DNA of 64,000 nucleotides, from the NCBI GenBank assembly GCA_028873975.1, contig JAPPMO010000052.1, forward strand, positions 60,764 through 124,763, written 5' to 3'. Source of the stretch: Chloroflexota bacterium. GTDB taxonomy: Bacteria; Chloroflexota; Anaerolineae; Aggregatilineales; Phototrophicaceae. This document shows positions 1-64,000 of the stretch, piece after piece (position 1 is the stretch's first letter; every line of letters starts with the position of its first letter). The position numbers were made by a program, and so were the translations under genes. The notes below the pieces were generated by a model. The model was not told the DNA's origin. It saw only the letters and a list, made by a program, of their open reading frames with translations, and did not search any database.

Positions 1-955
1 AGCCCATCCGGACGCCACGGCCGATATAGTCGCGCGACCGAGCGGATGTATATAGCCAAAGACGGGCAGCTTCGTCTTCGCGGTCGATACGGTATCCGCG
101 CAAATTGATGCCTGACTTGAACTGTGCATCAACCGGCCGCGCCAGTAGCCGAAACTCAAGCTGAAGTACGAGGGGATCTAGAAGTAGCAAGAAAATCCAA
201 AACGCCGGTAAGAAATAGAGGAGACTTCTTAGGTTTGGCTTTGGCTTTGGAACCGCTTCGGACAAATGACCAAGCATGGCGACCATTGCAACCCAGATGC
301 CAAGCAGCTCGAGGGATTCTTCCCAAAACGAGAGTTGCAGGCATCCGTCGAGAGGCAGGAATAGGAAACTGCCGCAAAGGGGCGGCATCTTATCGATGAC
401 AATCCCGCCCATCACACCTGTCGCGACCCCCGCTAGCAGCCCAGCGCGCCATAACATGTTCTGACGGGGCGAGAGCGAAGCAGCAACGATCGTTGCGATC
501 ACAATTATTGCGCCCATCGCGCTGTAGGGAATTGCCAGTTGGCCAGATTCGTGTAGTTTGAGGTATTCATCCAAAGCGAGGTATGGGAATATCAGGCCGA
601 TGCTCACCAGGTAGAGCTGTTCCCAAACGGGTTTTTTCTTGGAATACCAGGCTGTCAAGAGCGCGATGCCGCCGACCAATGCCAATTGCGTCGACATAAG
701 CGTCGCTGGGATGTTCCACTCTTGTTCTAGATTCCAGAGCCATACTTCAAATCCCGATTTTGGTCGGTAAAACAGCGCCGCGGCGATCGCCAGCGCCTGT
801 GCCGCAAGAAAGCCGCCTGCCAGCCGCTTGTACGTTTGCGCAAGCCTAGGCATCAGCCGCCAGTAAACGAGCGCGCAGACCGGAACATATACCAGAATGA
901 GAACGGCGCGGATGATTGAGTCTTCAGAAATAAGCAGTTCACCACTGTTAGTCAT
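1..955 (-). CDS. Membrane protein, paralog 3 of a tandem triplet (3' end beyond window)
   Basis: The frame is open from an ATG at 955 down to base 1 with no stop, giving 318 codons, so the C-terminus lies outside the window. I translated it by hand; it aligns along its whole length with the two full-length neighbours at 1053-2714 and 2788-4452. It shows about eight hydrophobic segments, an LDEY motif at the end of the fourth, and an EESLELLG motif before the seventh, all shared with its paralogs. The start matches the neighbour, which begins with the same Met-x-Ser pattern. I do not recognise the family. Conserved acidic residues next to membrane helices could be functional, but no reaction can be named. 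Real gene, function unknown. Confidence 0.8.
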   Translation of the reverse strand, partial: MTNSGELLISEDSIIRAVLILVYVPVCALVYWRLMPRLAQTYKRLAGGFLAAQALAIAAALFYRPKSGFEVWLWNLEQEWNIPATLMSTQLALVGGIALLTAWYSKKKPVWEQLYLVSIGLIFPYLALDEYLKLHESGQLAIPYSAMGAIIVIATIVAASLSPRQNMLWRAGLLAGVATGVMGGIVIDKMPPLCGSFLFLPLDGCLQLSFWEESLELLGIWVAMVAMLGHLSEAVPKPKPNLRSLLYFLPAFWIFLLLLDPLVLQLEFRLLARPVDAQFKSGINLRGYRIDREDEAARLWLYTSARSRDYIGRGVRMG

Positions 956-1052
956 TGGCAATTGTCTCGCCTGCTTATCTTCTTTCTAGCGCGCATCGCC
1001 AAGTCATTTGCAGTCCTGCACTGAGTTCAGCGCCAGCGCTATGATGTCTATT

Positions 1053-2714
1053 TCACTCGATTATCAGCATGCCCAGCCGCACGCGGGCGTCCAGCCAGCG
1101 TTCGCCTGTTGAGTTGCTGGCTGCGACGCGTTCCCTGTCGCGCGCGCGATAGATGCCGGTGAAAACACGGTATTGCCCGGGCGCGAGCTCCGGCGGCAGC
1201 GGCACGCGCCAGGTTTCGCTGTCGGCAAGTCCACTGTACCACAAGCGCGCCGGCAAGCGCGGGCCCAGGGGCGGCTGGTCATAGACAAACCAGGCGCCGG
1301 TCTCTTCGTGACCCAAGTGCAAGAATTGCACGTGGTCTTCGCGGCTTTCAGCTTTGCTGCGCCAGGCGAAGTTGATGCTCAGGGTCTCGCCAGCTTGGGC
1401 GCGCTCCGGCAATTCGGCTGCCTCGAGGATGAATCCGTTGTCGAATTCAGCGAGCGGCGCGGCCCGGGATGCTGCGGCTTCGGCGGCGACGACGCGTTCG
1501 CCCAGCAGCACTTGCGCGTCATTGACAAGCTGGCGGTCGCTGGCGCGTACCTCATAGGGCTTGAATTGTCCGCCTTTTTTGCGCCAGAGCGTCAGCACGA
1601 CCGACAGCGCGCGATTGACCGGCGCTTCCGGCGGGAGCTGAACTTCCATCCATTGGCCATGGAGGGGGGAATAGTTGGGACCGAAAAGCCAGAAGCCATG
1701 TTGGCGATCAGCCCATTCATCAAGGCTTGCGACCGATTCGCCGCTGACTTGGTCGACCAGGTGAATGGAATAGCCCAAGCCGAGAACCTCCCGTTGCCGG
1801 GCGGACACAAAAAGCCGCAGTCGTGAAAACTCGCTCAGGTTCTCCAGGGTGTAGCCATGCAGAAGGAGGCCGGATTCAAACTCCACCGCGGCTGGCTGGG
1901 CGATTAGCCGCAATTCCAGGCGGGGGACCAGGGAATTGAGCAATAGCAGAAGGATCCAAAGGACTGGCAAAGTGTATGGAAGCGCCCGGACCCGCGCCCT
2001 CGGCGTCAATACAGCTTCAGAAAAATGGCCAAGCATGGCGACGAGGGCCAGCCAGATGCCCAAAAGCTCCAGGGTCTCTTCCTGGAAATAAAACTGGAGG
2101 CAGCCGTCCAAGCGCAGCGATCCCAGATTGTCGCAAATTGGCGGCAAGGCGTTGAAGACCATCGCGCCCAGCGCGCTCAAAGCCAAGCCAAAAAGGAGGC
2201 AGCAATGCCAAATCCAGACAGTCCTTGTCGAGCGCCGAGCCACAACCAGGGTAGCGGCGACCACCGCCGCGCCCAGCGCAATGTAATAAAGTTCCCAAGC
2301 CTCGATAAACTCGTGCAGGGCGAGGTATTCGTCCAAGCCCAGGAAGACAAACACGCCGCCAGTCCCCGCCAGATAGAAACGGACTATGGCCGGGCTGGCC
2401 CGAGCCAGCCATGCTGTTGCCAGCGCGACGCCGCCGACCATTCCCAATTGAGTTGACGCCAGAGTAGCGGCGATATTCCATTCCTCGTGGAAGTCCCAAA
2501 GCCACTTGTCAAACTGCGAGGTTAGGGTTGCCTCCAGTGACAGCGCAACAACCAGCAATTGCGCTAAGAGCATGAGGCACGCCAAGCGCGCCGCGCTGCG
2601 AGACAGACGGGGAATCAGCTGCCAGAAACTGATAACGCAAACCGGCACGTATAGCAGGAAGATGAAGATCCGGATGATTTCGTCGCTGGAAAGCACGGAT
2701 TCAACGCTGTTCAT
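1053..2714 (-). CDS. Membrane protein with C-terminal soluble beta-rich domain, paralog 2
   Basis: 553 residues from the ATG at 2714; a TTG lies 15 bases further up, but the ATG start matches the paralog at 955. The N-terminal half holds about eight transmembrane segments, with an LDEYLALHE motif around residues 125-135 and EETLELLG around 210. After about residue 265 the chain becomes soluble and ends in a region (WRVPLPPELAPGQYRVF) that resembles the C-terminal beta domain often attached to Chloroflexota glycosyltransferase-like membrane proteins. I see no glycosyltransferase motif. It lies 73 bases from paralog 1 on the same strand. Function unknown; envelope location likely. Confidence 0.8.
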   Translation of the reverse strand: MNSVESVLSSDEIIRIFIFLLYVPVCVISFWQLIPRLSRSAARLACLMLLAQLLVVALSLEATLTSQFDKWLWDFHEEWNIAATLASTQLGMVGGVALATAWLARASPAIVRFYLAGTGGVFVFLGLDEYLALHEFIEAWELYYIALGAAVVAATLVVARRSTRTVWIWHCCLLFGLALSALGAMVFNALPPICDNLGSLRLDGCLQFYFQEETLELLGIWLALVAMLGHFSEAVLTPRARVRALPYTLPVLWILLLLLNSLVPRLELRLIAQPAAVEFESGLLLHGYTLENLSEFSRLRLFVSARQREVLGLGYSIHLVDQVSGESVASLDEWADRQHGFWLFGPNYSPLHGQWMEVQLPPEAPVNRALSVVLTLWRKKGGQFKPYEVRASDRQLVNDAQVLLGERVVAAEAAASRAAPLAEFDNGFILEAAELPERAQAGETLSINFAWRSKAESREDHVQFLHLGHEETGAWFVYDQPPLGPRLPARLWYSGLADSETWRVPLPPELAPGQYRVFTGIYRARDRERVAASNSTGERWLDARVRLGMLIIE

Positions 2715-2787
2715 ATACTCCCAAAGCAATCCCGCGGCGCTTTCAGGTCCGCAAGCGCCGCTAATGCGGCTGTTGCGCAGAAATAAA

Positions 2788-4452
2788 TCATTCTATCATG
2801 ATGCTGCCTAGCGGCACGCGCGCGTCAAGCCAGAGCCTGCCATCCGCTTGCCTGGCCCGCACACGCTCTTGATCGCGGGCGCGATACAGCCCGGTAAAGA
2901 CGCTGTATCGCCCTGGCGCAAGATCCGCAGGCAGCGCAACCTGCCAGGTTTCACTGTCGGCCAAGCCAGCGTACCAGAGACGGGTTGGCAGGCGCGGTCC
3001 TAGCGGCTGCTGATCATAGACGAACCATTCCCCCGTCTCTTCGCGCCCAAAATGCAGAAACTGTATATGATCTTCGGCGCCGCTTTCGTCGCTGCGCCAG
3101 GAAAAACTGATCTCCAGCGTCTCTCCGGCGATGGCGCGTTCCGGCATGTTGGGGGCATTGAGAACGAACCCGTTGTCAAAGGCTGCCAGCGGAGAGGGCG
3201 GCGGCGCTGGAGAAGCGCTTGGCAAGACCAGCTCGCCCAGGATGACCTGGCTGTCGCCGAGCAGCGGGAGATCGCTCGAGAGCACTTTCTGGCGCGCATA
3301 GTCATCTTCTCGCGGGCGCCAGAGCGTCAGCACAACCCAAAGCGCGCGATTTACCGGCGGCGCCCCCGGCGGGAATGCAATTTCAATCTCCTGAACGTAA
3401 ACTTGAATAAAATTATCGCCAAACAGTTTAGAATGGCGGTCGCGTTTCAGCAAATTATCTCGGCTGGCGACGGCGCCGCCGCTGCTCTGGTCGATCAGAT
3501 GAATCGAATAGCCCAGACCAATGTCAAGCGATGCCCAAGGGTAACTGTAAAGTTTGACCGCTAGCTCTTCATCATCTGCCTCAATATAGTAGCCGTACAA
3601 GTATTCTTCCGATTCAAAGCCAACCAATGCCGGTTGAATGCCGTAGCCGAATTTCTGATAGGGGATATCCGGCACCGGGGATGCGCGGGCGAGCAGGAGG
3701 ATCCAAAGCGCCGGCGCTGCATAAAGCGCGAGCTGAACACGAGGCGCTGGCCTCGGCGCCACCCGGGAAAACTGGCCAAGCAAGGCGATTAGCGCCAGCC
3801 AGACACCGAGGATCTCGAGAGATTCTTCGAAATACTCGGGCGCCAGGCAGCCTCCAACCGGGCGAACGAACCCGATAGCGCCGCAGAAATCCGGCGCCTT
3901 GTCTAACAATAGCCCGCTCGCCGCGGCTATTGACAGACCAAACAAGAGGCATATTTGCCAAATCCATGAGCGGCGTGGCGAGCGGACCGCTACAATGACC
4001 GTCGCCGCCGCCATCGCCGCGCCGACTATCAGGTAATGCCCGCGCAGATTAGGAATGGATGTTCTGAAGTCGAAAAACTCATCCAGACCAAGAAACAGAA
4101 AAACCAGGCTGAGCCCAAGCAAGTAGAGCCGCTGCCAGGCGGGTATCGCCCGCGCCAGCCAAGCGGTGAAGAGCGCAACGAGGCCGACCAGCCCCAGTTG
4201 CGCCGAAGCCAGGGCGCTGGGGATATTCCATTCCGCGTCTAACTTCCAGATCCATTCTTGAAATAGCGACGTTGGGCGGATCGCCAAGGACAAGACGATC
4301 ACCAAGACCTGAGCCGCCAACATGCCAATTGACAATCGCCGGGACGTCGGCGAGAGGGACGGGCTCAGCCGCCTGTATACAAGCAGACACAGGGGGACAT
4401 ACAGCAAAAAGATATAGAGCCAGATCAAGTCTCTGGGTCTGACTTCAAACAT
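2788..4452 (-). CDS. Membrane protein with C-terminal soluble beta-rich domain, paralog 1
   Basis: 554 residues, ATG at 4452. Same architecture as 1053-2714: eight predicted helices in the first 265 residues, LDEFFDF and EESLEILG acidic motifs next to helices, then a soluble half that contains AFDNGFVLNAPNMPERA and ends with WLDARVPLGSIMIE, closely matching the neighbour (FDNGF, WLDARVRLGMLIIE). The triplet therefore arose by tandem duplication. It is the first of the three to be transcribed and lies 91 bases beyond the stop of the fused ABC ATPase, so it could be co-transcribed with it. No known family is recognised; a role in envelope assembly or signalling is a guess only. Confidence 0.8.
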   Translation of the reverse strand: MFEVRPRDLIWLYIFLLYVPLCLLVYRRLSPSLSPTSRRLSIGMLAAQVLVIVLSLAIRPTSLFQEWIWKLDAEWNIPSALASAQLGLVGLVALFTAWLARAIPAWQRLYLLGLSLVFLFLGLDEFFDFRTSIPNLRGHYLIVGAAMAAATVIVAVRSPRRSWIWQICLLFGLSIAAASGLLLDKAPDFCGAIGFVRPVGGCLAPEYFEESLEILGVWLALIALLGQFSRVAPRPAPRVQLALYAAPALWILLLARASPVPDIPYQKFGYGIQPALVGFESEEYLYGYYIEADDEELAVKLYSYPWASLDIGLGYSIHLIDQSSGGAVASRDNLLKRDRHSKLFGDNFIQVYVQEIEIAFPPGAPPVNRALWVVLTLWRPREDDYARQKVLSSDLPLLGDSQVILGELVLPSASPAPPPSPLAAFDNGFVLNAPNMPERAIAGETLEISFSWRSDESGAEDHIQFLHFGREETGEWFVYDQQPLGPRLPTRLWYAGLADSETWQVALPADLAPGRYSVFTGLYRARDQERVRARQADGRLWLDARVPLGSIMIE

Positions 4453-4543
4453 AGGCTCATCGCTGTCAAGCGAGTCTCATTGGATCTGGTTGACCATGCG
4501 CTCAAGCAATCTTGGCATAGCTGTTGTCGTTGCGCAACTCAAG

Positions 4544-6709
4544 CTACGGCAGTTGGCGCTTGAGCTTGGGCGAATCTCGATATTCGCCGTAGAGGTGGCA
4601 TTGAGCCCCGTGTTCGTTCTCGTCGATGATTTGCGGCGGGCGGACTGTGAGGCAGGCTTCCATCGCGTCGGGGCAGCGCTGGGCGAAGGGGCAGCCGATA
4701 AACTGCTCGGTGGGGCGGGGAACGCCTTCCTGTATTCGCAGGGGCGGGTTTTCAATGGTGGGGTCGGGCACCGGCACAGCCGCGATCAGCGCTTTTGTAT
4801 AGGGATGCTGGGGATTGTTGATGACCTGGTCGCTGGGACCGATCTCGACAATCTCTCCCAGGTACATGATAGCGATGCGGTCGCAGGTGTATTGCAGCAG
4901 CGACAGATCGTGCGAGATATAGACTGTCGCCAAACCCAGCTCGCGCGCCAGGCGACGGGTGGTGTTCAAGATGCCGGCGCGCACCGATACATCAAGCATC
5001 GAGACCGGTTCGTCCGCAACTAAAAAGTCGGGATGCAATACCAGCGCCCGCGCCAAGACCACGCGCTGCAGCTGGCCGCCCGAAAGTTGGTGCGGGTACT
5101 TGTCGAGGAAGACTTCGGCCGGGCGCAAATTGACGCGATCCAGCGTTTCGATCACGCGATCCAGGCGCTCGTTCTCGTCCTTCCATCCGTGAATAATGAG
5201 CGGCTCGGTCAGCGAGCGATAGAGCGTGAAGCGCGGATTAAGCGCCTCGAAGGGGTTCTGGAACATCAACTGGACGCGGCTGCGGAAAGCCAGCAAGGAA
5301 TCGTCATCCATGCCAGCCAGGTCTGCGCCGTCAAAGATGATTTCTCCGTCGCTGGCGTCGATCAGCTTCACCAACAGTTTGCCCGTGGTCGATTTGCCGC
5401 AGCCGGATTCACCCGCCAGCCCCAGGCTCTCTCCCCGTTTTAGCGAGAAGGAAATGTTGTTGACGGCGTAAAGCGTCTGCTCTTTGTCGCCGCGCAGCAG
5501 ACCCGCCAAGCCGCCGCCGATCTTGAAGCGTTTGGACACGTCCCGCATCTCGAGCAGGATGTCGCTGTTTTCCTCCCCCCTTCCCCCTGCCCCTTCCCCC
5601 ACAGGGAGGGAAGGCGTGATCGTCCCAGCACTGAGAGAGGGTTGTATAAGCCCCTCCCTCTCGGGGAGGGGGCTAGGTGTTGGGGCAAAGCCCTGCGCCA
5701 CTTCGACGCGCTGCCACAGGGACGGGTCTTCCGATTGAACGCGCAGGGCATCCATCTCGTTGGAGCGCAGGCAAGCGGCGGCACGGCCCTCGCCGATCGC
5801 TTCCAGTTGCGGGTCACTGTCGTGGCATGCCTCCTGCACGAAGGGGCAGCGTTCAGCGAAACGGCAGCCGCTTGGCGGTTCGCGCAGGTCCGGCGGATAC
5901 CCTTCGATGGAAACGAGCACATCGCGCGGACGCGCCAGATTCGGGAAGGCTTGCTGCAAGCCAAGGCTGTAAGGATGAGCGGGCGAAGAAAAGAAAGGTT
6001 CGGCGGCGGCTTGCTCGACAATGCGCCCGGCGTACATCACCGAAACTGAATCGCAGACTTGCGCCACCACCGAGATATCGTGGGTGATGAGCATGACCGT
6101 CAGGTTGAGTTCCTGCTCCAGCTCGCGCAGCACCTCCAGGATTTGATGCTGCACGATGACGTCGAGCGCGGTAACCGGTTCGTCAGCGATCAAGAGGCTC
6201 GGCTCCAGCGCCAGCGCCATCGCGATGACGGCGCGCTGTTTCATGCCGCCGGAGAACTCATGCGGATAATGACTAAGCCGCTCGGTATCCAAGCCGACCA
6301 GGTCAAAGAGATCCGCCGCCCGCTTCAGCGCGGCTTTTTTGCTGTATCCGCCGCGCACCCGCAGCAGCTTTGTCAGTTGACTGCCGACGCGCTGTACTGG
6401 ATTGAGCGAATCCATCGAGGCTTGCGGAATCGTAGCGATCTCCCGCCAGCGCAGTTGCCGCATCTCGGCCGGCGGCAATTGCAGCAGATCCATGCCTTTG
6501 AACAATATCTGGCCGCCGGCAATCCGTCCGTTGCGCGGCAGCACCTGCACAATCGCCTTGAGCAGCGTGGTCTTGCCGCAACCCGATTCGCCGATTAAGC
6601 CGAGGCGCTGCCCCTCTTCGAGATCAAGCGAAACGCCGTCAACCGCCTGTACAGTCCCGTCCTGTGTGGCGTAGTTGACGCTCAGATCGCGGATGGAGAG
6701 GATGGTCAT
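4544..6709 (-). CDS. Fused double peptide ABC transporter ATPase (DppD-DppF type)
   Basis: 721 residues carrying two complete ATP-binding cassettes. Cassette 1 (about residues 1-335) has Walker [10 protein letters not shown], signature FSGGMKQR, Walker B LLIADEP and an oligopeptide C-terminal cysteine segment (CRFAERCPF). Cassette 2 (about 383-721) has [24 protein letters not shown] and CPFAQRCPD. Both look catalytically intact. DppD and DppF are usually separate proteins of about 330 residues each. The linker at about residues 340-380 is encoded by an intergenic-type repeat (5571-5690). I chose the ATG at 6709 because the upstream ATG at 6760 lies in repeat DNA; a GGGTGGGGGA stretch precedes the chosen start. 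It is the only peptide-type ATPase in the window and may energise all three permease sets. Confidence 0.93.
5571..5690. repeat. BIME-like G-rich palindromic repeat pair inside the ATPase gene
   Basis: Two oppositely oriented G-rich palindromes (around 5595-5612 and 5650-5672) of the kind found between genes elsewhere in this window lie inside the coding frame of 4544-6709, exactly at the junction of the two ATPase domains. Read on the minus strand they encode a Pro/Gly/Ser-rich linker ([10 protein letters not shown] and [11 protein letters not shown]). Confidence 0.8.
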
Positions 6710-7102
6710 GGTCGCAAAATCCCCCACCCGAAACTCCTCCCCCAAGATGAGGGAGGGCATGAGAGGATTGAAAATCGCGCATTTCTTAAGGCCAACCCCA
6801 CCCCCCAGCCCCCTCCCCGAAGCATCGGAGAGGGGGAGCGCTCCATTAGAAGATGGGATTTCATGTTCATTTTCGCGTCTTTCCGCAAGTAAAATCCCAA
6901 TTTCGATGACGAGTCACCCTTCCCTGATGCTTCGGGGATGGGCCGGGGATGGGGTAGAAAAAAACCTGTCATGTTTTCAGCCCAAGATAAGGCAAGGGCT
7001 TTCGTCGATTCATCTAATGGCAACAGGATCGCCTCTTCCTTCCTTGTGGGAGCTAGGGTTGGCAGCACATAGTATAGACATTAATGTTTCCTCAGCGCTT
7101 GA
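6710..7102. repeat. Intergenic repeat cluster between ATPase and DppC-type permease
   Basis: The gap of about 390 bases holds no gene. It contains a G-rich palindromic copy at 6718-6757, a BIME-like pair at 6794-6963 whose outer ends are inverted (CCCCACCCCCCAGCC on the left, GGCCGGGGATGGGGTAG on the right), and a degenerate copy near 7030-7060. The centre of the left hairpin is CCGAAGCATCGG at 6817-6828. These hairpins may act as transcription attenuators or mRNA stabilisers between the permease and ATPase genes, but no classic T-run terminator is visible. Confidence 0.75.
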
Positions 7103-8095
7103 CTACATCCGCCGCAGACGCGGGAAGAGCACTTCCTCATAACCCCGCCCGATAAAGAATCCCGCCATCACCGTCAGCATGATGCAGAGCCCGGGCGGCA
7201 CAATCCAATAAAAAGCCTCGCGCGAAAGCGCCAGGGAGTTGAAGGCGTCTTGCAGCATGAAACCCCAACTAATCGTCTCCGGGTCACTGAAGCCCAGGAA
7301 GCTCACGCTCGCTTCGGTCAAGATGGCCCAGGCAATGGCGAAGGAGCCATAGAGAAATGACAGCGGCAGAATGCTGGGCGCGATATAGACAAAAATGATG
7401 CGCAGGTCGCTGGCGCCGGACACCCGCGCCGCGCTGACGAAGGCTTGTTCTTTGATCACCAGCACTTGCGAGCGGATGACGCGGCCCGTATCGCGCCACA
7501 AGAGCAGCGCCATGGCGATGACGACATTCCAGATGCTGGGATCGAAAAAAGCGGAGATCACGATGATGAAAGGGATGAAGGGGATGCCAAAAGCGACGTC
7601 AGCCGCCCGCATCAGGATGGTGTCGATCCAGCCGCCGTAATAGCCGGCCAGCAAGCCGATCACCGTGCCGATGACCGCCACCGCCGCCGCCGCGGAAAAA
7701 CCGACCAAAAGCGCCGAGCGCGAGCCGTGGATCAATTGCGAATATATGTCGCGCCCGATATTGGTGGTGCCGAGCAAGAAGGTGTTGCTATAGCCCTCGG
7801 CTTCGTCTTCTCCCGGTTCGGCCAGCCAATAGGGCATCGCGTCCTTGATCCAATCGCCTTCGTTGTTCTTGAGCGGGTTTAGCGGGTCGTTCGGGGCAAT
7901 TTGCGGCGCCAGTATCGCCACGACGGCGAAAACTGCGAAGATGAAGAGGCCAAAGAGCGCCATTTTGTCTCGCTGAAATACCTCGAGGTTCGTCTCCCAA
8001 AGTTGACGGATAGCGGAGCCCTGCCGGAAGCGCGCCGTCGCCTTGCCGGACTGCCCCTCACGCGCCATCGCTTCTTGCTGCATTTCTATTTTCAC
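7103..8095 (-). CDS. Peptide ABC transporter permease, DppC/OppC type
   Basis: 330 residues, GTG start at 8095 preceded by AAAGGG. The N-terminal cytoplasmic stretch is followed by one helix, an extracytoplasmic loop containing GTTNIGRDIYSQLIHGSR (the usual GTDxxGRD motif of OppC proteins), then five helices. The EAA-loop equivalent is AFVSAARVSGASDLR near residue 210. The protein forms the inner-membrane channel with the DppB-type partner at 9577-10587. Unusually, the partner is separated from it by a restriction-modification pair; the stop of the restriction gene is only 9 bases upstream. Substrates are probably di- or oligopeptides. Confidence 0.92.
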   Translation of the reverse strand: MKIEMQQEAMAREGQSGKATARFRQGSAIRQLWETNLEVFQRDKMALFGLFIFAVFAVVAILAPQIAPNDPLNPLKNNEGDWIKDAMPYWLAEPGEDEAEGYSNTFLLGTTNIGRDIYSQLIHGSRSALLVGFSAAAAVAVIGTVIGLLAGYYGGWIDTILMRAADVAFGIPFIPFIIVISAFFDPSIWNVVIAMALLLWRDTGRVIRSQVLVIKEQAFVSAARVSGASDLRIIFVYIAPSILPLSFLYGSFAIAWAILTEASVSFLGFSDPETISWGFMLQDAFNSLALSREAFYWIVPPGLCIMLTVMAGFFIGRGYEEVLFPRLRRM

Positions 8096-8104
8096 CTAAA
8101 CCCT

Positions 8105-8797
8105 TTAATGCCTGTTTAGTAGCTCTTGAACCAAATTGCGGATTTGCGGTATCCGCAGCAATTCGCTGACAAAGTATCTTACATTTGCTGGCCTATCCGC
8201 GCTACGTGTTGCAACTATCTCGTCATAGTCTAGCTCCAGCAACTCGCAGAATTCACGTCCTGTCATGGTTTCAGAAAGTTCTATCTTTCTCTTAAAACCG
8301 TCATAAATGACCGTCTTATCATCCTGATTAAACGCGCAGAAATGTGTAGAGATCATGAATGGAAGATGCAAAGCATTTCGTTCGATAAACGTATGTAGAG
8401 CAGTGTGTTCTGCAGCAGCCTTTTTGGTATCAAACACATGACCATCTTTCAGCTCTATAATGTGGCACCGTTGTTTCCCCTCGCGCCGCTTAAAGACCAT
8501 AAAATCTGGCTCAGCCCCTTTATATTTCAGTGTTTTGGATTTCTTGATTTGTTGTTTGGTAGCAAGAAAAACACCCTCGGGCATTACATCTTGGTGCAGG
8601 AAAGTATCAAGATTGTCTACAGTCTCTACCATGGACGTTATAAGTCGTTCTAGTTCGCTGCCGGAAGATATGACTGTAGACTGGACTTTGCTCATTAAAA
8701 GTCCGAGCTCAGGTATTCCGAATAATCTGTCATATCCACCCGAGACATTTTTGGGGTTAGCGTCCTTAAGCTTTGCCATCATCCCTCCAAATCGCAT
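8105..8797 (-). CDS. Probable type II restriction endonuclease (PD-(D/E)xK fold)
   Basis: 230 residues. A PD-(D/E)xK nuclease core is visible: E96-P97-D98, then E115-L-K117 in the strand CHIIELKDG, followed by a helix with H131. Family assignment comes mainly from the neighbour: the start overlaps the end of an adenine- or cytosine-N4-type methyltransferase (8779-9531), the standard arrangement of type II systems. The ATG at 8797 has no clear Shine-Dalgarno; alternative ATGs at 8782 and 8779 overlap the methyltransferase stop as TGATG and follow GGAGG closely, so translational coupling is likely. Base composition is visibly more AT-rich than the flanking transporter genes, which suggests horizontal transfer. 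Recognition site unknown. Confidence 0.7.
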   Translation of the reverse strand: MRFGGMMAKLKDANPKNVSGGYDRLFGIPELGLLMSKVQSTVISSGSELERLITSMVETVDNLDTFLHQDVMPEGVFLATKQQIKKSKTLKYKGAEPDFMVFKRREGKQRCHIIELKDGHVFDTKKAAAEHTALHTFIERNALHLPFMISTHFCAFNQDDKTVIYDGFKRKIELSETMTGREFCELLELDYDEIVATRSADRPANVRYFVSELLRIPQIRNLVQELLNRH

Positions 8798-9531
8798 CCA
8801 ATAAAGTTTCGATTCCGCAGCATGGCGGAATCCATTACCGAAAACGATCCTGCGGCAGGGTCAACAATGAAATCACCTTCGTTACTGACTGCCGAAATTA
8901 GTCTACTCTGTAATTCTGTGGGCTTTTGATGTGGATGCTTCTTTGTCCCGACTTTTTCGCGCCAGACATCAGGAATATCGTGTATCCGCCAGACACCTTT
9001 TGCTCGCTTCGGGGATTTCTGCAAGACAACACAATACTCGCTGACCCGTCGAGTTCTATATCCCATTCCCATTCTGCCTTTATCCCAGGTGATTAAGTCG
9101 ACAACTTCAAGTTGCGTTCCATTGAACCATTGACGAAAGTCTTGACAGAGATGGTACTTGTCTATCCACAAGAATAGATGCCCGGAGGGTATAAGAGCCC
9201 GATTGATACCATCGACAAAATCACGAATTGTATCTTCGTCCATTTGCAAGAGTTCACAGCGGCGTTTTCCTCGCTTGATGCCTTCGTTGCCATAAGCCAA
9301 CTTGTCTAGCACCCCTCTATACTGTGGGTCGAAGAATACTACTGGAATGGTCGCCTCAGGAATAAATTCCAGCAACGATCGACCATCCATCTTGAGTCTG
9401 ATGTTGGGAACTATCTCCTTGGGCAGCAAGAAATTGGGAGAGACCAGGTCGCGCGACGAAGCGAATACAGAATTCACGCCATTTACGTTAGTATCATTGG
9501 TTAGCTCGAACATAGGCAATGCTTTGGTCAT
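8779..9531 (-). CDS. Type II DNA methyltransferase, beta class (N6-adenine or N4-cytosine)
   Basis: 250 residues, ATG at 9531 with a strong AGGAGG nine bases upstream. The catalytic motif IV is DPQY at residues 68-71. The target-recognition region follows, then KHPHQKP (198-204) and the AdoMet-binding motif I DPAAGSF (224-230) near the C-terminus; this order is that of beta-class amino-methyltransferases. DPQY in place of DPPY is an uncommon variant. It protects host DNA against the adjacent endonuclease. The gene begins 45 bases after the stop of the DppB-type permease and, like its partner, has lower GC than its surroundings. Activity is likely; whether the product is m6A or m4C cannot be told here. 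Confidence 0.88.
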   Translation of the reverse strand: MTKALPMFELTNDTNVNGVNSVFASSRDLVSPNFLLPKEIVPNIRLKMDGRSLLEFIPEATIPVVFFDPQYRGVLDKLAYGNEGIKRGKRRCELLQMDEDTIRDFVDGINRALIPSGHLFLWIDKYHLCQDFRQWFNGTQLEVVDLITWDKGRMGMGYRTRRVSEYCVVLQKSPKRAKGVWRIHDIPDVWREKVGTKKHPHQKPTELQSRLISAVSNEGDFIVDPAAGSFSVMDSAMLRNRNFIGCDLEG

Positions 9532-9576
9532 ATCGTTACTCCTCCTAACCCTGTTTCATACTCAAGCGCTTCCGCG

Positions 9577-10587
9577 TCAAGAGACCTGCGCCTGCGCCGA
9601 TGCCCCCACGCGCGGGTCGAGCAGGCTGTACAAGATATCGGCGATGAAATTCATAAATACGATGATAAGCGCGATGAAGAAAAAGGCGCCCTGCGCCAGG
9701 GGATAATCGGCTTGCTGGACCGCCCGCACCAGCGTCCGCCCCAGCCCGGGCCAAGAGAATACGTGTTCAATCACCACATTGCCGCCGATGCTGTAACCGA
9801 TGCCCAGCGTCAGCGCGGTCAGCACCGGCAGCATGGCGTTGCGGGCCGCTGTCTGGATCATCACCCGCCACTCGCTATAGCCGGCCAGCCGACTCATCGT
9901 GACATAGTCCTGGTCCAGCACTTCCAGCATGTTCGAGCGCATCAGCAGCAGCGGCAGCCCGTGCAAATAAAGCGCCAGCGTGAAGGTCGGCAAGATCATG
10001 TGCCGCCAGAAGACCGGCGACATCAACTTGTCCCATTCCGTTTCCCAGCGATAGCGCACGATAGCCGGACCGATGCCGGAAGACGGCAGCAGTTTCAATT
10101 GGAAGGCGAAGAACGTCAGCAATAACATGCCCACCCAGAATTGCGGCGCCGCCCGCGTCATCAGCGTGAAAGTGGTGCCGACGCGCTCCAGCAGGCTGCC
10201 GCGCAGCGCCGCCATGGCGATGCCCCCCAGCACCCCCACGGCATACGCCAGCAGCAAAGAACTCAAGGTCAAATAGATCGTGTTTGGCAGGTCCGCGCGC
10301 AGGATGTCCATGACGCTCTTGCCGGAATAGCTAAAGGTTTCGCCCAGATCGAGTTTGAGCAGATTAAACAAATAAATGATATATTGTTCGCCCAGCGGCT
10401 TGTCGAGGCCAAAACGCGCCAGCAGCGCCGCTTCCTGCTGCTTGGTAAAGTTGATGTCGATGTAGCTGGCCAAGGGATTGCTCGGCGCCAAGCGAAACAG
10501 CAGGAAGAGCAGGGTGACTATGATCCAGAGCACCATGACGCTCTGCAAGAAACGCCCCAGGATGTAATAGACGACGCCGCGGTTCAT
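9577..10587 (-). CDS. Peptide ABC transporter permease, DppB/OppB type
   Basis: 336 residues from the ATG at 10587, chosen over an in-frame upstream start because AGAGGA lies six bases before it and the upstream DNA is a repeated hairpin. Six transmembrane segments are visible: the first at residues 10-30, the DppB-typical FRLAPSNPL loop after it, and the EAA-loop YVTMSRLAGYSEWR around residue 230. It ends with the conserved LLDPRV motif seen in DppB permeases. Partner of the DppC-type protein at 7103-8095 and of the binding protein at 11005-12726. Inner membrane. Confidence 0.92.
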   Translation of the reverse strand: MNRGVVYYILGRFLQSVMVLWIIVTLLFLLFRLAPSNPLASYIDINFTKQQEAALLARFGLDKPLGEQYIIYLFNLLKLDLGETFSYSGKSVMDILRADLPNTIYLTLSSLLLAYAVGVLGGIAMAALRGSLLERVGTTFTLMTRAAPQFWVGMLLLTFFAFQLKLLPSSGIGPAIVRYRWETEWDKLMSPVFWRHMILPTFTLALYLHGLPLLLMRSNMLEVLDQDYVTMSRLAGYSEWRVMIQTAARNAMLPVLTALTLGIGYSIGGNVVIEHVFSWPGLGRTLVRAVQQADYPLAQGAFFFIALIIVFMNFIADILYSLLDPRVGASAQAQVS

Positions 10588-11004
10588 TTCGTTCCTCTGC
10601 AAGTAGCTTGCAGGGGCGACCAATCTGGTCGCCCGCCGCCACAGTGAATTGTGCTTTCGGGCGACTTGCTAAGTCGCCCACTATAAGGCTTGTCCGCTAC
10701 TTCAAGCGCTAGCGCGTTTTTTCTACCCCATCCCCCGGCCCCTTCCCCGTAGCAACGGAGAAGGGGAGCTAACGTAGTGCAAGCTCGCTTGAAAACAGCA
10801 GTTATCGACGCTTGCATCAACAGAAAACTTGCGTTGACGCAACGTCGAAACAAGCTTCCCCCCATTGCTATGGGGGGATTGAGGGGGGTAGACCAAAGGC
10901 GGAAGCGAATCACCACAATACCAGACAAGCCCTACATTTTCTATGGAAGGGGGCCGCAGCCCCTTCCCACCGGTTAAACTTCCTGCGTTATTCAGCAAGT
11001 AGGC
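10588..11004. repeat. Intergenic hairpins and BIME-like repeat between binding protein and permease
   Basis: No gene. From right to left in the transcribed direction: a BIME-like G-rich pair at 10721-10892 (left hairpin centre CCGTAGCAACGG at 10747-10758, right hairpin CCCATTGCTATGGGG near 10860), and a cluster of perfect palindromes at 10597-10679. These include CTGCAAG/CTTGCAG, GGGCGACC/GGTCGCCC at 10614-10634 and GGGCGACTT/AAGTCGCCC at 10659-10679. Hairpins after a binding-protein gene often keep its transcript in excess over the permease transcript; that role is inferred. Confidence 0.75.
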
Positions 11005-12726
11005 CTACGGGTAAAGCAGTCGTCCGTCGTCGCCCCAGCTGTAGCCGGCGCCTTCCAGCAAGGCGCGCGCGCCCTCGATGCTATAGTCATAGGTCGGCAG
11101 ATCTTCGCATTGACGCCAGTATTCCAGCGCGGCCGAGACGAAGCTGTCCGCTGGCGCGGCCAAGCCATTGAAGATGTTGTCAATGATGAACTGCTGCGGG
11201 ATGGAATGCGCGACCGCCTGACGGAAAGTTACATCGTCAAAGGGCGCGTAACGCACGTTGAAGGCGAAGTAGTTGAAGCCGATGCTGATGGCCGAGAACA
11301 GATCGAGATGCTCGTTGTCCGCCACGATTTGCTGCAGCACGCCGGGATCACCAGGCCACTCCCAGAGGAAGTTCATCTCGCCGGACTGGATCTGACCCAG
11401 CGTCGCTTCCTGGTTCGGCAGCACGTTCATGATCCAGGCATCGATCTTGGGCCGCGCCCAATGGTCATCGAAAGCCTCGAGGAAGACGAACTCGTTCACG
11501 TCAAAGGCGATGTACTTGAAAGGACCAGAGCCGATCGGCGTCTCTTCCTGGATGCTATCGACATCGGCATCGTCCTGCTCCAGCAGGTCGTTGATGATCG
11601 GTTCCCAGATATGCTTGGGAATCAAGTTCAGCTTGGCCAGCGAGCTGGTCTCGAAGGCCGCTGAGGGTGTGTTCAGCGTGAAGCGCAGCGACAGGTCGTC
11701 GATGATCTCGATGTTGGCGACATTGCGGGCGAAGGGATGGTAATCCGGCGCTTCGGGACGGAACTCTTCGTTGCCTTCCTCGTCGGTCTGAGTGGTGCCG
11801 GCCAGCGCCGCTTCGAAGGAATAAGCGGCATCATCGGACAGCACATCTTCGCCGTCATGCCATTTCATGCCCGCGCGCAGGGTGACGACCACGTTCAGCG
11901 GGTCTTCCCAGACCACGCTCTCAGCCGCCCAGGGCTCGGCCACGCCAATGGGATTGATGCGCATCAGGCGGTCCCAGGTCATCTCGGTAACGCGGCTGGG
12001 CGCGTCGCCGGCGATCTCCAGCGGGTTGAAGGAATTCAGGAAGGAGGTCGTCGAGGTGATCAGCGTCTTGTCATCGGTAGTCGGCTCGATGCCGATCCAG
12101 GTCCAGAAGTTGTGTACGCCGATGCCAGCCTGCGTCGTGATGCTATCTGGATTGAAGACAGCGGTATTGACGACCTGCGGCGTGAGCGGGTGAATGAAGT
12201 AGGCGTTGACCATGTCGTTGCGGATGATCTGCTGCGCCTCGCAGATGATATCCAGGCGCGCTTCCTTGTCAGCCACTTCCACGCGCTGCGCTTCTGCCAG
12301 GGCGTCGTAGTCGGGATTGTTATAGCCGACAAAGTTGTAACCGCCGTCGCGGACGCTGGAATGGAACAGGTTGTAAGTGAACTCGTCCGGATCCGAGCGT
12401 TCGGGGCGGCCCACCATGCGCCAGTGCGTCATCTGGAAGGGACGCTCGGCGCGGCCTGCGCCTTCGACGCGGCTGTACCAGATCTCGTCAATCAACTGCG
12501 CCCAAGGGATGGCGCGGTGTTCAACTTCCAGCCCCAGTTCGCGCATATTCTCGACGACCAGGCGTGTGGTCTCATATTCGATCGGGCGCTCCGCCTGCGT
12601 CACCGAATGCACGATGATCGGCGGCACAGCTTCGCCCGCGCTCTGCGACGATACCGGCACAACCGCTATCATCACCAGGGCGAGCAAGGCGGCAATCACT
12701 GAAATTCTTGCCAGTTTTCTGCTCAT
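11005..12726 (-). CDS. Peptide-binding protein, family 5, with apparently permuted domain order
   Basis: 573 residues, ATG at 12726 after GGAG; an upstream in-frame start lacks a better site. A signal peptide occupies about residues 1-28, without a lipobox cysteine. Family 5 motifs are present but in swapped order. Residues 50-215 look like the usual C-terminal part: RLVVENMRELGLEVEHR, then NNPDYDALAEAQRVE and EARLDIICEAQQIIRND. Residues 216-573 look like the usual N-terminal and middle part: RLMRINPIG, LRAGMKWHDGEDV, TPIGSGPFKY, DDVTFRQAVAHSIP. The chain stops at EGARALLEGAGY, which normally precedes the piece found here at the N-terminus. The two other family 5 proteins in the window keep the normal order. 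Secreted, it would feed the permeases downstream. Confidence 0.85.
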   Translation of the reverse strand: MSRKLARISVIAALLALVMIAVVPVSSQSAGEAVPPIIVHSVTQAERPIEYETTRLVVENMRELGLEVEHRAIPWAQLIDEIWYSRVEGAGRAERPFQMTHWRMVGRPERSDPDEFTYNLFHSSVRDGGYNFVGYNNPDYDALAEAQRVEVADKEARLDIICEAQQIIRNDMVNAYFIHPLTPQVVNTAVFNPDSITTQAGIGVHNFWTWIGIEPTTDDKTLITSTTSFLNSFNPLEIAGDAPSRVTEMTWDRLMRINPIGVAEPWAAESVVWEDPLNVVVTLRAGMKWHDGEDVLSDDAAYSFEAALAGTTQTDEEGNEEFRPEAPDYHPFARNVANIEIIDDLSLRFTLNTPSAAFETSSLAKLNLIPKHIWEPIINDLLEQDDADVDSIQEETPIGSGPFKYIAFDVNEFVFLEAFDDHWARPKIDAWIMNVLPNQEATLGQIQSGEMNFLWEWPGDPGVLQQIVADNEHLDLFSAISIGFNYFAFNVRYAPFDDVTFRQAVAHSIPQQFIIDNIFNGLAAPADSFVSAALEYWRQCEDLPTYDYSIEGARALLEGAGYSWGDDGRLLYP

Positions 12727-12845
12727 GATTCGTTTTTCTCCATTTCTTCGTTTTCTTGACAATTGACAGTCGATTCAAGTTCAGCGGCGCCTCCTTCAAT
12801 TGCAATTCAATTCCTCAAATCTGAGAACGGGACTATGCGTATCTG

Positions 12846-13937
12846 TTAAACTACCGATAAATGCCCGATTCCGTCAACATGCGATATTGCCGCCTGTGGC
12901 GACATGGCATCCAGGCGCTTGATCAGCGCTTCCGCTTCTTCGCCTTTCAGCAACGCCGGATTGCCCAGGTCGTCCAGCAGGACAGGAACCAGACGATACG
13001 CGATTTCGCCCTCGTCGTCCAGTTCCGCGACGACGATGAGCGATTCCGACCAATTGCGATCCCGGCGCGCCAGGCTCAGTCCATAAGGCGCGTTGCGGCT
13101 GACGGGCGTCTCGGCAGCCGGTCCCTGGTTGTGATGAAAGACAAAATTGCCCAAACTGTAAAAGATCGGTTTGCCTTTGTAGATCTCGACTTCGCCCAGC
13201 GAATGCGGATGATGCCCGACGATGACATCCGCGCCGGCGTCGATCAGCGCGTGGCCGACCTCGATCTGATAATCCGCCAATCCATCCTGAAAGCGCGAAC
13301 GCCAGAAGGGCGGCACGCCCCAGTGCATGGCCACGACGATCAGATCCACGTCATACAAAACTGCCTCGATAGCGGCAAGCGCGCGCTCAATATCTTCCTG
13401 CCAGGCCCGCGTATGCACATAAGGGGCGCTGCCCGGCTGCTCCATACTGGCGTGGGGATCAACCGCGTAGGATTCCGAGACGTGGATCGGCGCCACGCCC
13501 GGGCGGTCGGGCCCCGCCGCCGAGAGCGGACCCAGCGTCGAAGCCGCGCCCAAGAAAGCCACATCGAAATCGCCCTTGCCAACGATCTTGGCTTCCCAAG
13601 CCAGATCGATAGTCAGTCCCGCGCCGACATAGGTCAGGTCCCGCTGGACAAAATGCGTCAAGGTGTCCACGAAGCCGTATTCGCCGTAATCCATCATGTG
13701 ATTGTTGGCCAGCGTCAAGACGTGGAAACCCATAGCCGTCACATCGTCCAGCAGATCCGGGGGCATACGCATGTTGATCCATTTTTCAATCGGCTCGCCG
13801 CCTTTGGTGACCGGGGTTTCCAGGTTGCCAAAGGCGAAGTCGGCCGACTTGAGCGCGTCAATAACTTCCGCCATTGCGCTGTTGTCGGGCAGGGGCTGCT
13901 GCAAGAATATGTCGCCCACCATCGCTACTGTAGCCAT
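12846..13937 (-). CDS. CapA-like metallophosphoesterase-fold protein
   Basis: 363 residues, ATG at 13937. It matches the CapA / poly-gamma-glutamate synthesis protein family: AMVGDIFL at residues 5-12, NLETPVT near 38, ANNHMMDYG near 76, MHWGVPP, GHHPHSLGEVE and FYSLGNFVF. These are the metal-site signatures of a calcineurin-like phosphoesterase fold. CapA proteins are usually membrane-anchored; here no signal peptide or helix is visible, so a cytoplasmic hydrolase is more likely than capsule synthesis. It lies 14 bases beyond the stop of the amidohydrolase at 13952-15151 and is probably co-transcribed with it. The substrate is not evident. Confidence 0.85.
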   Translation of the reverse strand: MATVAMVGDIFLQQPLPDNSAMAEVIDALKSADFAFGNLETPVTKGGEPIEKWINMRMPPDLLDDVTAMGFHVLTLANNHMMDYGEYGFVDTLTHFVQRDLTYVGAGLTIDLAWEAKIVGKGDFDVAFLGAASTLGPLSAAGPDRPGVAPIHVSESYAVDPHASMEQPGSAPYVHTRAWQEDIERALAAIEAVLYDVDLIVVAMHWGVPPFWRSRFQDGLADYQIEVGHALIDAGADVIVGHHPHSLGEVEIYKGKPIFYSLGNFVFHHNQGPAAETPVSRNAPYGLSLARRDRNWSESLIVVAELDDEGEIAYRLVPVLLDDLGNPALLKGEEAEALIKRLDAMSPQAAISHVDGIGHLSVV

Positions 13938-13951
13938 TGTCTTGCTGAGTC

Positions 13952-15151
13952 CTAAACTCTCGCGCCGCCTTTGTAAACGGCGGCGATATCGCGCAGGTTG
14001 CTGATATTAACCAGCGGATCGCCATTGAGCAGCAGCAGATCCGCGTATTTGCCCGCTTCTACCGTGCCAATCTCGTCATCCCAGCGCAAGACCTTGGCGT
14101 TGTTGCGCGTCCCGATACAGATCGCTTCCATGGCGGTCAAGTCATTCTCCACCAGCAGTTCCAGCTCGCGGGCCATGCTGAAGCGATGCGGCGCCAGGGG
14201 ATTGCCGCCGGCGTCGGTGCCGCAGCCCAAAAAGACGCCCTTGGCGCGGGCCAGAGCGATGGTCTGGCGGATCTGCTTGACGCCCTGCTCGATCATCGGT
14301 TTCCGCCGCTCGGCATCGGCTTTTTGCACCGGACTCAGCGGATAGCTCTCCAAATCGGGATTGCCCACGCCAACGGTCAGCACCAGTTCTGCGCCGTTCG
14401 CTACCATCATATCGGCTGTTTCTTCATCGAGGTAGGTGCCGTGTTCGATCGAGTCGACGCCGCCCAGCATGCAATTGCGGATGCCGCCGGTGCCGTGACA
14501 ATGCGCCGCCACCGTGCGCCCCATCATGTGCGCCACTTCGGTCACCGCGCTGATTTCCTCGACGGTGAGCTGGCTGGCGTGGATGTCCTGCCCGGGCGTG
14601 GCGCTGCCGCCGGTCGCCATCAATTTGACGATATCGGCGCCGGCTTTGATCTGCTCGCGCGCGGCTTTGCGCATCTCGTCCGGACCATCGGCTTCGCGGG
14701 CGATGAAGTGGGCATGCCCGCCGGTCATGGAAATGACGCGACCGGACAGCTTCATGCGCGGTCCTTGGATGAAGCCGCGGTTGATGGCATTGCGCAGCGC
14801 CATCTCGATGTATTGTTCGCCGCCGACATCGCGCACGGTCGTGACGCCCTGCGACAGCACGCGCTTGCAGATATCCACCGCCTCCAGCACCAGCTCATCG
14901 CGATGCTTTTCGAGCAGGGCGAAGACGCTCTCTTCGCCGTTGTAGCAGATGTGAATGTGGGCGTCGATCAAGCCGGGCAAAAGCCACTTGCCGCTGACGT
15001 CGATCTGTTCGCAGTCTTGCGCCGCCGCGGGCAGGTCGGCCGCGGACCCGACCCAGGCGATGCGCTCGCCTTCCACATATACGGCGGCGTTCGTCAGCGG
15101 CTCGCCTCCGTTTCCGTCGATGAGCGTTGCGCCGGTGAGTACAAATTTCAT
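13952..15151 (-). CDS. Metal-dependent amidohydrolase (imidazolonepropionase/prolidase-like)
   Basis: 399 residues from the ATG at 15151, which has GGAGGAGAAGG just upstream; a more distant start would lie in repeat DNA. The amidohydrolase (PF01979) metal site is complete: DAHIHI near residue 64, a candidate bridging lysine in DIVKLMATGG near 182, AAHCHG near 218, SIEHGTYL near 239 and GTDAGG near 312. The flanking beta-sandwich (TLIDGNGGEP at the start, KYADLLLLNGDPL at the end) is typical of cytosolic Xaa-Pro dipeptidase or imidazolonepropionase-like members. Together with the peptide transporter it probably hydrolyses an imported peptide or cyclic amide. Exact substrate unknown. Confidence 0.88.
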   Translation of the reverse strand: MKFVLTGATLIDGNGGEPLTNAAVYVEGERIAWVGSAADLPAAAQDCEQIDVSGKWLLPGLIDAHIHICYNGEESVFALLEKHRDELVLEAVDICKRVLSQGVTTVRDVGGEQYIEMALRNAINRGFIQGPRMKLSGRVISMTGGHAHFIAREADGPDEMRKAAREQIKAGADIVKLMATGGSATPGQDIHASQLTVEEISAVTEVAHMMGRTVAAHCHGTGGIRNCMLGGVDSIEHGTYLDEETADMMVANGAELVLTVGVGNPDLESYPLSPVQKADAERRKPMIEQGVKQIRQTIALARAKGVFLGCGTDAGGNPLAPHRFSMARELELLVENDLTAMEAICIGTRNNAKVLRWDDEIGTVEAGKYADLLLLNGDPLVNISNLRDIAAVYKGGARV

Positions 15152-15170
15152 TACCTTCTCCTCCATTTCC

Positions 15171-15210
15171 AACCCCACCCCCGGCCCCTCCCCGAAGCAT
15201 CAGGGAGGGG
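15171..15210. repeat. Single G-rich palindromic repeat
   Basis: One unit of the window's REP-like family, with the CCCCACCCCCGGCCCCTCCCC arm shortened in print to its core CCCCTCCCCGAAGCATCAGGGAGGGG-type hairpin at about 15186-15210. It lies between the racemase and amidohydrolase genes. The rest of the gap to 15311 shows nothing recognisable. Confidence 0.7.
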
Positions 15211-15311
15211 TGACTCTTCACTGTAGACTGTAACATGTTGAGCCTTGCGGGAAGGGCTTGGCATCTAATTGCTTTTCCGAACATTGTTCAGTGTCGATAT
15301 GGTCAAGCGGG

Positions 15312-16079
15312 CTAATTCTTGCTGTGATACAAATCCGCCGGCGACGATGCCAAGCCAGATGCGATCTTGGGCGGTGTCATGTAGGCGCGTTTGGAATGGC
15401 TCAAGCCGCTGCCCAGCATCGCTTCCATGAATTTCAGCTGCACCCGCGCCGGATTCAAGAAAGGCACCCCCAGTTCGGCCTGGCAAGCTTCGGGGATCTC
15501 CAGAAAGCCCATGCTCATGCAGCCGACGATCAGGGTATCGGCGCGGTCTTCCTTGATGGCTTTGCGTCCCTCTTCGATTGTAACCTCAATGGCTTGTTCG
15601 CGGTCGCGGTGCAATTCCAGCACCGGGATGTTCACCGCGCGGACGCTGGCCAGTTTATCGCCGCCGCCGCTGTTGCGCATCGTTTCTTCCAGCGGTCCGA
15701 TGACGCTGTCAGTCACCGTGATGACCGAGTAACGCCGTCCCAGCGCCGATGCCATGAGCGCGGTCGCTTGTCCCGCGCCCACCACGGGAATATCGACCAT
15801 TTCCCGCAGCGCGCCCAAGCCGGGATCGCCATAGCAGCCCAGCAAGATGCCGTCCCAACCGTCGGCTTGCAGTTCATGCGCCTTCTTGACCGTTTCCGGG
15901 ATGGACAGATATTCTTCGTACATGCTCTCGATGGAGCCGGGACCAGCCGGGATGTCAGTGATATCGACTTCGGTATGCGGCGCGGCGAAGCGCTGCAAAT
16001 ACTCGCGCCGCCGGCCGAGCTCGGCTTGACCTTCGGGACTGCGCCCCATGGGACCGGATACGAGGTAGATGAGTTTCAT
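15312..16079 (-). CDS. Aspartate/glutamate/hydantoin racemase family protein
   Basis: 255 residues, ATG at 16079. The two cysteines expected for a two-base cofactor-independent racemase are present: LLGCYGDPG near residue 82 and IVGCMSMG near 190, each at the end of a beta strand, as in hydantoin and Asp/Glu racemases (PF01177). The length fits the family. It sits in the same transcription direction as an M28 peptidase-like gene upstream and an amidohydrolase downstream, so racemisation of an amino acid or amino-acid derivative released from a peptide is plausible. The ectoine-utilisation protein EutA belongs to the same superfamily, but nothing specific supports that identity here. Confidence 0.85.
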   Translation of the reverse strand: MKLIYLVSGPMGRSPEGQAELGRRREYLQRFAAPHTEVDITDIPAGPGSIESMYEEYLSIPETVKKAHELQADGWDGILLGCYGDPGLGALREMVDIPVVGAGQATALMASALGRRYSVITVTDSVIGPLEETMRNSGGGDKLASVRAVNIPVLELHRDREQAIEVTIEEGRKAIKEDRADTLIVGCMSMGFLEIPEACQAELGVPFLNPARVQLKFMEAMLGSGLSHSKRAYMTPPKIASGLASSPADLYHSKN

Positions 16080-16097
16080 ATGTTATCTCCGTTTTGT

Positions 16098-16246
16098 GGG
16101 CGAGCCACTGGTTCGCCCCTAAGATCTTGATCTACCCCACCCCCCACCCCTCCCCGAAGCATCAGGGAGGGGAGCAAGAGTTTCGCTGACTCTGCATCTC
16201 GCCGAATCCTTCCCCCCATTGCAATGGGGGGACCGAGGGGGGTAAG
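16098..16246. repeat. Hairpin plus BIME-like repeat pair
   Basis: A GGGCGAGCC/GGTTCGCCC palindrome at 16098-16119 is followed by a BIME-like pair at 16131-16246, with outer inverted ends TCTACCCCACCCCCC and GAGGGGGGTAAGA. The second hairpin has the centre CCATTGCAATGG. It fills the gap between the M28-like gene and the racemase gene. Confidence 0.75.
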
Positions 16247-16252
16247 ACATAA

Positions 16253-18025
16253 TTAAATCTTTTCCAGGGCGGCGCGGGCGATATTCGCCGACGTCTCAAA
16301 AGCCCAAGCCACGCGATTGACGCCGCGCAGCAGATGCGTGCGCGTGACGCGGCGCATGTGATGATCGGCCTCGGCCAGGTCCAGCGCCGGCGCCAGATCG
16401 GGCAATTCCGGCACGCGCACGGCCGGCTCGTTGCGGAAGCGCCCTTTGCGCGTGTAGTTGATCAGCACCAGTTCCCGCGCCATGCCCAGCAGGGCGTCGT
16501 TGTAAGCGCGGACGCGCGGATCGTCAACGGCGGCATCGGCCAGCCCGGCTGACTCGGCATACAGACCGTCGAGCGCATCATTCAAGTCGGCCAGCGCCGC
16601 ATAGGCGGGACCGAAGTCCGCGTCCGCGCCGGCCGCGGACGCGTATTTGTCCAGGGTCGCTTTGAACTCGGCGGCCAGATCGCGGAAGTCATAGGGATGC
16701 AGCGGGTTGTTGAGCAGGCGCTGCAGCGCGGTGGCATAGACCCGCAGGTCCCGCATCAAGTTGTCTTTGTCGGCGATCTCCAAGGTATCATTTTCCGTAT
16801 GCCAGGCGATATTGGCGCCGCAGCCGCCGACCCCGTAAAAGCCCATTTCATCGATTTTCGCTTGGGGCATCGACGAGAGCAGCATGAACAGGCTCGAGAT
16901 GCCGATGTTATTGAAAGAATAGTCGCCGGCTTGATGCGGTCGGTCGCCGCTGAAGCCCTTGCCGGTGGAGTCCTTGACGGAGGTCGCCGCGAATGCTTCT
17001 ACCTCGCTCATGACCGTGACGCCGCGATATTCTGTCGCCCAGCGACAGCCGGGCGAATCGATATTCATCTGCGCCACGCAATCTCGCGCCAAGTCGAGCC
17101 CGAAGGCGTCGGCGTACCAGGTCGAGGCGCCGTAGCGGCCGGTGGAATGCCCGGACCACCAAGCCACGCGCAGGCTGCGCGCCATGCCGTCTCGATTGTC
17201 CTGGAAGATGCGAGCCAGTTCCAGCAGGGTGGCGTCGCCGACGGCGTTGTCGCCGATGCCGACATCCCAGGAATCGAGATGGCCATGCACCAGCACGAAA
17301 CGCTCCGGCTCGATGTTTCCCTTGATCTCCGCCACCAGGCAAGGGCACTCGAACCAGCCCTCTTTCAGTTCAGTGTGCAAGGTGACATTGAGCGCGCCCT
17401 GTTCCATCTGTTTCAACAGGTCTTCGCCATCGGGGCGATTGATCGAAAGGACCGGGATGGTCGGCTGGCGATGATAATTGTCCAGGTCGGGCGCGCCCCA
17501 GATGGTCGTGCAAATGCCCCAGTGGATGTCGACGCCGGGGTTGATGAAGATTGCGCCCTTCGCGCCTTTATTCTGGAAATACCAGACCGGCGGCGGACCG
17601 CCAAAGCCATCGACCACCACGATCTTGCCCTCGACATCCACATCGGTCGTCGGCGAGAAATCGAAGAAGTCGACGCTGCGTCCGGCGGCGAAACCTTCAA
17701 TGCGGACAGCCTCCCCGCTGATGCCGCCAGCCGGCGTGCTGATGGAAAAGCCGGGCGTTTTGGCGTGATAAGATTTGCCGCCCGCGGCCAGCGACGCGCT
17801 GACCGGCACGCTCAAGAAAAGCTCCGGCATGTGCATGGTGTGGGGGACGCCCAGCGCCGACAAGCGCTCGGCGATGTAGTTGAAGGCTGTCCGCTCGTCC
17901 TCGGACGACGATTCGCGCACCAGGCTGGTGAAACGTTCGATCAATGACCAAGGCTCGCGCGAGTCCAGCGCATCGAGCAAACTGTTTTCCAGATCGGCCT
18001 GCTTGGATTCGTAAAGTGCTTGCAT
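16253..18025 (-). CDS. M28-family peptidase-like protein with PA-type insert
   Basis: 590 residues from the ATG at 18025, which follows GGAGG by 11 bases; a TTG start 24 bases upstream is less likely. A protease-associated-like domain is suggested between about residues 90 and 235 (GKIVVVDGFGG, AKGAIFINPG). The M28 core begins with VHGHLDSWDVGIGDNAVGDA around residue 245, supplying the His and Asp ligands. The next motif reads WWSGHSTGRYGAS, where M28 peptidases normally have the Glu-Glu pair of general base and zinc ligand. Later motifs (QMNIDSPG, HTENDT) are present. No signal peptide. It is either a subfamily with altered catalysis or an inactive relative; first gene of the minus-strand block. 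Confidence 0.85.
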   Translation of the reverse strand: MQALYESKQADLENSLLDALDSREPWSLIERFTSLVRESSSEDERTAFNYIAERLSALGVPHTMHMPELFLSVPVSASLAAGGKSYHAKTPGFSISTPAGGISGEAVRIEGFAAGRSVDFFDFSPTTDVDVEGKIVVVDGFGGPPPVWYFQNKGAKGAIFINPGVDIHWGICTTIWGAPDLDNYHRQPTIPVLSINRPDGEDLLKQMEQGALNVTLHTELKEGWFECPCLVAEIKGNIEPERFVLVHGHLDSWDVGIGDNAVGDATLLELARIFQDNRDGMARSLRVAWWSGHSTGRYGASTWYADAFGLDLARDCVAQMNIDSPGCRWATEYRGVTVMSEVEAFAATSVKDSTGKGFSGDRPHQAGDYSFNNIGISSLFMLLSSMPQAKIDEMGFYGVGGCGANIAWHTENDTLEIADKDNLMRDLRVYATALQRLLNNPLHPYDFRDLAAEFKATLDKYASAAGADADFGPAYAALADLNDALDGLYAESAGLADAAVDDPRVRAYNDALLGMARELVLINYTRKGRFRNEPAVRVPELPDLAPALDLAEADHHMRRVTRTHLLRGVNRVAWAFETSANIARAALEKI

Positions 18026-18207
18026 ATTCGGTGATTCCTCCGTTTTCAAGTTCAGCCCGCGCCTGCCGCAGCCTGCGAAGATGACAAGGTCGAGCGAACT
18101 AAGTTATAGTCAGTGAGCGCTATTGTAACAAACCATTGGCGCCAGTTGCGAGTCGCGGGCAACACTCTATTCTTTATAGCAGGGAAGAAAATGTGAGGCG
18201 CGCAGCC

Positions 18208-18363
18208 GTGACTGATCGGGAGTTTATCATTGAATTGTTCTGTCGTGTAGATGATCGGATGAAAGCGAAAAAATCGGCGCGATTGCTCTGGCTGATCTTG
18301 CGCTTCTCCACTTCTTGCTGGCGGCGGATTATGTTATGGTCATTCCGCTCTATGAAGGATTGA
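18208..18363 (+). pseudogene. Possible transposase N-terminal remnant
   Basis: A short frame (GTG at 18208, stop at 18361-18363) begins with TDREFIIELFCRVDDRM, which resembles the start of DDE transposases of IS4/IS982-like type, then becomes unrelated sequence. At 18277-18290 the DNA reads GCGCGATTGCTCTG, close to the terminal repeat of the MITE-like elements at 63652-63794. The rest of the 18026-18394 gap holds nothing else recognisable. Assignment rests on recognition of a short stretch only. Confidence 0.35.
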
Positions 18364-18394
18364 TCCGAGTTGAGAAAACGAGACTTTTGAAACC

Positions 18395-19444
18395 ATGATC
18401 ACGGTATCCGCGCTAACCGCCTTTATCAGAATACTGCTGCTCGGGGCTTTTTGCCTCTGCCCGGTGCTGAACGCTGCCAGCGGCGAAGAATCGGGATCAT
18501 GCGCCGATGATGCCCTCGACTTCGGTTTTTACGCCTTCTTCGATCCGGTCAGCTACAGCGCCGACGAAGACCCGGAGTCGGAAGGATTTCACAGGCATCG
18601 CGGCTACGAAGCCGATTTGCTGACCGCCCTGGAAGCGATGCAAGGCGCCGGATTGTCTTTCTCCCGCCATCCGATCCCGGTCTTCGATGACATTTGGCTG
18701 CAATCCGCCAGTCCGGAATATGATATTGTCGGCGGCGGCATCACGATTCTCGACTCCCGCAAGCGCGACGCCACAGGCGAAGAAAGGGTCATTTTCACGT
18801 CGGGGCATATCATCTTTCGCCAATCGCTGCTGACGCGCGCCGAAGATGAGGAGCGTATGAACAGCTACGACAAGCTGAGCAGCGACTTGCGGGTTGGCGC
18901 GCTCGCCAGCACAACGGGCGAGTTTCGCCTGCTGGAATTGACCGGATTTGTCGATGACAAAGGCCTCCTGGCGGCTGGTGTCCGGGTCGATACGCCGCAG
19001 GGTCCCGTGATCGCCGATGGCAGCGCTGATTACGTCATCACGCCAGCCGGCGAGTCGCCCAGCCTGGCGGAGCGCAGCGCGCTCCACCCGCCGGCCGCTG
19101 CGATGCCCCAGGTCATCTACTTGGGCCGCGATACCGGCGAAAACGAGTTGATTGACGCCCTGCAAGCCAAGACAATCGACGCGGTCGCCAGGGGCGATCT
19201 CGGCAATCAAGCCGCCGCTCACGCCTCCGGCGGCTCTCTGGTTGTGGCTGCCCGCGATGACAAAATCGAATATGGCGGCTTCACCGTCGATATCAATGCG
19301 CCGGAGCTGGCCGCCTGCCTCGATGAGAAAATTAACTGGCTGACGGACAACCGCCGCATCGGTTATGGCCAATGGGTGGAGCACCCGACGGTTTTCCTGG
19401 GTCGCGCCGAGATCTGGAACGAGCGGCCAGCCCAAGAAAATTAG
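18395..19444 (+). CDS. Family 3 (amino-acid type) solute-binding protein, orphan
   Basis: 349 residues, ATG at 18395. A signal peptide covers about residues 1-27 with a hydrophobic core (ILLLGAFCLCPVL). The mature part follows the SBP_bac_3 pattern: GYEADLLTALE near 70, an internal DIVGGGITI near 109, and a second lobe with ENELIDALQAKTIDAVARGD and DKIEYGGFTVDI before DEKINWLTDNRRIGYGQW. It has inserted loops and is longer than typical amino-acid binding proteins of about 250-280. No permease or ATPase genes adjoin it, so it is an orphan that might serve a distant transporter or act in sensing. Confidence 0.75.
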   Translation: MITVSALTAFIRILLLGAFCLCPVLNAASGEESGSCADDALDFGFYAFFDPVSYSADEDPESEGFHRHRGYEADLLTALEAMQGAGLSFSRHPIPVFDDIWLQSASPEYDIVGGGITILDSRKRDATGEERVIFTSGHIIFRQSLLTRAEDEERMNSYDKLSSDLRVGALASTTGEFRLLELTGFVDDKGLLAAGVRVDTPQGPVIADGSADYVITPAGESPSLAERSALHPPAAAMPQVIYLGRDTGENELIDALQAKTIDAVARGDLGNQAAAHASGGSLVVAARDDKIEYGGFTVDINAPELAACLDEKINWLTDNRRIGYGQWVEHPTVFLGRAEIWNERPAQEN

Positions 19445-19494
19445 CCAATACAATCACAAGTCTTACTGAATCCGAGAAAACGAGGAGTGTCTAA

Positions 19495-19917
19495 ATGCCT
19501 ATTGGAAACAAGAACAGCAAGATCGCCGGCTTGGGTACGCATCACATCGCCGTGCAAACGCAAGACTACGAAGCCTCAATCGCTTTCTACACCGAGGTCA
19601 TGGGCATGGAACAAGCCGTCGAGTTCAGCGCCGGCGGGCGCCGCATCGCCCTGCTTGATATCGGCGACGGCAGCCACCTGGAACTCTTCGAGCCGCTGCC
19701 GGGGACGAGCCCCTGCGGCGACGCGACGGGCAATGTCGTTTTCCACTTTGCCCTGACGACCAGCGATATAGAACCGGCGCTGGAGCGCGTCCGCGCCGCC
19801 GGCATGGAAATCACAGTCGAGCTGAAAACTGTCGACCTGGGACCGCTCAATGTCAGCATCGCTTTTTTCAAGGGACCCGGCGGCGAGGTCGTTGAACTGT
19901 TTCAAGTCAACAATTAG
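19495..19917 (+). CDS. VOC/glyoxalase-fold protein (methylmalonyl-CoA epimerase-like)
   Basis: 140 residues, ATG at 19495 after GAGGAG. One vicinal-oxygen-chelate domain: GLGTHHIAVQTQDYEASIAFYTEVM-type opening split here as HHIAV near residue 16 and FYTEVMGM near 31, then HLELFEPL near 61 with the metal-ligand glutamate, and FFKGPGGEVVELFQ at the end. The pattern is that of methylmalonyl-CoA epimerase and lactoylglutathione lyase relatives, but methylmalonyl mutase is absent nearby. It lies 50 bases downstream of the orphan binding protein and converges with the Rieske gene. Substrate unknown. Confidence 0.85.
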   Translation: MPIGNKNSKIAGLGTHHIAVQTQDYEASIAFYTEVMGMEQAVEFSAGGRRIALLDIGDGSHLELFEPLPGTSPCGDATGNVVFHFALTTSDIEPALERVRAAGMEITVELKTVDLGPLNVSIAFFKGPGGEVVELFQVNN

Positions 19918-19920
19918 CGC

Positions 19921-20277
19921 CTAGACTTCGACATAGATTTCGCCATCGCGGATCTGCACCGGAAAGCGCTTGAGCCGGCGGCGGTCGGTCAAGCACTGCC
20001 CGCTGTGCAAGTCGAATTCCCAGCCGTGCCAGGGACAGCGCAAAATCTCGTTTTCCCGCCCCCAGACAAATTCACCGGCTTTGGAGGGCAAGGTCGTCCC
20101 GCCCAGCTTGCCCCGGCAGATCGGCGCGTAGGCATGCGGGCAGATATTCAACACAGCCACAATCTGATTCCCCGTGTTGAACAAGCCGATCGACTTGCCA
20201 TTCACTTGCAGGAGGCGGACTTCGCCAACCGGCAATTCCTTGAGCGACGCGACTCGCGCTTCTTGTTTAGTTGACAT
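19921..20277 (-). CDS. Rieske 2Fe-2S ferredoxin-like protein
   Basis: 118 residues, ATG at 20277. The cluster ligands are C46-P-H48 and C81-P-W-H84, the standard Rieske pattern, in a protein of ferredoxin size without membrane anchor. The start overlaps the last 11 bases of the amidohydrolase-2 gene, so the two are one operon. Such small Rieske proteins pass electrons to non-heme iron oxygenases, or form part of an oxygenase together with a catalytic subunit; no oxygenase alpha subunit adjoins. The close coupling suggests a joint pathway with the amidohydrolase/decarboxylase. Confidence 0.92.
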   Translation of the reverse strand: MSTKQEARVASLKELPVGEVRLLQVNGKSIGLFNTGNQIVAVLNICPHAYAPICRGKLGGTTLPSKAGEFVWGRENEILRCPWHGWEFDLHSGQCLTDRRRLKRFPVQIRDGEIYVEV

Positions 20278-21346
20278 GCTGCTGCTCCTTCAGCTTAAAC
20301 AGCTCCAGCGCGTTGCCGTACATGACCGCTTCGCGCATGGTTGGTTCCAGGCGCCGCATGGCGAAATCGGGCATGTCGCCGTCCCAATGCGGGTAATCAC
20401 TGGAAAACATCAGCATCTTTTCGGCGTCGAACATCTCCAGCACCTGGCGGAAATGCCCGGGGTCATCCGGCTCTTCAATGGGCTGCGTCGTCAGGTAGAT
20501 ATGATCCTGAATAATCTCGCTGGGGCGGCGCGTCAACCAGGGCGTCGTGGAACGCAGCGCCTTCCAGTTTTTGTCCAGACGCCACATAATAGCCGGCAGC
20601 CAGGCGACGCCGCCTTCCACCAGGATAAACTTGAGCGAGGGAAACTTTTCAAAGACGCCCTCGACAACCATGCTCACCATCTGCGTCATATAGGATGTCG
20701 CCAGCAGGGTATGCCATTCCAGATAACTGGAGGCGAAGCCGGCCGTGCCGCCCGATCCGGCGATGCCCACCCCCTCCAAACCCGGATGAATCGCGAAAGG
20801 CAGATCGTATGCCACAGCGGCTTCATAAATGGGATGAAAATAGCTGTGGCCCAGCGGGAAGGGCGATCCGCTGACGCCCAATACTTGCACCACTCGCGGA
20901 TGCGCACCCCAGCGATGGATCTCACCCACCGCTAGCTCAATGTTGCTGAATGCGACCATGATCGACGCCAGATAGCGCTCGTCGGCCGACAGCCAGTCCT
21001 CCACAAAGTGCCTGTTGACCGCCGTCAGCGCCGCCGCCGAGTAATGCGCGTCCGGCGACACGCAATGCTCCATCGCCTCCATCGGATTCATGACAGCGTA
21101 GTCAATCTCGTAAACATCAAGGAAGTGGCTGGCCATCGTTTCCGGGGATCGCTCGATGCGCCGGCCGTCTTCGGTGACCGCGTCCGAGCGCATCACGCCA
21201 CCGGGGTTGAAGTAATTGGGATGCCCGGCGCCATGATCCCCCCGCAAATAGCGGGAGCGCCAGGGTTCTTCGAGGTATTCGGCCACCTGCTCATGGACCG
21301 GAACCGGATGCAGGTCGGTATCGATAATCATTTTCGGTTTCGTCAT
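20267..21346 (-). CDS. Amidohydrolase family 2 (ACMSD-like decarboxylase/hydrolase)
   Basis: 359 residues from the ATG at 21346; upstream in-frame codons lie in poor context. It has the amidohydro_2 (PF04909) TIM-barrel layout: DTDLHPVPV near residue 9 (one histidine where HxH is usual), FAIHPGLEG near 180, and FSSDYPHWDG near 305 carrying the conserved metal-binding Asp. DTDLH in place of DxHxH is a variant also seen in ACMSD relatives. The family contains decarboxylases and lactone or amide hydrolases acting on aromatic or small acids. Co-operonic with a Rieske protein, consistent with ring cleavage or oxidative catabolism. Specific substrate not evident. Confidence 0.83.
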   Translation of the reverse strand: MTKPKMIIDTDLHPVPVHEQVAEYLEEPWRSRYLRGDHGAGHPNYFNPGGVMRSDAVTEDGRRIERSPETMASHFLDVYEIDYAVMNPMEAMEHCVSPDAHYSAAALTAVNRHFVEDWLSADERYLASIMVAFSNIELAVGEIHRWGAHPRVVQVLGVSGSPFPLGHSYFHPIYEAAVAYDLPFAIHPGLEGVGIAGSGGTAGFASSYLEWHTLLATSYMTQMVSMVVEGVFEKFPSLKFILVEGGVAWLPAIMWRLDKNWKALRSTTPWLTRRPSEIIQDHIYLTTQPIEEPDDPGHFRQVLEMFDAEKMLMFSSDYPHWDGDMPDFAMRRLEPTMREAVMYGNALELFKLKEQQHVN

Positions 21347-21475
21347 AAGCCGCTCGTCCGCGTGTCTCTTCCTCTGAAATATAGCACATGGTTTGCAAAT
21401 TCTCATTCCATGTGTCAAACTAGCCTTGTTGAATACTGATACATCAAGCGAAAAAGGTTAAAGAAAGGATGGATC

Positions 21476-22780
21476 ATGAAAGTTAAGCTGCTTCTCGTAC
21501 TGCTGATATTGGGTCTGCTCGCGCCCTTCGCGGGAGCGCAAGACCCCGTCACCGTCAAGCTGTGGATGCACAACCACACGCCGCGTATCGCGATTGACGA
21601 AGAACTGATCGCCGAATTCATGGAGGAGAATCCTCATATCACCGTCGAATACGAGATCGTGCCGGATTACTTCACCGCCTTGCAGACGGCGCTGGCCGCT
21701 GGCGCCGGACCCGATGTATTCAACCAGTTCACGCTCTTCAACGCGCAATTCTATGCCATGGGCATGCTGGCCGAAGTCGATCCGGTTGCCATGGGCTATC
21801 AAACCATTGAAGATGTTTACGCCCGCTATGGCGAAGGCATGATCGGCGAGACGGTATTGGCTGGCAATACCTTCAATGGCGTGCTCTATGGCTTGCCCAC
21901 CGAATTGAGCAATTACGCCTGCTACGCCAACGACGATTTGTGGATGGAAGCCGGTTTGGATCCCGCCACTGATTTCCCGAGCACCTGGGAGGGGCTGGTT
22001 GACGCCGCCCTGCAATTGACCAAGCGCGATGACAGCGGCGCGCTGGTGCAGCGCGGCTTCGACTTCAACTGGTCGGCGCCCATCTATATGATGCTGCACT
22101 TCGACCCCATGGTAACGCAATTGGGCAACAGCATGATTGACGAAACCACCTACACCGCGGACATCAACAACGAGAACGTCAAGCGCGTCATGCAATACTG
22201 GAGCGATATCGTCAATGTGCACGAAATCGGCGGACCGCAATACACCGTCTCGCGCAATGCCTTTAACGCTGGCGAACTGGCCACCGAATGCACCTTCGGC
22301 AACTGGGGCACGCCGGGCATGGACGAAGCCGGCATCAACTACAGCATCCACAACATCCCGCGCTGGGAAGACGCCGTCAACGATCTCGGCTTCGCGACTT
22401 ACGCTTTCTACTTGCAGGTCAATGCCGATTCCCCGCGCGAAGTGCAGGATGCCGGCTGGAAACTCGTCGCCAAGCTGACCAGCGCGCCCGATCGTTACCT
22501 CAACGAAGCGGCGCTCTTCCAACCCATTGCCGACTACCTGGCGACTGACGAATTCGCTGCCAACGAGATCATGCCCGTCTTCCTGGACGAGCTTTATCGC
22601 GGCCAGTATCACCCACGCTTCGCGAACTTCGCCGAAGTGGGCGATGCCTTGGGCCGCGCCCGTGACCGCATCGTCCTCGGCGGCGAAGACATGGATGTCG
22701 TCTTGGCTGAAACCGAAGACGAGGTCAACGCTATTCTGGAACGCGCTCTGGCCGACATCGAGGCCGCCGGCGGCGGTTGA
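21476..22780 (+). CDS. Sugar ABC transporter substrate-binding protein (family 1)
   Basis: 434 residues, ATG at 21476 preceded by AAAGGATGG. Signal peptide at residues 1-21 ending in Ala-Gly-Ala-Gln. The mature protein follows SBP_bac_1: VTVKLWMHNHTP, FMEENPHITVEYEIV, AAGAGPDVF, and a central YGLPTELSNYACYANDDLW segment where the oligosaccharide-binding family places its ligand-site aromatics. It heads an operon with two MalFG-like permeases and an AGE-family enzyme, so it binds a sugar or sugar derivative. No lipobox cysteine is visible after the signal peptide. Confidence 0.92.
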   Translation: MKVKLLLVLLILGLLAPFAGAQDPVTVKLWMHNHTPRIAIDEELIAEFMEENPHITVEYEIVPDYFTALQTALAAGAGPDVFNQFTLFNAQFYAMGMLAEVDPVAMGYQTIEDVYARYGEGMIGETVLAGNTFNGVLYGLPTELSNYACYANDDLWMEAGLDPATDFPSTWEGLVDAALQLTKRDDSGALVQRGFDFNWSAPIYMMLHFDPMVTQLGNSMIDETTYTADINNENVKRVMQYWSDIVNVHEIGGPQYTVSRNAFNAGELATECTFGNWGTPGMDEAGINYSIHNIPRWEDAVNDLGFATYAFYLQVNADSPREVQDAGWKLVAKLTSAPDRYLNEAALFQPIADYLATDEFAANEIMPVFLDELYRGQYHPRFANFAEVGDALGRARDRIVLGGEDMDVVLAETEDEVNAILERALADIEAAGGG

Positions 22781-22813
22781 TAAGTCGGTTGCCTAGCATC
22801 CAATTCAAAAGAC

Positions 22814-22837
22814 GGAGTCGCCCAAATAGGCGACTCC
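22814..22837. promoter_or_regulatory. Perfect 9-bp hairpin after the sugar-binding protein gene
   Basis: GGAGTCGCC and GGCGACTCC enclose a six-base loop (CAAATA). No T-run follows, so it is not a classic terminator. Its place between the binding-protein stop (22780) and the first permease suggests mRNA 3'-end protection or partial attenuation. Confidence 0.6.
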
Positions 22838-22865
22838 ATCGCGTAAACTTCCACTTGTTGTAGGT

Positions 22866-22883
22866 GCGACTCTGTAGAGTCGC
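22866..22883. promoter_or_regulatory. Second hairpin before the sugar permease
   Basis: GCGACTC and GAGTCGC form a perfect 7-bp stem around TGTA. Same inverted-repeat family as the GGGCGACC hairpins elsewhere. It lies eight bases before AGGAG, the likely ribosome-binding site of the permease at 22908. Confidence 0.5.
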
Positions 22884-22907
22884 CCGCCACAGGAGTAATT
22901 ACGACGC

Positions 22908-23825
22908 ATGATCAGCCTCTACCGCCGCGTCTGGAGCGAAAAAAACGTCATCGCCCGCCGCCAGTATTGGGGGCTGATCTTCGTTTTGCCCTGCGTCATC
23001 TTCTTTATCATCTTCTTCCTCTACCCGCTCGTCACCGGCTTTTATCTTAGCTTGACGAAATATACCCTCTTGCGTCCGCCGGTCTTCATCGGCTTCGACA
23101 ATTACGCCAATCTGCTCAAAGATCGCCTCTTCCTCAAATCGATCAGCGTCACCTTGGGGTTCGTCGTGGGCAGCACAGCGCCAACAGTCGTGCTGTCGCT
23201 ATTTGTGGCGCTGCTCTTTTATCAGAAGTTCCCCGGGCGCGAGGGCTTAAAGCTGATTTTCTTCTCGCCGCTGCTGCCGTCAGTAGCCGTCGTCTCCGTG
23301 ATCTGGGTCGTCCTGCTGCATCCCAGCGGCATTCTCACCAATGTCGTCCGGCCGCTGACCGGCAAAGCCGAAATCACCTGGATACATGATATTACGCTGT
23401 CGCCCATTGTGATCGTACTCGCCCGCATCTGGTCGGCTATGCCCTTCTACATGTTGATATGGCTGGCTGGGTTGACCGCCATCCCGCAGGAACTGCGCGA
23501 CGCCGCCCGCGTCGACGGCGCCAACCGCCTGCAATCTTTCTGGCGCGTTGAATTGCCGCTGCTGCGCCCGACCGCGGTCTTTGTCATGGCCGTCTCCACC
23601 ATCTCCGCTTTTCAAGGCTTTGCCCTGCAGTATGTCATCGCCCCCAATCAAGGCGGACCGGTCGATGTCAATACCACCCTCGGCATCGTCATTTGGAAAT
23701 ACGGCTTTCAATTCTTCCGCATGGGCGATGCGGCGGCGGTTTCGGTCTTCTTGTTCATCTGCATCATGGTCGTGACCGGCACGCAAATCACGCTGGGCCG
23801 CAGCGATCGATATTCCATTAACTAG
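22908..23825 (+). CDS. Sugar ABC transporter permease (MalF/UgpA type)
   Basis: 305 residues, ATG at 22908 with AGGAG 12 bases upstream. Six membrane segments are seen, beginning at residue 23 (LIFVLPCVIFFIIFFLY). The EAA loop reads ELRDAARVDGANRLQSF around residue 197, matching the CUT1 sugar permease consensus. It pairs with the MalG-type permease that starts 12 bases after its stop. No ATPase gene is in this operon; a shared MsmK/UgpC-type ATPase elsewhere in the genome would be needed. Confidence 0.93.
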   Translation: MISLYRRVWSEKNVIARRQYWGLIFVLPCVIFFIIFFLYPLVTGFYLSLTKYTLLRPPVFIGFDNYANLLKDRLFLKSISVTLGFVVGSTAPTVVLSLFVALLFYQKFPGREGLKLIFFSPLLPSVAVVSVIWVVLLHPSGILTNVVRPLTGKAEITWIHDITLSPIVIVLARIWSAMPFYMLIWLAGLTAIPQELRDAARVDGANRLQSFWRVELPLLRPTAVFVMAVSTISAFQGFALQYVIAPNQGGPVDVNTTLGIVIWKYGFQFFRMGDAAAVSVFLFICIMVVTGTQITLGRSDRYSIN

Positions 23826-23837
23826 CGAGCGCGATTT

Positions 23838-24719
23838 ATGGCACGATCACGGACACCCTACGAAAGCGACGCCGCTTTCGAAACGCGCCTGCGCAAGCGC
23901 ATCAGCAAGCTCATCCTGTTTTCCACCGCCGCCCTGGTCGCGCTCTTGTTCGGCTTCCCGATGTATTTCATGGCGGTGTCCGCATTCAAGGCGGAAGCGG
24001 AAATTCTCTCGACGCCATTCAACTGGCTGCCGCAGGAATTCGTCGGCTTGTACCATTTTGAAAGCGCATTTGAGCGCGCGCCCATTGGTCAATGGTATTT
24101 CAACAGCGTCTTCATCGCGGCGGTGCAGGTGACGGCGGCGATTTTCTTCGGCGCCATGGCCGGTTATGGCTTCGCCAAATTCCACTTCCGCGGCAAGCGA
24201 ATACTTTTCGCCCTCATTTTGAGCATCATGGCCGTGCCCTTCCAGATTCTCCTGATCCCCCTTTACGTGGAGATCCGGCAGTTCGGCTGGCACAATTCAT
24301 ACGCCGGCTTGATCGTGCCCGGCTTGCTCAGCGCCTTTGCCGTCTTTATGATGCGCCAGTTCGCCTTAAGCATACCCGATGAATTACTGGATTCAGCGCG
24401 CATCGACGGCGCATCCGAGTTCCGCATCTTCGTCTATATCGCCCTGCCGCTGCTGGCACCGGCCTCCGCCAGTCTCGCCATCATCCTTTTCCTTGGCAGT
24501 TGGAATAACTTCCTCTGGCCCCTGGTCGTCGCCCAGGATCGCAATCTCTGGACGCTGCCTGTCGGCATGACCGTCTTCTCGCAGCCCTATCGCGGCGAAC
24601 CCTCCGTCGGACCGTCAATGGCGGTCTCCACACTCGCCACCTTGCCGGTCGCCCTGCTCTTCGTCTTCTTCCAGCGCTACTTCATAGAGGGCATGATGGT
24701 CTCCGGCATCAAGGGATGA
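23838..24719 (+). CDS. Sugar ABC transporter permease (MalG/UgpE type)
   Basis: 293 residues, ATG at 23838. Six helices, starting with LILFSTAALVALLFGFP at about residue 26. The EAA loop ELLDSARIDGASEFRIF lies near residue 185. C-terminal FQRYFIEGMMVSGIKG is the conserved tail of MalG-like proteins. The stop overlaps the start of the downstream AGE-family gene as ATGA, showing translational coupling between sugar uptake and sugar conversion. Confidence 0.94.
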   Translation: MARSRTPYESDAAFETRLRKRISKLILFSTAALVALLFGFPMYFMAVSAFKAEAEILSTPFNWLPQEFVGLYHFESAFERAPIGQWYFNSVFIAAVQVTAAIFFGAMAGYGFAKFHFRGKRILFALILSIMAVPFQILLIPLYVEIRQFGWHNSYAGLIVPGLLSAFAVFMMRQFALSIPDELLDSARIDGASEFRIFVYIALPLLAPASASLAIILFLGSWNNFLWPLVVAQDRNLWTLPVGMTVFSQPYRGEPSVGPSMAVSTLATLPVALLFVFFQRYFIEGMMVSGIKG

Positions 24720-25894
24720 AGCCCGAACGAATAGCCGAGCTGCGGGAGATCTACCGCAGCGAACTATTTGATTCGGTTGTCCCCTTCTGGCTGCAACACT
24801 CGCTCGATCATCAGCGCGGCGGCCAATTCAACTCCCTCGACCGCGATGGCAGCGTCTTTGACACGGACAAATCAATGTGGCTGCAAGGCCGCGCGCTCTG
24901 GATGTTCGCCAAGCTCTACAACGAAGTGGAGCGGCGCCCCGAGTGGCTCGAGGCCGCGCGTCACATTTACGATTTCATCACGCGCTTTGGCTTTGATGCT
25001 GACGGTCGCATGTTTTTCAGCGTCACGGCGGACGGGGCTCCGCTGCGCAAGCGCCGTTATCTCTTCACCGAAACCTTCGCCATCATCGGACTGGCCGAAT
25101 ACGCGCGCGCCACTGGCGACAGCTCAGCCCTGAATCGAGCCATCGACACCTACCGCCTGGTCATCGACCATCTAAGGAATCCGGGGGCGCTCGAGCCAAA
25201 GATCTACCCCGAGACGCGCCGCGCCAAAGCGCACAACGTTTCTATGATCATGCTGGCGACCACGCAAGAACTGCGCCTCGCGGCGCCGCCCGCTCCGCTC
25301 TATGAGCAAGTTGTGGATGACGCGCTCGATCAGATTCTGAACCATTTTCTGGATGAACGAGCCGAAGCGGTATACGAAGTTCTTGGCGCCGAAGGCGAAA
25401 GGCTCGACACTGATGACGGACGCCGCATCACACCAGGCCACGCCATGGAATCGGCCGCCTTTGTCATGCACGAAGCCCTAGCGCGAGGGGACGACGCCCT
25501 AGTTCCACCCGCGCTGAAAATGATCGACTATTCGATGAAACGCGGCTGGGACGACACCTATGGCGGCCTGCTCTATTTCGTCGATAGCCAAGGCAAGCCG
25601 CCGACAAGGCTCGAGTGGGATATGAAACTGTGGTGGCCCCATGCCGAGGCGCTTTATGCCCTGCTGCTGGCTTATCGCCTCAGCCGCGACGACAAATACG
25701 CGCGCTGGTTTGAAAGAATGCACGACTATACATTCGCGCGCTTTCCCGATCCGGAATACGGCGGCTGGTACGGCTATCTCCATCGCGACGGCAGTTTGTC
25801 AACGCCGCTCAAAGGCGGGATGTGGAAAGGCTTCTTTCACACGCCGCGCGCGCTTTGGCTCTGCTGGAAGCTGCTCGGGGAACTGCTTGATTGA
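24716..25894 (+). CDS. N-acylglucosamine 2-epimerase / mannose isomerase family (AGE) enzyme
   Basis: 392 residues, ATG at 24716 overlapping the permease stop. An alpha/alpha-barrel protein of the AGE superfamily (PF07221). Recognisable segments are FWLQHSLDHQRGGQFNSLDRDG-type opening in the first 35 residues, SMWLQGRALWMFAKLY, KRRYLFTETFAIIGLAEYA, ETRRAKAHNVSMIML, PGHAMESAAFVM with the conserved catalytic histidine, and KLWWPHAEAL. The family isomerises or epimerises mannose, glucose, N-acetylglucosamine or cellobiose. Its coupling to a CUT1 transporter shows that it acts on the imported sugar, but the exact sugar cannot be told. Confidence 0.92.
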   Translation: MKPERIAELREIYRSELFDSVVPFWLQHSLDHQRGGQFNSLDRDGSVFDTDKSMWLQGRALWMFAKLYNEVERRPEWLEAARHIYDFITRFGFDADGRMFFSVTADGAPLRKRRYLFTETFAIIGLAEYARATGDSSALNRAIDTYRLVIDHLRNPGALEPKIYPETRRAKAHNVSMIMLATTQELRLAAPPAPLYEQVVDDALDQILNHFLDERAEAVYEVLGAEGERLDTDDGRRITPGHAMESAAFVMHEALARGDDALVPPALKMIDYSMKRGWDDTYGGLLYFVDSQGKPPTRLEWDMKLWWPHAEALYALLLAYRLSRDDKYARWFERMHDYTFARFPDPEYGGWYGYLHRDGSLSTPLKGGMWKGFFHTPRALWLCWKLLGELLD

Positions 25895-25902
25895 AGCGGA
25901 CT

Positions 25903-27207
25903 TCACTGTCGCGCATGAATGCGCGAACTCCAGCGGATGCTCAGCCCGTTCATCAATACGAAGAAGGCCACCACCAGCATGATATTGCGATAACCAACTG
26001 TCGCCTGCAGGAAGCCAAAACTAAGCGTGGATCCAAACCAGCCCAGATTCCATAACACCAAGCCCACACTGCTCGCGATATTGTGAAAATCTTCTTTCAA
26101 GGAATCCATCAGCAAGGGCTGGAATAATGGCTGCATGGTGTTGCGGAGGCCGATCGCCAAGACGTAGAATATCACCGCCGCCAGCAACGGTCCCGAGAAA
26201 CTGAGCCCGACAAAGGCGATCGCGCTTGCGACCATCAAAGCCGACAGCGCCATCGCCCGGCCCATCCGCGCCTCCCAGAAGGGATTGAGCATGGGCATGA
26301 TGCCCATCACCAGCCAGCCCAGGCCGATGATGCTGCCGACGGCGCTGTCATTGATCCCGAAGACATCGCGAAAAAACAGATTGAAAAAAGGAAAGGTCAA
26401 CCCGCCGGAAATGCCAAACACGAACAGAGGAAAGGTCAGCCGCAAGATCGCCCGCCAGGGCACAGCGCGCAAAGCCAGTCTTTTCCTCGCCTCCCCCGCG
26501 GCGCTCGCCGCGGGATCGCCGCGCAAGGCAAGCACTGGCAAAATACTAAACATGATTGCCAGCGCCGCAATGACGATGCCCCCTTGATATGCCAGCGGCA
26601 TCTCCTCCGGGCGTACCCCGGCGGCGCCCTCAAGCCCGACCAGCTTGCTGACAAGAATCGGCAGAAAGCCCCCCAATGCGCTGCCGATTGACACCGCCAG
26701 CATACTGACCAGGTTGTGATAAGAAAACTGCGCGCTGTGCTCGCTGCGGTCGGTCAGCGTTACCATGAAAGGCGGTTTGACCACCTGATTCGCGCCAAAA
26801 CAGGCGCCCCAGCAAAAGCGGCTTACCACCAGCAGGGGCAGCGCCTGTGTGAAGGCTGTCGCCGCGACGCTCAAGGCGATGCCAGCTGTGGAAAGCGCGA
26901 TCAAGCGTCGATTGCCGACCCGGTTGGCGACCCAGCCAATGGGCAAGCCGATCATAAAGCCGCTCAAGCGGGGCAAGGACTGCAGCAAGCCGATTGTTTC
27001 CGCGTCGATGCCGATACTCACCAGATAGAAATTCAACAGAATATCGGCAATGCCCAACAAGCCCACGTGGAAAAATAAGCTGTGGCACAAAAACAGCAGC
27101 ACCTGCCCGTTCAAACCGGGCAAGCGCCCTATGCGCATAGGCGCGGTCAAAACCTTGTCCGCTTTCTCAACCCAGCCATCGTCCGGCCACACCGATTTCT
27201 CTAACAC
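25903..27207 (-). CDS. Major facilitator superfamily transporter
   Basis: 434 residues with a GTG start at 27207; an ATG at 27138 would remove only a hydrophilic N-terminus. Twelve hydrophobic segments are visible. The first intracellular loop carries GLPIGWVANRVGNRRLIALS, the MFS motif A (shown here shortened as GWVANRVGNRR) near residue 90. The protein converges with the AGE gene (8 bases between stops) and is transcribed alone from the repeat-rich gap 27208-27556. Substrate unknown. Confidence 0.9.
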   Translation of the reverse strand: MLEKSVWPDDGWVEKADKVLTAPMRIGRLPGLNGQVLLFLCHSLFFHVGLLGIADILLNFYLVSIGIDAETIGLLQSLPRLSGFMIGLPIGWVANRVGNRRLIALSTAGIALSVAATAFTQALPLLVVSRFCWGACFGANQVVKPPFMVTLTDRSEHSAQFSYHNLVSMLAVSIGSALGGFLPILVSKLVGLEGAAGVRPEEMPLAYQGGIVIAALAIMFSILPVLALRGDPAASAAGEARKRLALRAVPWRAILRLTFPLFVFGISGGLTFPFFNLFFRDVFGINDSAVGSIIGLGWLVMGIMPMLNPFWEARMGRAMALSALMVASAIAFVGLSFSGPLLAAVIFYVLAIGLRNTMQPLFQPLLMDSLKEDFHNIASSVGLVLWNLGWFGSTLSFGFLQATVGYRNIMLVVAFFVLMNGLSIRWSSRIHARQ

Positions 27208-27245
27208 ATGCCCGGCGCGGAATCCAAAATAATAGTCGGCGGTAG

Positions 27246-27265
27246 GGGCGAGCCTGGGCTCGCCC
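27246..27265. repeat. GGGCGAGCC/GGCTCGCCC hairpin
   Basis: Member of the window's GGGCGA...TCGCCC palindrome family, here with GAGCC/GGCTC as the inner stem. It lies upstream of the MFS gene. Confidence 0.65.
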
Positions 27266-27287
27266 GCAAAATAGTTTCTTCTGTTGG

Positions 27288-27379
27288 TTTTTCTCTGTGC
27301 CCTCTGTGTTCTCTGTGGTTATATTTAAGTTTGCATTGTGTTCATTGCAGTACATGGTCATTTTCATGCGATTGCCCTG
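27288..27379. repeat. CTCTGTG-rich repeat with half terminal repeat
   Basis: 27288-27331 is rich in CTCTGTG units and reads into GTGGTTA. 27361-27379 reads TTTTCATGCGATTGCCCTG, matching one end of the MITE-like elements at 29879-30301 and 63652-63794. No matching left end is seen nearby. Confidence 0.6.
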
Positions 27380-27397
27380 TCGCCAAAGCCCAAATTC

Positions 27398-27426
27398 TTG
27401 ACAGGCGATTTTCGCGGACATATAAT
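27398..27426 (+). promoter_or_regulatory. Perfect-consensus sigma-70 promoter
   Basis: TTGACA at 27398-27403, a 17-base spacer and TATAAT at 27421-27426. Both hexamers match the housekeeping consensus exactly. It drives toward the aminotransferase-like gene at 27557, leaving a 5' leader of about 125 bases. Confidence 0.75.
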
Positions 27427-27429
27427 CCT

Positions 27430-27459
27430 TTGACAATTGTCGACATTCTTGAATATTAT
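27430..27459 (+). promoter_or_regulatory. Second tandem promoter
   Basis: TTGACA at 27430-27435, 18-base spacer, TATTAT at 27454-27459. It lies just downstream of the first promoter in the same direction, giving a tandem pair. Confidence 0.6.
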
Positions 27460-27556
27460 ACGCTGCATCGGCGTTTTCACAGTTCGCGGACAACAGATTA
27501 GCCCGATTTTGCGGGGGCTGCCGCTGTCTGTCCATCACATTAAAGGAGAGTTCAGT

Positions 27557-28657
27557 TTGGCATCAAATACCAAAAGCGCAATCTTGGCGCAGCACCGGGC
27601 AAATGATGATTTGAACACCCCCCTCTTGTCGCAGGTGGCGCGGGCTGACAGCGACCTGGCGGCTGACGGCATGCGCAGCCCCCTCGCCGAACGGATCATC
27701 GCCGCCGCCTCGGCCGCGCTGGAAGACGGGCAAACGCATTATGTCGACGTGCCGGGTATCGGTCCCCTGCGCGCCGCTGTCGCCGACTATCTGAAGGTCT
27801 CCTCCGGGGCAAATTATCGTCAAGGCAACATCGTCATCACAGCCGGCCTGCAAGAATCGCGCTTTTTGAGCATACAGATGATCGGCGAACAATACGACAG
27901 CATCGCCCTGCCCGCTGTGGTCCATCCCGGCGTCCGCAAAGCCTTGGGCGTACGCAGCCGGAATCCCAGGACAATGCCCGTAGACCCGGCGCGAGGCTAC
28001 CTGCCGTCGATTGACGCTATCGCCGAGACTGCCTCCGATGGATGCCGCCTCTTTTACCTGGAATCGCCTTCTCGCTTGAGCGGCGCCGCATTTACCGCCG
28101 GCGAAGTCGCCGCCATCAGTCAAATTCTCGCGGACAAGGACGCCGCCCTGATCTGGGACCAAGGACTGGCGCCCTGGGTCGACGGCGCTTATGCCTCGCC
28201 CGCCGCGCTGGACAGCGATTGCGCGCGCGTTGCCGCCATCGGCGAAGCCTATAGCGGCATGGGCTTGGCAAGCTGGTTCGTCGGCTATATCGCCGCGCCG
28301 GAAGCCTGGGTGCCTGCCCTGCAATCGCAAAAGCAGATCATGGCGATCTGCACCAGCACCGCCTCGCAATATGCCGCGCTGGAAGCGGACCAACTCTACA
28401 GTGAAGCGCGGACGCGACAATTGTCGTTGCTGGGCGGGTTGCGCGCCGATTTACTCAGCGCGGCCAGCCAAGCCGGCTTGCGCGTCGTCAAGGGCGGAGC
28501 AGTCAACCTGATAGCGCTGCAATTGTCGGCGGACAACATGAACAGACTCCGCCGCGTGGGGATCGACTTCGCCGCCGGGCGCCTCTTCGGCGCGCCGGAT
28601 CTGGTCCGCCTCAATGTCAACCATTCAACCGCTGCTGCGCTGGCTGCGCTCAGCTGA
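27557..28657 (+). CDS. Aminotransferase-fold protein lacking the PLP lysine
   Basis: 366 residues from a TTG at 27557, chosen because AAAGGAGAG precedes it; the frame extends upstream through promoter DNA. The fold is that of class I/II aminotransferases: PLAERIIAAASAALEDGQ, PLRAAVADYLKV, VITAGLQESRFLSIQMI and a late LVRLNVNHS segment with the substrate-binding Arg. At the position of the Schiff-base lysine it has E230 (AIGEAYSGMG), where the downstream paralog has K230 (LSKSYSMTG). The NP of the PLP-binding SPNNP motif is also lost. It is probably not a working transaminase; it could be a regulatory partner or a degenerate copy. The neighbour starts 24 bases after its stop. Confidence 0.8.
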   Translation: MASNTKSAILAQHRANDDLNTPLLSQVARADSDLAADGMRSPLAERIIAAASAALEDGQTHYVDVPGIGPLRAAVADYLKVSSGANYRQGNIVITAGLQESRFLSIQMIGEQYDSIALPAVVHPGVRKALGVRSRNPRTMPVDPARGYLPSIDAIAETASDGCRLFYLESPSRLSGAAFTAGEVAAISQILADKDAALIWDQGLAPWVDGAYASPAALDSDCARVAAIGEAYSGMGLASWFVGYIAAPEAWVPALQSQKQIMAICTSTASQYAALEADQLYSEARTRQLSLLGGLRADLLSAASQAGLRVVKGGAVNLIALQLSADNMNRLRRVGIDFAAGRLFGAPDLVRLNVNHSTAAALAALS

Positions 28658-28681
28658 TCAGAAACCGAGGAATCTACCAAC

Positions 28682-29842
28682 ATGAGCCAGAAGAAAAAAT
28701 CCGGCACCAGTCTGCTCTATCAGCTGATCGGCGAAGCGCGCGGCTATGATGACGCTATTATCATGGGGCGCGGCGATCCCGATTTTGATACGCCGCCGCA
28801 TATCGTCGCCGCCGCCAAAGAGGCCATGATCCACCACCACAACGACTATAGTCCGCCGCAGGGACTGTTGCCATTGCGCCAAGCCATCGCTGAGCGCGTC
28901 AAGCGCGTCAACAATATCGATGTCGATCCCGAAAGCGAGGTCGTCGTCACCAACGGCGGGCAGGAAGCGCTCTTCCTGATGGTGCTGGCTGTTACTTCCC
29001 CGGGCGACGAAATGATCGTGCCCGAACCCAACTATAATACCTACGCCGACTCGCTGGCTTTCGCCGGCGGCGTCAAGGTCGAGGTGCAAACCTATGCCGA
29101 GACCGATTTCCGCGCCGATCCCGGAGTTGTCCGGCAGCTGATCACGGACAAAACGCGCTCGCTGCTGCTGGTTTCGCCCAATAATCCCGCCGCCAGCGTC
29201 ATCTCCCCTTCCGATATGCGAGAGATGCTGGACATCGCCATCGAACGGGATCTGATGATCCTGGCCGATGATATCTACGACCTGTTTGTTTATGACGATT
29301 TTCAACACGTCAGCCCGGCCTCCTTGCCCGGCGGCAAGGAGCGCGCGCTCACGCTCAACGCCTTGTCCAAATCCTATTCCATGACCGGCTGGCGCCTGGG
29401 CTGGATCGTCGGTCCAGCCGATCTGATGGCTCGCGTCGCCGAACTCAAGGCCGCCATCAGCGGAGGGACCTCGGTCATTTCTCAGTACGCCGGCATCGCC
29501 GCTTTGACCGGACCGCAGGACGCCGTCGAGATGATGGCGGAAGCCTATCGCAAGCGGCGGCGCATGGTCCTTGACGCGCTTGACGAGATGGGTATGCAAT
29601 ACGGTATGCCCCAGGGCGGCCAGTTCGTCTTCGCCGATATCGGCTTCACCGGCCTGGACAGCGCCGAAGTCGCCCAGCGCATGCTCACCGAACAGCACGT
29701 CCTGGCCTATCCGGGCTCGGCATTTTCCAAAGACCGCAAGGATTACCTGCGCATGACCTTCCTGCAACCGGAAGACCAATTGCTGGAAGGGCTGGAGCGC
29801 ATGAAAGTCGTCATGGACAACATCATGGCGGAAAAGAAGTGA
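28682..29842 (+). CDS. PLP-dependent aminotransferase, class I/II
   Basis: 386 residues, ATG at 28682 after GAGG. All key residues of fold type I aminotransferases are present: VTNGGQEAL near residue 80, SPNNPAA near 163 with the PLP-contacting Asn, DDIYDLF near 199 with Asp and Tyr, K230 in ALSKSYSMTGWRLG as Schiff-base lysine, and DYLRMTFLQP at the end with the carboxylate-binding Arg. It transfers amino groups from an amino acid to an oxo acid in the cytoplasm; the specificity is not clear. It lies in one operon with the lysine-less paralog upstream, under the tandem promoters at 27398-27459. Confidence 0.93.
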   Translation: MSQKKKSGTSLLYQLIGEARGYDDAIIMGRGDPDFDTPPHIVAAAKEAMIHHHNDYSPPQGLLPLRQAIAERVKRVNNIDVDPESEVVVTNGGQEALFLMVLAVTSPGDEMIVPEPNYNTYADSLAFAGGVKVEVQTYAETDFRADPGVVRQLITDKTRSLLLVSPNNPAASVISPSDMREMLDIAIERDLMILADDIYDLFVYDDFQHVSPASLPGGKERALTLNALSKSYSMTGWRLGWIVGPADLMARVAELKAAISGGTSVISQYAGIAALTGPQDAVEMMAEAYRKRRRMVLDALDEMGMQYGMPQGGQFVFADIGFTGLDSAEVAQRMLTEQHVLAYPGSAFSKDRKDYLRMTFLQPEDQLLEGLERMKVVMDNIMAEKK

Positions 29843-29878
29843 CATCAGCATCTGCGCAATTCAATGTCGACCGACGGG

Positions 29879-30301
29879 CAGGCCATCGCATCAAAATGAT
29901 AGCGGCTGAAATGGTGGGAATCTAAACTGAATATTAACCACAGAGAACACAGAAGTAAGTGCAAGTAAGTCATGCAAATTTTGCAAATTTTGCAAAAGCA
30001 ACGATCTGTAGGGGCGACATACCATGTCGCCCGAAACCACAAGTCGCGGCGGCAACGGGCGACCAGATTGGTCGCCCCTACAAGGCTCGCTTTAGTTGCA
30101 TGACTTTATTGGTTTTACTGAGGGCACAGAGAAAAACATAAATGTCTTATTTCAACTGTGTTTTCGAGTGAAAAAACGCGTTTAGCTTATCACTCTTTCT
30201 CATGCTTAGTCTCGGATTTTAGAAGAAATGTCGTCTGAACACCAAGTAACTCTGCGCGCTCTGCGCGCTCTGTGTTGAAAAAATTTGATGCGATTGCCTT
30301 G
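29879..30301. mobile_element. MITE-like element with CAGGGCAATCGCATCAAA-type ends
   Basis: Left end at 29879-29897 (CAGGCCATCGCATCAAAAT) and right end at 30282-30301 are imperfect inverted copies of the ends of the element at 63652-63794. Inside are two CTCTGTG-type blocks in opposite directions (29936-29956 and 30248-30275) and a large inverted pair of GGGCGAC hairpins (30008-30081). No transposase is encoded. The element fills nearly the whole 480-base gap between the aminotransferase and SDR genes. Confidence 0.55.
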
Positions 30302-30322
30302 GGCCGACGAATGGAATGAGCG

Positions 30323-31045
30323 ATGAAAAAGCCATTGGAAGATAAAGTAGCGGTCGTCAGCGGCGCGAGCAACGGATTGGGACGAGCAACGGCGGAGCGC
30401 CTGGCGGCATTGGGCGCTCATGTCTGTCTGCTGGCTCGGCGCATGGGCCCCTTGCAAGAGACGGCGGAGGCAATCAAAAGCGCCGGCGGCGCAGCCAGCG
30501 TCTTCCCTTGCGATGTCTCCGACCCGGCACAGGTGCAAGCCACGGCTGCCGCTATCCAACAAGCCTTAGGGCATGTCCATATCCTGGTCAACAATGCCGG
30601 CATTCCCGCGCCCCGCAGCTTCGCCGAAACCAATTTCAGCGATTGGGACGCGGTCATCGGCGCCAACCTGTCCGGCGTCTTCTATCTGACGCGCGCGCTT
30701 TGGGAAGCGCTGATCGCCGCCGATGGCGCCTATGTGATCACCATATCCGGCACGGCCGGTTTGCGCGGCGGCGGCAGCCCGGCTTATGGCGCCGCCAAGT
30801 TCGCTTTGACGGGCTTGAACCACGCCATCGCCAAGGCTGGCGCAGACCATCAGATCCGCGCCACGATTCTTTACCCGGGCGGCATCGACACCGGCTGGCG
30901 CGGCGCGCCCATCGGACTCAAGCCGCGCAGCGAAATCATGGATCCGGCTGTCATCGCCGAAATGATCGGGCAACTGGTCACATCGCCGCCCGAATTCGTG
31001 GTCAACGAAGCCGTGCTGAACCCCCTGGATCAACCCTACATGTAA
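30323..31045 (+). CDS. Short-chain dehydrogenase/reductase
   Basis: 240 residues, ATG at 30323. Classical SDR: cofactor motif GASNGLG at 14-20, NNAG at 90-93, active-site Asn near 115, Ser142 in ISGTAG, Tyr155 and Lys159 in YGAAK. The residue after the second strand (LARR at 37-40) favours NADP(H). It oxidises an alcohol or reduces a carbonyl in the cytoplasm. It lies 10 bases upstream of the Ldh-type dehydrogenase gene, so two oxidoreductases act in the same operon. Substrate not determinable. Confidence 0.94.
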   Translation: MKKPLEDKVAVVSGASNGLGRATAERLAALGAHVCLLARRMGPLQETAEAIKSAGGAASVFPCDVSDPAQVQATAAAIQQALGHVHILVNNAGIPAPRSFAETNFSDWDAVIGANLSGVFYLTRALWEALIAADGAYVITISGTAGLRGGGSPAYGAAKFALTGLNHAIAKAGADHQIRATILYPGGIDTGWRGAPIGLKPRSEIMDPAVIAEMIGQLVTSPPEFVVNEAVLNPLDQPYM

Positions 31046-31055
31046 GGGCGCATTC

Positions 31056-32123
31056 ATGGCATACGAAGTTCAAGACGCATCGCTCGTCAACCACTACTCG
31101 CCGTCGACCCTGAAGGACTTCGCATGTCGCTTCCTGCGGGCTCTGGGCGCGACGGCCGAAGAAGCCGACATCATCAGCGACGGTCTGATGACGGCGTCGC
31201 AATGGTGGCACCCGGGCCAAGGACAAGGGCTGGAGAAACTCTTCCGATATCATCGGCGGGTCAACAACGGCGGCATCCAACCCGACGCGCCCATGCGCTG
31301 GCTGCGCGACGCGCCGGCTTTTGCCCTGCTGGACGCGGCCAAAGGCTTCGGCTATGTCGCCGCGGACCGCGCCATGAAGCGCGCGGTCGCAAAAGCGGAA
31401 TCGTCCGGCATCGCCATGGTCGGCGTGCAGCACAGCAATCACTTCGGCATCGCCGGCTATCACGCGCTGACCGCCGCCAAAGCCGGCTTGATCGGCTGGT
31501 CCTTCACCAACGCCAAAGCGGAAATGGCCCCCTGGGGCTCGGCCAAGCCCGTGCTGGGCACCAATCCCTGGGGCATCGCCATCCCCCGCAGCGACGATCA
31601 AGCCATCGTTCTGGACATGGCTTTGACCATGTCCGGCAAAGGCATGATGCGCTGGTACGAGCAGGAAGGGCGCCCGATGCCCAACAATTGGGCGCTGACG
31701 CCCGACGGTCAAATCACCACCGATCCCGCCGCCGCCCGGGACGGGCCCATGCTGCCCATCGGCGAATACAAGGGTTACGGCTTGAGCCTGGTCACCGATG
31801 TGCTGGCCGGCGTCATGACCGGCGCGCGCTTCGGCTTGAATGTCTTCCAGGACGACCGCAATTTCGATGTCGGCCACATGATGATCGCCATTGATCCGGC
31901 GGCGCTGATGAGCCGAGAGGATTATGACCAACGGCTGGCGCAGCTGGTCGCCCAGGTCAAAAGCGCCCCAGCCATTGATGAGAGCAGACCCGTCCTGCTG
32001 CCGGGCGAGGTCGAGTTCCGGCGCATGGACGAGCGGCAAAAGAAGGGCATCCCGGTCTCGCGCGAGACGGTCGCCGGCCTGAGAGATCTGGCGGCCGACC
32101 TGGACCTGGACTTCACTTTATGA
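31056..32123 (+). CDS. Malate/L-lactate dehydrogenase-type (Ldh family) oxidoreductase
   Basis: 355 residues, ATG at 31056. It belongs to the YlbC/ComC/delta1-piperideine-2-carboxylate reductase fold (PF02615), not to classical Rossmann LDH. Typical segments are GVQHSNHFGIAGYHA with the catalytic His near residue 128, PVLGTNPWGIAIP, GEYKGYGLSLVTDVLAGVM-type glycine-rich stretch near 245 and FDVGHMMIAID. Family members reduce 2-oxo acids or cyclic imines with NAD(P)H. In this operon it could act on oxo acids from the aminotransferase or on cyclic imino acids. The reaction is an inference from family. Confidence 0.92.
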   Translation: MAYEVQDASLVNHYSPSTLKDFACRFLRALGATAEEADIISDGLMTASQWWHPGQGQGLEKLFRYHRRVNNGGIQPDAPMRWLRDAPAFALLDAAKGFGYVAADRAMKRAVAKAESSGIAMVGVQHSNHFGIAGYHALTAAKAGLIGWSFTNAKAEMAPWGSAKPVLGTNPWGIAIPRSDDQAIVLDMALTMSGKGMMRWYEQEGRPMPNNWALTPDGQITTDPAAARDGPMLPIGEYKGYGLSLVTDVLAGVMTGARFGLNVFQDDRNFDVGHMMIAIDPAALMSREDYDQRLAQLVAQVKSAPAIDESRPVLLPGEVEFRRMDERQKKGIPVSRETVAGLRDLAADLDLDFTL

Positions 32124-32187
32124 GTTATCCGAGGCAAGGTGGAAGAGACAGTAAAGGCTGATTCAAGATTATTTGAGGACAAACTTT

Positions 32188-34251
32188 ATGGACAATCGCT
32201 CGCAAATTGACGTGGCGCGCCGGCGTGGTCTCATCCCCGAAGACTTGCTGAACTTCCGCTGGCTGGCTGAGCTGGCGCTCTCGCCCTCCGGCATGCAGAT
32301 CGCCTACACGATTCGCCGCCCCGATGCCGCCTCCAACGACTACATTTCCCACCTTTACTTGCACGACCTGGGCACGGATTCAGCGGCGCGCCTGACGGAC
32401 GGCGACGGCCAAGTCTCTTCAATCGCCTGGAGCCGCGACAGCAGCCGCGTCGCCTACAGCTACAGCGACAGCGAAGGCGCTTCGGTACGCGTGATCAACG
32501 TGCAGGACGACTTCGAAGATGTCTACCCGACTGACGGCGCGTCCATGACCAGCCTCGATTGGTCCGCCGACGGGGGCAAGCTGGTCGGCGCGCGCTGGAC
32601 TCCCATGCGCAGCGCCGATGATCGCGGACCCGCCGAAGGCATACCCAAGCCGACCATCAAAGTGGTGCGCCGCTTGCGCTACAAGCAGGACGGCGTCGGC
32701 TGGGTCCATGATCGATTTCTGCAGATCTGGGTGCTGGAACTGGAAACCGGCGACCTGGTTCAAGTCACCCACAGCGAATGCGACTATTCCTCGCCCAGCT
32801 GGAGCAACCGCGGCGACCGGCTCGCTTTTGTCGGCATGGCTCGCGAGCAGAATACGCCGCTCGGATACGGGCAGATCCTCATCTGCGACTATCCCGACAG
32901 CGAAGCGCGCTTGCTGCTGCCGGGCTGGCAAGGCACCGCTTTCAGCCCGGTCTGGGGCGACAACGATCGTCATATCGCCTTCGCCGGGCACAACCTGGCG
33001 CCGCCGGTCAATCGGCGCAACTTCTGGCAGCCGCACCTGGCCGATGTCGCCGCCGGAACCGCCATCAAGCTGGGCGCCGATATCGACGAGGAAGTCGGCA
33101 ATTACGGCGTTTCCGACCAGCGCAAGGGTCTGACCAACGTGACCATGAAGTGGGCTGTCGGCGACGAATGGATCTACTTCCTGATGACCGAACAAGGCGC
33201 CAGCAACCTCTATCGCATCAACACCGCCGGCGCATACGAGAAACTGGTCGGCGGCGACAGCACCACCTTCGACTACAGCCCGGCCAAAGGCGGCATGGTC
33301 GCTTACGGGCAAGCCGACCCTGCCAACCCGGGCGAGCTGTATTTTTGGCAAAACGGCAGCGCGCGCAAGTTGACCAATCTCAACCCCTGGCTGCGCGATC
33401 ATGAACTGGCTGCGCCCGAATCTTATTGGTACGACGGCGTCGACGGCGCCAAGGTGCATGCCTGGTCAATCAAACCACTAAACTTTGAGGAAGGCAAAAA
33501 ATACCCGCTCGTCCTCTATGTACATTGCTCAATGTTTTCCTGGGACTTCAATCACGAGTTCCAGATCTATGCCAACGCCGGCTATGCCGTAGCCTATTTT
33601 AACCAGCGCGGCACCACCGCCGGTTACGGGCAAGCCTGGACCAAAGCCAGCGAAGGCGATCAAGGCGGCAAAGACTATGAGGAAACCATGCTGGGCGTCG
33701 ATGAACTGGTCGCGCGTCCCTATATCGATAGCGAGCGCATGGGCATCACCGGCGGCAGTTGCGGCGGCTTTATGACCAACTGGGTCGTCGGGCATACCGA
33801 TCGCTTCGCCGCGGCCGTCACGCAGCGCTCGATCGTCAACCAGATCAGCTTCTTCGGGACCTCGGATATCGGTCCCGAATGCACCGGCGGCGAGACGCGC
33901 ACCGATCCCTGGCGCGATCTGCAGAGCAGTTGGGCGCAATCGCCCGTCGCCTATATTGACAATATCAATACGCCGCTGCTCATCATCCATAGCGACCAGG
34001 ACCATCGCTGCGCGCTGGAGCAAGCCGAGCAGATGTTCGCCGCCCTGCGCTGGCGCGGCAAACCAGTCGAGTTGGTCATTTTCGAAGGCGAAAATCACGA
34101 CCTGTCCCGCGGCGGCCGCCCGGGCAATCGCATCGAACGACAGCATCGCCTCCTGGGCTGGTTCAAGAAATACCTGGGGACGAACCCCACCCCCACCCCC
34201 CAGCCCCCTCCCCAAAGCATTGGAGAGGGGGAGCGTAATGAGGCGGAGTGA
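32188..34251 (+). CDS. S9 family prolyl oligopeptidase-like serine peptidase
   Basis: 687 residues from the ATG at 32188, which follows TTTGAGG; a TTG 15 bases upstream is in frame but less likely. The first 400 residues form a beta-propeller-like region with WSRDSSRVAYS and WSNRGDRLAFVG repeats. The alpha/beta-hydrolase domain carries the triad Ser524 in GGSCGGF, Asp603 in SDQDH and His637 in GENHDLS. Family members cleave short peptides, often after Pro or acylated residues. No signal peptide, so cytoplasmic. The last 25 or so residues (NPTPTPQPPPQSIGEG) are encoded by an intergenic-type repeat that has been read through, so the natural end was probably near residue 660. Confidence 0.93.
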   Translation: MDNRSQIDVARRRGLIPEDLLNFRWLAELALSPSGMQIAYTIRRPDAASNDYISHLYLHDLGTDSAARLTDGDGQVSSIAWSRDSSRVAYSYSDSEGASVRVINVQDDFEDVYPTDGASMTSLDWSADGGKLVGARWTPMRSADDRGPAEGIPKPTIKVVRRLRYKQDGVGWVHDRFLQIWVLELETGDLVQVTHSECDYSSPSWSNRGDRLAFVGMAREQNTPLGYGQILICDYPDSEARLLLPGWQGTAFSPVWGDNDRHIAFAGHNLAPPVNRRNFWQPHLADVAAGTAIKLGADIDEEVGNYGVSDQRKGLTNVTMKWAVGDEWIYFLMTEQGASNLYRINTAGAYEKLVGGDSTTFDYSPAKGGMVAYGQADPANPGELYFWQNGSARKLTNLNPWLRDHELAAPESYWYDGVDGAKVHAWSIKPLNFEEGKKYPLVLYVHCSMFSWDFNHEFQIYANAGYAVAYFNQRGTTAGYGQAWTKASEGDQGGKDYEETMLGVDELVARPYIDSERMGITGGSCGGFMTNWVVGHTDRFAAAVTQRSIVNQISFFGTSDIGPECTGGETRTDPWRDLQSSWAQSPVAYIDNINTPLLIIHSDQDHRCALEQAEQMFAALRWRGKPVELVIFEGENHDLSRGGRPGNRIERQHRLLGWFKKYLGTNPTPTPQPPPQSIGEGERNEAE

Positions 34252-34361
34252 TAATTCTGGCGTACTTGCGCGTGCAAGCAGTTTGACGCACGACGCGTAT
34301 CGCAAACGCGAGAACAAGTCTCCCCCCATTGCAATGGGGGGAGATTTAGAGGGGGGTTGAA
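34184..34361. repeat. BIME-like repeat pair overlapping the peptidase 3' end
   Basis: Left unit 34184-34234 (hairpin centre CCAAAGCATTGG at 34212-34223) is inside the S9 peptidase frame. Right unit 34318-34361 contains a perfect CCCCCCATTGCAATGGGGGG-type palindrome and the GAGGGGGGTT tail. About 80 bases of unique DNA separate them. Confidence 0.8.
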
Positions 34362-34370
34362 TTGTCATTT

Positions 34371-34436
34371 AGGGCTGACCTATCAGGTCGCCCGAAAAAT
34401 GATCGAAACTACGGGGGCGACCTAAGAAGTCGCCTG
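34371..34436. repeat. GACC/GGTC and GACCT/AGTCGCC hairpins
   Basis: Two members of the GGGCGACC palindrome family sit directly before the aspartoacylase-family gene: GACCTATCAGGTC near 34377 and GGCGACCTAAGAAGTCGCC near 34414. They may shape the leader of that gene. Confidence 0.5.
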
Positions 34437-34451
34437 AAAAGGAGAAACTGC

Positions 34452-35489
34452 ATGTTAAAAGTAGGCAATCTAAGCGCCAGCGCCGGTGAAAAGACCTTCG
34501 GCTATCTGGAGACAGCCCAGTCGCGCTCCGGCATCCGGCTTGATGTCCCCGTGCATTTGATCGCCGGGGCGCAGCCGGGACCCACGCTCATGCTGCAAGG
34601 CGCGATCCACGGCGCCGAAATCATCGGTTCCATCGCCATTCTCGATTTCGTCGCCAAAGCCGATCCCGCAGCCATCCGCGGCAATGTCATCGCCGTGCCC
34701 GTCGTCAATCGCGCCGGCTTTGAACTTGGCACCCGCGGCTCCAACGTCGACGACAAGGATATCAGCCGCCTCTTCCCCGGCAAGAAGGACGGCAGCGTCT
34801 CCGACCAGACCGCTTATATCTACTTCCAGGAAACCATCACCCAAGCTGATGTTCTGATCGATTTCCACGCCGGCGCCCGCACCGCCTATGAGCGCTATGT
34901 CCTGTTTACGGCGGAGGAAGACCCGGACAACTTGACCTTGATGGAAGAGCGGCGGCGCAAGCTGGTGGTGGCATTCGGTCTCGATCAAGCGGCTTTCTTC
35001 CCGCCGGGCACCTTCGGCAGCGGCGCCTCCAAAGTCGCGATCGAGGAGGCGAATACCCTGCAGATCACGCTCGAATTTGGCGGCGGCACCGGCTGGTTCA
35101 AAAATGGCGAGGACAATGTGCGCGATGCCGAACGCGGCATCTGGAATATCTTGAAAGCCATGGGCATGATCGACGGCGAGCTCGAAGCCGACGGTCCCCT
35201 CTGCACCGTCTACGAAGCCGGCGTCGTCATCTGGAAACCGGCCGTGGACGGGCTGTTCATCCGCGACAGCAAATTCCGCGACGAGCTCAAAGCCGGCGAT
35301 GTTTATGGCCGGCTGGTCGACCCCTACACCGGCGACCTGCTGGCGGAAATGCCGACGCCTAAAGACGGCATCGTGATACCGAGCGGGCAAGAGTGGCCCA
35401 CCGTCGGCGCCACCTCCATCGGCATCCTCGGGTCCATCGACCGCATCGAAGATCGCCGCGCGCTGGACCTGTCCGTCTCATTCGATTGA
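34452..35489 (+). CDS. Succinylglutamate desuccinylase/aspartoacylase family zinc hydrolase (DoeB/EutE-like)
   Basis: 345 residues from the ATG at 34452 after AAGGAG; the frame extends upstream only through repeats. Zinc ligands are intact: His53 and Glu56 in IHGAE, and His139 in DFHAG. RLFPGKKDGS near residue 110 and LEFGGGTGW near 208 are also typical. The family (PF04952, COG3608) removes acyl groups from N-acylated amino acids; ectoine-pathway deacetylases are members. A degenerate paralog follows downstream, and OCD-family and M24 genes lie in the same direction. Cytoplasmic. The exact acyl substrate is not evident. Confidence 0.9.
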   Translation: MLKVGNLSASAGEKTFGYLETAQSRSGIRLDVPVHLIAGAQPGPTLMLQGAIHGAEIIGSIAILDFVAKADPAAIRGNVIAVPVVNRAGFELGTRGSNVDDKDISRLFPGKKDGSVSDQTAYIYFQETITQADVLIDFHAGARTAYERYVLFTAEEDPDNLTLMEERRRKLVVAFGLDQAAFFPPGTFGSGASKVAIEEANTLQITLEFGGGTGWFKNGEDNVRDAERGIWNILKAMGMIDGELEADGPLCTVYEAGVVIWKPAVDGLFIRDSKFRDELKAGDVYGRLVDPYTGDLLAEMPTPKDGIVIPSGQEWPTVGATSIGILGSIDRIEDRRALDLSVSFD

Positions 35490-35497
35490 TAGACTAA

Positions 35498-35683
35498 CCC
35501 CTCCCCCCAACACCCTCCCCGAGGCATCTGCGCGGGGACTAAGGAAGTGGGCGATGCGAGTGGCTTGGATTTGAGAATAGCCGAGCAAGTATCGAAATCA
35601 CCTTCAGCCGAGTCGCACGCACGAGGCGTCACCCCTCTCCATTGCTATGGGGAGGGGCCGGGGGTGGGGTAGAATACAAAGGA
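35498..35683. repeat. BIME-like repeat pair between the two aspartoacylase-type genes
   Basis: Left unit 35498-35540 and right unit 35630-35683 are oppositely oriented, with outer ends CCCCTCCCCCCAACACC and GGGGCCGGGGGTGGGGTAG. The right hairpin has the centre CATTGCTATG. About 90 bases of unique DNA lie between them. Confidence 0.75.
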
Positions 35684-35695
35684 GAAAACACAAAA

Positions 35696-36679
35696 ATGAA
35701 ACTAGGAAATATCGAAGCGGGGCGCGGCGAAAAGACCTACGGTTTCTTCAAAACCGGCCAGACGCATGGGCGCTTCCCGGTGCATATTCCGCTGCATCTG
35801 GTCGTCGGCGCGGGGGACGGTCCCATGCTGGTGGTGCAAGCGGGAACGAGCGGCTTGGAAATCGAACCCTCCCTGATCCTGCCTCATGTCGTCAAGGAAC
35901 TCGATCCGGCGCGGATCAAGGGAACGCTGGTCGTCGTGCCGCTGATGAACACATCCGGCTTTGAATTCGCGCAGATCAACAGCGCCTGGGACGACAAACA
36001 TCTCAACCGTCTGGGACGCGGCGACGCCGGCGGCAGCGTCAGCGAGCAGTTGATCCACCAATACTACCAGGCTGTCATCGCCAAAGCGGACGCCCTGGTT
36101 GACATCCGCACCGGATCGCAATGGAGCTATCATCACTTCGCCGGCGTCAACAACGAGGGCGATGTCGATGCCTCAAAAGCGCTGGCGATTGCCCTGGGAC
36201 TGCCCCAGGTCGTGTTGGGTAAAGACGAAGACAACTCGATGGCGCTGGCAGCCGCGCGCGATGGCAAGGCGTCGGTGGCGGCTTTTATCGGCGGCGGACC
36301 CGGCTTGCGCGATTATCGCGATCAAGACCTGGGCTACATGCGCAACGCCGTGCTTAACGCCATGCGCCACCTGGGCATGCTGGACGGCGAACTCGTCTCT
36401 GATGTGGAATCCGTCGCTGTCATCCAGGAGCATACGATGATCAAGCCCACCGGGGAACGCGGCTTCATCTTCATGGACAAAGGCTTGCGCGGCGCGCAGG
36501 TCAATGCCGGCGACAAGCTCGGTTATGTGCGGCATCCCTTCTCGGGCGTAGTCCTCGAAGAGATCACAGCCCCGCGCGCGGGTGTTATGGTCCATGCCGG
36601 CGCTTCCTGGCCCGTGCCGCCCGAAGGCGCTGTCCTGGCTATTCTGGGCGACCTGGTCGAGGAGATTTCGACAGGCTAA
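35696..36679 (+). CDS. Aspartoacylase-family paralog with lost zinc ligands
   Basis: 327 residues from the ATG at 35696, which has AAAGGAG ten bases upstream; the frame upstream is repeat DNA. It aligns with the preceding gene from the first residues (KLGNIEAGRGEKTYGFF against KVGNLSASAGEKTFGYL) to the end. The zinc site is gone: the first His is Ser52 (TSGLE, with Glu55 kept) and the second is Arg138 (DIRTG in place of DFHAG). Other family segments remain, such as LNRLGRGDAGGS and FIGGGPGL. It is therefore probably not a zinc hydrolase and may regulate or stabilise its partner, or bind a ligand. An intact frame suggests selection for some role. Confidence 0.85.
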   Translation: MKLGNIEAGRGEKTYGFFKTGQTHGRFPVHIPLHLVVGAGDGPMLVVQAGTSGLEIEPSLILPHVVKELDPARIKGTLVVVPLMNTSGFEFAQINSAWDDKHLNRLGRGDAGGSVSEQLIHQYYQAVIAKADALVDIRTGSQWSYHHFAGVNNEGDVDASKALAIALGLPQVVLGKDEDNSMALAAARDGKASVAAFIGGGPGLRDYRDQDLGYMRNAVLNAMRHLGMLDGELVSDVESVAVIQEHTMIKPTGERGFIFMDKGLRGAQVNAGDKLGYVRHPFSGVVLEEITAPRAGVMVHAGASWPVPPEGAVLAILGDLVEEISTG

Positions 36680-36705
36680 TGACCGTCAAGCAAGACAATG
36701 GCTAG

Positions 36706-36726
36706 GGGCGACCCGGCGGGTCGCCC
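36706..36726. repeat. GGGCGACCC/GGGTCGCCC hairpin
   Basis: Perfect 9-bp palindrome of the GGGCGACC family between the aspartoacylase paralog and the MFS gene. No T-run follows. Confidence 0.65.
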
Positions 36727-36750
36727 GCGCTTCAATCAGGCGGCGCTGAC

Positions 36751-37971
36751 ATGATCCTCGCGATCTGGAACCGCAGCAGCTTCCGCGTTGGCGTTTACCG
36801 CTGGTATTGGGCGGCAAATGTCCTCGTGCATATCACCTATCTGCTGCAAGCCGTGGCGCTGGGCTGGCACATGCTGGAAGTGACCGGTTCGCCCTTTCAA
36901 GTCGGTTTGGTCGCCTTCGCTTATGGCCTGCCCTTGCTCGTCGTCGCGCCTTTTTCCGGGCTGGTGGCCGACCGCGTGAAACGGCAATGGGTGGTGCAAG
37001 CGGCCATGGCTGTCGCCCTGCTGACATCGGCGGCTCTGGCGCTGTTGGTGAAATCGGGCGCGACCGAGCCGATTGCATTTCTGCTCGCTTCCGCCATGCT
37101 GGGCGGGACCTTCGCCTTCTACGCGCCGGCGCGCATGGCGCTGCTGCCGAACCTGGTGCCGGATGCCATGATCTTCAACGCAACGACGCTGAGTTATTCC
37201 GGCACGCGCCTGATGGGCTTTTTCGGCCCGGTGCTGGCGGGTTATCTCTTGCAGTTCACCGACATCTTTGTCACCTTCTGCGTACAGACAATTCTCTTCG
37301 TGCTGGGCGCGTCGCTCTATCTCAAAGCCACGCGCTACTTGCCGCGCCCGAAAAGAAAAGTTGGAGCGGGCGGCAGCATACTGGAGGGATTTGGCGAAAT
37401 CAGCGCCTACTTTCGCGGCAACCGGGCGCTTTTGGCTTTGCTGCTATTGAGTCTGGTATTCGTGCCAATCGGCATGCCCTACCAAAAGCTGATGCCCATA
37501 TTCGTCGCCCAGGCGCTCAACGAAGGTCCGGCGGTGCTTGGATTGTTGGTGGGCAGCGCCAGCCTGGGTTCGGCGCTTTCCGGCTTCGGCGTCGCCATCG
37601 TCGGCGACGTCTATCCCAAAGGCAAAGCAATTCTCGTCTTTTCTTGTCTTTTCGGCCTGGGCATGGTTGTCTTCGCCTTCATTCGCCAGCCGCTCTTCGC
37701 GCTCGGCTGGATCTTCCTGGTCGGCGTCGCTTCCGGCTTGTTTCTCACCTTGATCAACGCCCTGCTCTTGATACAGCTGCCCGACGAACTGCGCGGACGC
37801 ATGATGAGCCTCTGGGGCATGGTCTGGGGTCTGATCCCCCTGACGACGCTGGTGGCGGGCGCCGTCGCCGAGTTTTGGAATATCTCTGTGGTGCTGGTCT
37901 TCGCTGGCCTCTGCGTCAGCGCGACTTGCATCACATTATGGGCGCGGTCTTCGCCGCTGCTCGATTTATAA
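36751..37971 (+). CDS. Major facilitator superfamily transporter (MFS_3/DHA3-like)
   Basis: 406 residues, ATG at 36751. Twelve hydrophobic segments are visible. GLVADRVKRQWVVQ near residue 68 is MFS motif A, and the opening FRVGVYRWYWAANVLVH is like that of MFS_3 (enterobactin exporter-type) proteins. It sits between the aspartoacylase-type and OCD-type genes in the same direction, with 13 bases to the next start, so it probably moves a substrate or product of this pathway. Import or export cannot be decided. Confidence 0.9.
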   Translation: MILAIWNRSSFRVGVYRWYWAANVLVHITYLLQAVALGWHMLEVTGSPFQVGLVAFAYGLPLLVVAPFSGLVADRVKRQWVVQAAMAVALLTSAALALLVKSGATEPIAFLLASAMLGGTFAFYAPARMALLPNLVPDAMIFNATTLSYSGTRLMGFFGPVLAGYLLQFTDIFVTFCVQTILFVLGASLYLKATRYLPRPKRKVGAGGSILEGFGEISAYFRGNRALLALLLLSLVFVPIGMPYQKLMPIFVAQALNEGPAVLGLLVGSASLGSALSGFGVAIVGDVYPKGKAILVFSCLFGLGMVVFAFIRQPLFALGWIFLVGVASGLFLTLINALLLIQLPDELRGRMMSLWGMVWGLIPLTTLVAGAVAEFWNISVVLVFAGLCVSATCITLWARSSPLLDL

Positions 37972-37984
37972 GGAACGGAGCCCG

Positions 37985-39016
37985 ATGGTCCTGCTCTTGC
38001 ACAATCACGAAATCCGCGGACTCATGGACCTACCCGAGTACATCGACGCTGTCGAAGCCGGTTACCGCCAATATGGTACAGGCGCGGGCGTCGCTTTCCC
38101 GCGCGAGAACCTTTGGATCAAAGGCGAAAAGAGCGAGAGTCGCGGCGGCGGTCACCTGCCCGCCGGCAGCAAAGCCTCTTTCAAGTTCAAAGCGGGGCTG
38201 CTGCCCGGCTTGGGCGGCGCTGGCCTTAACGCTTACACGGCCGGCTTGCCGGGCGGGCTCGAGACCTTCATGTTCCTCTTTGATACGGACAGCGGCGCGC
38301 TGGTTGCGATGATGGAAGTCATGTACCTGAGTTGGCTTAAAACTGCAGCTGTCTCCGCATTGGCGACCCGCTTTCTGGCCCCGCCCGACAGTTCAATCCT
38401 GGCGCTCTTTGGCGCCGGGCGCCATGCCCGCTCCCAACTCTACGCTATGATTAAGGTCGTCGATATTCAACGCGTGCAAGCCTACAGCCGCGACGCCGGC
38501 AAGCGCCGAGCTTTCTGCGAGCAGATGAGCGCCGAGCTCGGCATCGAGATCGTGCCCGCCAACTCGGCAAAAGCAGCCCTGCGCGACGCCGATATCGTCA
38601 TCGCCATCACCACCTCGCCGACTCCCGTGTTTGACGGCATCGACCTGCCGGACAAACCATTGCACATCAATGGCCTGGGCGCGCATTACCCCTGGGTGCG
38701 GGAGCTCGATGAGTATACGGTGCTCAATAGCCGCGTCTTCGTCGATGTATGGCAACAGGGTATCAGCGAAAACGGCGAGCTCGCTATGCCGATCCGGGAA
38801 GGACTCATCAGTGAAGACCATGTCAAAGGCGATCTGGGCGCGCTCGTCGCCGGTAGGGTGCCAGCCCGCGCCGACGATGCCAAATGGACGGTCTTTCTCT
38901 CCGGCGGCGCCGGCGTTGATGATATCTCCGTGGCCGCGCGCCTGTACAAAAAAGCGCTGGAGCGCGGCGTCGGGACAGAATTCCAATTCAATCAACCTTA
39001 TGAATTCGAGTTATAG
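37985..39016 (+). CDS. Ornithine cyclodeaminase/mu-crystallin family protein, copy 1
   Basis: 343 residues, ATG at 37985 after AAGGAACGGAG. The OCD family pattern is clear: SFKFKAGLLPG near residue 62 with the substrate lysine, WLKTAAVSALATRFLAP near 118, the dinucleotide motif ALFGAGRHARSQ near 139, and VLNSRVFVD near 243 with the conserved Asp. KTAA replaces the usual RTAA. The family includes ornithine cyclodeaminase, alanine and other amino-acid dehydrogenases, imine reductases and EutC of ectoine utilisation. It is followed 6 bases later by a close paralog. Function in amino-acid or imine chemistry; substrate unknown. Confidence 0.92.
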   Translation: MVLLLHNHEIRGLMDLPEYIDAVEAGYRQYGTGAGVAFPRENLWIKGEKSESRGGGHLPAGSKASFKFKAGLLPGLGGAGLNAYTAGLPGGLETFMFLFDTDSGALVAMMEVMYLSWLKTAAVSALATRFLAPPDSSILALFGAGRHARSQLYAMIKVVDIQRVQAYSRDAGKRRAFCEQMSAELGIEIVPANSAKAALRDADIVIAITTSPTPVFDGIDLPDKPLHINGLGAHYPWVRELDEYTVLNSRVFVDVWQQGISENGELAMPIREGLISEDHVKGDLGALVAGRVPARADDAKWTVFLSGGAGVDDISVAARLYKKALERGVGTEFQFNQPYEFEL

Positions 39017-39022
39017 GGCATC

Positions 39023-40054
39023 ATGGTTCTTTTCTTGCGTAATCACGAAATCCGCGGACTGATGGACCTCTCCGAGTACATCAAGGCCGTGGAAGACGGC
39101 TATCGCCAAATCGGGATGGGCGCGGGCGCCGCCTTCCCGCGCCAGAATCTCTGGATCAAAGGCGACAAGACCGACGATCACCGCGGAGGGCATCTGCCGG
39201 AAGGCAGCAAAGCCTCTTTCAAGTTCAAAGGGGCGCTTTTGCCGGGCTTGGGCGCGGCCGGATTGAACGCCTACACCGCCGGTTTGCCGAGCGGCTTGGA
39301 AACCTATCTCTTCCTCTTCGACACGGACAGCGGCGCCTTGGCTGCCGTGATGGAAGTGCTGTATTTCGACTGGCTCAAGACCGCCGCCGTTTCCGCATTG
39401 GCGACCAAATATCTGGCGCCGGCGAATAGCTCGGTCCTGGCTTTGTTTGGCACGGGACGGCACGCCCGCTCTCAACTTTACGCCATCGTCGAAGTGGCGG
39501 AACTCCAGCAAGTGCGGGCTTACAGCCGCGACGCCCGCAAACGGCGCGCCTTCTGCGAGCAGATGAGCGCCGAGCTCGGCATTGAGGTGAGCCCGGCCGC
39601 CTCCCCCGCAGCCGCCTTGCGCGACGCCGATATCGTCACCACCATCACGACATCAGCGGAGCCGGTCTTCAATGGCCGCGACCTGCCGGACAAACCCGTC
39701 CATATCAATGCCCTCGGCGCTCACTATCCCTGGGTGCGCGAGGTCGATGACCACACTGTGCTCAACAGCCGCGTCGTCGTCGATGAATGGCGGCAAGGCT
39801 TGGCTGAAAACGGCGAACTCCGCATGCCCATGGCCGCCGGCTTGATCGACGAGACGCATGTCGCCGGCGACCTGGGCGCGCTGGTCGCGGAAAAGATCCC
39901 GGCCCGGGAACCCGACACCCGCTGGACGCTTTTCCTTTCCGGCGGCACCGGCGTCGAAGACGTCTCCGTGGCGCGGCGGCTCTACGATGTTGCGATGCAA
40001 CGCGGCGTCGGCACAGAATTTGCCTTTAACCAACCATACGAATATGAAGTATAA
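39023..40054 (+). CDS. Ornithine cyclodeaminase/mu-crystallin family protein, copy 2
   Basis: 343 residues, ATG at 39023. Same length and most of the same sequence as copy 1, showing a recent tandem duplication. Conserved sites are SFKFKGALLPG, WLKTAAVSALATKYLAP, ALFGTGRHARSQ for NAD(P)H and VLNSRVVVD. Both copies keep the catalytic residues, unlike the aspartoacylase pair upstream. They could form a heteromer or act on different substrates. The creatinase-like M24 gene starts 12 bases after its stop. Confidence 0.92.
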   Translation: MVLFLRNHEIRGLMDLSEYIKAVEDGYRQIGMGAGAAFPRQNLWIKGDKTDDHRGGHLPEGSKASFKFKGALLPGLGAAGLNAYTAGLPSGLETYLFLFDTDSGALAAVMEVLYFDWLKTAAVSALATKYLAPANSSVLALFGTGRHARSQLYAIVEVAELQQVRAYSRDARKRRAFCEQMSAELGIEVSPAASPAAALRDADIVTTITTSAEPVFNGRDLPDKPVHINALGAHYPWVREVDDHTVLNSRVVVDEWRQGLAENGELRMPMAAGLIDETHVAGDLGALVAEKIPAREPDTRWTLFLSGGTGVEDVSVARRLYDVAMQRGVGTEFAFNQPYEYEV

Positions 40055-40066
40055 GGAGCGAAATTC

Positions 40067-41224
40067 ATGTTAACGCAGGATGCACTCAAGCGGGACACAG
40101 CGCGGCGGGTCAAGCGCCTGCAAGCGATGATGAAAGAAAATGATCTCGATGCCATGATTATCACCGGGCAGGCGATGCCGGGCGGCATGGGCGCCATCCG
40201 TTACATCACCCACGCCCATCTATGGGGCGGCGTCGCTTATGCCATCCTGGGAGCGGATGATCCCTATCCCTGGCTGCAAGTCTGGAGTTCTTACCAAGCG
40301 GTCTGGAGCCGCAACGAGACCACCACCCTGCCCGAGCGCGTGCTTTCGCCTTACGAAGACATCGTCCGGGCCACCGCCGATACCGCCAAGGAATACGCCA
40401 CCGGCAGCAAGCGCATCGGCATGGTCAATATGAGCAAGCTCATGAGCCTCGGCACCTATAATGCCTTCGCGGCGCAGCTCGAAGGCTACGAAATGGTCGA
40501 GGTGACCGACGCCTTCAACGCCATTCGGCAGATCAAATCGCCATTTGAGCTGGAAGCCATCCAGCAGAACGGCGCCATTCTCGATTCGGCCATGGACATC
40601 TTCAAGGATATGTCCAGCGTCGGCGCGCGCTATTGGGATGCCTGCGCCGCCGTCGAAGGCTATATCAAGTCCTTCGGCGCCTTCTGGGGACGGACCAAGC
40701 TCGCCCTTGACGGCACGCCCTACACTGTGCCGACGCCCAAAGACCTGCGCATGGGGCGCGACGACATCATCAACTTCGAAATCGTCTACGAATCGCCCTA
40801 CGGCTACTGGCTGGAGATGACCACCGTCTTTTCCTTTGATCCGCTTCCGGCCGATGTTCAAGCGCTCCTGGACGGCTATCTGGCGGCGGTGGAAGCTTCT
40901 TCGGCAGTGGCGAAGGCCGGCAATACCTTCCGTGACATCTCCGACGCCAACGACAAGGCATTGAGCGATCGCGGTTTCCCGGTCGCTGGCAAGCATACGC
41001 CCGATTGTCACAGCACCGGCTTGGACGGCAGCGACGGTCCCAACTCGCTCGGCGCGCCCGATTTCGTGCTGCAGCCCAATATGGTACTCTCATATCATCC
41101 TGGCACCGTGCTGGAAAACGACCGCGGCTTCTTGATCTCGGACAATTTCCTGGTCACGCCCGAAGGCGCTTTCCGTCTCTCGCCGCACCACGCCGACCGC
41201 TATTACATGCAATTGGAGGCATAG
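40067..41224 (+). CDS. M24 (creatinase/prolidase-fold) hydrolase with altered metal ligands
   Basis: 385 residues, ATG at 40067 after AAGGAG. Creatinase-like N-terminal domain (residues 1-150), then the pita-bread fold. The five metal positions of M24 peptidases (Asp, Asp, His, Glu, Glu) read here Glu238, Glu250, His315, His344 and Asp359. Only His315 is unchanged. Metal-independent members such as creatinase also lose ligands, so this is more likely a C-N hydrolase of that kind than an aminopeptidase. Ectoine hydrolase (EutD/DoeA) belongs to this superfamily and its usual companions, EutC- and EutE-type genes, are upstream. Substrate not established. Confidence 0.85.
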   Translation: MLTQDALKRDTARRVKRLQAMMKENDLDAMIITGQAMPGGMGAIRYITHAHLWGGVAYAILGADDPYPWLQVWSSYQAVWSRNETTTLPERVLSPYEDIVRATADTAKEYATGSKRIGMVNMSKLMSLGTYNAFAAQLEGYEMVEVTDAFNAIRQIKSPFELEAIQQNGAILDSAMDIFKDMSSVGARYWDACAAVEGYIKSFGAFWGRTKLALDGTPYTVPTPKDLRMGRDDIINFEIVYESPYGYWLEMTTVFSFDPLPADVQALLDGYLAAVEASSAVAKAGNTFRDISDANDKALSDRGFPVAGKHTPDCHSTGLDGSDGPNSLGAPDFVLQPNMVLSYHPGTVLENDRGFLISDNFLVTPEGAFRLSPHHADRYYMQLEA

Positions 41225-41353
41225 TCTCTCCTCCGCCGATGCTCTCCCGATGTATGAGTGACGAGGGCAATTGCTGGACAATGATGCCTGACGATGAGAT
41301 CCGCTTAAGGGAGTTGATTCGAGATGCAAGCAAACTACAGACATGAAGACGAA

Positions 41354-41395
41354 GTCTCCCTCCAATGCATTGGGGGGAGATTTAGAGGGGGGTAG
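41354..41395. repeat. Single G-rich palindromic repeat supplying an RBS-like tail
   Basis: Hairpin centre CCAATGCATTGG at 41362-41373, followed by the GAGATTTAGAGGGGGG tail. The tail ends 12 bases before the ATG of the PrpD gene at 41403 and is its only Shine-Dalgarno-like sequence. The rest of the gap 41225-41353 shows nothing convincing. Confidence 0.7.
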
Positions 41396-41402
41396 AAAAA
41401 CC

Positions 41403-42785
41403 ATGACTGAGCAAACCGCCGTTTCCGTCATCGGCGAATACGCCGCCGCCCGCAAATACGAAGACCTGTCCGAGCTGACGATCACGCGCGCCCGGCAAGT
41501 TACGCTCGACTTTATCGGCGCCATGCTCGGCGGCTATCAAACCGAGCTCGGCAAACTCGCCGCGGACTATGCCGCGCGCATGCTGCCGGGCGGCGACGCC
41601 TCGATCGTCGGCGACGGTCGCCGCAGCACGACCGAAGGCGCCGCTTGGGCAAACGCCGTGATGGGCAAGTTCCTCGGCATGGACGACTCCCATCGCACCG
41701 CGGGCCATGTCGCTTCTCAGTTGGCGCCCGCCGCGCTGGCTCTGGGGGAAAAATTCCGCCTCAGCGGACGGCAGATCGTCACTGCGCTGGCCGTCGGCTA
41801 CGACGTGATGGACATGGTGCATTCCGCCGTCGACGCCTGGCAGCGCGAACGCGGGCTCGATCACAAGAGTCAAGCCGGCACCCTGGCCAGCGCCGCCACC
41901 GCGGCCGTCGCCATGGGCTTGCCCGCGGAGAAAATCACGCATGCGCTGGCGCTCTCGATGGACCTGGCTTGCGGCACGGAGCAGTACGTCTGGGATGCCG
42001 GCGCTTGCGATACCAAAGACTTGCTGGCGGGCTACGGCGCACGCAATGGACTCTATTGCGCGGCGCTGGCCGATTTCGGCTTCCGCGGACCGCCCGGCGC
42101 GCTCGACGGACCTTACGGCTACTTCCACGCCTTCGGTCCCGGCTACGATAAATCGATTCTCGATCGGCTGGACAATCAAGCGCTGGCGCGCACCGGCTTC
42201 AAACCCCATGCCGGTTGTCGCCATGTGCATTCCTGCGTCGACGCCACGCATGAATTGTTAAAGCAGGGTCAACCCGAGCTCGACGCCATCACCGCCATCG
42301 AAATCGATACCTATCACGAGGCGATCACGCCCGCCTTCCGCGTCAACTACGAGCCGCAGACCGTGGGGCAGGCTGGCTTCAGCTTGCCGGTTACAGCCTC
42401 CGTCATCCTGACGCGCGGCGCTTGGTTCCGCGATGACATCGAAAGCTACGACAAGCCCGAAGCGCGCCGCCTGCGCCACTTGGTCAAGGTCGGGCTGGAC
42501 GAAGCGATCCAGGCTGAACACCCGCTGAAGAACGGCTGCGAAGTGCGCATCGCCACCGCAGACGGGACGCAATACAAAGGACGCGTCGAACATGCCAAGG
42601 GCGAGCCCGAAAACATGCTGACCGAGGCAGAGTTCGAGAATAAATTCCGGTATCTGGTCGGCGATCTGCTGCCGGAGGAGCAGATTGTCCAGCTGCTGGA
42701 CTGCTGCAATCGCTTGGAGCAGCTTGATGATGTGAGCGAGCTTCTGCGCTTGACGGTTCCGCAGCGGATGCCAAGCCCTGCCTAA
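41403..42785 (+). CDS. MmgE/PrpD family protein, copy 1
   Basis: 460 residues from the ATG at 41403; the frame upstream is repeat DNA. MmgE/PrpD (PF03972) features: TITRARQVTLDFIGAMLGG near residue 25, a DDSHRTAGHVASQLAPAAL-type motif (core MDDSHRTAGHVA) near 97, CGTEQYVWDAG near 190, GFKPHAGCRHVHSCVDA-type motif (core KPHAGCRHVHS) near 264. Known family reactions include 2-methylcitrate dehydratase, cis-aconitate decarboxylase and iminodisuccinate epimerase. The neighbour is an enolase-superfamily enzyme. A second, related copy lies at 48985-50370 beyond a transporter. Specific reaction unknown. Confidence 0.93.
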   Translation: MTEQTAVSVIGEYAAARKYEDLSELTITRARQVTLDFIGAMLGGYQTELGKLAADYAARMLPGGDASIVGDGRRSTTEGAAWANAVMGKFLGMDDSHRTAGHVASQLAPAALALGEKFRLSGRQIVTALAVGYDVMDMVHSAVDAWQRERGLDHKSQAGTLASAATAAVAMGLPAEKITHALALSMDLACGTEQYVWDAGACDTKDLLAGYGARNGLYCAALADFGFRGPPGALDGPYGYFHAFGPGYDKSILDRLDNQALARTGFKPHAGCRHVHSCVDATHELLKQGQPELDAITAIEIDTYHEAITPAFRVNYEPQTVGQAGFSLPVTASVILTRGAWFRDDIESYDKPEARRLRHLVKVGLDEAIQAEHPLKNGCEVRIATADGTQYKGRVEHAKGEPENMLTEAEFENKFRYLVGDLLPEEQIVQLLDCCNRLEQLDDVSELLRLTVPQRMPSPA

Positions 42786-42802
42786 GCATAAGAGGGAGAA
42801 AA

Positions 42803-42840
42803 AAGCCCCTCCCTCTCGGGGAGGGGTTTAGGGAGAGGGC
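42803..42840. repeat. Single G-rich palindromic repeat
   Basis: CCCCTCCCTCTCGGGGAGGGG hairpin core followed by TTTAGGGAGAGGGC; the GGAGAGGG lies four bases before the ATG of the next gene (42842) and probably serves as its ribosome-binding site. Confidence 0.65.
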
Positions 42841-42841
42841 A

Positions 42842-43927
42842 ATGAAAATCACCAAGATTGACGCCACCATCGTCCGGATCGCGCGCAGCCGCGATCTGGC
42901 GACGGCTTACGGGGTCTCGACCGACACCAACACCGTGGTGGTCCAAGTGCATACCGACGAAGGCATCACCGGCCTCGGCCAGACGGTCGCTCCCGCGCCC
43001 TGGGGCGGCGACCCGGTCGAAGTGATCAAGCTGCAAATCGAGCGCTACCTGGGGCCAGCACTTCTCGGCCAAGACCCCTTCAACATCGAGAGCCTGCATC
43101 AGCGCATGAGGACCGCCCTGCGCAATGCCAACAACGCCTACACCGCCATCGACTTCGCGCTCTGGGATATCAAGGGCAAGGCGCTGGGACTGCCGGTTTA
43201 CCAATTGCTCGGCGGCGCAGTCATGCCCGGCGCGCTTTGTCATGGCTTCGTCGAGCGCGAAGAACCGGAAAAGATGGCGGCGCGCATCGAAGAACTGGCG
43301 GCTGATGGCTGGAACTGGTTCAAAACCAAGATCGGTTTCAGCGTCGAAGAGGACATAGCATGGTACGGCGAATTGCTAAAACAGGTCGACGGGGGGATTC
43401 GTTTTCAATTGGACGGCAATACGGGTTATACTCTGGGCGATGCCGTCAAAGCCTTGACATCTTTGGAAGCGCTGGGCGGCGTCGCCTTGTTCGAGCAGCC
43501 GGTGCGCTACCTGGACGAAATGGCGATTTTGGCGACGCGCTTGCGCAGTCCCTTGCAAGCCGACGAAGCGACAGCCGACCCGCGCAGCGTATACGAAATT
43601 GCCGAGCGCCGCGCCGCGCATGTTTTGCATTACAAATTGCATCGTTATGGCGGCTTGCTGCCCGCGCAGCGGATGTCCGCCGTCGCGGAAGCGGCCGGTT
43701 TGGAGATTTCGATCGCGCCCTACTTCGATATCATCGCGGCTGCCGCAGCGCACCTGGCAGTCGCGACGTCGATCGCGAAATGGCCCGCCGGCTTCTCCGA
43801 TATGACCGATTCCATCCTGGCTGAGCCTTACGAGCCGGATGGTCAAATCCTGAAGCCGCCGCCGGGCAATGGTTTGGGCGTAGCCATTGATGAAGATAAA
43901 CTGGCATACTACGCTTCATTGGAATGA
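42842..43927 (+). CDS. Mandelate racemase/muconate lactonizing enzyme family protein
   Basis: 361 residues, ATG at 42842. Enolase superfamily with N-terminal capping domain and TIM barrel. Catalytic and metal residues of the MLE/dipeptide-epimerase subgroup are visible: Lys161 and Lys163 (KTK), Asp191 with Asn193 (LDGN), Glu218 (FEQP), Asp241-Glu242 (ADEA) and Lys265 (YKLHRYGG). Two lysines facing each other allow racemisation, epimerisation or syn-elimination of a carboxylate substrate. It lies between a PrpD gene and a peptide transporter, so an acid or peptide derived from the imported compound is the likely substrate. Confidence 0.92.
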   Translation: MKITKIDATIVRIARSRDLATAYGVSTDTNTVVVQVHTDEGITGLGQTVAPAPWGGDPVEVIKLQIERYLGPALLGQDPFNIESLHQRMRTALRNANNAYTAIDFALWDIKGKALGLPVYQLLGGAVMPGALCHGFVEREEPEKMAARIEELAADGWNWFKTKIGFSVEEDIAWYGELLKQVDGGIRFQLDGNTGYTLGDAVKALTSLEALGGVALFEQPVRYLDEMAILATRLRSPLQADEATADPRSVYEIAERRAAHVLHYKLHRYGGLLPAQRMSAVAEAAGLEISIAPYFDIIAAAAAHLAVATSIAKWPAGFSDMTDSILAEPYEPDGQILKPPPGNGLGVAIDEDKLAYYASLE

Positions 43928-43948
43928 GTTGCGTTGGGGGGATAGCAC

Positions 43949-43996
43949 ATGAAGGTGGCAATAAAGGAGGTGAATATCGCCAATGCCAATGTATGA
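43949..43996 (+). other. Possible 15-residue leader ORF upstream of the binding-protein gene
   Basis: ATG at 43949 preceded by GGGGGGA, reading MKVAIKEVNIANANV and a TGA at 43994-43996. An AAAGGAGGTGA stretch, close to a perfect anti-16S match, lies inside it. The peptide has no run of one amino acid that would signal attenuation. It may be chance. Confidence 0.2.
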
Positions 43997-44042
43997 CTCA
44001 TCAGCTACTATCAGAGTGAAGTTTCACACAAAGGAGTGAACC

Positions 44043-45629
44043 GTGAAAACTGTAAGACTTTTAATCCTGCTTAGCCTGATCGCCGTGATCGGCGCTCTGG
44101 CAATTGCCCCCGCCGCGGCTCAAGACGACATGTCCGAATTCGTCTTCGCCCACAGCGGTCCCATCCGTCCCATGGACCCGCACTCGCACTGGTACGGCTC
44201 CACCCACTGGATGCTCAATTTGTACTACGACTGCCTGATCTGGCGCGCCGCCGACGGCAACGGCTATGTGCCGCAAGCCGCCCAAAGCTGGGAAGCGATC
44301 GACGACACCACCTGGCGCTTCCACCTGCGCGAGGGCGCCACCTTCCACAATGGCGAACCGCTTGATGCTGCAGCCGTCAAATGGAACATCGACCGCGTCC
44401 GCCACCCGGTCGGCGATATCCCGCTCTACCAGCAATGGGATTTCGTCCAGGAAGTCGTCGTGGTTGACGAGCTCACCGTCGACATCCTCACGCCCCAACC
44501 CCACGCCTTCGTTGAGTGGGACGTCAGCTATAACGGCTGCGAGCTGATCCCGCCCGCTTACTTCGAAGAAGTGGGACAAGAAGAGTTCAACCGCAACCCG
44601 GTCGGCTCCGGCCCCTACAAGCTGGTCGAATTGAGCGAGAACGATCGCTATGTCTTTGAGGCTTGGGACGACTATCACAGCGGCCGCCCCGAGGTTGATC
44701 GCGTCGTTTACCAGGTCATCCCCGAGCCATCGGCACAGGTCGCCGCCTTGCTCGCCGGCCAAATCGACATGATGATCGGCGTGCCCGTGCCCGACCGCGA
44801 ACGCCTCGAAGCCACCGACGGCATCAGCCTGGTCAATGAAAGCTCCAACATCATGCACCACTACTACGCCCGCGTCGATACCGACAGCGGCGCCTTCCCG
44901 GAGACTTTCCCCGAATATGAGCCAGCCACGCTGGACATCAATGTGCGCAAAGCCATCACCCACGCCTTTGACCGGCATCTGCTGGCCGAGGTGCACGGCG
45001 CTGCCGAGCCACGCCTGGCGCGCGTCTGCGCCCACTATCCCGAAGGCTACGCGGACAAATACGCCGATCCCGATATCATCGCTGACTGGTACAACCCTGA
45101 ACTGGCGAAGGAATACCTGGCGGCAGCCGGCTACGCCGAGGGCGAAGGTCCCACACTCTACCTGGACACGCCTGTCGTCGGGCGCGGTGGCGGCGCGAAA
45201 GAAGTGGCGGAAGTCGCCGCCGCCATGCTTGAGGACGTCGGCTTCACCGTCGACCTGACGGTCCGCGACGCCTCCGCCTTCGCTGTAGAAGTCCAGCGCA
45301 GCGGCAACAACCGCGATCTGATGCTGGCCACGCTCGGCTGCAGCTATGCTGGCGTAACGCGCTACTATCAATGTGACTGGTCGGCAGTTGCCTACAATAT
45401 ATGCAACGAGGAATGGGACGCCGTAGCCGACGCCATTCAGGTGACGATCGACACCGATGAACGCCTCGCCCTCTGGGAGCAATGGTGGGAGTTCTACATC
45501 GACTATTCCCAGACGATCACGCTCTTCGAAGTCACCAATGTGATGGCGCTGAATACTGCCGATTTTGCATACGCGCCTCGCAAAGACGGCTGGATGACCT
45601 TCCGCGACGTCCAAGTGGCGGATATGTAA
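44043..45629 (+). CDS. Peptide-binding protein, family 5 (second transporter)
   Basis: 528 residues with a GTG start at 44043; AAAGGAG lies six bases upstream. Signal peptide at residues 1-27 with an Ala-Gln cleavage region and no lipobox. The order of motifs is the normal one for SBP_bac_5: MLNLYYDCLIW, FHLREGATFHNGEPLDAAAVKWNI-type region (core REGATFHNGEPL) near 100, NPVGSGPYKLVE near 191, DINVRKAITHAFDRHL near 300, and a C-terminal AEVAAAMLEDVGFTVDL. It thus serves as an internal control for the permuted protein at 11005-12726. It feeds the permeases at 45714 and 46641. Confidence 0.94.
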   Translation: MKTVRLLILLSLIAVIGALAIAPAAAQDDMSEFVFAHSGPIRPMDPHSHWYGSTHWMLNLYYDCLIWRAADGNGYVPQAAQSWEAIDDTTWRFHLREGATFHNGEPLDAAAVKWNIDRVRHPVGDIPLYQQWDFVQEVVVVDELTVDILTPQPHAFVEWDVSYNGCELIPPAYFEEVGQEEFNRNPVGSGPYKLVELSENDRYVFEAWDDYHSGRPEVDRVVYQVIPEPSAQVAALLAGQIDMMIGVPVPDRERLEATDGISLVNESSNIMHHYYARVDTDSGAFPETFPEYEPATLDINVRKAITHAFDRHLLAEVHGAAEPRLARVCAHYPEGYADKYADPDIIADWYNPELAKEYLAAAGYAEGEGPTLYLDTPVVGRGGGAKEVAEVAAAMLEDVGFTVDLTVRDASAFAVEVQRSGNNRDLMLATLGCSYAGVTRYYQCDWSAVAYNICNEEWDAVADAIQVTIDTDERLALWEQWWEFYIDYSQTITLFEVTNVMALNTADFAYAPRKDGWMTFRDVQVADM

Positions 45630-45660
45630 TCCAGCTCTCGTAAACTAGCGTTTGCATTAG

Positions 45661-45712
45661 CTCCTCCCCTTCTCCCTTTATGGGAGAAGGGGACCGAGGG
45701 ATGGGGGTAAAC
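45661..45712. repeat. Single G-rich palindromic repeat with RBS-like tail
   Basis: CCCCTTCTCCCTTTATGGGAGAAGGGG hairpin (stem CCCCTTCTCCC/GGGAGAAGGGG), then ACCGAGGGATGGGGG. GGGGG ends six bases before the TTG start of the permease at 45714. Confidence 0.7.
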
Positions 45713-45713
45713 C

Positions 45714-46631
45714 TTGCGCGGCTTCATAATCAGCCGAATGGTGCAGTTGGTCGTGACCATGTTTATCGTCTCCGTGGTCGTGTTCTTCATCCTGCGCCTC
45801 AGCGGCGACCCCATTCTGGTCCTGGCGCCCGATTTCTTCAGCGAAGAGCAAATCGAGCAAATGCGCAAGTTCTGGGGCTTCGACCGCCCCTTGGGCGAAC
45901 AATACATCACCTTTGTGCGCAAAGCCATTACCGGCGATTTCGGCAAATCTTATTTGGCCAAACGTCCCGCGATGGAGTTAATCATAGAACGTCTAGGTTA
46001 CTCCTGGCTCCTGGCGGCCGCTTCCGCCGCCATCGGCCTGACTGTCGCCATTCCCCTCGGCATCCTGTCCGCTCTCAAGCGCAACAGCTTGCTTGACCTG
46101 ATCATTACCGCGATGTCTTCCTTGGGCACAGCCATGCCCAACTTTTGGCTCGGTCTCATGCTCATTATCATATTTTCGGTGCACCTGCGCCTCCTGCCTG
46201 CCTTTGGCGCCTTGGAGCCAAAAGCCATCATCTTGCCCTCCGTCACGCTCGGCGTCGGCATGGCGGCCCGCCTTTCGCGCATGACCCGCTCGGCTATGCT
46301 GGAAGTGCTGAATCAGGATTACGTCCGCACCGCCCGCAGCAAGGGTTTGATGCAGAAAACTGTCATTATGCGGCATGCCCTGCGCAACGCCCTTATCCCG
46401 ATTATCACCGTATTTGGCTTGCAGCTCGGCTGGCTCCTGGGCGGCTCTGTCGTGGTCGAAAGCGTCTTTTCCTGGCCCGGGCTGGGCCGGCTCATGATCG
46501 ACTCGATCAGCGTCCGCGATAACACCGTCGTTCAAGCCGGTCTATTGTTCTATGCCTTATCCTTTATTCTGATCAACTATGCCATTGATGTGATTTACAT
46601 CATCCTAGACCCGCGCATCAAGTTCCAATAG
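45714..46631 (+). CDS. Peptide ABC transporter permease, DppB type (second transporter)
   Basis: 305 residues with a TTG start at 45714; translation apparently uses GGGGG from the preceding repeat. Six helices, first at residues 8-28, followed by LRLSGDPIL as the DppB loop. The EAA loop reads YVRTARSKGLMQKTVIMRHALRN (core RTARSKGLMQKTV) around residue 205, and the protein ends ILDPRIKFQ. It pairs with the DppC-type permease nine bases downstream. No ATPase gene belongs to this operon. Confidence 0.93.
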   Translation: MRGFIISRMVQLVVTMFIVSVVVFFILRLSGDPILVLAPDFFSEEQIEQMRKFWGFDRPLGEQYITFVRKAITGDFGKSYLAKRPAMELIIERLGYSWLLAAASAAIGLTVAIPLGILSALKRNSLLDLIITAMSSLGTAMPNFWLGLMLIIIFSVHLRLLPAFGALEPKAIILPSVTLGVGMAARLSRMTRSAMLEVLNQDYVRTARSKGLMQKTVIMRHALRNALIPIITVFGLQLGWLLGGSVVVESVFSWPGLGRLMIDSISVRDNTVVQAGLLFYALSFILINYAIDVIYIILDPRIKFQ

Positions 46632-46640
46632 ACAGCGACG

Positions 46641-47585
46641 ATGGAATCCCAGAGCAATCAACTTTCCCAAGCAGCGACAATTGCCGAGAGGCGCGCGGAG
46701 ACAGCCGTCTTGCCGGCCCGCCGCAGCGCACCCCTGCGAATCTTGGCGATCCTCGCGCAGAGCCCGGTCGGCTTTGCCGGCAGCCTGATCGTGACAGCCG
46801 TGGTGGTATTGGCTTTTATCGGACCCGTGATTTCCCCTCACGATCCCTTGAACAGGAACATCCGCGCCCGCTTTAAGCCACCGGGTTTTGTTGACGAAAG
46901 CGGCGCCTTGTATTCGCTTGGCAACGATCAACTCGGCCGCGACATCTTAAGCCGCATCATCGCCGGCAGCCGCGTATCCGTGCTTGTCGGCGTCGTGTCC
47001 GTCCTCATTTCCGGCACGATCGGCGTCATCTACGGTCTCATCAGCGGCTTCGTCGGCGGCATCGTCGATACCGTTCTCATGCGCATCGTGGACGGCTTGC
47101 TCGCCATTCCCTTCATCATCCTCGTCATCGCCATATCCGGCGTCGTCGGCGCCGGCTTGTCCACGCTCATCTTGATCCTCGGCTTCACGGGCTGGATCAC
47201 CTATGCCCGCGTCATCCGCGGCGAGGTGCTCAAAGTGCGGGAAATGGAATATGTCATCGCCGCCTATGCCCTGGGGCAGAGCCGCCGCAAAGTCATGCTC
47301 ATCCACATCCTGCCCAATGTCGTCTCCTCCGCAATCGTCCTGGCAGCCGTGCAGGTCGGCGTGACCATCCTCGCCGAATCCTCGCTCAGCTTCTTGGGGC
47401 TAGGCGTCAAGCCGCCCACCGTTACCTGGGGCTTGATGCTCTCCGATGGCAGACAATACATCAACAGCGCCTGGTGGATGACCGCCTTCCCCGGCATCGC
47501 CATCACCATCACCGTGCTCGGCGTCGTCTTCCTCGGCGACTGGCTGCGCGACTTCCTCGACCCCAATGTCCGCGGCCGCGCCTGA
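46641..47585 (+). CDS. Peptide ABC transporter permease, DppC type (second transporter)
   Basis: 314 residues, ATG at 46641. A polar N-terminus of about 30 residues precedes the first helix. LGNDQLGRDILSRIIAGSR (core DQLGRDILSR) near residue 95 is the OppC-type motif, and the EAA loop REMEYVIAAYALGQSRRKV is near 200. Ends with the LDPNVRGRA motif. The stop overlaps the start of the DegT-type aminotransferase by one base (TGATG), so uptake and amino-group chemistry are translationally coupled. Confidence 0.94.
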   Translation: MESQSNQLSQAATIAERRAETAVLPARRSAPLRILAILAQSPVGFAGSLIVTAVVVLAFIGPVISPHDPLNRNIRARFKPPGFVDESGALYSLGNDQLGRDILSRIIAGSRVSVLVGVVSVLISGTIGVIYGLISGFVGGIVDTVLMRIVDGLLAIPFIILVIAISGVVGAGLSTLILILGFTGWITYARVIRGEVLKVREMEYVIAAYALGQSRRKVMLIHILPNVVSSAIVLAAVQVGVTILAESSLSFLGLGVKPPTVTWGLMLSDGRQYINSAWWMTAFPGIAITITVLGVVFLGDWLRDFLDPNVRGRA

Positions 47586-48751
47586 TGCCGGAAACTTTTC
47601 GCGTCCCGCGTTCCCGCGCCAACCAAAGTCATCAAACGCTGCGCGGCGAGATCATGGCCGCGCTTGAGCCCATCCTTTTCGACGACTACCGCAGCAGCTA
47701 CGCGATTCGCGCCCAATTGGAAGCCGCCTTCGCATCCGCAATGGAACAGCGCCATGCCGTCGCCGCCCACTCCGGCACCATTGCGCTCTTGCTGGCGCTG
47801 CGCGCCTGCGGCATCGGACCCGGCGACGAGGTGATTACCGTCGGCAATTCCGATATCTCAACCACCGGGGCCATCAGCCAATGCGGCGCCATCCCGGTAT
47901 TATGCGATGTCGCCCTCAGCGACTACACCATCGCCGTCGACCAGGTTGAAGACCTGATCACCGGCAAAACCCGCGCCATCTTGCCGGTGGACCTGCACGG
48001 TCACCCGGCAAACGTCCAGGCGCTGCGCCCGCTTGCCGACCGCCACGACCTCAAAATTGTGGAAGACGCCGCCCTGGCCAGCGGCGCCTGCGACCACGGG
48101 GCGCCGCTGGGCGCCTTCGCCGATGTGGCCATGTTCAGCTTCGCCCCCTTTAAGCCCCTGGGCAGCGCCGGCAATGGCGCCATGCTGGTGACGAATGACG
48201 ACTCGCTCGCGGATCAACTGCGCCTGCTGGTCGCATACGGTCATGTTCCCCCCTCTTTAGCGGAGGGCAGCGCGCAAGGGGAGGCGCTCCCGCCTGGATA
48301 CCAGAACTACATCGCCGAAGGCTACAATGCGCCGCTCGATGGCTTGCAAGCGGCATTGCTGCTGGTTAAACTGCCTTACCTGGGTGAATGGACCAGGCAG
48401 CGCCGCGCCATCGTCAGGGGGCTGGAAGCCGGTCTCGCCGATACCTCGGCGCGCCTGCCGCGCTTCCGCGCCGAATCGCGTCCGACCTTCCGCTCCTACG
48501 CCATCGCTGTCGAGCGTCAGCAAGAAGTTTATCTGGGGCTGCGCGAGGCCGGCATCGAAGCCGTGATTCACTATGCGCCGCCAATTTACGAGTATGACGT
48601 CTACGCCGGCCTGTTCCCGGAGCGCGGAAACTTGAGCGCAACCGAGCGCCTGGCTGGCGAAATCGTCAACCTGCCGGTCACGCCGGAGTTGACAAGCGAC
48701 GATGTTGATTACATGATTGAAGTGACGCGGCGACTGATAAACAACGGATAA
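47585..48751 (+). CDS. DegT/DnrJ/EryC1 family aminotransferase
   Basis: 388 residues from the ATG at 47585 that overlaps the permease stop; an upstream in-frame start lies inside the permease. Fold type I PLP enzyme: SGTIALLLALRACGIGPGDEV-type opening (core SGTIALLLALRA) near residue 63, DLHGHPANVQAL near 136, EDAALASGA near 160 with the PLP-binding Asp161, and Lys190 in FAPFKPLGSAGNG. YNAPLDGLQAALLL near 275 is also typical. These enzymes usually act on oxo-sugars in cell-surface or antibiotic pathways, yet here no other sugar-nucleotide gene adjoins, and coupling to a peptide transporter is unusual. Confidence 0.92.
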   Translation: MPETFRVPRSRANQSHQTLRGEIMAALEPILFDDYRSSYAIRAQLEAAFASAMEQRHAVAAHSGTIALLLALRACGIGPGDEVITVGNSDISTTGAISQCGAIPVLCDVALSDYTIAVDQVEDLITGKTRAILPVDLHGHPANVQALRPLADRHDLKIVEDAALASGACDHGAPLGAFADVAMFSFAPFKPLGSAGNGAMLVTNDDSLADQLRLLVAYGHVPPSLAEGSAQGEALPPGYQNYIAEGYNAPLDGLQAALLLVKLPYLGEWTRQRRAIVRGLEAGLADTSARLPRFRAESRPTFRSYAIAVERQQEVYLGLREAGIEAVIHYAPPIYEYDVYAGLFPERGNLSATERLAGEIVNLPVTPELTSDDVDYMIEVTRRLINNG

Positions 48752-48984
48752 GTAGAGGCGGCGATTGCGTCGCCCGCGACAAATGGGGTAGATTCAACGA
48801 AGTAATTGAAATCCGATAATTTACGAATTGTAACGGCGTTTGACTGTCAGTGTCTACGCGACCCGCCGAAACGCCCAAATAATCAATCATCTTCTCCGAT
48901 TTTCTCTGTGCTCTCTGTGTTCTCTGTGGTTAATTTTCGTTGCATGACTTACTTGGTTCTACTAAGATGACAGGATAAGTAAAA
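48752..48984. repeat. Hairpin and CTCTGTG-rich repeat in the gap before PrpD copy 2
   Basis: GGCGGCGATTGCGTCGCCCGC near 48758-48775 is a degenerate GGGCGAC-type hairpin. 48898-48972 holds the CTCTGTG...TGTGGTTAATTTT block followed by TGCATGACTTACTTGG, also seen near 61070 and, inverted, near 29960. No gene. Confidence 0.6.
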
Positions 48985-50370
48985 ATGTCAGATTCAAGAA
49001 ACCTTTTAGAGCAAATCGTCGATTACGCCATCAGCCTGCGTTACGAAGACATCCCGGCCGAAGCTGTTGAACTGGCCAAATTGATCGTCTTCGATTCCAT
49101 TGGTACTGGCCTCGGCGGTTATCAACGGGAATTGGGGTCCAAAGCCCTCCGCTATGCCGAAAGCCTGATGGCGGGCGACGAGGCTACCCTGCTCGGCAGC
49201 GGTCAGCGCGTATCGACCGAAGGCGCAGCTTTCGCCAATGGCGTCATGGTCAAGATTCTGGGCATGGACGATTCGCATCGCTCCGCCGGGCATATCGCCT
49301 CGCAACTGGTCCCCGCCGTACTGGCGGTCGGCGAAGCCTGTGACAGCGCCGGCGAAGAGATGATCGTCGCCATCGTCGCGGCATACGACTTTGCCGTCCG
49401 TGTTGGCCGCCTGGTCCGCCCCGTGCAGCGGGAGCGCGGTCTCGATCTCAAAGGCACGCTGGGCGCAATCTCTTCCGCGCTGGCGGTCGCTCGCTGCGCG
49501 CGCCTGGATCGCGAAGCGATGATCAATTGCGTCGCGCTGGCGGCCGACCTGGCTTCCGGCACCGAGCAATACGTCTACGAAGGCGGGCTCTGCGACACCA
49601 AGGACTTGATCGCCGGTTTCGCCGCGCGCAATGCCGTATTCGCCTTGCGCCTGGCGCAATCAGGCTTTTACGGTCCTCGCGGCGCCCTGGACGGGGAATA
49701 CGGTTTCTTCCGCGCTTTCGGCGACGGCTTCGAGCCAGACCTCTTCGCCGATCTCGGCCGCAACTTCGCCATCCTCGGTACCGGTTTCAAGCCCCACGGC
49801 GGTTGCCGGCACACCCATCAAGCCATCGACGCCGCGCAAGCGATCCTGCAAGACGGTCCGCTGGACATTTCGGCGATTGAGTCGATTGAGCTTGGCACCT
49901 ACGGCTATGCCACCCGCCCTGTCTTCCGCGTCGATCCCAACCCGCCTTCCCGCGAGGTCGCCGGCTTGAGCATTCGCGTTTCAACCGGGGTAGCGCTGCA
50001 ACGGGGCAGCGCCTGGCCCCATGACTTCAATTCCTGGGATGACCCCGAAGTTCGGCGCTTGCGCAATCTGATTGATGTCCAAATTGATAGCGAGATCGAA
50101 GCGGATTACCCGCGGCTCAATGGTTGCCGTCTGCGCGTCACCCTTGATACGGGCGAGGTCCGCCAGGCATACCTGCCAAATATGAAAGGCGAGCCGGAAT
50201 TCCGCATGAGCCGGGATGAAATGCGCGAGAAATTCGCCGTCTTGACGCGCGACCTCTTCGCGGTCGGGCAGGTCGACGAGATTTACCAGCGCTGTATGAA
50301 CCTGGAATCAGCCGGAAATATCACGCAATTGCTGCAGTTATGCGCCGCGGGAGAAGCCGTGCCGGTTTAA
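48985..50370 (+). CDS. MmgE/PrpD family protein, copy 2
   Basis: 461 residues, ATG at 48985 after AGGAT. Clear paralog of 41403-42785 with the same motifs: ELAKLIVFDSIGTGLGGYQ (core FDSIGTGLGGYQ), GMDDSHRSAGHIASQ near 89, SGTEQYVYEGG near 192, GFKPHGGCRHTHQA near 265. It probably catalyses a dehydration, decarboxylation or epimerisation of a dicarboxylic acid. The two copies flank the enolase-superfamily, transporter and DegT genes, so they may act on two related substrates of one pathway. Confidence 0.93.
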   Translation: MSDSRNLLEQIVDYAISLRYEDIPAEAVELAKLIVFDSIGTGLGGYQRELGSKALRYAESLMAGDEATLLGSGQRVSTEGAAFANGVMVKILGMDDSHRSAGHIASQLVPAVLAVGEACDSAGEEMIVAIVAAYDFAVRVGRLVRPVQRERGLDLKGTLGAISSALAVARCARLDREAMINCVALAADLASGTEQYVYEGGLCDTKDLIAGFAARNAVFALRLAQSGFYGPRGALDGEYGFFRAFGDGFEPDLFADLGRNFAILGTGFKPHGGCRHTHQAIDAAQAILQDGPLDISAIESIELGTYGYATRPVFRVDPNPPSREVAGLSIRVSTGVALQRGSAWPHDFNSWDDPEVRRLRNLIDVQIDSEIEADYPRLNGCRLRVTLDTGEVRQAYLPNMKGEPEFRMSRDEMREKFAVLTRDLFAVGQVDEIYQRCMNLESAGNITQLLQLCAAGEAVPV

Positions 50371-50382
50371 GCGGCTGCGATT

Positions 50383-51219
50383 TCACCCTGCTTCGGCTGC
50401 TCTGGGGAGCGCGCGCTCCATCACATACCAGCTCGCCCCGGCGTCGCGGACAAAATCCACCGCATGATAGCCCGCCCCCAGCAGCGAGGTAATCGACGCG
50501 CGCGCGTGAAGTTGCCAGGTCTGGGCGCGCTGCAGATTTTCGGCCTTCAATACCGCGATGCTGGCCGGGATCTCAATCGCATACCGCGCCTCGTCCAGCG
50601 CTGCCGGCTGTTCAAGCTGCGGGATGCCGTGATCGTCCAGGAACACGAGCTTGGTCGTTTCCGAGATAGCAGTCCGCGGCTGCCGCTGCCCACCCCGCGC
50701 CAAGGCAAGCACGCGAGGATGGTCGAGATGCCACTGCGCTTCCAGGCGATCGCTGGCCAGCCCGGCATTCAGCTCGTCTTGCATCGCCCCGTAGTGATTA
50801 ACATAGTAGGCTCGCGCCGTCGCCCCCAGCCGCCTCAGGTTGAAATTGGCGTTCCCCGCCTGCATCGGGTCGAAGGTCCAGGCCATCACGCGATAGCCAT
50901 TTGCCAGCGCCCATTCGCGCTGCGCTTGCTTGAGCGCGAAGCCGATGCCCGCATTCTGAAACTCGGGGCGCACCGCTGTCATGTGCGACCACAACCAGAC
51001 ATCGCCTCCCCGTTTTGCCGCGATGCCAAAACAGAAGCCGATCAGGCGTCCGCCGGCTTCCGCGCCCAGCACGCCCCCGCCGGTCACGGTCGCCGCCTTC
51101 ATGGTATGGGGCGAGGTCGTTTCGTGATCGTGCATGCCCCAGACGTCTTTCTGCAATTCGACCAAAGCAATCAAATCCCGCATGGCATGGAGTTCCCTGA
51201 TGATGAAGTTCTTGGACAT
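50383..51219 (-). CDS. GNAT family N-acetyltransferase-like protein
   Basis: 278 residues, ATG at 51219. An N-terminal GNAT domain: IRELHAMRDLIALVELQKDVWG opening (core IRELHAMRDL), GGRLIGFCFG, SHMTAVRPEFQNAGIGFALKQAQREWA with the acetyl-CoA loop (core RPEFQNAGIGFAL) near 95, then GYRVMAWTFDPMQAGNANFNLRRLGA (core FDPMQAGNANF). This matches the COG3375-type predicted acetyltransferases. The C-terminal 120 residues have no recognised domain. It converges with PrpD copy 2. Substrate unknown. Confidence 0.87.
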   Translation of the reverse strand: MSKNFIIRELHAMRDLIALVELQKDVWGMHDHETTSPHTMKAATVTGGGVLGAEAGGRLIGFCFGIAAKRGGDVWLWSHMTAVRPEFQNAGIGFALKQAQREWALANGYRVMAWTFDPMQAGNANFNLRRLGATARAYYVNHYGAMQDELNAGLASDRLEAQWHLDHPRVLALARGGQRQPRTAISETTKLVFLDDHGIPQLEQPAALDEARYAIEIPASIAVLKAENLQRAQTWQLHARASITSLLGAGYHAVDFVRDAGASWYVMERALPRAAEAG

Positions 51220-51298
51220 GGCTCATCTGTTGCTAGCGGCAGGACGCCTGCAATGATAGCAAGCCGCCTTGCAAAAGGCAAAACTCGCTAGAGCCAAT

Positions 51299-51326
51299 TT
51301 GCAATCTACCAGCCTCACCCTATAAT
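51299..51326 (+). promoter_or_regulatory. Sigma-70-type promoter for the CysK-like/RpiR operon
   Basis: TTGCAA at 51299-51304, 16-base spacer, consensus TATAAT at 51321-51326. The predicted transcript start near 51333 lies about 26 bases before the ATG at 51359. Confidence 0.55.
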
Positions 51327-51358
51327 CAGTGCATTGTCCGCCAAGACTGAGACAATGG

Positions 51359-52321
51359 ATGTCTGCTGAACCCCATCTGGCCGCATCGGCGCTCGATACG
51401 ATTGGCAATACGCCCCTGGTGGCATTGTCGCGCGTCACGGAAGGGCTCGACGGAATTGTCTTCGCCAAGCTCGAGTATCTCAATCCCGGTTATTCCAAGA
51501 AGGACCGCATCGCCCGGCAGATGATCGAAGACGCGGAGGCGAAGGGCGAGCTCCGCCGCGGCGATACCGTTGTCGAACTGACCAGCGGCAATACCGGCAC
51601 GGGCTTGGCCATCGTTTGCGCCGTCAAGGGCTATCGCTTCGTAGCGGTGATGTCGCGCGGCAACTCCAGCGAACGCGCCCGCATGATGACCGCCCTGGGC
51701 GCCGAAGTCGTCCTGGTCGATCAATGTCCGGGTTCACAGCCGGGTCAAGTATCGGGCGCGGACCTGGCCCGCGTCGAAGCAAAGGCGCGCGAGATCGTCG
51801 CCGAGCGGGACGCTTACCGCGCCGATCAATTCGAGCTCGAGGGCAACCGCCGCGCGCACTATCTGCACACCGCGCCCGAAATCTGGCGGCAGTCCGGCGG
51901 CATCGACGCCTTCTGCGATTTTATCGGCAGCGGCGGATCTTTTGCCGGCTGCGCGGGCTACTTCAAAGAGCGGGATCCCGCCGTTCAATGTTATATTGTG
52001 GAACCGGCCGGCGCGGCCGCTTATGCCGGTGAACCGGTCACGCGGCCTAATCACAAGATACAGGGCGGCGGCTATGCCATGGCACAGCTCCCCTTGATCG
52101 ATCGCGATCTGGTCGATGGCTGCCTGCGGGTCAGGGACGACGAAGCCACGCGCATGTCCCGCCGGCTGGCGCGCGAAGAAGGCTTGTTCGCCGGTTACTC
52201 CTCCGGCGCCAACCTGGCTGCGGCGCTGCAGCTGCTGCGGACAAGCCACAGCGGCGGACGCGTCGCCATTTTGCTCCCCGATTCCGGCTTGAAATATCTG
52301 AGCGCAGATCTTTGGGATTGA
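51359..52321 (+). CDS. Cysteine synthase/CBS-type PLP-dependent enzyme
   Basis: 320 residues from the ATG at 51359; a GTG at 51329 lies on top of the likely transcription start. Fold type II PLP enzyme: TPLVALSRV near residue 18, Lys48 in NPGYSKKDR as PLP lysine, SGNTG at 76-80 as substrate loop, GSGGSFAGCAGYFKE near 200 for the phosphate and PDSGLKYLSADLW at the end. The family catalyses beta-replacement on serine-type substrates; the CysK asparagine loop (TSGNTGxG) is kept. The regulator at 52326 starts 4 bases after the stop. Eutectic roles such as EutB are less likely, since the NPGYSKKDR motif is of CysK type. Confidence 0.88.
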   Translation: MSAEPHLAASALDTIGNTPLVALSRVTEGLDGIVFAKLEYLNPGYSKKDRIARQMIEDAEAKGELRRGDTVVELTSGNTGTGLAIVCAVKGYRFVAVMSRGNSSERARMMTALGAEVVLVDQCPGSQPGQVSGADLARVEAKAREIVAERDAYRADQFELEGNRRAHYLHTAPEIWRQSGGIDAFCDFIGSGGSFAGCAGYFKERDPAVQCYIVEPAGAAAYAGEPVTRPNHKIQGGGYAMAQLPLIDRDLVDGCLRVRDDEATRMSRRLAREEGLFAGYSSGANLAAALQLLRTSHSGGRVAILLPDSGLKYLSADLWD

Positions 52322-52325
52322 ACTC

Positions 52326-53225
52326 ATGAACGCCAATGAATCGCGCGACGATATTGTCCGCTGGATCCGCGCCAACCACGAGTCCCTCTCCCCCAGCCAG
52401 CAGAAGGTGGCTGAATTCCTGCTGGAAGGCGGCATCAACGTCATTCATTTGACCATCACCGAGATCGCCGACGCTGTCGGCGTTAATTCCTCGACGGTGG
52501 TGCGGACAGCGCAAGCGCTCGGTTTCGACGGCTTCCCGGAGTTGCAGTCGGTCTTGCGCAGCCAGTTCCTCAACCAAGCCAAGATCGCGCAACGCATGCA
52601 AATCGGATCGCAAAAGCTCATCGAAGACCTGTCCGCCGGCGAACCGGAGAATCAACATCTGCTGAATACGGTGCTGCGCGACGAGGTCCAGACCTTGCTT
52701 GATCTGCCGCAGCATGTGCCCACCCTGCTATTCGACCGCGCCGTCGACATGGTGGACCGCGCCAAACACGTTTACATCATCGGCTTGGGCGATTCCTTCC
52801 CGCTGGCGCTGAATTTCGGCATCATGCTGCGCTACATCCGTCCGCATACCACCGTGCTCACGCCGGGCATCGATCCAATCGCCGCGCAATTGACGCCGCT
52901 CAAGGAAGGCGATCTGATCTTTTCGCTTTGCTTCGCGCGTTACACGCGCGAGACCTTGACGGTAATGGAAGTCGGCAGGCAGCGCGGGGCCTCCGTGGTC
53001 ACCGTCACCGACAGTCATGTCTCGCCAGCCGCCAAACGCGCCGACCGGGCGCTGATCGTGCCCTTCCGCCTGCGTCTCTACAGCAATACCGTCGCGCTCT
53101 TCGCCTTGCTTGACGCCATCCTGGGCGCCTTGTCCCTGCGCTATCCAGAGAAGACCCGCGCCCGCCTCGACAGCCTCGAAGACCTCTACAAGCAGTTTAA
53201 CCTTTTGACCACGGACGATGACTGA
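52326..53225 (+). CDS. RpiR family transcriptional regulator
   Basis: 299 residues, ATG at 52326. N-terminal HTH_6 domain at about residues 8-85 (SPSQQKVAEFLLEGG, VNSSTVVRTAQALGFDGFPEL as recognition helix, core SSTVVRTAQALGF) and C-terminal SIS domain at about 125-260 (KHVYIIGLGDSFPLA, KEGDLIFSLCFARYTRETL). SIS domains bind sugar phosphates or related effectors. It shares a transcript with the CysK-like gene and probably controls the neighbouring transporter or itself; no operator could be identified with confidence. Confidence 0.93.
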   Translation: MNANESRDDIVRWIRANHESLSPSQQKVAEFLLEGGINVIHLTITEIADAVGVNSSTVVRTAQALGFDGFPELQSVLRSQFLNQAKIAQRMQIGSQKLIEDLSAGEPENQHLLNTVLRDEVQTLLDLPQHVPTLLFDRAVDMVDRAKHVYIIGLGDSFPLALNFGIMLRYIRPHTTVLTPGIDPIAAQLTPLKEGDLIFSLCFARYTRETLTVMEVGRQRGASVVTVTDSHVSPAAKRADRALIVPFRLRLYSNTVALFALLDAILGALSLRYPEKTRARLDSLEDLYKQFNLLTTDDD

Positions 53226-53227
53226 AC

Positions 53228-54103
53228 TCAAGCGCGCACGTTAGGGTCAAGCGCGTCGCGCAAGGCGTCGCCGATGATATTCAATATCAGCACAACCAGG
53301 GTGATGGTGATGCCGGGGAAAACGGCGATCCACCACTGCGTCCGCATATAATTGCGCCCGTCAGCCAGCATCGCGCCCCATTCCGGCGTCGGCGGGCTGA
53401 CCCCAAGGCCCAGAAAGCTCAAACTGGCGCCCGTGACGATAGCGCCGGAAACGCCCAGCGTCGTCAATACAATCAAGGGTCCCAGCACCCCGGGCAGAAC
53501 GTGGAAAAACATGATGCGGGGCGAGCCCGCGCCCATACTGCGCGCCGCCATCACATATTCCATCTCGCGGATGGACAGGGTGATGCCCCGGATGAGACGG
53601 GCATAGGTCGGCAGGGAGAAAAAAGCGATGGCGAAGATCACATTCGTCATGTTCGAGCCCAGCAGGCTCACCAGCCAAATCGCCAGAATCAGCCCCGGGA
53701 AAGCCAGGATCAAGTCCATCACGCGCATGATGAAGTCATCGACCAAGCCCCCGACGAAACCGCCGATCAGTCCCAGCGGCACGCTGACCAGGGTGCTCAG
53801 CGCGATCGACAGGAAGCCGACCTGCAAGGACACGCGCCCGCCGTACAAGACGCGGCTCATGATATCGCGCCCCAACTTGTCGGTGCCAAAGGGATGCGCC
53901 AGCGATGGTCCCAGGTTGCGCTCCGGCGTATTGCGCTCGATGGGATCATAGGGCGTGACAACATCCGCGAAAAGGACTGCCAGCAAAATCAACGCCAGGC
54001 AAACGAGGCTCAGCACCGCCACGCGATTCCTGACAAACTTCAGGATAGCCAGCTCGTACAAGCCGGTTGGGCGCTCGCCGCCCCCCAATCGCTTCACAGA
54101 CAA
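53228..54103 (-). CDS. Peptide ABC transporter permease, DppC type (third transporter)
   Basis: 291 residues with a TTG at 54103; a GTG at 54097 with AGGG seven bases upstream is an equally good start. FGTDKLGRDIMSRVLYGGR (core GTDKLGRDIMSR) near residue 73 is the OppC motif, and REMEYVMAARSMGAGSPR near 180 the EAA loop. Ends LRDALDPNVRA. It follows its DppB partner by three bases and converges with the RpiR gene (2 bases between stops). Confidence 0.94.
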   Translation of the reverse strand: MSVKRLGGGERPTGLYELAILKFVRNRVAVLSLVCLALILLAVLFADVVTPYDPIERNTPERNLGPSLAHPFGTDKLGRDIMSRVLYGGRVSLQVGFLSIALSTLVSVPLGLIGGFVGGLVDDFIMRVMDLILAFPGLILAIWLVSLLGSNMTNVIFAIAFFSLPTYARLIRGITLSIREMEYVMAARSMGAGSPRIMFFHVLPGVLGPLIVLTTLGVSGAIVTGASLSFLGLGVSPPTPEWGAMLADGRNYMRTQWWIAVFPGITITLVVLILNIIGDALRDALDPNVRA

Positions 54104-54106
54104 GCC

Positions 54107-55030
54107 CTATTCGTAGCGAATGCGCGGATCGACAAGAGCATAGATGATATCCACCAGCAGATTCACAAAAACAAAGGAAGCGGCGACCAAGATCACCGCG
54201 CCCTGAATCATCGGATAATCCCGATTGGAAATGGCGTCAATCGCCAGACTGCCGACGCCGGGCAAATGGAAGATGCTTTCCGTGATCACCGCGCCGCCCA
54301 GCAAGCCGCCGACCGACAAGCCGACCACCGTGATCACCGGTATCAACGTATTCTGCAGCGCATGGCGCACTAGCACGCGCCGTTGCGCCAGGCCCTTGGC
54401 CCGCGCCGTGCGCACGTAATCGGCGCTTAAGACCTCGATCATGCTCGAGCGCGTCAAGCGCGCGATCAATGCGCTTTGACCCAGTCCCAGCGTCGCCACC
54501 GGCAGAACGAAATGCTTCCAGGTGCCGACGCCCTGTACCGGCAAAATGCGCAACCCTACCGAGAAAATGAGTATCAGCATCAAGCCCAGCCAGAAGGTGG
54601 GAATCGAGTAGAACAGCACCGCCACGACAATGCCGAAATTGTCAATCCAGGTGCGCTGATACACCGCCGTCGCCACGCCGATGACCAAGCCTAAACTCGT
54701 GCCGATGGCGACGCACAGAAAGGTCAATGTCGCCGTGAAAGGAAATGCCTTGGCGATCACGCCCGCGACCGGCTCGCGAAACTTGACCGAGCGCCCCAGA
54801 TCGCCCTGAATGAAGTTGCGCAGAAAGATCAAGTATTGCTCGATGAGCGGGCGATCCAAGCCCAGATTATGGCGAATCTGCTCGATCAATTCCGGCGTGG
54901 CGCGGTCCCCCGCCATCACCTTGGCCGGGTCGCCGGGCAATGCCACCCGCAGCATGACAAAGACGACCGTTGTCACGCCCAGGATCAGCGGAAAGGCGAT
55001 CAAGATGCGGCGCAGGATATACTTGCTCAA
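54107..55030 (-). CDS. Peptide ABC transporter permease, DppB type (third transporter)
   Basis: 307 residues with a TTG start at 55030, preceded by GAAGGG. Six helices. LRVALPGDPAKVMAG near residue 28 is the DppB loop. The EAA loop YVRTARAKGLAQRRVLVRHAL (core RTARAKGLAQRRV) is near 208, and the end reads LVDPRIRYE. The downstream neighbour is the DppC partner, the upstream one the binding protein. No ATPase gene adjoins. Confidence 0.94.
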   Translation of the reverse strand: MSKYILRRILIAFPLILGVTTVVFVMLRVALPGDPAKVMAGDRATPELIEQIRHNLGLDRPLIEQYLIFLRNFIQGDLGRSVKFREPVAGVIAKAFPFTATLTFLCVAIGTSLGLVIGVATAVYQRTWIDNFGIVVAVLFYSIPTFWLGLMLILIFSVGLRILPVQGVGTWKHFVLPVATLGLGQSALIARLTRSSMIEVLSADYVRTARAKGLAQRRVLVRHALQNTLIPVITVVGLSVGGLLGGAVITESIFHLPGVGSLAIDAISNRDYPMIQGAVILVAASFVFVNLLVDIIYALVDPRIRYE

Positions 55031-55156
55031 AGATCAGCCCTTCGATAGTTGTTGCCCCGCTTTAGCCCCTCTCTGGTGGTCCGCGCCGGCAGGCAGTGCC
55101 TGCGCGACCTCACTGAAAAGGCGGAGACGCGAATGCAATGAAACCAGCAAAGAAAG

Positions 55157-55198
55157 TCCCTCCCCCTTTATTGGGGGAGGGAGCGTAAGGTGGGGGCC
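55157..55198. repeat. Single G-rich palindromic repeat after the binding-protein gene
   Basis: CCCTCCCCC and GGGGGAGGG form a 9-bp stem around TTTATT at about 55158-55181, with the GGTGGGGG tail following. On the transcribed (minus) strand it lies directly after the binding-protein stop. Confidence 0.7.
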
Positions 55199-56791
55199 TT
55201 ATTCCGTCTCGAAGTAAGCGTTCCAGTACAGGAAGCTCAAGTCCGGATGGATGCGCCAGTTTTCCAGTTCGGCGCGCACGCCGGTCAGCGCCGGCGGCAC
55301 AGCCAAATAGACCCAGGGCGAGGCTTCGATGATGTATTCGCTGACCGCTGTCACCGCTTCGTAACGCAGGTCCGGGTCCAATTGCGTGTCGGCGGCGTTC
55401 AGCAAGCCCGTCAGCTCGTCGGTGGAGAACCAGGCGCGGTTGCTGCCGCCCTTGCGCTCCGGATCGAAGAAGTAGGTCAGGATGCTGGGATCGCTGTAGC
55501 CATAGAGCAGCAGGAACAAGTCGTGCTCGCCGGTCGTGGTCAAGTCGATCAAAGCCGAGAATTCCAGCAGTTGGATCTCCAGCGGGATGCCGACATCGCG
55601 CCACTGCGCTTCCAGCACTTCGGCTTGGCGGCGCCATTCGTCCGGCGAGGCTGTGGCCAGCGGCACCGACCAGGCATTCCCGTCGGGGTCTTCGCGCAAG
55701 CCATCGCCATCGGCATCGACATAACCCAGCGAATCGAGCAGCTCGCTGGCTTTGTCTGGGTCAAAGCTCGGGGCGACTGCGTCCAGATCGGGGTTGTGGC
55801 CCCAGATGGTCGGCGGCAGCGGCTGATAAAGCGGCTGCGCCAGATCTTCCCAAGCCAGGGTGACGAATTCTTCGCGGTTGGTGGCATAAGCGAAGGCGCG
55901 CCGCAGATCCGGGTTGGTCCAGGGGTCCTTCGAGGTGTTGAAACCGACATAACGGATCTGGTTCAGCTGCGCGATGTCCACGTCAATATCGGGATTGGCT
56001 TGCGCGTCCGCCAGGTTTTGCGTCGGGATGCCCGCCAGCGAGACTTCGCCAGTCTCCAGCGCCGCCAATACGGTCTGCTCTTCGCCGATGAACAGGATCT
56101 GCAATTCCTCCAGGAAGACCGGACCCGGGTGATCATACAGTTCTTCCGGCGCCCAGGTGAAATCGGGATTGCGCTCGAAGAGCACATAGTTGTCCGTGAC
56201 CAGTTCCTTGAAGATGAAGGGCCCGCCGCCGACCGGGCTGGTGCCGAAATCGTCGGGTCCCAAGGCTTCATAAGCCGTTGGCGAAACGATTTCCAAGCCC
56301 GACAGCACGAAGAACAAGGGCGCGTAGGGCGAGGCAAGATGCATGGTAAAGCTGTAGTCGCTGTTGATCTCGACCGCTTCCAACAAACCGATCAGATCGC
56401 GACCCTGCGAAGCCCCCGTGTCCGGATTGGCGTATCGATCCAGATTCCATTTGATCGCTTCCGCGTCAATCGGGCTGCCGTCGGTGAAGCTGGCAAAGTC
56501 GATCAGGTTGATGGTCAAAGCCTTGGAATCTTCCGATACTTCCCAGGTATCAGCCAGGAAGCCGATATAACTCATGTCCTCAGCCCGCGAGAACAGGGTC
56601 GGATAAATGGCGTAATGTGGCCAGCTATGCCATGACGATACAAATGGATCGAGCGAGGTGTTGGAATTGGCATCGGCTACGACCAGGCGCCCACCCCTGC
56701 CTTCCATCATATCTTGCGCCATGACAGCGCCGCCCAGCATCACAAATGCGAGCAGAATCAGTACAAAAATTGCCAGTCTTGACTTAAACAC
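55199..56791 (-). CDS. Peptide-binding protein, family 5 (third transporter)
   Basis: 530 residues from the GTG at 56791, which lies eight bases after AGGAGG; a GTG two codons earlier is too close to it. Signal peptide about residues 1-26 ending Val-Met-Ala-Gln. Motif order is normal: SWHSWPHYAIYPTLF, EDSKALTINLIDFASFTDGSPIDAEAIKWNL (core FTDGSPIDAEAIKWN) near 92, SPVGGGPFIFKEL near 187, DLRRAFAYATNREEFV near 290, VLEAQWRDVGIPLEIQ near 395. Secreted. It probably binds oligopeptides or related compounds for the permeases at 54107 and 53228. Confidence 0.93.
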   Translation of the reverse strand: MFKSRLAIFVLILLAFVMLGGAVMAQDMMEGRGGRLVVADANSNTSLDPFVSSWHSWPHYAIYPTLFSRAEDMSYIGFLADTWEVSEDSKALTINLIDFASFTDGSPIDAEAIKWNLDRYANPDTGASQGRDLIGLLEAVEINSDYSFTMHLASPYAPLFFVLSGLEIVSPTAYEALGPDDFGTSPVGGGPFIFKELVTDNYVLFERNPDFTWAPEELYDHPGPVFLEELQILFIGEEQTVLAALETGEVSLAGIPTQNLADAQANPDIDVDIAQLNQIRYVGFNTSKDPWTNPDLRRAFAYATNREEFVTLAWEDLAQPLYQPLPPTIWGHNPDLDAVAPSFDPDKASELLDSLGYVDADGDGLREDPDGNAWSVPLATASPDEWRRQAEVLEAQWRDVGIPLEIQLLEFSALIDLTTTGEHDLFLLLYGYSDPSILTYFFDPERKGGSNRAWFSTDELTGLLNAADTQLDPDLRYEAVTAVSEYIIEASPWVYLAVPPALTGVRAELENWRIHPDLSFLYWNAYFETE

Positions 56792-56972
56792 GTTCACTTC
56801 CTCCTGAAATAGACAATTCGATTAAAAGCGCCTTGCGCTAGATCTCTAGCGATAAGTCCTCCTTTTCTGAACAGCCAAACTGCTTATAAACCCTTGACTT
56901 GCGCCTCGGTTCGGCGCCAAAAACGCGACATTCCTTGGCGCTCCTCGCTGCCGCGGGGCGGCTTCATCCAGT

Positions 56973-57890
56973 TCAGTCTGGCGCTAGAAACGCCTCATAG
57001 ACGGCGATGCCAATCTCGCCCATCGCGCTCTCGACTTCGAAAACGCGCTGATGATGCGCCGCCGGCTTATTCCAGTAGGGCGCCTCGTCCCATTCGGTGA
57101 AAATCGTCAAAATCACATGATTGCTTTCGCCAAGCATGATGATGCCGCTGTCATTGCGGATGCCGCCGATGGTGCCTGTCTTGTGCGCGACTTTGACGCC
57201 GGGCGGCAAGAAGCGCGACAGACGGACATTGAATTGCTGCTTGAGCAGGATATCCATCGCGATTTCTCGCGCGTCGCCATCGAAAAGTTCCCCGTTATAG
57301 ATCTTGTGCAGCAGGCTGTTCATGGCATTGGCTGTGCAGACATTGTTCTCCGGTCCCTTGCTGAAAGCCATGCCATCGCGCAAAATATCATGCTTCGCGC
57401 TCCAGGCGATCAACTCCTCCAGCGGCAGATCCAGGGCCTCTGGCGGGAACAAATAGCGCAGCAATTCCTTGCAATTGTGCTTGAAAGCGATCTCGCTCAG
57501 CCCGATCTCGCGCATATAGCCTTCGATAACCGCCGCCCCGCCCAGCGCCTCCACCATCATGTCGGTCGCGGTATTGTCGCTGATGATGATCATCAAAGTC
57601 AGCAAGTCGCGCACGGTCGGCTGCAAGCCGCTCTCGAAATAAGGCAAGATGCCACTGCCCAAGCTCTTGTCCTCGTCGCCGAGCGCGAGGCGACTGTCGA
57701 GGCTTAGCTCGCCCCCAGCCAGCTGCCGGCAGGCGGTCGCCAGTATGGGGATTTTGAAAGTGCTGGCCATCGGGAAGGGCTCGTCGCCATTCACATCGGC
57801 TTGCCTGCCCGATTCAATATGCCAGACTGCCACGCCGACGTGGATCTCAGCCGCCTCTGCAATGCCCGCGATTGTCTCGGCTAGGCTCAT
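56973..57890 (-). CDS. Serine hydrolase of the class A beta-lactamase fold
   Basis: 305 residues, ATG at 57890, overlapping the stop region of the racemase gene by coupling (2-base gap). The active-site motifs are Ser43-x-x-Lys46 (STFK), SDN at 104-106 and KTG at 237-239. A clear omega-loop ExxLN glutamate is not seen; the region reads RYLFPPEALDLP. No signal peptide is present, whereas resistance beta-lactamases are exported. A cytoplasmic D-peptidase, amidase or esterase acting on imported peptides is therefore more likely than drug resistance. Located between a peptide transporter and a racemase gene. Confidence 0.85.
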   Translation of the reverse strand: MSLAETIAGIAEAAEIHVGVAVWHIESGRQADVNGDEPFPMASTFKIPILATACRQLAGGELSLDSRLALGDEDKSLGSGILPYFESGLQPTVRDLLTLMIIISDNTATDMMVEALGGAAVIEGYMREIGLSEIAFKHNCKELLRYLFPPEALDLPLEELIAWSAKHDILRDGMAFSKGPENNVCTANAMNSLLHKIYNGELFDGDAREIAMDILLKQQFNVRLSRFLPPGVKVAHKTGTIGGIRNDSGIIMLGESNHVILTIFTEWDEAPYWNKPAAHHQRVFEVESAMGEIGIAVYEAFLAPD

Positions 57891-57892
57891 GA

Positions 57893-59050
57893 TTAGGCTC
57901 CGCCCCCGTAAGGATAGTTGTCGCGCCAGGCTTGCTTCGCTTCTTCCAGGCGGTCCCGCTGCACGTCGACGCCGATGCCAGCGCCATCCGCCACAGCCAG
58001 CGTACTGTCGTCGCCGAGCGCAAATGGCGGTTCCGTCAGATCGGGATCAAAATAGCGGTCGGTCGCCGAGATATCCGACGGCAAGTTGACCGCGGGTAAA
58101 GCCGCAAAAGACAAATTCGCCGAGCGGCCAATGCCGCATTCCAACATGCCGCCGATCCAAAGCGGCAGATCATTCTCGACGCAGATGCGGTAAATTTCCA
58201 GGCATTCGCTGAAGCCGCCCACCCGCGCCGGCTTCAAGTTCAGGATGCCTATCGCGCCCACTTGCAGCGCCACAAGCAAGTCGCTCGCCGATTTGACGCT
58301 CTCGTCCAGGCAGATCCGCGTAGCCATGCGCGACTGCAAAAGCCCGTGCTGATAGATGTCATCGTGGGGCAGCGGCTGCTCTATCATCAGCAAGTTGAAC
58401 TGATCCAAAGCCGCCAAATGCTCAGCATCGCCGATGTCATAATCGCTGTTGGCATCCAGCATCAGCAGAATATCGGGAAATCGCGCCCGCACCGCCCGCG
58501 CTACCTCGATATCCCAGCCGCGCTTGATCTTGAGCTTGATGCGGCAATAACCCTGATCCAGGCGCGCGGACACCGCCGCCACGGTCGCGTCCAGCGATTC
58601 CTGAATGCCTATGCTGACACCCACCGTCGCCCGCCCCTCCGTTTCGTGACCGTCGGGCGCGTAATGGGCGAAGCAATCGGTCAGCCGCAGATCGTTTTCT
58701 TTGGCAAAGGCGTCCCAAACCGCCGCTTCCAAGCCAGCCCGCGCATGATGATTGCCGCGGAAACGCCGAATCAGCGCCGGAAAATCGGTCGGGTGATCCA
58801 GCCTCTGGCCGATCACCGCCGGCGCCAGGAACTGTGACAAGATATGCGTCGCCGTCTCGGCCGTCTCCTGTCCATAGCCGGGCCACAACTCAATCGAGCA
58901 TTCGCCCCAGCCTGTCACGCCGGTCCCCGTGCTCAACTCCACCAACACCGCCACCTTGTGCGTTTCCGCGCCGAAGCTGGTCTCAAATGCTTGTAAATAG
59001 GGCAGCAGCACCGTGTGCAACTGAAGGGATTTTATCGTTATCGGCTTCAA
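57893..59050 (-). CDS. MenC/N-acylamino-acid racemase-type enolase superfamily enzyme
   Basis: 385 residues from a TTG at 59050 after AAAGGACG; a longer frame up to 59128 has no better start. Motifs of the o-succinylbenzoate synthase/NAAAR group: GWGECSIE near 47, two candidate lysines in KLKIK (172-176), Asp199 (LMLDAN), Glu224 (IEQPL), Asp249 (LDES), Lys273 (NLKPAR) and GGMLECGIGR near 300. Some members make menaquinone precursors, others racemise N-acyl amino acids or epimerise dipeptides. No other men gene adjoins, and the coupled serine hydrolase and peptide transporter favour amino-acid or dipeptide racemisation. Confidence 0.88.
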   Translation of the reverse strand: MKPITIKSLQLHTVLLPYLQAFETSFGAETHKVAVLVELSTGTGVTGWGECSIELWPGYGQETAETATHILSQFLAPAVIGQRLDHPTDFPALIRRFRGNHHARAGLEAAVWDAFAKENDLRLTDCFAHYAPDGHETEGRATVGVSIGIQESLDATVAAVSARLDQGYCRIKLKIKRGWDIEVARAVRARFPDILLMLDANSDYDIGDAEHLAALDQFNLLMIEQPLPHDDIYQHGLLQSRMATRICLDESVKSASDLLVALQVGAIGILNLKPARVGGFSECLEIYRICVENDLPLWIGGMLECGIGRSANLSFAALPAVNLPSDISATDRYFDPDLTEPPFALGDDSTLAVADGAGIGVDVQRDRLEEAKQAWRDNYPYGGGA

Positions 59051-59243
59051 ATCATCGTCCTTTTCGCCGCGCTTATGCCTCGCAAAGATGAAAACCTGGC
59101 GCTTGTCAGCGCAGCGGCCTATGAGCAAAGTTTATCAATTATAGCAAGCCGACTTGCCTTTGTAAAACTTGGCGCAGAATAATTTGCGCATCGCCCGGCG
59201 AAAGTCTATATTTGACAGTATTCAAGTGAATGGACGGTCCCTA

Positions 59244-60707
59244 ATGAAAGTATTCGCGGGCGGAATCGAAACAGAGACCAACACCTTTTCTCCGATGCCG
59301 ACCGGCCTGGCTGACTTCGAGGTCATCCGCGCCGCCGACTTGGACGAGACCATGGACCTCGGCGGCTTTGGCGGTCCCTTCAATATCTTCCGCCGCCGCT
59401 GCCGGGAACGCGGCTGGGACTACATATTCAGTCTCTATGCCTTTGCCCAACCGGCCGGCACAACCGCGCGCGCAGCCTACGAAAGCCTGCGCGATGAGCT
59501 GCTGGCGGCGCTGGAAGCGGCGCTGCCGGTCGATATCGTCCTGCTCCCGCTGCACGGCGCGATGGTCGCGGAAGGCTACGACGACTGCGAAACCGATATC
59601 GTCACCCGCGTCCGCGGCATCGTCGGTCTCGATGCCAAGATCGGCGTCGAACTCGACCTGCACTGCGATCTCACGCAAACCCTGATCGACATGACAGACG
59701 CCGTCGTCATCTTCAAGGAGTACCCGCACGTCGACATCAACGACCGCGCCGAGGAACTCTTCAGCATCATCGCCGACGCCGCCGAGGGAAAGACGCAGCC
59801 AACTATGGCCCTCTTCGATCCCAAGATGATCGGCCTCTACCTGACGCCCTTCGAGCCGATGCGCTCTTTTGTCGACGCCATGATCGCGCGCGAACAGGAA
59901 CCGGCTGTGCTCTCGCTCTCGCTGGCGCACTGCTTCCCCTGGGGCGATGTGCCCACCTGCGGCACGCAAATGCTGGCGATCACCGATGACGACCCCGCTC
60001 TGGCGGCGCGACTGGCGAGTGAATTCGGCAAGAAACTCTTCGCCATGCGCCACGAGCTCGCTCCGAATTCCCTGCCCTTGGAGGAAGCGCTCGACCGGGC
60101 GCTGGCCCGCCGATCGGGCTTGGTTGTCATCGCCGATCAATCGGACAATGCCGGCGGCGGAGCGCCTAGCGATTCCACCTTCGCGCTGCGGGCCCTGCTC
60201 GAGCGTGGCGCGACCGACGTCGCCCTGGGCATGATCTGGGATCCCGTCGCCGTCCAGGTGGCAATGTCCGCCGGCGCCGGCGCGACGCTGGATCTGCGCC
60301 TCGGCGGCAAGATGGGTCCCATGTCGGGTGATCCGCTCGACCTGCGCCTGACCGTCGCAGGCATCATCCCCGATATGAAACAGCAGTGGACGCAGACCGA
60401 AGGTCCGGTAGCCATTGCCTGTGGAGATGCCGTCGCCCTGCATTGCCAAGGCATTGACATCATCGTCAACAGCCAGCGCGGTCAGGTCCTCAGCCCCACG
60501 GTCTTCTCGAACTTCGGCATTGATCCTCAATCGAAACGGCTGCTGGTGGTCAAATCGACCCAGCATTTCTACGCCGGCTTCTCCCCCATCGCCGACGAGA
60601 TCATCTATATGGCCGCCCCCGGCGCGATTCCGCCGCTCTTCACGGAAATCCCATATCAGCGCGCCGACCTCAACAAATATCCCTGGGTGGACGATCCCTT
60701 CGCCTGA
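59244..60707 (+). CDS. M81 family metallopeptidase (MlrC-like)
   Basis: 487 residues from the ATG at 59244; the upstream frame extension has poor context. MlrC/M81 motifs: GGIETETNTFSP at residues 6-17, LLPLHGAMVAEGYDDCETD (core LPLHGAMVAEGYDD) near 108, GVELDLHCDLT near 138 with zinc-ligand His, KEYPHVDINDRAEE near 163, CFPWGDVPTCG near 235 and DQSDNAGGGAPSDST near 298. Microcystinase C cleaves linearised peptides; family members otherwise act on unknown small peptides. Length fits the family. Divergent from the racemase gene, with about 190 bases between. Confidence 0.92.
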   Translation: MKVFAGGIETETNTFSPMPTGLADFEVIRAADLDETMDLGGFGGPFNIFRRRCRERGWDYIFSLYAFAQPAGTTARAAYESLRDELLAALEAALPVDIVLLPLHGAMVAEGYDDCETDIVTRVRGIVGLDAKIGVELDLHCDLTQTLIDMTDAVVIFKEYPHVDINDRAEELFSIIADAAEGKTQPTMALFDPKMIGLYLTPFEPMRSFVDAMIAREQEPAVLSLSLAHCFPWGDVPTCGTQMLAITDDDPALAARLASEFGKKLFAMRHELAPNSLPLEEALDRALARRSGLVVIADQSDNAGGGAPSDSTFALRALLERGATDVALGMIWDPVAVQVAMSAGAGATLDLRLGGKMGPMSGDPLDLRLTVAGIIPDMKQQWTQTEGPVAIACGDAVALHCQGIDIIVNSQRGQVLSPTVFSNFGIDPQSKRLLVVKSTQHFYAGFSPIADEIIYMAAPGAIPPLFTEIPYQRADLNKYPWVDDPFA

Positions 60708-61288
60708 GTGCTACTGCATATCGCGATACCAAAATCAGAACAGGAAAATCGCGCATCGGAGTAGGACCACTAAGTCACGCCACTCCAAAATAAAAGTCGG
60801 CGGTAGGTGCGACCCGGCGGAGCCTGTTGAAAAAGCGCTAAAACCCCCACCCCAAACCCTATGCCCCCTCGGTCCCCCGCTGTCGGGGGATGCTTCCCAT
60901 AAAGAGGGAGGGGCTTTAACGGCTTATTAGGGTTCAAAAGCTCCCCTTCCCTCATTTTGGGGGTAAAGGGCTGGGGGATGGGGGCAGTATTTCAACAGAG
61001 TCCGCCGGGGCGCCCGCAAAATGGAGACATCTACTAAGGTTTTCTCTGTGCGCTCTGTGTACTCTGTGTTTAGATTTTTGCACGACTTACTTGGACTTAC
61101 TTCATGTGTCCTCTTATTTAATGAACTACGATCTGCGGTAGCCGAGCGGGTTTATTATTTTGTGTGAGCGCGGTAGCCCAAATTCGCCGGTTACGCCCGA
61201 GCGGCTGTGATTAAATTTTGGTTCTGGTGCGATTGCTCTGCAATGTGATATCCGAGAGCATGTCATCACGCGCTTTAACGATACCGTA
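60708..61288. repeat. 580-base intergenic repeat region
   Basis: No gene. 60806-60834 and 60988-61015 are inverted arms (core CCCGGCGGA and CTGTTGAAA) that enclose a BIME-like G-rich block (60841-60987). 61034-61098 is a CTCTGTG-type block followed by GACTTACTTGG. 61232-61246 (GTGCGATTGCTCTGC) resembles a MITE end. The stretch 61100-61230 shows nothing recognisable. Confidence 0.7.
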
Positions 61289-62308
61289 TCAATACATCAA
61301 CTCAATGTTCAGCAAGTTTTCCATCGGCTCGTCAGCAAGATAATGGCGCAGGTTGCGGATGAACAATTCGGTCAATTTGCCGTTTTCGGTATCGGCCGTG
61401 CTGGCGGAGTGATGGCTGATGATGACGTTGGGCAAATCCCAGAGCGGGTCGTCGGCCGGCAGCGGCTCGGGATCGGTGACATCCAGCGCCGCGCCCCCAA
61501 GCTGCCCTTCCACAAGCGCCTCCGTTAAAGCCGCTTGGTCGACCAGAGCGCCGCGCGCGATATTGATCAGATAGGCGCCCGGCTTCAACAGGGCGATGCG
61601 TTCAGCATCCAGCAAGCCATCCGTTTCCGGCGTATGCGGCAGGCATAGCACCAGAAAATCGACTTGCGGGAGCATCTCCTCCAGTTGAGAAAGGGCGAAC
61701 AGGAGGTCGACGTCATCTACTGCTCGACGGACATCGCGCCGCGTGCCAATAATGCGCATGCCGAAAAACCGACAGACAGCCGCCAGGTCGCGACCGATCT
61801 TGCCCAAGCCGAGGATGCCAACGGTCATGCCGCGCAATTCGGTATTATTGAAGCGTTGCCAATGGCGCGCGCGCTTCTGTTCATCCATCAAAGGAAAGTT
61901 TTTGACGAAGGTCAACATGGCCATCAGGCAGAACTCCGAGAGAGGCCGGGCGTGGACGCCGCTGGCGGTGGTGAAAATCCAGCCCGGCCGGTCATAGCCG
62001 TAACCTTTGACGAACTGCCCGATGCCGGCGCTGGTCGTTTGGATCCATTTCAGATTATGCGCGAACTGCGGCAGATCCTCGCGATGTGTGTGGTCGAAGT
62101 CGAAGAGGATGTCGGCTTCTGACAGCAGCGCGCGCCATTCAGCTTCTTGTTCGGCGCTGCGCTCGATGACAGCCGTATGGTGCGCCTGAAATAGCGGCGC
62201 GCCGATCAGATCGGGACGGTAGACGACTTCAACTTGCGGGACTGCCTTGCGGATGCGGTCAATGTGTTCGGGTTCCAGGTAAGACGCGATCAAGACCTTG
62301 AGCGGCAT
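61289..62308 (-). CDS. D-2-hydroxyacid dehydrogenase (NAD-binding)
   Basis: 339 residues, ATG at 62308. Rossmann domain with VGILGLGKIGRDLAAV near residue 163 (GxGxxG). The catalytic trio is visible: Arg in INIARGALVD near 255, Glu in VTDPEPLP near 282 and His in ISHHSAST near 299. The family reduces 2-oxo acids to D-2-hydroxy acids or the reverse. IARGALVD in place of the usual SRGxxVD is a common variant. It stands alone on its strand between repeats and the divergent HNH gene. Substrate unknown. Confidence 0.93.
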   Translation of the reverse strand: MPLKVLIASYLEPEHIDRIRKAVPQVEVVYRPDLIGAPLFQAHHTAVIERSAEQEAEWRALLSEADILFDFDHTHREDLPQFAHNLKWIQTTSAGIGQFVKGYGYDRPGWIFTTASGVHARPLSEFCLMAMLTFVKNFPLMDEQKRARHWQRFNNTELRGMTVGILGLGKIGRDLAAVCRFFGMRIIGTRRDVRRAVDDVDLLFALSQLEEMLPQVDFLVLCLPHTPETDGLLDAERIALLKPGAYLINIARGALVDQAALTEALVEGQLGGAALDVTDPEPLPADDPLWDLPNVIISHHSASTADTENGKLTELFIRNLRHYLADEPMENLLNIELMY

Positions 62309-62418
62309 ATCGTCTGCTCCTTGTGCGACTGCCTGCGGACTGTAGCCTAAAGCGCTGCTGATGCAATGGTATTCTGATATGGTAGATGGTTGCGATGCAA
62401 GTGTCGATTGGAGGCAAG

Positions 62419-62826
62419 ATGCCCGACTCGCGAGTGTTCTGCAGCTACTGCGGACGGCTGAGCCGCCGCTGCGCCTGCCACGAGGCCGGAAGCGATCTCC
62501 AGCGCTTTATGGAACGCGGCGGCAAATCCTATGTCCCTTGCTGGCGCGGCTCGCCCTACAAACGGGGCGTGCCGCCACAAATCAAGCGAGCTGAACGGGG
62601 GAATCTTCAGAAGCAATATAAAATCTGGTACGCAGCCCTAGCAGAATCAAATGGCGAATGCTGCGCCAATTGCGGCGAGAGGAAAGACCTGGTATTGGAT
62701 CATGTCCTGCCGATCGCAAAAGGCGGCTTGTCTCGGCTGGACAACCTGCAATTGCTCTGCGCTGCTTGCAATCGCATCAAGGGCAAATTGGCGATCGACT
62801 GCCGTCCGGCTAAACATCGAGAATGA
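62419..62826 (+). CDS. HNH endonuclease-like protein
   Basis: 135 residues from the ATG at 62419, which follows GGAGG by five bases; an ATG at 62386 is also in frame. An N-terminal zinc-finger-like cysteine pattern (CSYCGRLSRRCAC) precedes the HNH motif: CxxC at 82-85 (CANCG), LDHVLP near 94 with the catalytic Asp-His, DNLQLLCAACNRIKG near 108 with the second CxxC and Asn. Such small proteins nick or cut DNA; a role in mobility or defence is possible but no partner is seen. It overlaps the PhyH gene by 17 bases at the 3' end, convergently. Confidence 0.88.
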   Translation: MPDSRVFCSYCGRLSRRCACHEAGSDLQRFMERGGKSYVPCWRGSPYKRGVPPQIKRAERGNLQKQYKIWYAALAESNGECCANCGERKDLVLDHVLPIAKGGLSRLDNLQLLCAACNRIKGKLAIDCRPAKHRE

Positions 62827-63568
62827 AGCGCTGAGCCGGGCTGAGCCGCCCCAGAGTCCGCTCGCTGAGAAAGGCTTTCTGGTCCATTTGCTGGGCATTG
62901 TGGCGGCGCGTGAAATAAGAATGCAAGGCATAGCGCGGCGTATCGCTATGATTGGCTGTACCGGCATGCCACAGGTGCGAGTTGAAGATGACAACCGTGC
63001 CCGCGGCGCCGGTCAGCAGGATTTCCTGCGGGTGCTTCTCCCAAGGGTTGTCCATGACGTCGCTTGGCAGCTGACCCGACCGATGGGAGCCGGGCACGAC
63101 CCGAGTAGCGCCATTCTCGGCGGTGAAATCCACCAGCAGCCAGATGGAATTGCAGACTTGAAAATCGCTCGGATCGACGCTGCTGGACCAATCGGCGTGG
63201 AAAGCTTGCAAGCCATCGCCGGGCACCGAGGCGCGACCATTGAGCGATGACAGCTTGAAGTCTCCCTTGAGAACGTGTTTCATGGCGGCCAGGACACGAG
63301 GATGGCTGAAACAGATTTCGAAGAGCGGATCCTTGTCGACCAGATTGGCGAGGCGGACAGCGCCACGCTCTTGCCCGAATTCGCTGCCAGCCTCTTCGCC
63401 TTCTTCTGCCATCAATTCCCGCACCCGTTCGCGGATGGCGCTTACTTCCTCTGGCGACATGACAGCGGGCAAGGGCAAGTATCCGCGTTCGTCGAGATGC
63501 TGAATCTCGTCGCCGCTCAACGTGTCGTCGCTGACGCCGAATGTGGAAAGCGCAGTTTGCATATCCAT
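62810..63568 (-). CDS. Phytanoyl-CoA dioxygenase (PhyH) family protein
   Basis: 252 residues, ATG at 63568. Fe(II)/2-oxoglutarate dioxygenase of the PhyH type: HxD motif His124-Ala-Asp126 (AFHADW), the distal His in NSHLWHAGTANHS near 198-201 and the 2-oxoglutarate Arg212 (TPRYALH). NGATRVVPGSHRSGQLP near 152 is typical of PhyH. Family members hydroxylate small molecules, including lipids and compatible solutes; ectoine hydroxylase belongs to the same family but is not indicated specifically. Cytoplasmic. Convergent overlap with the HNH gene. Confidence 0.92.
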   Translation of the reverse strand: MDMQTALSTFGVSDDTLSGDEIQHLDERGYLPLPAVMSPEEVSAIRERVRELMAEEGEEAGSEFGQERGAVRLANLVDKDPLFEICFSHPRVLAAMKHVLKGDFKLSSLNGRASVPGDGLQAFHADWSSSVDPSDFQVCNSIWLLVDFTAENGATRVVPGSHRSGQLPSDVMDNPWEKHPQEILLTGAAGTVVIFNSHLWHAGTANHSDTPRYALHSYFTRRHNAQQMDQKAFLSERTLGRLSPAQRFILDV

Positions 63569-63651
63569 GCCGGGGGACTCCTGATGCTGGGACTATGGCC
63601 CTCAATTAGAACATAGCTGCGTCAATGGCGCTACTGATCGAAGCTTGCGGC

Positions 63652-63794
63652 CAGGGCAATCGCTTCAAAATGAGTCTGCGCAATGATAAACTTTATTCAA
63701 ACTAAAATATAACCGCGGAGAGCAAAGAGAAAACTTAAACTCTGTGTTCTCGGCGCCTCTGTGGCGAAAAAAATAATTTGATGCGATTGCCCTG
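63652..63794. mobile_element. 143-bp MITE-like element with 20-bp terminal inverted repeats
   Basis: Left end CAGGGCAATCGCTTCAAAAT (63652-63671) and the complement of the right end (63775-63794) agree at 18 of 20 positions. The inside carries a CTCTGTG-type block (63716-63770). No coding capacity. No clear target duplication is visible at the edges. Confidence 0.65.
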
Positions 63795-63879
63795 CCTGAA
63801 AACAGCGAGCCGACGCGCGGCAGCTTAAACGTCATTTGATGTATAATGTTCATCGTTGTCTCCGCGAACTCTGGAGGGA

Positions 63880-63951
63880 ATGACGATGCTCAATCGAACC
63901 GTTATGCTGATCGGGACCGCGCTTTACGCCATTACGCTGGGAGCTGTGTAG
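63880..63951 (+). other. Short hydrophobic ORF at the window end, possibly interrupted
   Basis: ATG at 63880 after GGAGGG, reading 23 residues (MTMLNRTVMLIGTALYAI and LGAV) and a TAG at 63949-63951. A consensus -10 TATAAT lies at 63842-63847, without a clear -35. The start looks like a membrane protein or signal sequence. The following DNA (GGTTCACCAGAACTGGG onward) could be the end of an insertion element, but the window stops there. Confidence 0.3.
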
Positions 63952-64000
63952 TGGTTCACCAGAACTGGGCACTTTTTCCCAGAATTTGAGGGAGGGTTTT

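Follow-up and report, generated by a model that had tools for sequence, protein, structure and literature searches.

A family 5 solute-binding protein of swapped segment order in a Chloroflexota transporter operon, and its permuted relatives

The locus and its neighbors

The window, by which we mean the whole stretch of DNA analyzed here, is 64,000 nucleotides long and comes from a Chloroflexota bacterium. It carries a gene for a solute-binding protein of family 5 (SBP_bac_5, Pfam PF00496; hereafter the window protein), followed by genes of a Dpp-type transporter. The features that matter for the argument are these.

4544-6760, minus strand: fused DppD-DppF-type ATPase, with two ABC_tran and two oligo_HPY stretches
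7103-8095, minus strand: DppC-type permease (domain matches)
9577-10623, minus strand: DppB-type permease (domain matches)
11005-12726, minus strand: 573-aa family 5 solute-binding protein with the type 1 permutation, read from the ATG at 12726
11005-12762, minus strand: the same open frame from an in-frame TTG at 12762, upstream of the ATG, 585 aa
11008-12084, minus strand: ordinary N-terminal and middle part of the fold, residues 227-585, with its end GYSWGDDGRLLYP at the cut point (Pfam and profile matches)
12076-12093, minus strand: seam of the old C- and N-termini, residues 226/227, NFWTWIGIE followed by PTTDDKTLI, with no long linker
12085-12642, minus strand: moved segment (residues 41-226), which in ordinary members forms the C-terminal part of the fold and here is N-terminal (phmmer and profile matches)
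12643-12726, minus strand: signal peptide region, residues 13-40 (MSRKLARISVIAALLALVMIAVVPVSSQ), with no lipobox cysteine (read from the sequence, and by lipobox pattern scan)
12846-13937, minus strand: PGA_cap family protein, upstream, kept in near relatives
13952-15178, minus strand: amidohydrolase, upstream; the nearest NCBIfam model is Xaa-Pro dipeptidase, below its cut-off
15312-16079, minus strand: Asp/Glu/hydantoin racemase family protein, upstream
16253-18049, minus strand: M28 family peptidase with a PA domain, upstream
44043-45629, plus strand: control, family 5 binding protein in ordinary order (Pfam and profiles)
55199-56791, minus strand: control, family 5 binding protein in ordinary order (Pfam and profiles)

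Residue numbers of the window protein are counted from the TTG at 12762, and the ATG at 12726 is the likely start codon. The N-terminus is hydrophobic and signal-like, as read from the sequence alone. A pattern scan reports a lipobox in 13 of the 38 permuted proteins introduced below (the one in L159 is probably false), and none in the window protein. Motifs of the ordinary C-terminal third had been described near the N-terminus in a preliminary description of the locus, and RLVVENMRELGLEVE, NNPDYDALAEAQ, and EARLDIICEAQQI are indeed found at residues 67-180; the chain also stops at the cut point, as had been described, its C-terminal end being EGARALLEGAGYSWGDDGRLLYP. In the permuted proteins L107, L108, L109, and L119-L121 an extra tail (LYPKGQVETL and similar) runs past the cut, possibly a remnant of a tandem duplication.

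The gene had also been placed in a complete transporter operon, and the DppB- and DppC-type permeases and the fused ATPase are all there downstream. In 37 fetched contexts of permuted genes, of which some are short, matches to the window's genes are found for DppB in 34, for DppC in 32, and for the ATPase in 32; L091 has no Dpp gene within 8 kb downstream. As for the upstream genes, M28 is matched in 20 contexts (one partial), the racemase in 21 (one at 26%), and the amidohydrolase in 18, exclusively Chloroflexota ones. M28 and the racemase occur in Chloroflexota, Nitratireductor, and Microvirga, and M28 alone in Roseomonas and Ketogulonicigenium. None of the three is present in the fetched contexts from haloarchaea, Maritalea, the second Nitratireductor copy, or most of the divergent Chloroflexota.

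Two observations on the operon stand apart. A DNA methylase (N6_N4_Mtase) and a 230-aa gene with no Pfam match lie between dppB and dppC (8105-9531, minus strand); the two permease genes are adjacent in 8 of the 9 near relatives compared (L069, L070, L071, L078, L081, L086, L088, and L092), and the ninth, L083, has a methylase between them, at 72% identity. Farther on, downstream of the transporter, are genes for proteins of 558 aa (1053-2729, minus strand) and 554 aa (2788-4452, minus strand), neither with a Pfam match at 0.001; most near relatives compared have them in this place too. The two are apparently related to each other, given their common match places in several loci.

Segment order against ordinary receptors

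The window protein had been described as a circular permutation of a family 5 binding protein, for which an ordinary profile should match in two swapped pieces. We observe exactly this pattern. An ordinary profile, built from 29 presumed ordinary proteins without the window protein, aligns its positions 382-518 with residues 55-204 (E-value 6e-22), and then its positions 44-367 with residues 233-580 (6e-68).

The Pfam family itself is recognized well above threshold: PF00496 scores 190.1 bits against a curated cut-off of 32.4. Two PF00496 hits in reversed order had been anticipated, and this part of the expectation is borne out only in so far as one family matches in two stretches; a position is given for the better stretch alone, residues 276-580 on profile positions 3-284 of 368. 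The mature protein used as a Pfam query gives a single PF00496 stretch at an E-value of 0.001.

Against solved structures, a phmmer search places residues 279-576 on positions 62-338 of CtaP (5isu), and residues 123-185 on positions 404-461. The second piece is weak by itself, with i-Evalues of 0.41, 0.09, and 12 in the three alignments shown. Such values would suit a fusion, in which an unrelated or partly related N-terminal domain had been added to a truncated receptor that lost its true C-terminal third. A family profile gives a very different picture. We constructed a permuted profile from an alignment (A2) of 26 divergent permuted proteins, the window protein among them, all 26 of which match PF00496 at an E-value of 0.001 or better. 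On AppA (1xoc), profile positions 184-513 align with chain positions 23-348 (3.6e-61), and profile positions 8-151 with chain positions 359-497 (1.4e-15). The moved segment is also found on the ordinary C-terminal part of DppA (i-Evalue 3e-14) and of CcNikZ-II (1.7e-13). Two swapped stretches appear in all five structure alignments shown (AppA, CtaP, CcNikZ-II, DppA, and 5u4o), and none of the best 60 solved structures shown is matched by the whole permuted profile in one stretch. The gap between the two pieces on AppA is 349-358, so that the cut removes about 10 residues.

Is the order a property of the family or of one sequence? We assembled 38 permuted proteins (a set that leaves out L118), chosen for a long single match with the window protein. 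The permuted profile matches 38 of 38 as one piece, partly by construction, since many of these proteins are rows in that profile and all were chosen for that long match. The real test is the match to the ordinary profile, and all 38, the window protein included, are swapped in it, with positions of about 382-518 first and 44-367 second; the weakest match of an N-terminal segment has an E-value of 2e-8. Conversely, when the 29 presumed ordinary proteins are compared with the permuted profile, 21 are swapped (L003, to which we return, is one of them), 6 match in one piece, and 2 match in two collinear pieces. The window protein and the rest of the 38-member set thus depart from the ordinary SBP_bac_5 segment order, and the swapped order is kept in orthologs.

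Selection bears on the fusion as well. Over six orthologs dN/dS is 0.045-0.101 for the moved part and 0.056-0.123 for the rest (one dS exceeds 1), and both halves are under strong purifying selection. No single collinear match over the full length was obtained, and the N-terminal 170 residues or so are homologous to the ordinary C-terminal part rather than to some other domain. Given that homology in the profile matches, which all 38 proteins share, we reject the fusion of an unrelated domain, and we regard fusion in its broader form as highly improbable.

Both ordinary receptors in the window, at 44043-45629 and 55199-56791, had been suggested as controls, and by Pfam and by the ordinary profile they are in ordinary order. 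Their C-terminal pieces match the permuted profile weakly, at 3e-3 and 2e-4, respectively.

The permutation can also be undone in silico. With the window protein rotated back and used as a query in the class, all nine listed non-permuted rows become single matches at 27-32% identity; eight of the nine span about 470-510 of the 545 residues, and one covers only 16-417. The same query breaks into two pieces in 6 of the 7 listed permuted genomes, the remaining one (G250) showing one of its pieces. Among 60 plasmid records listed, 17 hold permuted relatives in two or three pieces, and the other 43 match in one piece in all except H112; of those 43, L143, L144, and L145 were fetched and confirmed to be ordinary.

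Distribution, descent, and a second permuted protein

The permuted family is wide but sparse. Among close relatives there are matches in 31 of 61 genomes, the genome of origin included (E-value 1e-60), of which 26 are full length or nearly so and 5 are cut at contig ends. In the taxonomic order we find it in 39 of 154 genomes (8 of 61 genera), and in the class in 22 of 396 genomes (13 of 222 genera), with identity down to 31%. Public genome contigs give 33 loci, 8 of them cut at contig ends, titled Anaerolineae, Chloroflexi, or Chloroflexota except for two of the 33, which are Desulfobacteraceae at 29%. In plasmid records, one place covers at least 80% of the query in 43 of 2662 matching records; the hosts listed are Alphaproteobacteria (Neorhizobium, Microvirga, Nitratireductor, Roseomonas, Ketogulonicigenium, and Maritalea) and haloarchaea. 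Of the 30 plasmid records listed (28 at 80% or more, two at 79%), 29 match in one piece and one, the Neorhizobium record H5, in two. With the Desulfobacteraceae protein as query, 65 of 3235 plasmid records reach at least 80% in one place. A sampled phylum-wide search at an E-value of 1e-110 finds 6 of 345 genomes in the Desulfobacteraceae phylum and 3 of 350 in Chloroflexota, counts which are lower bounds because at most 4 candidates were scored per genome. A viral contig scan for diverse rows gave two partial relatives, at 22% and 29% identity, which were set aside. The permuted order is therefore common to three bacterial phyla and haloarchaea.

This distribution also bears on whether the order could be an artifact, that is, a chimeric contig, a frameshift, or two adjacent genes read as one. 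The genome is a fragmented draft of 119 contigs, the gene is cut at contig ends in five relatives, and the H5 match is in two pieces, all of which would be at home in such an account. Against it, the same order is present in independent assemblies and in plasmid records (Ketogulonicigenium vulgare, Nitratireductor, and Halalkalicoccus) whose annotation treats it as a single gene, and the stop codons reported within some close-relative rows all precede the ATG. Separate assemblies and records of Chloroflexota, the Desulfobacteraceae phylum, Alphaproteobacteria, and haloarchaea all have this order; the artifact is therefore rejected, and we give it practically no weight. In the annotated plasmid records among those listed, the name given to the permuted proteins is simply "ABC transporter substrate-binding protein."

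The contig ends themselves show a regularity. In G005, G011, G015, and G019, from the metagenome series COS4 and RHO1, contigs end at nearly the same position of the gene (residues 257-266), with matches beginning at base 3 of the contigs; strain mixtures in the assembly are perhaps the source of these shared ends.

How many times did the permutation take place? We inferred an unrooted tree of 62 proteins, comprising the 38 permuted ones (rotated back for alignment) and 24 ordinary ones, which leaves out the long-branch ordinary rows L003, L010, L017, L022, and L024. The 38 permuted proteins are one side of one branch, with a bootstrap of 98 and SH-aLRT of 87, and a single change suffices in 99% of 200 bootstrap trees. 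A quick tree of 67 rows has the same permuted clade (SH-aLRT 87). In that quick tree, and in the first ordinary profile, L003 was scored as ordinary, although it is itself permuted; a later ordinary profile was rebuilt without it. The nearest ordinary row to the permuted clade is L134, on a single long branch.

Since the 38 permuted proteins form one clade, a single old permutation event is likely. That the ordinary order is ancestral we infer from how widely it occurs and from what is established about the family; less certainly, an ordinary ancestor would have been permuted a single time, through a tandem duplication whose two ends were then trimmed. The other possibility is that the permuted order arose several times at one loop in different lineages. 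Within the permuted clade the deepest branches are long and support is low at some inner nodes, and the genome holds a second, different permutation, which indicates that more than one permutation of the fold is possible. The single branch recovered in nearly all bootstrap trees argues the other way, as does the arginine discussed below, shared by 37 of the 38 proteins and pointing to common descent. We consider several origins unlikely.

That second permutation is found in L003 (G000:C56:59850-61520; L003:598-2271, minus strand), in the same genome. It has a signal peptide, then a match to ordinary profile positions 152-528, and then one to 55-146. L003 has a single match in each of 35 of the 61 near genomes, its own included, and four genomes outside the genus have it at 45-47% identity. 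The swapped order is retained in all 25 fetched loci of the genus (own included) and in 4 of 4 outside it, and dN/dS over six orthologs is 0.027-0.103. Its neighbors are two Dpp-type permeases and an FGGY kinase on the other strand. In plasmid records the best 15 rows match in two pieces each, at about 30%, and among these 15 there is no wider spread of the L003-type permutation. Thus L003 and the window protein are alike in family, signal peptide, and conservation, and they differ in the position of the cut and in their neighbors.

The genome has 37 PF00496 matches in total, two of which are halves of one gene. Among the thirty of these loci that we fetched, 28 have the ordinary order and 2, the window protein and L003, are permuted, with the caveat that many rows called ordinary by the rebuilt profile also train that profile, so that their single matches are partly by construction. 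Six further matches each cover most of PF00496 in one stretch.

Fold, ligand, and comparison with known receptors

We conclude, with a probability of about 0.92, that the gene product is the extracytoplasmic receptor of a DppABCDF-type ABC importer, with a chain circularly permuted relative to the DppA/OppA fold, as judged from homology and operon context. A family 5 receptor encloses its ligand between two lobes and then delivers it to DppBC. In the permuted receptor, the ordinary N- and C-termini are joined, and new termini are opened within about 10 residues, between ordinary positions of about 348 and 359 in AppA numbering, a place that we take, from the known fold of DppA, to lie in the second lobe. 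The chain would then fold into the ordinary two-lobed clamp, close on the ligand, and pass it to DppBC. The new N-terminus and, where present, the lipid anchor would be attached to the second lobe instead of the first.

Structure prediction addresses this fold in part. A first model is weak (pLDDT 58.8, pTM 0.52, from 27 rows that are mostly near-copies), and its Foldseek search has AppA on top at 2.1e-14. A second model, from 15 rows with fewer near-copies and including fragments of both ordinary window proteins, reaches pLDDT 73.7 and pTM 0.69; as those ordinary fragments are placed by homology in its alignment, it depends in part on the sequence argument. Its pLDDT falls below 50 at model residues 58-66 and 77-106 of the moved segment (counted from residue 41). 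To judge by their names, all 50 Foldseek rows shown for the second model are receptors of the same fold family, with AppA leading at 8.5e-19 and TM-scores over the query of 0.36-0.50. The superposition on a DppA/OppA fold that had been suggested as a check thus retrieves receptors of the same fold, but its sequence-order alignment covers part of the chain, 275-413 columns. Coverage of this extent would follow if the alignment took in mainly the collinear two thirds, and the site where the first segment packs would be outside its reach. The second model opens with a strand and a helix and closes with short strands, which fits a cut between two strands.

Where the moved segment packs distinguishes the receptor just described from a domain-swapped dimer, in which each N-terminal segment would complete the lobe of another molecule. 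A swap is compatible with all the sequence tests, and only a short seam joins the old termini. Set against this, the cut removes only about 10 residues, so that the segment can pack within its own chain, and another permuted receptor, TpMglB-2, is consistent with a monomer according to PMC4990184. We judge a swapped dimer to be quite improbable, and return to the receptor that packs its segment within one chain.

What would such a receptor bind? The strict criterion for a dipeptide receptor, the NCBIfam DppA equivalog, is failed by a wide margin (92.7 bits against a cut-off of 1005). In DppA, Asp436 is given as a ligand residue in PMC12136057. In the loop near that position, an arginine is found in 37 of the 38 permuted proteins versus 1 of 13 ordinary ones that have a letter there, where the residue match is approximate because it was placed by counting in an alignment gapped at that loop. 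Part of the gene neighborhoods is suggestive as well. Three operons, from Nitratireductor, Roseomonas, and Ketogulonicigenium, contain hydantoinase A/B subunits and M20 hydrolases, with M28 genes beside the permuted gene in all three. Haloarchaeal neighborhoods have creatininase and M20; D-aminoacylase, dipeptide epimerase, and M81; or amidohydrolase. The arginine and these neighbors together suggest ligands lacking a free amino group, and we would propose, with low certainty, an amino-acid derivative whose amide is blocked or cyclic (N-carbamoyl, N-acyl, hydantoin-like, or a D-containing peptide). The proposal is weakened by the genes of Maritalea, the second Nitratireductor copy, and Halobaculum, near which there is no hydantoinase, M20, creatininase, or D-aminoacylase. 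Among the papers listed on hydantoin uptake, none bears on the substrate.

More tentatively still, at somewhat less than even odds, these observations may be parts of one account. Family 5 would have been permuted at least twice at different loops. One permutation, ancient and present in three bacterial phyla and haloarchaea, would have persisted because a receptor with its tether and termini on the other lobe is anchored differently and docks differently on the permease, and its clade would have specialized in amino-acid derivatives without a free amino group.

Permuted transport receptors, it had been suggested, would be a notable structural novelty. For family 5 this may stand: we found no report of a natural permutation of a family 5 binding protein in the literature searched, which covers subscription journals thinly, and the conserved permuted clade appears not to have been described there. 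In the accessible text of a review of circular permutation (PMC3320104), neither "binding protein" nor "transporter" is mentioned; that of a 2025 preprint on permutation detection (PMC12667903) has "binding protein" once, for a carbohydrate-binding one, and no periplasmic or ABC-transporter receptor. In PMC2588589, SBP_bac_5 appears only in a domain-versatility table, and circular permutation only in the references. For ABC-transporter receptors in general the novelty does not stand, as TpMglB-2 had already been published (PMC4990184).

A conserved permutation together with a second one at another point, in one genome, amounts to a natural experiment on the position of termini and tether in a clamp-type receptor. 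Family 5 receptors are numerous, as the count in this genome alone indicates, and rearrangements of this kind can escape a core domain model and structure searches that follow sequence order. For biosensor design, they offer cut points already tested by evolution.

Two known systems place the window protein. With receptors of the DppA/OppA/AppA type, which we take to be those called "cluster C," it is homologous over both segments and shares the operon partners DppB, DppC, and DppD/DppF; in contrast to them, it is swapped, has its termini in a loop, and carries an arginine beside a DP motif near the position of DppA Asp436. It shows no sign of membership in cluster B (MglB-like), since PF00496 is the only family matched and the 60 structure hits shown are by name family 5. 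The closest parallel as a rearrangement is TpMglB-2 (Tp0684) of Treponema pallidum, described in PMC4990184 as a natural circular permutation of a cluster B ABC-transporter receptor that binds ligand, for which a subclass "cluster Bc" was proposed. Its relatives are said there to be probably tethered, and the tether idea was raised for it by Brautigam and colleagues (PMC4990184). Like the window protein, TpMglB-2 is, on that account, a natural permutation of a binding protein of an ABC transporter; unlike it, TpMglB-2 has the sugar-binding type I, or cluster B, fold, and what has moved in it are the first three strands of the N-lobe, to the end of the chain.
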